Source of the DNA: a virus
Virus record (IMG/VR): IMGVR_UViG_3300021405_000055
Span: 1 to 20,174 of that record
DNA length: 20,174 nt
Reading direction: 5' to 3' (one strand)
Positions 1 through 20,174 of this stretch are shown in pieces. The notes under the pieces are model-generated. The model did not search any database. It was not told the origin of the DNA and worked only from the letters and a program-made list of their open reading frames with translations. Position numbers and translations under genes: made by a program. The number at the start of each line of letters is the position of its first letter. Within the stretch, counting starts at the first letter, position 1.

Positions 1-113
1 ATCAGGACGCGCTCGCCGGTTTCAATGATTTTTGAGCAGCATCGGCAACGATGCCGATGTTCACGGTAATCGTGACCGTAATCGCACTCAAAGGTTGGTT
101 CCGGGGTTTTCAT
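1..113 (-). CDS. Small Cys/His-rich protein, C-terminus off the window
   Basis: Only the first 37 codons are inside the window; the gene runs off the left edge. The N-terminal part begins MKTPEPTFECDYGHDYR and is dense in Cys and His (C-x3-H, then H-x2-H-x-C-x-C-C), which suggests a small metal-binding protein, probably zinc. There is no Shine-Dalgarno sequence before the ATG. The -10 box of a good promoter ends 7 bases before the A of the ATG, so the mRNA may be leaderless. It is the most distal visible gene of the leftward set but seems to have its own promoter. I do not recognise the family. Confidence 0.6.
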   Translation of the reverse strand, partial: MKTPEPTFECDYGHDYREHRHRCRCCSKIIETGERVL

Positions 114-119
114 AAGGAA

Positions 120-149
120 TATATAAATCAGCCGATAAGCGAATGTCAA
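120..149 (-). promoter_or_regulatory. Sigma70-type promoter for a leaderless transcript
   Basis: On the minus strand TTGACA (149-144) is followed after 18 bases by TATATA (125-120). The expected transcription start, about 7 bases further, falls on the A of the ATG at 113. This fits the absence of a ribosome binding site. An alternative -10, TTATAT, gives a 17-base spacer. Confidence 0.6.
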
Positions 150-159
150 TAGGGGTGGA

Positions 160-324
160 TCAATCATTCCAGGTTTTTCCGCAGTCGAAACAAAAGCGCG
201 TCGAGCTAGTGCCGTCAGGGCCAAGGACGCTTGAGGAATAGACCTCCTCGTGCGGGCACCGAAGCTGCCGCAGGCGTCGGTTCTTTTCGGTCAGGGTCTC
301 GCGTTGCAATTCTTCGAGGGTCAT
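160..324 (-). CDS. 54-aa zinc-ribbon-like protein
   Basis: A complete 54-codon reading frame from ATG at 324 to TGA at 160-162. The N-terminal third is charged and helical (MTLEELQRETLTEKNRR). It is followed by C-P-H near residue 23 and a C-F-D-C-G-K-T-W knuckle at residues 45-52, the layout of a small zinc ribbon. GAGG lies about 10 bases before the ATG. It starts 12 bases after the methyltransferase gene ends, so it is probably co-transcribed with it. Small zinc ribbons of this kind occur in many phage early operons, often without known function; a nucleic-acid or host-protein binding role is inference only. Confidence 0.65.
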   Translation of the reverse strand: MTLEELQRETLTEKNRRLRQLRCPHEEVYSSSVLGPDGTSSTRFCFDCGKTWND

Positions 325-336
325 GCCCGCTAAACC

Positions 337-900
337 TCAGTTACTCGGCATCCGTAGTTGGTGTTCGGTCTTACGGTAGATTGCAAAGAGGCGAATCCGT
401 TTTTGTGGGCCGTTCATCACGCCGATGATGCCGAGCAGCTTCACAGGCAGTTTTCGCTTGCCGCCAGTCGGCGGAATGAACTCGTGGAGTAGCCCTATCT
501 TGCCGCCGATCTTCGTCACCCGCGCCAGCTCGGCGATTATTTTGGTCGCTGAGATATAGGGCAGGCCATACCGCTCGGAATCCTTTGGCGAATAGGGAGG
601 GTCCGCGAACGAGGCATCAAAGGTGGCGTCGGCGAATGGGAGCGTGGATCCAAGGGACACCACAGAAGGCTTGCCAGCGGGGTTGCCGTCAACGGTGGTA
701 ATGCCATCCTCGGGCGCTATCGTTCCACTGAACCAATGAAGCATCGAGCCCCAGGGCCGCAGGACTTGCTTGGCGCGCGGCCAGAACGATTGCGGGAAGG
801 CGCCATAATATTTTGCGGTCGGCCGCCCACAGAACCATGTCCCGTGAATGTAGCCGTTTTCCAGAACCGTGTAGGGCGGAAGGTCCGTAACCGCGTCCAT
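337..900 (-). CDS. DNA methyltransferase-like protein with DPPY motif
   Basis: A 187-aa protein when started at the ATG at 900, which has GGGA upstream; a TTG at 936 would add 12 residues and overlap the upstream gene. It shows S-adenosylmethionine methyltransferase signs: a motif I-like segment LHWFSGT around residues 54-60 followed by VDGNP, then FADPPYSP with DPPY at residues 100-103, and a later hydrophobic strand GGKIGLLHE. DPPY is the catalytic motif of amino-methyltransferases acting on adenine (N6) or cytosine (N4). There is no obvious target-recognition domain and the protein is short, so its substrate (DNA, or a ribosomal or tRNA base) is not settled. It is an orphan with no restriction gene beside it. 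Confidence 0.65.
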   Translation of the reverse strand: MDAVTDLPPYTVLENGYIHGTWFCGRPTAKYYGAFPQSFWPRAKQVLRPWGSMLHWFSGTIAPEDGITTVDGNPAGKPSVVSLGSTLPFADATFDASFADPPYSPKDSERYGLPYISATKIIAELARVTKIGGKIGLLHEFIPPTGGKRKLPVKLLGIIGVMNGPQKRIRLFAIYRKTEHQLRMPSN

Positions 901-925
901 TAAAAAATCCCATGCTAAGCAGAAG

Positions 926-1756
926 TTAACCGCCAACTTTATAACGCGAGCGTTTCATTCCGAGAGCCGGATCGCCGCGCCAGTGCGCTCGCACATATTC
1001 CAATTTACCCATCTTGATTCGCAGATGTGCCCGGCAGAAATGAAGCGCCTTTTTCCCCGTCAAATGAGCTTCGTGTTCTCCGTCATCCTCTTTCGGTGGG
1101 TGCACGCTCAGTTGGATTTCGGTCCAAGCGTGCAAGGGAAACTTGCCAACACCGGCTCTCAGCAAATCCCTTTCGAGGCCACGGTGGGGCATAGACTGCC
1201 TGCGGCCGAGAATCTTTGGAGAATTGATCGCAGCGAGGGCTGCATAAAGAAAATACTGCGCTTTAATGTGCAGGCGTCCAGTTTTGTCGTGCGCCGGGGC
1301 TGGCGTTATGAGACAAGGAGGGTCGTTGGACAGTAAGGCTAATTTGCCACCCGGTGTGCCCGTCAGCAACTCGCGATTTCCAAAGGACGAGTGCATAGTC
1401 GCGATGCCTGACCGAACGTCAGGGGCTTGAAGTAAAAACCCCTCCCGTTTTTCGGGGTCGCGATACTCAATCCACGTCTTAGGCGCAGGAAGAAAGGCCA
1501 GGGTGCCGTCGAAGCCCTCCCCACTCAGGTGTTCCGCCATGAGTTTGTCGCGAAGATCGTTCAACATTTCCAGAACGTCGGTTACATCGAAGCAGTGTGC
1601 GTCTGCGAGAAGCGGCGCAATGTCATAGCCGTGAATATATTCCCGCTTCTTCAACGGAAGCGTGAGGCGCTTGACAATGCGGTGGGCGAGGGGCGTCATG
1701 GGTTCCGTCGCATAGTATAGTGAAAAAACGGGTACATATCTGTCATCTGTCGGCAT
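926..1756 (-). CDS. Hypothetical phage protein, 276 aa
   Basis: The start ATG at 1756 overlaps the end of the upstream gene by 14 bases, so translation is probably coupled. No signal peptide or membrane segment is seen. The C-terminal 45 residues carry a striking pattern: HFCRAHLRIKMGKLEYVRAHWRGDP followed by RSRYKV. A similar H-x-RGH ... V-x-x-HWRG ... Y-x-V ending is known in uncharacterised phage proteins, and the conserved His, Arg and Trp residues suggest a nucleic-acid contact or a small catalytic fold. The function is unknown. The stop TAA at 926-928 lies 25 bases before the methyltransferase start. Confidence 0.75.
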   Translation of the reverse strand: MPTDDRYVPVFSLYYATEPMTPLAHRIVKRLTLPLKKREYIHGYDIAPLLADAHCFDVTDVLEMLNDLRDKLMAEHLSGEGFDGTLAFLPAPKTWIEYRDPEKREGFLLQAPDVRSGIATMHSSFGNRELLTGTPGGKLALLSNDPPCLITPAPAHDKTGRLHIKAQYFLYAALAAINSPKILGRRQSMPHRGLERDLLRAGVGKFPLHAWTEIQLSVHPPKEDDGEHEAHLTGKKALHFCRAHLRIKMGKLEYVRAHWRGDPALGMKRSRYKVGG

Positions 1757-1919
1757 CCGCGCCGAGGATCGCCCGAGACAGGGTATTTTCGACGCGAAGC
1801 TGTATGATTTGTCGAATGTCGCGGTCGGTGCATTCTCCTGACGTGCGGCACTTGCGAATGGCGGTCAGACAATCCACCGCAACATCTTCGGCCTTTTTCT
1901 CAATTTCGGTGGGCGTCAT
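1743..1919 (-). CDS. Hypothetical protein, 58 aa
   Basis: I chose the ATG at 1919 because GGAG sits 7 bases upstream. The longer frame from 1958 would overlap the previous gene by about 60 bases. The product begins MTPTEIEKKAEDVAVDC and looks all-helical, with two Cys residues and many charged residues. It overlaps the upstream gene by 20 bases and the downstream one by 14, so it is a tightly packed member of the leftward operon. No family was recognised. Confidence 0.6.
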   Translation of the reverse strand: MTPTEIEKKAEDVAVDCLTAIRKCRTSGECTDRDIRQIIQLRVENTLSRAILGADADR

Positions 1920-2157
1920 TGCGCTTCTCCGCGTAGTCATTGATGGCCTTGGCCACAAAATCCCAATGGTGCTTCATGCCCGCCGCGAAGTCGTCCGGGG
2001 AAACGTCGGCTGCGATGGCGAGCCTAACCGCTAAGGCGTGAAGGCCATTCAGGATCGCCGAAACGTCATCGCCATAGACCTTCATCGCGGCCTTGAGAAT
2101 GCGACCCTCCTTTGAGGACAGAATACCGGCCATCAGGTCTTTGGCTGTGAGACTCAT
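1900..2157 (-). CDS. Hypothetical helical protein, 85 aa
   Basis: ATG at 2157 with a purine-rich CGGGAAAAAC just upstream. The product (MSLTAKDLMAGILSSKEG...) is predicted soluble and mostly helical, without Cys, a signal peptide or a membrane segment. It sits between the lipoprotein gene and a 58-aa gene, and its end overlaps the next gene by 20 bases. The function is not recognisable. Confidence 0.7.
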   Translation of the reverse strand: MSLTAKDLMAGILSSKEGRILKAAMKVYGDDVSAILNGLHALAVRLAIAADVSPDDFAAGMKHHWDFVAKAINDYAEKRNDAHRN

Positions 2158-2187
2158 GTTTTTCCCGAGTAATTCCGTAACAACCGG

Positions 2188-2529
2188 CTACTGCACGATC
2201 TCGACGGCGGTGAGCCAATAGCCATCGCTGCATGGAGAGAAGCGGCGCGAGTTGTAGTGGACCTTGACAATGGCGCCGGTATCTACCGCGCGCCGCAGCG
2301 TGTCGAGGACGGCGGGGTTGACGATGGTGAACCACATGTCCTCTTTGGACAGCGAGCCGGTGCCGTTGCGCATGACCCCAAGGCTCAGATCGAACGCCGG
2401 GTAGTCCATGCAGACCAGCGGCGTGACGTTGGAGAGCTTTTTTGCTTGGCCGATAGCTTCCACATCGGTTTGAGTATTTCCGCAGCCGGCGAGCGCCAGA
2501 GCGGTCATCAGAATTGCAATCCGTTTCAT
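2188..2529 (-). CDS. Small phage-encoded lipoprotein, 113 aa
   Basis: The N-terminus MKRIAILMTALALAGCG is a classic lipoprotein signal: two basic residues, a hydrophobic core and a lipobox L-A-G-C with Cys at residue 16. The mature part would be anchored by lipid in the inner or outer membrane. It contains the segments DMWFTIVNPAVLDTL and VKVHYNSRRF and two further Cys. GGAGA lies 6 bases before the ATG. Lipoproteins in phage early operons can act in superinfection exclusion or, in lysis cassettes, as o-spanins. The position among early genes, away from any visible lysis gene, makes exclusion the more likely guess, but nothing in the sequence proves it. Confidence 0.75.
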   Translation of the reverse strand: MKRIAILMTALALAGCGNTQTDVEAIGQAKKLSNVTPLVCMDYPAFDLSLGVMRNGTGSLSKEDMWFTIVNPAVLDTLRRAVDTGAIVKVHYNSRRFSPCSDGYWLTAVEIVQ

Positions 2530-2553
2530 TGGATTCTCCGTGTTAACTTGTTG

Positions 2554-2763
2554 TTACTTTTCATTCCAAACGCGAAGTGCCTTGCGGCCCTCGTCCGTCA
2601 CCGTCACATAAACGGCAGGCAGATCGTCTCCGCTCACATAGCCGTCGCGAAACATGGCGCGGACAGTCCTCGCGCTACCGCAAAGGTCGTTGAACGTACC
2701 CGCGCTCACGCGGCCGGTGCCGTTCAGCATGAGGGCGATGATTTCTTTTTGGTGCTTGGTCAT
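2554..2763 (-). CDS. Small winged-helix-like protein, 69 aa
   Basis: The ATG at 2763 is preceded by GGGAAAAT. The product starts MTKHQKEIIALMLNGTGRVS and ends with VYVTVTDEGRKALRVW. The pattern (helix, short turn, helix with TVRAMFRDGYV, then a beta wing ending in TDEGRKAL) resembles one winged-helix unit of MarR or phage-type regulators, which commonly have an 'LT-x-EG-x-x-AL' wing. DNA binding is therefore plausible but unproven. The leaders of this gene and the lipoprotein gene share a similar GTTAAC-containing stretch. Confidence 0.65.
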   Translation of the reverse strand: MTKHQKEIIALMLNGTGRVSAGTFNDLCGSARTVRAMFRDGYVSGDDLPAVYVTVTDEGRKALRVWNEK

Positions 2764-2791
2764 ATTTTCCCGGTTAACCTGTCGTTTGTCG

Positions 2792-2971
2792 TTACTCTGA
2801 ATTGCCGTCGTATCTTATCGTTCCATCTTGAATCAGACCCATCGGGTCCGGACCGTATGGTGTTTTGCCGGTGCTGCGCCAGACTTTGCCGTCCCATTTG
2901 TACAGCGTGCCGGTGATGAGATTGAGCCATTCATCGCCAAGATTAGGTTTAACGGATTTGCCTTTTTTCAT
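2792..2971 (-). CDS. Hypothetical protein, 59 aa
   Basis: A complete small frame from ATG 2971 to TAA 2792-2794. AGGA is placed 7 bases before the ATG, and the gene starts 8 bases after the HNH gene ends. The product begins MKKGKSVKPNLGDEWLN and contains two W-x-G type beta motifs (LYKWDGKVWRS and IRYDGN). These suggest a small beta-rich fold like those on phage decoration or 'carbohydrate-like' surface domains, but in an early operon the role is unknown. Confidence 0.6.
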   Translation of the reverse strand: MKKGKSVKPNLGDEWLNLITGTLYKWDGKVWRSTGKTPYGPDPMGLIQDGTIRYDGNSE

Positions 2972-2979
2972 TTGTGATC

Positions 2980-3417
2980 CTACGAAAGCATCCCAGCCCG
3001 CGCCGCAAACACGATGCTTCTCATCTTAACCAAATCCCCGCGCGCTGCATAGAGTCTTTCCGCGAGCAACACCGGATTAATTCCGACGATGGACCAGAAG
3101 CCGCGCTCGCCGATGCGATGCTGTTCTCTGTGGCAGTCGTCACACAAAGGAACGGCCCATTTGTCTGCTGGTTTCTTGCCTATGCCGCCGTGTTTGTTGT
3201 GGGTGCCTGATTGCATTCGCACATGAGCGGCTTGGCTCGGTTCGTCGTTGCAGCCTAGGCACGGGAGAGTCCTAATCATTGCCAGGTAGACCGGATCGGA
3301 ATCGCCGACGACTTTTAGTTTGATGCGCGGCGCTATGCCGAATGCGCGTTTGAGTAGGGCGCCAGGCGCGTCTGGTGGTGTTAGGCGTTGGGGGTGTTGC
3401 AGTTTCATTTGGGTCAC
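2980..3417 (-). CDS. HNH-type endonuclease (DUF968/YbcO-like)
   Basis: The protein is 145 aa from GTG at 3417, or 142 aa from ATG at 3408. Neither start has a clear ribosome binding site, and the GTG lies inside a family-1 repeat. The central region holds the signature of small phage HNH nucleases: CLGC, then AAHVRMQSGTHNKHGGIG-KKPADKW, then PLCDDCHREQH. The four Cys of two C-x2-C pairs would hold a structural zinc, and the His residues would form the metal-dependent active site. Relatives such as YbcO sit with phage recombination genes and cut branched or single-strand DNA. The neighbouring coiled-coil and OB-like genes fit that setting. Confidence 0.8.
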   Translation of the reverse strand: MTQMKLQHPQRLTPPDAPGALLKRAFGIAPRIKLKVVGDSDPVYLAMIRTLPCLGCNDEPSQAAHVRMQSGTHNKHGGIGKKPADKWAVPLCDDCHREQHRIGERGFWSIVGINPVLLAERLYAARGDLVKMRSIVFAARAGMLS

Positions 3418-3455
3418 GAGAGTTTGTTTGTTCCGTTCCGCCGGACTCGGTCACC
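3410..3455 (+). repeat. Family-1 two-block repeat, copy A
   Basis: Left arm TGGGTCACGAGAG (3410-3422), 18-base spacer, right arm CCGGACTCGGTCACC (3441-3455). It fills the junction between two leftward genes. Read on the coding strand, the right arm contains the TGA stop of the upstream gene and the left arm contains the GTG start of the HNH gene. Confidence 0.85.
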
Positions 3456-3930
3456 TGAGGTCGTCTTGCCCGAAAGTTTCCTGCCACACCTTGCGCAAAA
3501 CCTCAACGCGCGCTTTCAGTTCGTTGGTCTCGCACTCGCAACGCCCGGTTTCGATGAAGGCGTTGAGCAGCGAGCAAACAAACATTCTCTCTGCGTCACG
3601 CGGCGCCGTGGGGCGCGGCTGATAGTATTGCTGGCCGTTCGGCTTTGCTGGCGCGGCGCCGTTGCGTTGCGGCTCCGTGAACTGCTGAAAATCCCCACGA
3701 GGCTCCGCGCGCTGCTGCGGCTCGACGGCAATCTTCTTGACACCGATGATATTCTTAAACCCCTTGTCGCTTTCGGTATACGCAAGCTCGTACTTGTTTC
3801 CCGGTTCGAATTCCCGGATACGATCCTGCTTCACTGGCCACCATTCGTTGTTGGCGCCTTTGATGCTGCCGTATTGCTTGCCTTCGGCCGGGGGCTTCAC
3901 GAAAGTCACGTCAACGGTTGCGGTCTGCAT
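3451..3930 (-). CDS. Putative OB-fold ssDNA-binding/accessory protein
   Basis: I chose the ATG at 3930 (159 aa). It lies right after the upstream gene's stop, and the N-terminus MQTATVDVTFVKPPAEGK starts a coherent beta-rich domain. That domain (residues about 5-60) alternates strands and glycine turns (VTFVKPPAEGKQYGSIK, WWPVKQDRI, YELAYTESDKG, NIIGVKKI), which looks like a small OB fold of the kind used for single-stranded DNA or RNA binding. It is followed by a Gln/Pro/Arg-rich linker and a helical C-terminus with C-E-C. Together with the upstream coiled-coil gene it probably forms part of a recombination or replication-support module. The family assignment is by pattern only. Confidence 0.65.
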   Translation of the reverse strand: MQTATVDVTFVKPPAEGKQYGSIKGANNEWWPVKQDRIREFEPGNKYELAYTESDKGFKNIIGVKKIAVEPQQRAEPRGDFQQFTEPQRNGAAPAKPNGQQYYQPRPTAPRDAERMFVCSLLNAFIETGRCECETNELKARVEVLRKVWQETFGQDDLR

Positions 3931-3934
3931 TGTC

Positions 3935-4717
3935 TCACAAGCTCCGTTCGTAGGTTGATTTGATGCCATCCGGCAGTTCGCCAGTAGCTTCGCGGAATCG
4001 CTTTGCGTCCTTAATAATCTGTTTTTTGAGATTGTCGCTGCATCCCATGATGGTAATGGCTGAACAGGCATCCCCCACAGTAAAAACCTCGGTCGTCCTC
4101 ATGCTCAGGGCTTTGTTTCCCATCACGGAGGCGATGCGAACTGGGACGTTGCGTTCGGCTGTGGCGGCGGCGCGGTCGGTTTTCTGGAAGGCTTTGAACG
4201 CTTGGTCCGCGTCGGCAATGGCGCCACCAACGTCAGTGCATTCGCCTTCCTCGGCATTCAGGATGGCCTCTTGCTCGCGCGCCTCGGCTTCGCGGGCTTC
4301 GCGCTCGGCTCGTTCGGCTTCCTCGCGCAACCGCTGTGCTTCACGCAGGCGCGCGGCTTCGACGGCGTTGTTGTATTTGGACAATCGCGCCTTGGCGAGT
4401 TCGTAGAGCTTTTCGAGGGGCTGGCGCACGAGGCGGTAGGGCTTGTTGATCCGTTCCAGTTCGGCGTTGAGCGGATCGACCTGCGGCTTGCGCTCATCCT
4501 CCATCGTCTGCAAGGCAACGCGGGTGCGTTCGATCCATGCCGCGTATTGCTTGGCGCCGTCGAAGTTTTCGATGACCGGATTATTCTCGGTGAATGTCGA
4601 AAGCTCGGCCATCGCCTCCTTGGCGCTGTCAATCGGACCTGGAGGCGAGTTTCCGCCGATGGCAAGCCGGCTGTTCGTTTGCTCGGCGAGTTTGTTGTGG
4701 TCGGTGCGGTCAAGCAT
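3935..4717 (-). CDS. Coiled-coil protein of phage recombination module, 260 aa
   Basis: ATG at 4717 with GGAG 8 bases upstream. After a flexible N-terminus comes a long charged coiled coil (about residues 70-150) with a run of Glu/Arg/Ala-rich heptads. A compact C-terminal domain ends in KRFREATGELPDGIKSTYERS. This layout, a coiled coil followed by a small C-terminal domain, is common in phage proteins encoded next to single-strand annealing or exonuclease genes, and those proteins are mostly uncharacterised. Its stop is 5 bases before the start of the OB-like gene, so the two are translationally close and may act together. Confidence 0.75.
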   Translation of the reverse strand: MLDRTDHNKLAEQTNSRLAIGGNSPPGPIDSAKEAMAELSTFTENNPVIENFDGAKQYAAWIERTRVALQTMEDERKPQVDPLNAELERINKPYRLVRQPLEKLYELAKARLSKYNNAVEAARLREAQRLREEAERAEREAREAEAREQEAILNAEEGECTDVGGAIADADQAFKAFQKTDRAAATAERNVPVRIASVMGNKALSMRTTEVFTVGDACSAITIMGCSDNLKKQIIKDAKRFREATGELPDGIKSTYERSL

Positions 4718-4733
4718 TTTTCAACTCCAACGT

Positions 4734-4784
4734 CCGTGTGAATTTCCGTGTCGCCAAAGCCACCCGTGATCCAGAATGACCCAA
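4734..4784 (-). repeat. Family-2 two-block repeat, copy a
   Basis: This 51-bp block matches 5527-5577 at 40 of 51 positions with no gaps. On the coding strand it starts TTGGGTCATTC, continues GATCACGGG, and after about 10 variable bases ends GACACGGAAATTCA-x-ACGG. It occupies nearly the whole spacer between two leftward genes, beginning just after the TAG stop of the upstream gene. Confidence 0.85.
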
Positions 4785-4786
4785 GC

Positions 4787-5236
4787 CTACCTTGTCGCTT
4801 CCCGTTCCTCATACTCATCATCGGCATAGTAGTCGCCATACTCTTCTTCGGCTTCGACCGCCTGGGCGCAACGCTCCAACTGAAAGGTTGCATTCCCTTC
4901 GACAGCACCAACAAAAGCCCCGTCGAAATCCGACATGCCAAGAACTTCCGACGTGTTGGAATTGGCTTCCTCCCCAACGATCTTCAAAACCCGATCCGCA
5001 ATCCGCGCCCAATGGAGCACAAAGTCCGCCATGTCCCGGAACTGATCCGGCGACGGTGAAGGGGAGATATGCGGCACATACAACCGCGCCAGAGTTTGAA
5101 CGGCCTCGCGATGCACGGTCGCAATCGCGTTATGGCGCCCGTTATTTGCTCGGCTGAGAACGTCGATCAAGGTCTGGCGGTCCTTCATGACCGGCTCGGT
5201 GGAAACGTCGAAGTCGCCTGTGATCTTGTCGGTCAT
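4787..5236 (-). CDS. Hypothetical acidic-tailed protein, 149 aa
   Basis: I chose the ATG at 5236 because AGGGG lies 6 bases before it. A GTG at 5275 would add 13 residues, but these are encoded by the edge of a family-1 repeat. The product starts MTDKITGDFDVSTEPVMKD, has a helical middle containing FRDMADFVLHWARIADRVL, and ends in a very acidic Tyr-rich tail (EEEYGDYYADDEYEE). Acidic tails like this can mimic DNA or bind basic or ssDNA-binding partners, but that is inference. It sits directly upstream of the coiled-coil gene. Confidence 0.7.
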   Translation of the reverse strand: MTDKITGDFDVSTEPVMKDRQTLIDVLSRANNGRHNAIATVHREAVQTLARLYVPHISPSPSPDQFRDMADFVLHWARIADRVLKIVGEEANSNTSEVLGMSDFDGAFVGAVEGNATFQLERCAQAVEAEEEYGDYYADDEYEEREATR

Positions 5237-5267
5237 TGGAAGCCCCTGTTGCGGTGTTAGGTCGATT

Positions 5268-5305
5268 TGGGTCACGGGTATGGCGGTGGTTACGGTGCGG
5301 TCACC
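5268..5305 (+). repeat. Family-1 repeat, degenerate copy C
   Basis: TGGGTCACGGG at 5268-5278 and GCGGTCACC ending at 5305. The arms are shortened and the spacer differs, but the layout is the same as copy A: on the coding strand the right arm holds the TGA stop of the upstream gene (AGGTGA) and the left arm holds GTGACCCAAAT, identical to copy A at that point. Confidence 0.65.
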
Positions 5306-5510
5306 TGATGATGGCGCTTCTTATTTTAGCCATGCGTTTCATCCGGTCCGCAGTGTCGTCAACTTCATGGTAAACGTATTTTTCGCCTTCGCAGACTAAG
5401 CATGGCACTGCGCGCTTAAAAAAGTAGCCGATTGTCCTAGGAGCAAAAGGAAACCAAGTTCTACCTTCTCCTTCGCAGGCGGCGCAGACAATGCGCGTTA
5501 CAATAGTCAT
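5301..5510 (-). CDS. DnaJ-type zinc-finger small protein, 69 aa
   Basis: ATG at 5510 with AGGAG 7 bases upstream. The product carries two C-x2-C-x-G-x units: CAACEGEGR near residues 9-17 and CLVCEGEKY near residues 37-45. This is the pattern of the zinc-binding repeat of DnaJ-like proteins and of many stand-alone phage zinc fingers. Between them is an aromatic stretch (WFPFAPRTIGYFF). The C-terminus is helical and basic. It probably binds zinc and a protein or nucleic acid partner; the target is unknown. Its stop codon lies within repeat copy C. Confidence 0.75.
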   Translation of the reverse strand: MTIVTRIVCAACEGEGRTWFPFAPRTIGYFFKRAVPCLVCEGEKYVYHEVDDTADRMKRMAKIRSAIIR

Positions 5511-5526
5511 TCCACTCTCCTAAAGC

Positions 5527-5577
5527 CCGTATGAATTTCCGTGTCGTATTCGTAGCCCGTGATCTGGAATGACCCAA
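5527..5577 (-). repeat. Family-2 two-block repeat, copy b
   Basis: 51-bp partner of 4734-4784, in the same orientation relative to transcription and again filling the gap between a stop codon and the next ribosome binding site. The central 9-10 bases are almost fully different between the two copies, while both flanking blocks are conserved. Confidence 0.85.
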
Positions 5578-5583
5578 CACCTA

Positions 5584-5814
5584 CTACTGCTTCGCTATCT
5601 CGATCAGAAAGTAGATAATTCCGCCGATATTGACACACACACTCAACGCAAATCCCAAGACCAACACTTCGTACTTCTCTCTCAGTTGCTCCAACAACAA
5701 TTCCCGTCCTAAGACCATGGCGTGGTTCTTCATCGGGTCGGAATGTTGTGCTACGGCTACCGCGTTGATGGCGGAAGTGTTGTTGCGGGGAGAGAAGGTA
5801 AGAAGTTTAGACAT
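5584..5814 (-). CDS. Small single-span membrane protein, 76 aa
   Basis: ATG at 5814; no ribosome binding site is visible, and the ATG is immediately downstream of family-1 repeat copy B. The first 50 residues are soluble (MSKLLTFSPRNNTSAINAV...), with a short helical stretch LLLEQLREKYEV. The C-terminal 25 residues form one hydrophobic segment, LVLGFALSVCVNIGGIIYFL, followed by a short IEIAKQ tail. This is the layout of a tail-anchored inner-membrane protein with its N-terminus in the cytoplasm. Possible roles are host-membrane modification or superinfection exclusion; none is proven. Confidence 0.65.
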   Translation of the reverse strand: MSKLLTFSPRNNTSAINAVAVAQHSDPMKNHAMVLGRELLLEQLREKYEVLVLGFALSVCVNIGGIIYFLIEIAKQ

Positions 5815-5817
5815 GGT

Positions 5818-5864
5818 TGGCTCACGAGAGGTTGGAGTGTTCTTTGCCGCCGGACTCGGTCACC
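5818..5864 (+). repeat. Family-1 two-block repeat, copy B
   Basis: Left arm TGGCTCACGAGAG (5818-5830; one change from consensus), 19-base spacer, right arm CCGGACTCGGTCACC (5850-5864). It spans the spacer between the first and second genes of the leftward operon. Confidence 0.85.
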
Positions 5865-5870
5865 TTATCA

Positions 5871-6056
5871 CTACGCAAACCGAAGGTTGCGCGCGTGGAT
5901 CACTACGTCGTTGCTGGCGTTCGCGAGCCGGACATAGTAGGCATTCGGCTTATCGTGTTTGGCAACAACGACGCCGTTCATTGGCGGGTCGAAAGTCAGG
6001 TCTTGGATTTGGTCGCCGGGCGCAAACTTGAAGTGCTCTTTTTCCTTGGTAGTCAT
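5871..6056 (-). CDS. First gene of leftward operon, 61-aa SH3-like protein
   Basis: ATG at 6056 with AGGGG 8 bases upstream. It is the first gene after the leftward promoter. The product begins MTTKEKEHFKFAPGDQI and reads as alternating short beta strands (KFAPGDQIQDL, NGVVVAKHD, AYYVRLAN, DVVIHARNLRF), consistent with a small SH3-like barrel. The position opposite a cro-like gene is where lambda-type phages carry the CI repressor, but this protein has no HTH and is too small, so it is not an obvious repressor. It could be an antitermination or anti-host early protein; this is inference only. Confidence 0.7.
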   Translation of the reverse strand: MTTKEKEHFKFAPGDQIQDLTFDPPMNGVVVAKHDKPNAYYVRLANASNDVVIHARNLRFA

Positions 6057-6083
6057 GGCTAGTCCCCTGTGTTCGATAATTGG

Positions 6084-6112
6084 AGATTAAAGCCGCCCTT
6101 GAATGTTGTCAA
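6084..6112 (-). promoter_or_regulatory. Leftward early promoter
   Basis: On the minus strand TTGACA (6112-6107) is followed after 17 bases by TAATCT (6089-6084). Transcription would start near 6077, leaving a leader of about 20 bases with a good ribosome binding site for the first leftward gene. The -35 box lies inside the CTTGA/TCAAG operator. Confidence 0.7.
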
Positions 6113-6123
6113 GCACTACTTGA
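6098..6123. promoter_or_regulatory. Operator: three alternating CTTGA/TCAAG half-sites
   Basis: CTTGA (6098-6102), six bases, TCAAG (6109-6113), five bases, CTTGA (6119-6123). Each adjacent pair forms a perfect inverted repeat, so the middle half-site is shared by two overlapping dyads. The array covers the -35 boxes of both divergent promoters, the expected position for a regulator that switches between them. The YdaS/Cro-like protein encoded at 6155 is the likeliest binder. Confidence 0.65.
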
Positions 6124-6148
6124 AATTATTTTGGAACTGTGATTACCT
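6120..6148 (+). promoter_or_regulatory. Rightward promoter, probably leaderless mRNA
   Basis: TTGAAA (6120-6125), 17 bases, TTACCT (6143-6148). The -10 ends 7 bases before the A of the ATG at 6155 and there is no ribosome binding site, so the cro-like mRNA may start at its own AUG, as for lambda cI from PRM. The -10 match is weak. An alternative -35, TTGTCA at 6106-6111, would need a different -10. Confidence 0.45.
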
Positions 6149-6154
6149 ACGTCC

Positions 6155-6358
6155 ATGACGACAAAGCAGGCACTCAAAGAGGCCATCGGACGGGCAGGCG
6201 GCCCTAGCGCCCTAGCTCGGATTTTGAAGATCACGCCCCAGGCTGTGGACCAATGGGAACAAATCCCTGTGGCTCAGGTGCTAAAGATCGAAAAGGCCCT
6301 CCAAATCCCCAGGCATGAGCAGCGGCCGGACTTTTACCCACCTCCAGGTGCAGCATGA
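6155..6358 (+). CDS. YdaS/Cro-like HTH regulator
   Basis: A 67-aa DNA-binding protein. The pattern KEAIGRAGGPSALARILKIT followed by PQAVDQWEQIPVAQVLKIEKAL is typical of the YdaS antitoxin / Cro-like family: the helix-turn-helix spans about residues 17-36, the recognition helix is around QAVDQW, and the family ending 'RP-D-x-YPP' is present. It is the first rightward gene, adjoining an operator with three half-sites, so it probably represses the leftward promoter and its own. There is no ribosome binding site. The last four bases overlap the next gene as ATGA, giving translational coupling. Confidence 0.85.
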   Translation: MTTKQALKEAIGRAGGPSALARILKITPQAVDQWEQIPVAQVLKIEKALQIPRHEQRPDFYPPPGAA

Positions 6359-6698
6359 TTCGCAACCGCGCCACCCCCGAAGGCCGTGAGATTGGCGCCC
6401 GCATGGCCAAGTTCTGCGACGACGAGGAGCCGAAAGCTCGGCTTCGCTTCCCGGAATTGCCGCCCCGCTGCAATTCCTGCGCTTTTCGCCAAGGTGACCA
6501 CGTGGCCAACGGCTCCCCCGAGACTCAGATGGATGCCCTGAAATGCGTCATGGAGGGTCGGGAATTCTACTGCCACGAGCCGGCGCGGGAGGGGATGCTG
6601 TGCATGGGCTGGGCATGTTTATGCTGGCAAAAGAGAATCCTGACTTCCGGGAGGTCGTTTGGCCTTTCTCCAACGAGTCCGATCCGACAGTCGTGTGA
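6355..6698 (+). pseudogene. Cys-rich phage protein gene with one-base frameshift
   Basis: The frame from ATG 6355 encodes a convincing Cys-rich domain: CNSCAFRQGDHVANGS near residues 39-54, then LKCVMEGREFYCHEP and LCMGW. At about 6611-6615 (TGGGCATG) the coding sense jumps to the -1 frame. There ATGTTTATG continues as MFMLAKENPDFREVVWPFS and ends in ESDPTVV with TGA at 6696-6698. Frame 0 after this point is Ser/Arg/Pro-rich nonsense. Inserting one G into the G-run would restore a single protein of about 114 aa. The Cys set probably binds zinc; the function is unknown. This may be a real mutation or a sequencing error; no classical slippery heptamer is present. Confidence 0.7.
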
Positions 6699-6746
6699 CC
6701 CCGATGAGCCATCGCCCACTCGGCCAAGAATGAGACAACAACTTCA

Positions 6747-7454
6747 ATGACTTCAAGCCCCCGCGAACGCCTGGCCCAAGCCCTCGACACCATCGGGGAT
6801 TACGCCCAACTCGCTTATAAGGCCGGGGTGACACCGCGGGACTTCCTCAATGCGCAGTCGGGGCGCCCCTGTCCCACCATTCCATTCCTGCGGATTTGCG
6901 TGGCGATTCGGCATGATACCATGCCGGAAATCCCCTATTCCATGCCGGAAAGACCTTCTGACTTCGATTTTGGCTTCCTTTCCATGGCGCTTTGCCTCAA
7001 ACGGGGCCTAAACGGGCACGATCAGGCGCTGGCCGGCGTCGTTGCCGGTCTTTCCCCTGTGACAATAAGTCGCATAGAACGGGGTGATGCGCTGGCAATC
7101 GGTATTATTGTTCGTGCATGTAAATATATGAATATCCATTGTTTTTCGTATCTTTCCGTGACCGACACGCTGTCGATTTCAAAACCTGCCGGGCGCCCCG
7201 TGCGTCCGCATGTTTCACGTGAAACATTGCCCATAGAACCCTCTCCGCTCAATGTCCTACTGAAAACACGCGCAAAAACGCTGAAACGGGTGGATATGCT
7301 CGGCAAAGCGCTGGAACGGCTAGAGGGCAAGAAGGACTATGCGGACGCTTTTGAGCGGCATCAGCGGTATTTGGCGGCGCTGGCCGAACAAACGCTGGCA
7401 ATTGAGGCGGTTAGGCTTGCGGGAAGTCGGGAAGTGAAGGTTTTGGGTCATTAG
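6747..7454 (+). CDS. XRE-like HTH regulator, 235 aa, with embedded parS
   Basis: A helix-turn-helix domain of XRE type spans about residues 77-135 (FLSMALCLKRGLNG, GLSPVTISRIERGD, then an Ile-rich helix). The N-terminal 55 residues (RERLAQALDTIGDYAQLA ... AGVTPRDFLNAQSGRP) look like a second, weaker HTH, so the protein may have tandem DNA-binding domains. A linker around residues 140-170 includes HVSRET, encoded by the parS palindrome. The C-terminus is a helical, coiled-coil-like region suited to oligomerisation. It may be the phage repressor or an early regulator. No ribosome binding site is seen before the ATG. Confidence 0.75.
   Translation: MTSSPRERLAQALDTIGDYAQLAYKAGVTPRDFLNAQSGRPCPTIPFLRICVAIRHDTMPEIPYSMPERPSDFDFGFLSMALCLKRGLNGHDQALAGVVAGLSPVTISRIERGDALAIGIIVRACKYMNIHCFSYLSVTDTLSISKPAGRPVRPHVSRETLPIEPSPLNVLLKTRAKTLKRVDMLGKALERLEGKKDYADAFERHQRYLAALAEQTLAIEAVRLAGSREVKVLGH
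7211..7226. promoter_or_regulatory. parS-like ParB-binding palindrome
   Basis: TGTTTCACGTGAAACA is a perfect 16-bp palindrome (18 bp with the flanking A and T) and equals the chromosomal parS consensus bound by ParB in Caulobacter and many other bacteria. It lies inside the HTH gene and encodes H-V-S-R-E-T. The same peptide motif occurs in alphaproteobacterial RsmG (GidB) proteins, whose genes also overlap parS. No parA or parB gene is present in the window. Confidence 0.8.
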
Positions 7455-7471
7455 AATCCGCGCGAGCGACT
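7445..7471 (+). repeat. Possible degenerate family-2 repeat start
   Basis: TTGGGTCATT at the 3' end of the HTH gene matches the first ten bases of both family-2 copies, and is followed by AGAATCCGCG where those have (after two variable bases) GATCACGGG. As in the intact copies it sits at a gene end. The second block is not recognisable, so this may be chance. Confidence 0.3.
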
Positions 7472-7501
7472 GTGATCTCACGTTCAATCATTGGTGGAGA
7501 T

Positions 7502-7936
7502 ATGGGGAAGCAAAGAAAACAAAAGATCGAAATACGAACGGTCCACGGAACGAGAAAAGTGCCGGCGGTAATCGTCGGCGCACTCGCGGCCCACGGTCGA
7601 TTAACAAATGGCGGTGTGAGCGATTTCATTTTCAATATCACACACCTTCCAAGCGGATTTGGATTTTCCGCAGACTTTCATTCCTTGGATGATGCGATTG
7701 CGGCGGCTGGAAAAATTCAACATCTGAGAAAAGATTGGGAAGTTTTTGATCCTCGCATGGTAAGCAAAACATTTCTGTCTTCTTTGAAGGATATCTACAA
7801 TGAATATGACGCCTTTGTGCTCAAGCGGACGAAAGACGATCCGCGTCGCGTGTTGGCTGAGACAACTTATGCGACCGATTTAAACGGTTATAAGTCTCAA
7901 GACTCTATGGCGGTAAAATCCGCTCAGGATAGTTGA
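7502..7936 (+). CDS. Hypothetical protein, 144 aa
   Basis: I chose the ATG at 7502, preceded by GGTGGAGAT; an upstream GTG at 7472 would add ten residues. The product begins MGKQRKQKIEIRTVHGTRKV and has an alpha/beta feel: IVGALAAHGRLTNGGVSDF, then an aromatic segment ITHLPSGFGFSADF, then helices with DDAIAAAGKIQHLRKDW. No catalytic motif is visible. Its last 11 codons lie in block 1 of a family-3 repeat, so the C-terminus may have been altered by that element. Confidence 0.65.
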   Translation: MGKQRKQKIEIRTVHGTRKVPAVIVGALAAHGRLTNGGVSDFIFNITHLPSGFGFSADFHSLDDAIAAAGKIQHLRKDWEVFDPRMVSKTFLSSLKDIYNEYDAFVLKRTKDDPRRVLAETTYATDLNGYKSQDSMAVKSAQDS

Positions 7937-7967
7937 GAGACAAGGTAGCCAAGCTGCCCAAACAAAC
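7903..7967 (+). repeat. Family-3 two-block repeat, copy a
   Basis: Block 1 is CTCTATGGC-G-GTAAAATCC; exactly 39 bases after its first base comes block 2, AAGGTAGCCA, ending CAAACAAAC. It spans the stop codon of the 144-aa gene and the start region of the next gene. The same two blocks at the same distance occur at 10340-10404 (inverted) and 11287-11350. Confidence 0.8.
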
Positions 7968-7975
7968 CTCAAACA

Positions 7976-8209
7976 ATGACTCAACGCTCGCTCAACAAAA
8001 CCGACCAACAAATCACAGCCTTTGTAATGGAAACAATGCAAACTTTCAGTTCACTCTCTCCCGCAGAACGAAGAGACTTGCGCGATGCACACCGAAGGCG
8101 TTTTGTTGATGAGAGTCTGACGGCGCGACGGCCTTATATCTTTGCGAATCACGAAGCGGAAACGCTGTTTGATAATCTGGATTTTTCACAGGGGGAAGAA
8201 AGTGGCTGA
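7976..8209 (+). CDS. Hypothetical protein, 77 aa
   Basis: ATG at 7976, nine bases after family-3 repeat copy a; no ribosome binding site is visible. The product (MTQRSLNKTDQQITAFVME...) is charged and helical, with SLSPAERRDLRDAHRRRF and an acidic end. The stop overlaps the GTG start of the DUF1937 gene, so the two are coupled. No family was recognised. Confidence 0.6.
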   Translation: MTQRSLNKTDQQITAFVMETMQTFSSLSPAERRDLRDAHRRRFVDESLTARRPYIFANHEAETLFDNLDFSQGEESG

Positions 8210-8666
8210 AACACTGCGCTATCTCGCAAGTCCTTACACTCACTACCCCGCCGGCATGGAGCAAGCTTTCATCGACGTGGCGATTCTAGCCGGTCGTTTG
8301 TTTGCTATCGGCATCCCGACATTCTCGCCAATCTCTCATGCTTTTCCTTACGTCAAATATGGGAATCTTGACCCTCTCGATTATCCAGCTTGGAAGCCAG
8401 TTCAAGAGCGCTTGATGGACGCCTGCGATTCACTCATCGTCGCTCACATGCAAGGATGGGAATCGAGCGTTGGAATCGCACATGAAGTTTCGTATTTTGA
8501 GCGGAGCAAGAAACCGATCTTCGACCTTGATTGCGAGAGTTTGGTTTTGGTGCAGCGTGATCCTCACAAGCATTTCGACGAACGGATGCAGCTAGGCATC
8601 AAGGATATGCCGAGCTATCGCGGTGAGTTGAAGCCGCTGGCGATGCCGAATCCGAAAGGCCAATGA
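8202..8666 (+). CDS. DUF1937 protein (deoxyribosyltransferase-like)
   Basis: I chose the GTG at 8202, which overlaps the upstream stop and has GGGGGAAG just before it (154 aa). The N-terminal YLASPYTHYPAGMEQAF and the stretch IPTFSPISHAFPY are hallmarks of DUF1937, which belongs to the nucleoside 2-deoxyribosyltransferase-like fold. The conserved Y-L-A-S-P-Y loop, the D-P-L-D-Y-P segment, and CDSLIVAHMQGWESSVGIAHE follow in the expected order; the last contains the Ser-x-G-x-x-x-E type nucleotide-contact region. A role in nucleoside or nucleotide salvage, or in handling modified bases, is inferred from the fold. It is close to DNA-modification genes. Confidence 0.8.
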   Translation: MAETLRYLASPYTHYPAGMEQAFIDVAILAGRLFAIGIPTFSPISHAFPYVKYGNLDPLDYPAWKPVQERLMDACDSLIVAHMQGWESSVGIAHEVSYFERSKKPIFDLDCESLVLVQRDPHKHFDERMQLGIKDMPSYRGELKPLAMPNPKGQ

Positions 8667-8667
8667 A

Positions 8668-8976
8668 ATGCCGCGAGAAATCGGAACCGACGATATGTTC
8701 ACCCCACGCGAGCGCGGACGATTCGGCGACAACGAATCAGCGGACAAAAGAGTAAGACCGCAACGCGTCAACGGCGCCTCTGATCTTGTCGATCTGACCG
8801 TCTGGATCATGATGGACGATCCGAACAAGAAGGCGATTGCTATTGCCGACCCGGCAAAGCCCACCAAAACTTGGATTTGGCTCCCGCGGTCGCAAGTTGA
8901 ATACGTCAAGGCCGAGCCAGGATTGATCGTGCTCACGCTGCCGCAATGGCTGGCGAAGGATAAGGGACTGATATGA
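8668..8976 (+). CDS. Hypothetical phage protein, 102 aa
   Basis: ATG at 8668, one base after the DUF1937 stop. The last four bases overlap the methyltransferase start as ATGA. The N-terminal 30 residues are charged and probably disordered. The C-terminal half (WIMMDDPNKKAIAIADPA, WIWLPRSQVEYVK, IVLTLPQWLAKDKGLI) resembles a small beta-domain seen in many uncharacterised proteobacterial phage proteins ending in 'P-x-W-L-A-x-x-KGL'. Gene order suggests a link with the methyltransferase. Confidence 0.65.
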   Translation: MPREIGTDDMFTPRERGRFGDNESADKRVRPQRVNGASDLVDLTVWIMMDDPNKKAIAIADPAKPTKTWIWLPRSQVEYVKAEPGLIVLTLPQWLAKDKGLI

Positions 8977-10337
8977 ACGCGCTCGCCAAATACGACGCCG
9001 CTTGTCGCGCGCTCGCCGACGCTGTGAGCGCGGATGAAGTAATGAAGGTGCATGTCGAGGCGCGGGCTATTGAAGCTGTGGGGCGTGTGGCGAAAAATAT
9101 AGACTTGGAAATAGACGCTCGCACGCTGCGAATACGAGCGGAAGCCCGATTGGGTGTGATGATCCGTCAAGGCGAGGAAAGCGGCATCATCGCGACTCAT
9201 GGGGGCCGGCGCAAAGGTCAAGATTCGGGGAGTGAATCTTGCTCAACCCTAGAAGATGTCGGTATCGATCGGCACCTGTCGGCAGTCTCGCGCAAAATCG
9301 CAGACCTTGGGCAAGACGGTGTGGACGATATGCTCCAACGCTTCGGAACGGAAAGCAAAAAGCGCAAGAAACTCGCCTTGGACGTAATCAATGGGGAACT
9401 GGCGTCGCGGAACGCGCAAAGCCGGCGGCAACTTGCTCAAGAACTCTCCGATGCTACAGCCCTTCAACCGACCGGCCGCAAATTCCCCGTGATCTATGCG
9501 GACCCCGCATGGCGCCGCAAAGCCGGAATAGGCAACCGAGCCTACGAGAATCACTACACGACCGAAACGTGGGACGAAATTCTCGCCATGCCGGTGGCGA
9601 ATCGCACCCTTCCTGATGCTTGGCTATTCCTCTGGATACCCCGCGCCCATCTTCTTGCCCTTCACCCCACGGAAATCGAAACGCCGCTAGGCCGCTGCAA
9701 GGTCAAACTCCCACTCGCCTACGCCGTAGCTCAAGCATGGGGCTTCGACGCCTATTCGACGTGCTTCATCTGGACAAAAACCGATGAGGAATGCCCCGAA
9801 GATCATGGCCTCGGGCTTATCGTGTGGGATCAGGATGAGGTTCTGTGCCTCTTTAAACGAGGCCGCGGCCTTCCCAAGCCGAATACCGATGTCAAGGTGG
9901 GATCGAATCACCGCGAGCGCGCAACCGACCATTCGGCAAAGCCTACGTATTACCGTGACATGATTAACGCGATGACGGGCAATCTTCCTGTGCTCGAATT
10001 GTTTGCGCGCGAGGACGACGAACACATTCTGCCCAATAACTTTTACACATGGGGCAATCAGTCTCGTAATACCGCAGAACGAATCACTGACGACTCAAGA
10101 ACGAATCACGACTCCAAAACCGTTCCCGATTCGTATGGCACTGACGCCGCCCAATCCAAAGCGTCAGTGTCCGAACCCGCGTCCGACCATCAACCGAAAG
10201 CCCCTCATGTGCCCGTGGCGGACGCGGGTTCACCTTCTTCGTTGCCGGAATTAGTTTTGCCGGGACTTGCGCCGACGTTTGCTGAGTATGCTGCGTTTAC
10301 CGATCTAACAAACCCGCTGCATGGGAGAGCGTCTTAG
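8973..10337 (+). CDS. MT-A70 family adenine methyltransferase
   Basis: 454 aa. The N-terminal 160 residues are helical (MNALAKYDAACRALADAV..., then RAEARLGVMIRQGEESG, GRRKG and a winged or helical stretch), a DNA-reading extension common in phage MT-A70 proteins. The catalytic domain starts at PVIYADPAWRRK, with DPAW at residues 177-180 in place of the usual DPPW, followed by NHYTTETWDEI, LFLWIPRAHL, FDAYSTCFIWTK and the motif KPTYYRDMI. It ends with LELFARE, then a tail of about 90 residues rich in Ser, Asp, Pro and Thr, unlike most relatives. The likely reaction is N6-adenine methylation of phage DNA. It is an orphan enzyme, coupled to the upstream gene. Confidence 0.85.
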   Translation: MNALAKYDAACRALADAVSADEVMKVHVEARAIEAVGRVAKNIDLEIDARTLRIRAEARLGVMIRQGEESGIIATHGGRRKGQDSGSESCSTLEDVGIDRHLSAVSRKIADLGQDGVDDMLQRFGTESKKRKKLALDVINGELASRNAQSRRQLAQELSDATALQPTGRKFPVIYADPAWRRKAGIGNRAYENHYTTETWDEILAMPVANRTLPDAWLFLWIPRAHLLALHPTEIETPLGRCKVKLPLAYAVAQAWGFDAYSTCFIWTKTDEECPEDHGLGLIVWDQDEVLCLFKRGRGLPKPNTDVKVGSNHRERATDHSAKPTYYRDMINAMTGNLPVLELFAREDDEHILPNNFYTWGNQSRNTAERITDDSRTNHDSKTVPDSYGTDAAQSKASVSEPASDHQPKAPHVPVADAGSPSSLPELVLPGLAPTFAEYAAFTDLTNPLHGRAS

Positions 10338-10339
10338 TT

Positions 10340-10404
10340 GTTTGTTTGGTTAGACTGGCTACCTTGGCGTGCGATTGTTCTGTGAGATTCTTACGGCCAT
10401 AGAG
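10340..10404 (-). repeat. Family-3 two-block repeat, copy b (inverted)
   Basis: On the minus strand this reads CTCTATGGCCGTAA, then a variable middle, then AAGGTAGCCAGTCTAACC and AAACAAAC. It matches copy c at about 53 of 65 positions, and the two form an inverted pair around the gene at 10428-11282. Confidence 0.85.
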
Positions 10405-10427
10405 GGTGGGAAAGGGGAGTTTCTGGG

Positions 10428-11282
10428 ATGCCTTGTTACGAACCGCTGTTCTATTGGGTCCGTGAGCGCGAGCGCATCCGCGTGATCAAGGAGAAAGGCA
10501 AGCCGCAGCCTTGGACCAGCGACGCTATCCTAGCGACCTACCGCTTTTGCAACGTCCGACGTGAGGATGACCGGGTCACGGTATGGATTCGGGACAACAT
10601 CCGCAATCGTCCCGCTTTCGCTGTCTCGCCTTTCCTCTGGCTCATGCTTTGCATCGCGCGGCAGATAAACTGGCCTGACACGCTTACCGAACTAATAGAC
10701 CACTGCGCATGGCCCGACACTACGCGGTTTGATTTTTGCGAGAAGATGACCGCTGTTTTGAACGCGCGCAAGGAACGGGGGGAGAAGGTATACACTGGCG
10801 CTTACATGATTTCCGCGCCCGCACAGAAGGGAGCCGATAAACAAAAATATATTGCAGAGACGGTCATCGGCGACCTGTGGAAACGGCGCGGCGGTTTCAA
10901 AGCATCAACGCTGCAGGGCACCCACGAATGGATCACGCGGTCGAACGGCTGGGGGCCTTTCATGGCCTACCAGGCCGTGGTCGATATGCGTTTCACCGAT
11001 TTGCTGAAAGACGCTCCCGACGCGGCCCTTTGGGCCGCCGCTGGCCCCGGCACTATCCGCGGTCTGAACCGCGTGCAGGGGCGCCCCGTCGATCGGCCGC
11101 TCACGCAGGGGCAAGCGCTGTCCGAAATGCGGGCCATTTACAAGATAGTGGAAGCCGAGACCGGCGTGCGGATGGATTTCAGCGACGTACCGAACATCCT
11201 CTGTGAGACCGATAAATATCTCCGCGTGAAGAACGGTGAAGGAAAGCCGCGAGCGCTCTACGTCGCCGGAAGAGGACACTAA
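10428..11282 (+). CDS. Putative DNA base hypermodification protein
   Basis: 284 aa; GGGAG lies 8 bases before the ATG. The N-terminal region (FYWVRERERIRVIKEKGKP, PWTSDAILATYRFCNVRRE, DDRVTVWIRDNIRNR) matches the pattern of phage proteins annotated as DNA base hypermodification proteins. These include the helical domain of 5-hydroxymethyluridine DNA kinases and the glutamyl/putrescinyl-thymine pyrophosphorylase group, which have a DNA-glycosylase-like helical fold. Downstream are GAYMISAPAQKG and LWAAAGPGTIRGLNR, the latter like a helix-hairpin-helix/GPG element, then FSDVPNILCETDKY. The usual partner genes (hydroxymethyl-dUMP synthase, P-loop kinase) are not in this window. The gene is bracketed by inverted family-3 repeats. 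The family match is by motif, from memory. Confidence 0.7.
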   Translation: MPCYEPLFYWVRERERIRVIKEKGKPQPWTSDAILATYRFCNVRREDDRVTVWIRDNIRNRPAFAVSPFLWLMLCIARQINWPDTLTELIDHCAWPDTTRFDFCEKMTAVLNARKERGEKVYTGAYMISAPAQKGADKQKYIAETVIGDLWKRRGGFKASTLQGTHEWITRSNGWGPFMAYQAVVDMRFTDLLKDAPDAALWAAAGPGTIRGLNRVQGRPVDRPLTQGQALSEMRAIYKIVEAETGVRMDFSDVPNILCETDKYLRVKNGEGKPRALYVAGRGH

Positions 11283-11286
11283 CAAC

Positions 11287-11350
11287 CTCTATGGCCGTAA
11301 AATCCTAACAAGCAAATCGACAGCCAAGGTAGCCAGTCTAACAAACAAAC
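11287..11350 (+). repeat. Family-3 two-block repeat, copy c
   Basis: Begins CTCTATGGCCGTAAAATCC four bases after the upstream stop and ends with AACAAACAAAC. The distance between the blocks (39 bases) is identical to the other two copies. It lies in the spacer before the ribosome binding site of the next gene. Confidence 0.85.
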
Positions 11351-11365
11351 AGCATCGGGGGAATC

Positions 11366-11671
11366 ATGACACGCTACCCATTGACCGACCCAGCATCAAC
11401 AGACTCAACACTCGGTTTCTTCGAGCGCCGAGAATGCATCGAAATGAATCTCGCTTTCGCCCACGCCATGTTAGCGGCAAGAGAACGCGGCCAGGAGAGC
11501 TTCACGCTCGGCCCTAAGATCGACGATACCCCACTCGTCGGCGCCTATTTCCCTCCACAACCAACACAATCCTTCATGTCATCGAGTGCAGCAACGTGCG
11601 TTAATGCGGCGTTGGGGTGGCAGACGCCGGATGCGATGACGGCGGTTCCGAGGAAGAATGGGTTCAGATGA
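11366..11671 (+). CDS. Hypothetical protein, 101 aa
   Basis: ATG at 11366 with GGGGGAATC just upstream. The product starts MTRYPLTDPASTDSTLGFF, has a helical stretch AFAHAMLAARERGQESF, and a proline-rich middle. No motif identifies a function. Its stop overlaps the ATG of the 30-aa gene (ATGA), so translation continues without a gap into the replication gene cluster. Confidence 0.65.
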   Translation: MTRYPLTDPASTDSTLGFFERRECIEMNLAFAHAMLAARERGQESFTLGPKIDDTPLVGAYFPPQPTQSFMSSSAATCVNAALGWQTPDAMTAVPRKNGFR

Positions 11672-11760
11672 CAGACCTAGTGGGCACCTGCCCCAAAGAC
11701 TTTTGGGAAGAATGGATTGCGGAAGGCGACGCAGCCGTCCCCGACTGGAAAACGCGATGA
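11668..11760 (+). CDS. 30-aa micro-gene, coupled at both ends
   Basis: A complete frame of 30 codons starting MTDLVGTCPKDFWEEWIAE and ending PDWKTR. Its ATG overlaps the upstream TGA (ATGA) and its TGA overlaps the ATG of the DUF1376 gene in the same way, which argues strongly that it is translated. The C-P-K-D-F-W-x-E-W-I-A-E-G-D-A-A pattern resembles the N-terminus of longer phage proteins I recall from rhizobial phages, so this may be a shortened version of such a gene. The function is unknown. Confidence 0.6.
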   Translation: MTDLVGTCPKDFWEEWIAEGDAAVPDWKTR

Positions 11761-12512
11761 GCCACCTTCCCTATCGCCCCGAACACGTCAACGACGCCAG
11801 CGCAACCACCGAAGAGTTGACGAACGAGGAACTCGGGGCATTCGTGCGGCTACAGCGGGCGTTATGGCGGGCAGGCGGCTACCTGCCGGACGATCAGAAA
11901 AAACTCGCCAGATATGCCCGCGCGGGCAGCAGATGGGGGATTATCGCGCCTGCGGTAATGGGCAAGCTCAACGCCATCGGCGGCAAAGTCTCATGTCCGA
12001 CGATTCTCATGACGATCTTTCTCGTAGAACAACGCCGAACCAAGGCCGCGAAAGCTGCCGCGCACAGGTTTGGCAAAGCTGACCCCTCTCTGACTTCGCG
12101 TAAGCCATTGGACTCGTTGGAGTCGAACATTACCGTAGCATCAACCGAGCATATGCTTGGAGCTTCCAATCAAAATCAAAACAAGAATCTAGATTCTAAG
12201 ACTCTTAATACAAACCGATCCGCTACAGGTGGGCGAGCAGATGAGTTTTACGAGCAGAGTACGGGATTTCTCATCAAGCGTGTCGGAGTGCGCGGCCTTG
12301 CAGCCCGATCCCAAATCGCTAAATGGCTCGCGGCACTCGACGGGAACGAATCGGACCTGCAAACGATTATGGATGCTGCCGGCGCCGAAAATCTCCAAGG
12401 TGCCCGACTCATAGCCGTCATCGATCAGCGTGTCGGGAACCGCAAGGCCGAACGAAAGCAAGGTCCTCCCCTTCCATTTCCACCGAATCTTGTGATAAAC
12501 AGCGGGAAATGA
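11757..12512 (+). CDS. DUF1376 replication protein
   Basis: I chose the ATG at 11757 (251 aa), which overlaps the micro-gene stop; an extension to 11658 would read through that gene in another frame. The N-terminal domain MSHLPYRPEHVNDASATTEE, then LTNEELGAFVRLQRALWRAGG, LPDDQKKLARYARAG and WGIIAPAVMGKL is the DUF1376 pattern. That domain is found in phage proteins in the position of replication initiators or helicase loaders. A Ser/Asn-rich linker (about residues 115-160) follows, then a helical C-terminal domain (FLIKRVGVRGLAARSQIAKWL). It likely binds the replication origin or the host helicase; no origin iterons are seen in the gene. Confidence 0.75.
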   Translation: MSHLPYRPEHVNDASATTEELTNEELGAFVRLQRALWRAGGYLPDDQKKLARYARAGSRWGIIAPAVMGKLNAIGGKVSCPTILMTIFLVEQRRTKAAKAAAHRFGKADPSLTSRKPLDSLESNITVASTEHMLGASNQNQNKNLDSKTLNTNRSATGGRADEFYEQSTGFLIKRVGVRGLAARSQIAKWLAALDGNESDLQTIMDAAGAENLQGARLIAVIDQRVGNRKAERKQGPPLPFPPNLVINSGK

Positions 12513-12709
12513 CCGAATACTTCTCAGCCCAACCCTACACCGAAGAGGAACGCGAACGCGATGACGCGTTGAAGCGCATGTCCTACGGCCGATGGAGCCT
12601 GCGCAGATTGCTTCGCCCCAGCCGTAAGGCTGCGCTACAGTCCGGCAACGCAAAAAAGACCAAGAAACGCCGGTCATTCAAAGCCCAACCGTGGTGGCTT
12701 GAGGATTGA
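12509..12709 (+). CDS. Small basic protein, 66 aa
   Basis: The ATG at 12509 overlaps the DUF1376 stop (ATGA), with GGGA just before it. The N-terminal 20 residues are acidic and Tyr-rich (MTEYFSAQPYTEEERERDD). The rest is strongly basic (RWSLRRLLRPSRKAALQSG, KKTKKRRSFK) and ends PWWLED. Such a charge profile suggests nucleic-acid binding. It is the last gene of the rightward early block. The stop codon TGA lies within a degenerate family-2 repeat. Confidence 0.65.
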   Translation: MTEYFSAQPYTEEERERDDALKRMSYGRWSLRRLLRPSRKAALQSGNAKKTKKRRSFKAQPWWLED

Positions 12710-12731
12710 TCACGGGGGCTCTTGACGGAAT
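12708..12731 (+). repeat. Degenerate family-2 repeat
   Basis: GATCACGGGGGCTCTTGACGG followed by AAT resembles the second part of family 2 (GATCACGGG-TGGCTTTGG-CGACACGGAAAT). It starts within the stop codon of the preceding gene, in the same orientation relative to transcription as the intact copies. Confidence 0.4.
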
Positions 12732-12756
12732 GGCAGGGAATCGCGATGATGAGGTT

Positions 12757-12782
12757 CGGCCTTAGTGGCTCTCGGGCCGTTT
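12757..12782 (+). terminator. Hairpin 1 of intergenic block
   Basis: CGGCCTTAG (12757-12765) pairs with CTCGGGCCG (12771-12779) over nine positions, including one G-U pair and one mismatch, with a five-base loop, followed by TTT. Together with the hairpin at 12818 it may end early transcription. The T-run is short, so it may be an RNA structure rather than an efficient terminator. Confidence 0.4.
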
Positions 12783-12795
12783 GTTCGTAGTGTTG

Positions 12796-12815
12796 TTGCA
12801 GCCCCCCCCTGCAAG
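12796..12815 (+). other. C-rich hairpin
   Basis: TTGCAG and CTGCAA flank seven C residues (eight C in a row in total). The 6-bp perfect inverted repeat has a pure-C loop, a rare composition here. It lies between two similar hairpins in the block upstream of the small terminase gene; its role is unknown. Confidence 0.35.
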
Positions 12816-12817
12816 GG

Positions 12818-12851
12818 AACGGCCTTATGGGGCAACTCATGGGGCCGTTTT
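12818..12851 (+). terminator. Hairpin 2, probable terminator
   Basis: AACGGCCTTATG (12818-12829) pairs along all 12 positions (two G-U pairs) with CATGGGGCCGTT (12838-12849), with an 8-base loop. Four T residues follow. It shares the ends CGGCCTTA and GGGCCGTTT with hairpin 1. It stands between the early block and the terminase genes, where transcription is often controlled and where cos or pac sites are found. Confidence 0.5.
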
Positions 12852-12883
12852 CGCATTGTGGCGAGACTGATTCCAGGTGATTC

Positions 12884-13648
12884 GTGACGGATAGTGCAGT
12901 GCAACATACTGGATCACGAGAGGGTCTTCCGACTGAATCACCGGATTCGGTCAACGATTCGCAGCAGCAATCTGGTCTCGGAACTTCGCTCGTTCCAGCG
13001 CAGTCCTTTGATGTTCCAGGCTCTAAGCCACTGCGAGATAACAAAAAAGAGCGGTTTTGCCGCCTTCGCGCTGTTCTGAGACCCAAAGCCGACGCCTATC
13101 GGCAGGCGGGCTACAGTACCGAATCCGATCACGCTGCCGCCGGCAATGCCTCGCGTTTGGAACGGCGCCATGACGTGATGGAGCGGATAGCTTTTCTGTC
13201 GCGGCAGGAAGACGAAATTCTCCGAATCAAACGCGAGCGAATCGAGGAATTTCTTTGGCTCGCCCACGAAACCAATGCTGCCGATATGTGGACGATGGTG
13301 GAAATGCCTATCTACGACCGCAAGGGCAATGCAATAATCGACAATGAAACTGGAGAACCGGCCACCAAAATGGTTCAGCGGCCGAAGCCGCTAAATGAAA
13401 TGCCCGAAGATGTGCAGCGGGCCATTGAGAGTTTTTCGATTAACGAGGCTGGGATGGTTATTCCCAAGCCCTACTCGAAAATGCAAGCCAACACTGAATT
13501 GCGTAAATTTTACGGGTTTGGTGCAGCGACGCGTGACGATGGCGAATTGTCGCGATTGAGCGATCAGGAGCTTGTGGCGCAGCTTGCGAATCAGGCGCGG
13601 GAACTGGGAATTGAGGTTGATTTGACGTATCGGCTCGGTGGGCAGTGA
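12884..13648 (+). CDS. terS: Terminase small subunit
   Basis: 254 aa from a GTG at 12884 with AGGTG six bases upstream. Residues 1-45 are low-complexity and include a stretch encoded by a family-1 repeat (TGSREGLPTESPDSVND). The core, KERFCRLRAVLRPKADAYRQ, AGYSTESDHAAAGNASRL and ERRHDVMERIAFLSRQED, is the helix-turn-helix region of the Terminase_2-type small subunit, which recognises phage DNA for packaging and forms a ring. A central and C-terminal part with EFLWLAHETNAAD and a final ELGIEVDLTYRLGG would oligomerise and contact the large subunit. The position just before the large subunit supports the call. Confidence 0.8.
   Translation: MTDSAVQHTGSREGLPTESPDSVNDSQQQSGLGTSLVPAQSFDVPGSKPLRDNKKERFCRLRAVLRPKADAYRQAGYSTESDHAAAGNASRLERRHDVMERIAFLSRQEDEILRIKRERIEEFLWLAHETNAADMWTMVEMPIYDRKGNAIIDNETGEPATKMVQRPKPLNEMPEDVQRAIESFSINEAGMVIPKPYSKMQANTELRKFYGFGAATRDDGELSRLSDQELVAQLANQARELGIEVDLTYRLGGQ
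12910..12955 (+). repeat. Family-1 repeat, copy E (inside coding sequence)
   Basis: TGGATCACGAGAG (12910-12922), 18-base spacer, CCGGATTCGGTCAAC (12941-12955). It lies in frame within the N-terminal low-complexity part of the small terminase. The one change in the core of the right arm (GACTC to GATTC) keeps a GANTC site. Confidence 0.8.
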
Positions 13649-13836
13649 TGTGTTCAAAGAGATTCCATATTCGGGCGTGGGGACATTCCACTGCGCCGGA
13701 TTTGGATTACGAATCTGATGTGGATGATTGCGCTGTTTACATGCAATACCCTTGCGTGAATGTAGCACTTCAAATTGCTGTGTCTCGTTCTGCTCTGGAA
13801 TTGGCACTGCGAGAGGGTGACCGCGCTGAGATTTAG
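13648..13836 (+). CDS. Possible small protein between terminase genes, 62 aa
   Basis: ATG at 13648 overlaps the TGA of the small terminase. The frame runs to TAG at 13834-13836, 12 bases before the large terminase start. The product (MCSKRFHIRAWGHSTAPDL...) has an acidic middle (DYESDVDDCAVY) and a helical end (VSRSALELALREGDRAE). No motif is recognised. Gene density, the overlapping start and lack of other content favour a real gene, but the evidence is thin. Confidence 0.45.
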   Translation: MCSKRFHIRAWGHSTAPDLDYESDVDDCAVYMQYPCVNVALQIAVSRSALELALREGDRAEI

Positions 13837-13848
13837 AACGCGCAGGCC

Positions 13849-15684
13849 GTGAATGAGACAACAAACAACGCGGCAAAAATGAACGCTCCGTTCGCCCGCA
13901 CCAAGCTCGAACAATTCGGCAAGTTGCTGACCGAATATCAACGTCGCAGAGCCAAGGCTGAACAATCGCAACGCGGGTGGTATGACGAAAATGGTGTTCG
14001 TCAAGGCGGATTAATCGCGCTCGTTCGGTACTTTTGGGCGGTGTTGGAGCCTGAAACGCCGTTTGTTGACGGCTGGCCACTCTGGGCCATGTGTGAGCAC
14101 TTGGAGGCCGTGACCTTCGGAGAAATCACCCGCCTTCTCATGAACGTTCCGCCTGGCTTCATGAAGTCGATGCTGGTCGATGTGTTCTGGCCGGCGTGGG
14201 AGTGGGGGCCGATGAAGAAAACCCACTACCGCTACATCGCTTTTTCGTATTCAGCTTCGCTCACTGAGCGCGATAACGACAGATTCCGAACCTTAATCAC
14301 GAATGAATCCTACCAGCGGCTTTACGGCCCGATGAAGACGAAAGTGAAAACCGAAACGATGGTGTTTGAGGAACGCGATGAAGCCGGTCAAGTCACGCTG
14401 CGCAATAAAACGACGATCAAGGTGATTAATACGCATACGGGGTGGAAGCTTGCGTCGTCTGTCGGTGGTGTGGCGACTGGCGAGCGCGGTGATCGGATCA
14501 TTATTGACGATCCGCATTCGGTTCAGGAAGCGGAATCGGAACGCGTGCGGGAAGAGACCGTGCGGTGGTTTCGTGAGTCTATTTCTTCGCGGTTTAATGA
14601 TCTTTCGACCGGCGCCATGGTTATCATCATGCAACGCGTTCACGAAGCAGATGTGTCCGGCATCGCGCTCGGTGTTGAGTTCGATTATTGCCATTTGATG
14701 ATTCCGTGGGAATTTGATTCGGCGCGGCAGACGGATGAACAGGGCGAGCCGATTCCAACGACAATCGGATGGACTGATCCTCGCGAAGAAGATGGCGAAG
14801 TGGCGTGGGATGCTCGATTTGCCGAAGGCGCGATGGAGCGAACCAAACGGGAAATCGGTCCTTATGGTTGGGCCAGCCAATATGCTCAGTCGCCGCAGCC
14901 CCGCGGCGGCGGTCTTTTCAAACGCGAGTGGTGGCAACTGTGGGAACCGGACGACGGAAAGTTTCCGATCTTCGACCTTGTTGTTGCATCACTTGACGGT
15001 GCTTTTACCGAAGACGAAGAGAATGATCCCTCTGCACTCACGGTTTGGGGGACTTTTGTACACCCGGAAACCAAAAAGAATTGCATTATGCTCATTCATG
15101 CATGGCGCAAGCATTTGGCATTTTCGGCTTCGCGGTTTGAGCGATTGCAGACTGAGGCTGTGATTGATGGCGCGCGGTGGCTTCCTGAGAACATCGTGCC
15201 AGGCATGGATGAAACCGAAGTTAAGCGGCGTAATGCTCGGTTTAAGCGGCGAACACAGTCAAAATGGGGCTTGGTGGAATGGGTTCAAGATACGTGTCAG
15301 ACCTACAAGGCGGACCTGCTCTTGATCGAAAATAAAGCGACAGGGCGGCCTGCTGCACAGGAAATCGCGAATCGATATGGGTTGCAGCGGTTCGGAATTC
15401 AGATGTGCGAGCCGAAAGGTGACAAGGTCGCTCGCGCGTTATCGGTGCAGCCGACATTTGCGCAGGGGTTGATTTATGCTCCTGAACGGGAATGGTCGGA
15501 GCTTGTGATCGCTGAAATGGAGGTTTTTCCTAAGGGTGCGCGCGATGACCTGACCGACACGGCGACGCAAGTCATGAAGTATTTCCGCGACGCCGGTTTA
15601 GCCATGACCGACGAGGAACTTGCCCACGAGGAATATGAGCGCGGGATGCACAAGCCGCAGCGTAAAGCTTTGTATCCCGTCTAA
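13849..15684 (+). CDS. terL: Terminase large subunit
   Basis: 611 aa motor of DNA packaging: an N-terminal ATPase and a C-terminal nuclease. The Walker A-like loop NVPPGFMKS lies at residues 99-107 and the Walker B RIIIDDPH at 216-223 (with a GERGD turn before). The coupling region GAMVIIMQRVHEADV follows. The nuclease domain has acidic motifs VVASLDGAF (about residue 380), LLIENKATG (about 490) and DDLTDTATQ near the C-terminus, which would bind the metal ions. The start is GTG at 13849 with a weak AGG; an ATG at 13879 would shorten it by ten residues. It acts with the small subunit and the portal. Confidence 0.92.
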   Translation: MNETTNNAAKMNAPFARTKLEQFGKLLTEYQRRRAKAEQSQRGWYDENGVRQGGLIALVRYFWAVLEPETPFVDGWPLWAMCEHLEAVTFGEITRLLMNVPPGFMKSMLVDVFWPAWEWGPMKKTHYRYIAFSYSASLTERDNDRFRTLITNESYQRLYGPMKTKVKTETMVFEERDEAGQVTLRNKTTIKVINTHTGWKLASSVGGVATGERGDRIIIDDPHSVQEAESERVREETVRWFRESISSRFNDLSTGAMVIIMQRVHEADVSGIALGVEFDYCHLMIPWEFDSARQTDEQGEPIPTTIGWTDPREEDGEVAWDARFAEGAMERTKREIGPYGWASQYAQSPQPRGGGLFKREWWQLWEPDDGKFPIFDLVVASLDGAFTEDEENDPSALTVWGTFVHPETKKNCIMLIHAWRKHLAFSASRFERLQTEAVIDGARWLPENIVPGMDETEVKRRNARFKRRTQSKWGLVEWVQDTCQTYKADLLLIENKATGRPAAQEIANRYGLQRFGIQMCEPKGDKVARALSVQPTFAQGLIYAPEREWSELVIAEMEVFPKGARDDLTDTATQVMKYFRDAGLAMTDEELAHEEYERGMHKPQRKALYPV

Positions 15685-15705
15685 AAATGGTGTAAGGACG
15701 AATTT

Positions 15706-16002
15706 ATGGAACACATCCCGCCCCACAAACCCATCCTCCTGTCCCCCACGCCGCTGTCCGATCAGCAATTGGATTGCATCGATAAGTTGGCGCAGTGCTT
15801 AGAGGAAGCCAAGAAAGGCAATGTTTATACGGTCGGAATCGTCGTGTGCATGAAGATGGGGTTTGCGACGACGATTGGCGGGACGGATGCGGGGTCGTTG
15901 AATCTGGGGTGTGATGCCTTGAAGCAACGCATTTTGGAGAATGTTGTGGATGAGGGCCGGGTGAAGCCGGGACAGGTTTCGATTATCAGGGGTAGGCAAT
16001 GA
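15706..16002 (+). CDS. Hypothetical protein, 98 aa
   Basis: ATG at 15706 with AAGGACG upstream. The N-terminus is proline-rich (MEHIPPHKPILLSPTPLSDQ), followed by a helix (LDCIDKLAQCLEEAKKG) and then strands around YTVGIVVCMKMGFATTIGG. It resembles short proteins in phage head operons without known function. Its last four bases form ATGA with the next gene. Confidence 0.65.
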   Translation: MEHIPPHKPILLSPTPLSDQQLDCIDKLAQCLEEAKKGNVYTVGIVVCMKMGFATTIGGTDAGSLNLGCDALKQRILENVVDEGRVKPGQVSIIRGRQ

Positions 16003-16259
16003 GTGAAGATAGGCGTTATGCGACGGAAGTGGCCGATTGGTGTGAACGCGAATTGAAAGCCGGGAAAGAAACTGGCCATCTTGAAACGCGGCCTTTCGTT
16101 CAAAATGCCCAGATGATTATCGCCGCTTTGCGAGAATACGCGAAGGGTAATCTGGGTGCAGTGAATTCCGGTCAATCCGTAGCGGACATCAAGGAACATT
16201 TGCGGACTCTCAAAAAGGACAAGTCAGATGGGTCACGAGAGTCTGCCGCAAACCGATAG
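15999..16259 (+). CDS. Hypothetical helical protein, 86 aa
   Basis: ATGA overlap with the preceding gene. Helical: MSEDRRYATEVADWCEREL, AQMIIAALREYAKGN, VADIKEHLRTLKKDK. The last ten residues (SDGSRESAANR) come from the start of family-1 repeat copy G, read in a different frame from the next gene, so the repeat has probably supplied the stop codon of this gene and the start codon of the next. Confidence 0.65.
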   Translation: MSEDRRYATEVADWCERELKAGKETGHLETRPFVQNAQMIIAALREYAKGNLGAVNSGQSVADIKEHLRTLKKDKSDGSRESAANR

Positions 16260-16575
16260 ACCGGACTCGGTCACCGGCGATCAGCGACCCATGAGGGACT
16301 TTTTAAAAGACCCGATGCCAGAACGAATTGTATGGATGGGTTCTGGGGGTGTTGACACATCACACTATCCAACTCTGTCAATTGGATTGCAGGAATTTTC
16401 GCATAATATTCAAGGATTGAAGGTTCGGCCTCACATTGTGGTTATGATTGCGGCCGGAAATCAAGTCGAATATCAGAAAATAAGATGTGACATTAATGCC
16501 GATACGGCTAGGACTTTGGCGCGCAGACTAAATGAATTTGCTGATGCCGCCGATTGTCTGAATAAAGCGAAGTGA
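16228..16575 (+). CDS. Hypothetical protein with repeat-encoded N-terminus
   Basis: 115 aa from ATG 16228, with AAGGA nine bases upstream. Residues 1-16 (MGHESLPQTDRPDSVT) are encoded by family-1 repeat copy G and are nearly the same as the start of the 98-aa protein at 18962. The rest (MRDFLKDPMPERIVWMGSG... YPTLSIGLQEFSHNIQG, HIVVMIAAGNQVEYQK) looks like a small alpha/beta domain of unknown family ending in a helix with TARTLARRLNEFADAA. If the repeat is recent, the original start may have been the ATG at 16291. Confidence 0.6.
   Translation: MGHESLPQTDRPDSVTGDQRPMRDFLKDPMPERIVWMGSGGVDTSHYPTLSIGLQEFSHNIQGLKVRPHIVVMIAAGNQVEYQKIRCDINADTARTLARRLNEFADAADCLNKAK
16229..16275 (+). repeat. Family-1 two-block repeat, copy G
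   Basis: TGGGTCACGAGAG (16229-16241), 19-base spacer, CCGGACTCGGTCACC (16261-16275). It contains the start codon of one gene (ATGG) and, in its spacer, the TAG stop of the preceding gene. Confidence 0.88.
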
Positions 16576-16581
16576 CCTCGC

Positions 16582-16740
16582 ATGGATAATTCAATACGAC
16601 AATTGCGCATTTGGTTTTTTGGGTGGATAGATACATGCACTGCCGCCGGCATGTCGGAGACCGAAGCGAAGGTGTGGATAGCACGCCATTGGGAGTATGT
16701 GAAACTGCGCGCGACTTATGAAAGCGCAGCCAATGGCTGA
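16582..16740 (+). CDS. Hypothetical protein, 52 aa
   Basis: A complete frame from ATG 16582 to TGA 16738-16740, which overlaps the portal start. The product (MDNSIRQLRIWFFGWID..., GMSETEAKVWIARHWEYVK) is Trp-rich, with five Trp in 52 residues. It probably forms two amphipathic helices, one hydrophobic enough to touch a membrane or a protein groove. It fits tightly between the flanking genes, which supports it being real. No family is known to me. Confidence 0.6.
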   Translation: MDNSIRQLRIWFFGWIDTCTAAGMSETEAKVWIARHWEYVKLRATYESAANG

Positions 16741-18960
16741 CCCCGCCGCGCAACCCTTCGAAGGCATCCAAGTCGTTATTGAAGACGAAGACGGCAAGGT
16801 CACGACCGATCCCATAACTGGAACTGTTGCCACGCCCCAGCCGGATGGCGGCGTAGTCGTCCAACTGGACGCGCACAGGCCGAAGAAAGCCGGCGACGAT
16901 GACGAAGACAAATTCTACCGTAATCTCGCCGACGATATTGCCCCAAACGATCTCTCTCTGATCGCCAACGACCTTCACGACCAAATCGCCGCCGATGATC
17001 GATCGCGCGGCAATCACCTTGAAATCCGCGCCAGAGGCTTAGGCTTGTTGGGCCTTGAACTGAAAGAGCCGCGTGCGACGGTCGGTGACACCTCGTCCGC
17101 CGTCGAAGGTATGTCCACCGTCACCAATCCGCTCTTGCTGGAAGCCTGCCTCAAAGGCTGGGCCAACGCACAGGCGGAATTATTGCCGTCCGATGGTCCG
17201 GTGAAGGTCGCGAACAAGGACGATGCCTCAGTCCAATCCGAAGACAATCTCGCCGACGCTTTTGAGCGCGATCTGAATCATTACCTGACCAAAACCGCCA
17301 CCGAATATTATCCTGATACGTCGCACATGCTGTTATGGGGTACATATTTCGGCGGCTCTGGATTCAAGAAAATCTATCGCTGCCCGATGAAACGCAGGCC
17401 GGTTTCTGAAAGTGTCGATGAAAAAGATTTGATCGTTTCCGACACGACAAAAGACCTGCGCTCGTGCGCGCGAATCACCCACCAGATTCCCATGCGCCCA
17501 TCGGTGATGAAGCGCATGGAGTTGATGGGGCATATCGGCGTGGTCCTGTCACGACTCCTTCACCTCCATCACCAAATGCTGTTGACGCGAAGATTGCCGG
17601 CATCCAGGGCACCGATCCGACGCCGCAGAAAGCGCGTCCCGAGGATGAGCCTTACACGATTTGGGAATCGCAATGCGAGCTTGATCTTCCCGAATATGCT
17701 CCGGGAAAATTCAAGGGTGAAGGAATTCCGCTGCCGTATCTCGTGACGATCGACAAGGACTCGCGCGAGATAAAAGCTATTCGTCGCGACTGGAAAGAGG
17801 ACGACGACGACTGCCAGCGCAAGCGGATGTATGTCAAATATCCATATGTGCCAGGGCCTGGATTTTACGGAACGGGATTGCTGAATATCCTCGGCAATGC
17901 GTCGAGTGCTTTGACCGCAGCGTGGCGTCTGGCACTCGATTCGGCCATGTTTGCTACGTTCCCGTCGTTCCTCATCGCGAAACTCGGTGGTCGGCAAAAT
18001 ACATCGGACTTTCGCGTGGGACCTGGCACTGGCGTTCCGATTGATACAAACGGACAAGCCATCGGGAATATCATTTCGCCGATGCCTTACAAAGACGTAG
18101 GTCCGGGAATGCTCGCGCTGATCGACAAGGTGCAGCAACAGACGCAGGCACTGTCGGCGGCCGGCGATATTCCGACCGCAGAGGGTGTCGCGAACGTTCC
18201 GGTTGGCACGATGCTCGCCCAAATCGAACAAGCAACCAAGGTCGAATCCGCAGCGCACAAGGGAATGCACCAAGCTCAAGCCGAAGAAATCGAATTGATC
18301 GTTGATCTCTTCCGCGAGAAGCCGGAAGACTTTTGGAAGTCCAATAAAGTTTGCCCGAAAGGATATTGGGACGAACAAAAGTTTTTGCAGGCTTTGAATA
18401 ATTGCAATCTCGAACCGGCGTCTGATCCGAACACGCCATCGCATATTCATCGAGTGGCGAAGGGTGTCGCGCTTTCTCAATTGATTGCTGTTCCAGCCTT
18501 CACGCCGATCATGGACGCGCGGGGGACGTTGAATACGATTCTCGGGGTGATTCGCCAGGACCCGACGAATATTGTTCTGCCGCAGCAGGCTCCTGCGCCG
18601 CCGGCTCCCGATCCGAATATGATTGCGGCGAATGCCAAGATGATCAGTGCACAGGCTTCGCAGGCCAAGGCTGTGTCGGGGGCGCAGAACGACGCCGCAG
18701 AACTCGATATCAAGCGCCAACAGCTTGCGGCGGAACAGAATATCGCGACCGTCGATCTGGCCAAGGAAATGGTGATCCACAAGGATGACGCGGCGCATGA
18801 CGCCAAGGTAGCGGCTCAGCACCATGGATTAGGGGTCGCACAACATGGGTTGGCTTCTCAACAGGCTGTGCATGACGCGAATATGGACGTTGCGCAACAT
18901 GCCTTGGATGTGCATCAAGTGTTGAATCCGCCGGCGCCTACAGGTTCGGGAAATTCGTAA
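16733..18960 (+). pseudogene. P22-like portal protein, split by one-base frameshift
   Basis: The first part (ATG 16733, after MKAQP from a possible earlier ATG at 16718) covers an acidic N-terminus, then a portal core with DAFERDLNHYLTKTATEYYP and LWGTYFGGSGFKKIYRCP, and SVMKRMELMG. At 17527-17531 (TGGGGCATAT) the sense moves to the -1 frame as AYRRGPVTTPSPPS, PNAVDAKIAGIQG. It runs on through WESQCELDLPEYAPGKF, GLLNILGNASSALTAAW and SAAGDIPTAEGVANVPVG to TAA at 18960. One added G would give a protein of about 742 aa, the right size for this family. The long Gln/Ala-rich coiled coil (about the last 120 residues) is typical of the C-terminal barrel of P22-like portals. It forms the dodecameric head vertex. 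Confidence 0.8.
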
Positions 18961-18961
18961 G

Positions 18962-19258
18962 ATGGGTCACGAGAGTTCTTCGATTGCTGAAAGACCGGAC
19001 TCGGTCAACGACGACTTGGTGAAAACACTTAGGCTTGCAGCCGATGTGCATTGGAACGGTATGAGGCTCTTGCTAAAAGCGGCGGATCAGATTGAGCGGT
19101 TGCAGGAGAAAGTCCGCGACTGGGTTCCTCCGATCCGCTCGGCTGAGGAATTCAATGAATGGTGTAAGCGTCAGGCGGCTGAGGAACAAGCGCGCCCCAT
19201 GCCTCATCTTGAGGAAATTCTGAAAAATCTGCCGCCTCATCTAACTGGCGGCCCGTAG
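18962..19258 (+). CDS. Hypothetical protein with repeat-encoded N-terminus, 98 aa
   Basis: ATG at 18962, one base after the portal stop; the ribosome binding site is weak. Residues 1-16 (MGHESSSIAERPDSVN) come from family-1 repeat copy F. The remainder is helical (KTLRLAADVHWNGMRLLLKAA, QIERLQEKVRDWVPP, FNEWCKRQAAEEQA) and resembles a small coiled-coil protein. No family is recognised. Its position between the portal and later head genes suggests a minor structural or scaffold-related role, but this is inference. Confidence 0.6.
   Translation: MGHESSSIAERPDSVNDDLVKTLRLAADVHWNGMRLLLKAADQIERLQEKVRDWVPPIRSAEEFNEWCKRQAAEEQARPMPHLEEILKNLPPHLTGGP
18963..19009 (+). repeat. Family-1 two-block repeat, copy F
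   Basis: TGGGTCACGAGAG (18963-18975), 19-base spacer, CCGGACTCGGTCAAC (18995-19009). It supplies the ATG and first codons of the 98-aa gene and lies exactly at the junction with the portal gene. Confidence 0.88.
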
Positions 19259-19270
19259 GAAATCATCACA

Positions 19271-19486
19271 ATGACAACGCGCCGTTCATTGTTTTCTGTA
19301 GTGGTTGGTATGGCTATGCTGCCTCTCCTGAAAGGGAAGTCAACGCCTGCAAAGACAATACCAGTCATCGGCACGTTTGATGGCGAGAGGTTTGTGCCTC
19401 TCCAAACTGAAAAATGGTTCATTATAGAGGAAGGCCCCCCCATTTATTATGGACGCTTCCGAACACTCTTTCAGGAAGTCACTTGA
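19271..19486 (+). CDS. Hypothetical exported protein, 71 aa
   Basis: ATG at 19271; the nearest purine-rich stretch, AGGAAA, is 12 or more bases upstream. The N-terminus MTTRRSLFSVVVGMAMLPLL has a twin-arginine-like RRSLF followed by a hydrophobic core, so it may be exported by Tat or anchored in the membrane. There is no clear cleavage site. The rest (IPVIGTFDGERFVPLQTEKW, FIIEEGPPIYYGRFRTL) is beta-rich. Gene order in the head module is odd for an exported protein. No family is known. Confidence 0.55.
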   Translation: MTTRRSLFSVVVGMAMLPLLKGKSTPAKTIPVIGTFDGERFVPLQTEKWFIIEEGPPIYYGRFRTLFQEVT

Positions 19487-19518
19487 TTCGGGCGTGTTTT
19501 CTTCCTTTCCCGATCCGC

Positions 19519-19556
19519 AGGTGACCGAACCATTATCACTCCCCTCTCGTGACGCA
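19519..19556 (-). repeat. Family-1 repeat, copy H (opposite orientation, short spacer)
   Basis: On the minus strand TGCGTCACGAGAG (19556-19544), then a 14-base spacer, then TTCGGTCACCT (ending 19519). Relative to transcription it has the same orientation as copies A-C. It lies in the spacer before the next gene, leaving a good ribosome binding site (CGGAG) after it. The right arm is one of the weaker ones and lacks the GACTC. Confidence 0.65.
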
Positions 19557-19569
19557 AACGGAGTCTGCC

Positions 19570-20174
19570 ATGGCCCATCCCTTCCAGGAACACAAACAGC
19601 ACAAAGTCGAGCGCTCCCGCGTCGCCAAGATGACGAAGGGCTACGCCTCAGGCGGCGGTGTCCATTCCGACGAAGCCGCAGACGTGAAACTCATCAAAGC
19701 CAAGGTCAAGAAGACCGCGCTCAAAATGGACGGCGGCAAACCAAAGCATCGAGCGGACAAACGGGCGCGGGGTGGGAAGGTCAAGCACAAGGGAACGACC
19801 GTCAACATCATCAACAGCCCCGGCCAGCATCCCGGCGCGCCGCCCATGCCGCCGCCGGGGTTGACCGCAGGGCTGCCCCATCCGCCGATGGCGTCGCCTC
19901 CCATGATGCCGCCAGTTGGTGCCCCTCCGATGCCGCCTCCCGGCGCAATGCCTTCTGGTGGTGGTATGCCGCCACGTCCAGGCATGATGCCGCCACCCGG
20001 TATGCCGATGCGAGCGCGGGGTGGACGGATCAAGGATGGTGCTGCTTGGAATGAAGGCTTGAAAAACGGAACTCAGGTGCAGCACCGCGACGGCAAGAGC
20101 GACGGTAAAGACATCGGCCGCGGCAAGGTCGTCACATTCAAAACCGGCGGCGGCGTTATCAAGACGTTCCGTGC
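19570..20174 (+). CDS. Gly/Pro/Met-rich head-module protein, C-terminus off the window
   Basis: ATG at 19570 with CGGAG seven bases upstream. 201 codons are visible and the frame is open to the edge. The N-terminus is basic (MAHPFQEHKQHKVERSRVAK) with a GYASGGGVHSDEAADVK stretch. The middle carries RGGKVKHKGTTVNIIN and then a long low-complexity Pro/Met/Gly run (about residues 90-155), followed by RARGGRIKDGAAW and a basic end. Proteins with this 'GG-rich, HSDE, RGGKV, NINV-like' pattern follow the portal gene in many P22-like alphaproteobacterial podophages; their role is unknown, but they are probably virion or assembly factors. Confidence 0.7.
   Translation, partial: MAHPFQEHKQHKVERSRVAKMTKGYASGGGVHSDEAADVKLIKAKVKKTALKMDGGKPKHRADKRARGGKVKHKGTTVNIINSPGQHPGAPPMPPPGLTAGLPHPPMASPPMMPPVGAPPMPPPGAMPSGGGMPPRPGMMPPPGMPMRARGGRIKDGAAWNEGLKNGTQVQHRDGKSDGKDIGRGKVVTFKTGGGVIKTFR

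Follow-up and report, generated by a model that had tools for sequence, protein, structure and literature searches.

The partition systems of phage-plasmids of the P1, N15 and RedRock type encode both a ParA and a ParB protein of their own. In the case of the Bacillus phage phi29, the host segregation protein Spo0J traps the phage DNA in spores, as stated in a passage of PMC9437464 citing Meijer et al. 2005, so the use of a host ParB is already known in one phage group. The phi29 record contains four TGTTTCACGTGGAACA sites, each one mismatch from the 16-mer described below, and no annotated ParB gene. To our knowledge, phi29 is the known precedent for host-ParB dependence in phages, and among the matches listed in our search of the literature on parS, ParB or Spo0J with phages we saw none that surveyed phage genomes for parS, subscription papers and preprints falling largely outside that search. 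In bacteria, parS is the centromere-like DNA site by which chromosomes are separated. According to excerpts of PMC10197239 and PMC8367383, the consensus parS is the 16-mer TGTTTCACGTGAAACA, and a 22-bp parS DNA from C. crescentus that appears in the latter has, as its inner 18 bases, the palindrome that we describe here in a phage.

A chromosomal-type parS within a phage gene

The window, i.e., the whole stretch of DNA analysed, comprises 20,174 bases of an IMG/VR virus record. At positions 7211–7226 it carries the self-palindromic 16-mer, which matches the chromosomal-type parS consensus at 16/16 positions and is, by sequence, an exact parS; one extra base on either side extends it to an 18-bp perfect palindrome, ATGTTTCACGTGAAACAT (7210–7227). 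With up to three mismatches allowed, 7211–7226 was the sole match in the window, and 9 of 100 dinucleotide shuffles of the window yielded any match at this threshold. The number of exact copies expected in the window was 2.8e-6 with independent bases and 6.2e-6 under a first-order Markov model.

The site lies within a gene encoding an HTH-type protein of 235 aa (6747–7454, + strand), defined from the ORF list, an HTH_3 match and alignments, in which parS forms codons 156–160 (VSRET), between the HTH half and the C-terminal part. The HTH_3 match (residues 86–131, E 0.00035) is weak and below Pfam's cut-off. The linker holding parS differs in both length and sequence among relatives, and matching and alignments thus confirm the original prediction of an exact parS and an 18-bp palindrome in the variable linker of an HTH-type gene. 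The VSRET codons at parS are seldom used (product of frequencies 0.0005). AlphaFold, run with a four-sequence alignment, gave a mean pLDDT of 43, which is too low to use; residues 135–166 had no predicted secondary structure, a result that carries no weight at such confidence.

Relatives were identified by scanning viral contigs with the HTH protein or its alignments, i.e., parS was not used as bait. These scans recovered the record G001 and three further viruses, the proteins of which share, in alignment A3, 82% (L137, record G003), 71% (L003, record G002) and 47% (L140, record G084) amino acid identity with that of the window. Since window bases 1–15451 match G001 without difference, as far as locus L002 extends, the window and G001 represent one virus, and the comparison set consists of four distinct viruses, window included. 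The 16 parS bases were intact in the window and in 3/3 further viruses found by protein similarity, and the surrounding palindrome was conserved at 18/18 bases in L137 and L140 and at 17/18 in L003. In the four-way codon alignment, the longest invariant run of the whole gene was the 17-nt TGTTTCACGTGAAACAT at parS, the next being 8 nt. The same codon was found in all four viruses for VSRET (5/5) versus 15/60 of the other invariant-residue columns (chance about 0.001, in a test that omits M and W as well as the first six columns of the alignment, and takes codons as independent). The corresponding three-way test (window, L137 and L003) gave a chance of about 0.036 for five-codon identity, which is weak evidence alone.

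A proportion of 0.31–0.35 of the fourfold sites differ between the window, L137 and L003, as do 30/44 of those compared between the window and L140. Within the 20 codon columns ahead of parS, 8/60 nt were kept in the three-way alignment (gaps counted). The L140 protein is devoid of the C-terminal part, yet parS is kept near the end of its ORF, and all 16 parS bases are constant in the four viruses while the HTH region diverges. Judging from these alignments, parS is maintained in this phage group by selection at the DNA level. No relatives of the HTH protein were found in the cultured phages, plasmids and bacterial genomes searched, and a four-sequence profile HMM had no match in 80 parS-bearing viral loci or in 80 terminase-related loci. 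The examined parts of the Rhizobium phage RHph_TM26 and of ct7L0027, each of which shares a gene with the window, contained no site at three or fewer mismatches.

Early region, partition genes and inferred host

The parS gene comes third among the ORFs of an early operon that reads rightward and is headed by a Cro/YdaS-type repressor gene (6155–6358, + strand; YdaS_toxin E 3e-12, P22_Cro E 5e-9, phrog_35) and continued by a listed ORF with no assigned function (6355–6750, + strand). More rightward early genes (8142–12512, + strand) encode DUF1937, MT-A70 methyltransferase, HMUDK and DUF1376/primosomal-type proteins, and the terminase small and large subunits are encoded at 12884–15684 (+ strand). 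The leftward early genes (2980–5510, − strand) comprise an HNH-type gene, p3451, an exonuclease-like gene (3935–4717), p4787 and p5301. A scan of positions 5400–7600 for promoters and terminators gave 1 and 0 sites, respectively, which is not above shuffles. This early neighbourhood is conserved in part: the cro-type gene had a match in G084 only, the ORF preceding the parS gene had partial matches in G002 and G003, and the DUF1937 gene downstream of parS had matches in G002, G003 and G084.

Inverted repeats of 63 nt (10346–10408 and 11283–11345, 79% complementary) flank the HMUDK gene (10428–11282), for which tblastn against G002, G003 and G084 gave no match, and for these two reasons the gene looks like an inserted cassette. 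We assume that the HMUDK-type protein of the window phage may be involved in thymine hypermodification, which could matter for ParB binding. A dispersed repeat, CCGGACTCGGTCA, was present near gene boundaries at 3441, 5850, 12941 (one mismatch), 16261 and 18995, always on the + strand; it also occurred in pieces of G001, G002, G003 and G084, and was absent from phi29 and from the examined part of the pelagiphage HTVC027P. The portal region of the window (16718–18960) is split between two ORFs that overlap (342 and 498 aa), and the corresponding place in G001 is taken by a single portal ORF of 747 aa.

In G001, the leftward strand runs on to an integrase-like gene located just beyond the window edge (phrog_1 E 7e-6; PF00589 E 0.003, below cut-off; no Pfam match at 0.001). 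An integrase-like gene was found in two of the four records, one of them below Pfam's cut-off, and none was found in G002 and G003. Its presence in these two records points to a temperate life, and the records without it would fit either an extrachromosomal prophage or incomplete sequences.

Each of the four records has one exact copy of parS, G002 having two more sites at three mismatches. ParB_N (PF02195), HTH_ParB (PF17762) and the ParA-type AAA_31 domain (PF13614) had no match in G001, G002, G003 and G084 (61–67 kb). The four records are linear, have no end repeats and are possibly incomplete, and Pfam would miss a highly divergent ParB, so the missing parA and parB do not constitute proof. 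The original prediction had noted that no parA or parB was nearby, and this extends to the larger records, in which the search for more parS that it advised yielded no second exact copy. As no parA or parB was detected, we propose that the ParB involved is that of the host.

The relatives of the window terminase in genome contigs suggest that the hosts are Alphaproteobacteria: the first seven were from this class, the best being a Rhizobiales MAG at 55% identity, and other phyla rank lower among the best 80 of 94. The window terminases had no match in G002 and G003, so the host of these two viruses is less certain. The exact 16-mer was found in 17/20 alphaproteobacterial genomes (23 copies in about 116 Mb), these 20 having been chosen by us among the 80 terminase-related loci, and 9/17 host loci read the 16-mer as VSRET within an rsmG-like ORF, as recognised by a crude RsmG motif. 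No exact site was present in the 1.47 Mb of the 80 terminase-related loci, and parS is thus not general among related prophages.

parS sites in other viral contigs

The exact 16-mer was present in at least 120 stretches of IMG/VR viral contigs, versus 20, 10 and 5 stretches for three control palindromes of equal base composition, the last of which has the same CACGTG core. The contig-level counts that follow rest on 80 of these at least 120 stretches. ParB_N matched 4/80 contigs at E ≤0.001, three of them above Pfam's cut-off, and 24 of the 28 contigs of at least 30 kb had no ParB_N match. Two to five parS copies were observed in 15/80 viral loci versus 0/30 loci of two controls, and additional one-mismatch sites occurred at 8.6 per Mb (0.70 Mb) versus 0 (0.27 Mb) for the first two controls. 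The first site of each locus was inside an ORF in 41/80 cases and between ORFs in 39/80, as determined with a longest-ORF caller. The flanking proteins (n = 138, at most two ORFs per locus, proteins >600 aa omitted) included terminases (7/138), a gokushovirus-type scaffold, replication initiators, GroES and a phi29-type capsid protein. Given these phage-type flanking proteins, at least part of the parS contigs are phage; others may derive from the host or from the edges of prophages. Two short viral contigs with no ParB_N match, L019 (2657–3444) and L046 (10535–11462), each harbour five exact parS within less than 1 kb.

Five contigs (L021, L029, L031, L044 and L068), the TerL proteins of which are 65–90% alike, have an exact parS 17–135 bp ahead of terL, and the next longest run common to all five in the same stretch is 2 nt. 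However, this group was gathered by its parS pattern, so the perfect conservation is biased and only the shared place before terL counts. No ParB_N match was found on these short contigs. Their TerL resembles that of the cultured Pelagibacter phage HTVC027P (62%, with L029 as the query), in which CGTTTCACGTGAAACA, one mismatch from parS, is intergenic in the stretch between the terminase subunit genes (L282:15897), making this phage a possible laboratory model. The examined regions of four records from isolates with a TerL related to this group, HTVC027P among them, had no exact site.

Explanations for the phage parS and comparison with known systems

Chance or coding constraint alone can practically be dismissed as the origin of the site: although the three-virus codon-identity test is weak alone (0.036), about 6e-6 exact matches are expected in the window, and the comparison of four viruses yields an invariant run of 17 nt at parS versus 8 nt elsewhere. 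The original prediction had likewise held a chance exact match to be very unlikely, and the question that it raised, whether homologues keep the palindrome beyond codon need, is answered by the conservation of the 16 bases in 3/3 of them and by the length of this run. It had also considered that the palindrome might be an operator bound by the HTH protein of the same gene, the match to parS being coincidental. The palindrome does sit within an HTH-type gene, but this proposal is extremely unlikely, since there is no second copy at three or fewer mismatches in the window, the HTH region diverges over the four viruses while the 16 bases remain constant and equal to the ParB consensus, and the 16-mer is more frequent in viral contigs than the control palindromes are, no HTH relative having been detected in the 80 parS-bearing loci. 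A phage-encoded partition protein outside Pfam's ParB families might bind the site, as many phage proteins have no annotated family and the records are possibly incomplete. However, the site is the host consensus rather than a private one, and a ParA-type ATPase domain was not found either; we therefore regard such a protein as very unlikely.

The phage could also exploit ParB by titration, with replicating parS copies pulling ParB, and with it SMC or regulators of division, away from the host chromosome and halting segregation or division. Titration shares the sequence evidence of the main explanation and would agree with the multiple copies in 15/80 parS-bearing viral loci versus 0/30 control loci, but it appears rather unlikely in this phage group, which has one exact copy per record, because copies should accumulate if the site served for titration. 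The spreading of ParB from parS might alternatively silence or tune early genes and couple the state of the prophage to the cell cycle of the host. The position of parS, about 0.85 kb beyond where the cro-type gene stops, and the partial conservation of its surroundings would favour such regulation, as would the repression of promoters adjoining parS3 and parS4 of P. aeruginosa that the title of PMC5521831 reports. However, in the five contigs of the terL group parS precedes terL, outside any early operon, and we consider regulation to be about as improbable as titration.

We consider it likely that parS has been kept in this phage group because host ParB binds to it. The binding itself is judged very likely, on account of the exact match and the selection on the site, and the borrowing of host ParB suggested in the original prediction is in this respect partly supported, at the level of sequence tests, its operator alternative being unlikely. 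Host ParB would recognise the phage parS, close as a CTP clamp and slide into the adjoining phage DNA, after which the phage genome might be kept at the location of the host origins by ParA of the host together with polar or nucleoid factors, and copies of this genome could be carried to both daughters by the host machinery. The benefit would be that an infecting or not-yet-integrated temperate genome survives cell division. An integrated prophage has no need for a partition site, which counts against this explanation, and we only tentatively identify segregation or positioning as the main benefit. It seems an evenly balanced question whether many unrelated phage groups lacking ParB keep an exact chromosomal parS, coding or non-coding, for positioning or segregation by host ParB, as a widespread viral strategy. 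If ParB does bind, phages would join host chromosome segregation with 16 bases and without coding for any partition protein, and the placement of the phage genome and its survival of host division would become directly testable. It would also add to the host dependence of the phi29 kind, and would explain the recurrence of an exact host centromere in viral collections.

The chromosomal parS running through rsmG in Alphaproteobacteria has the identical 16-mer, likewise read in frame as VSRET; however, the host site is in an rsmG-like ORF (9/17 loci), whereas the phage site is in an HTH-type gene without detected parA or parB. The systems of the P1, N15 and RedRock type resemble the locus described here in that the genome of a temperate phage bears a centromere site, but they include their own ParA and ParB, neither of which was detected in our four records. 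The likeness to phi29 is that both have one or more parS-like sites on a phage genome in which no phage ParB was found. However, phi29 is virulent, infects a spore-former and has several sites, whereas the phages described here are probably temperate, are associated with Alphaproteobacteria and have a single site in coding sequence. Given one exact site per record rather than several, we suggest that this system may work like that of phi29, rather than being a member of it, and that the single coding-embedded site in probably temperate alphaproteobacterial phages, together with the apparent breadth of parS in viral contigs, looks new.
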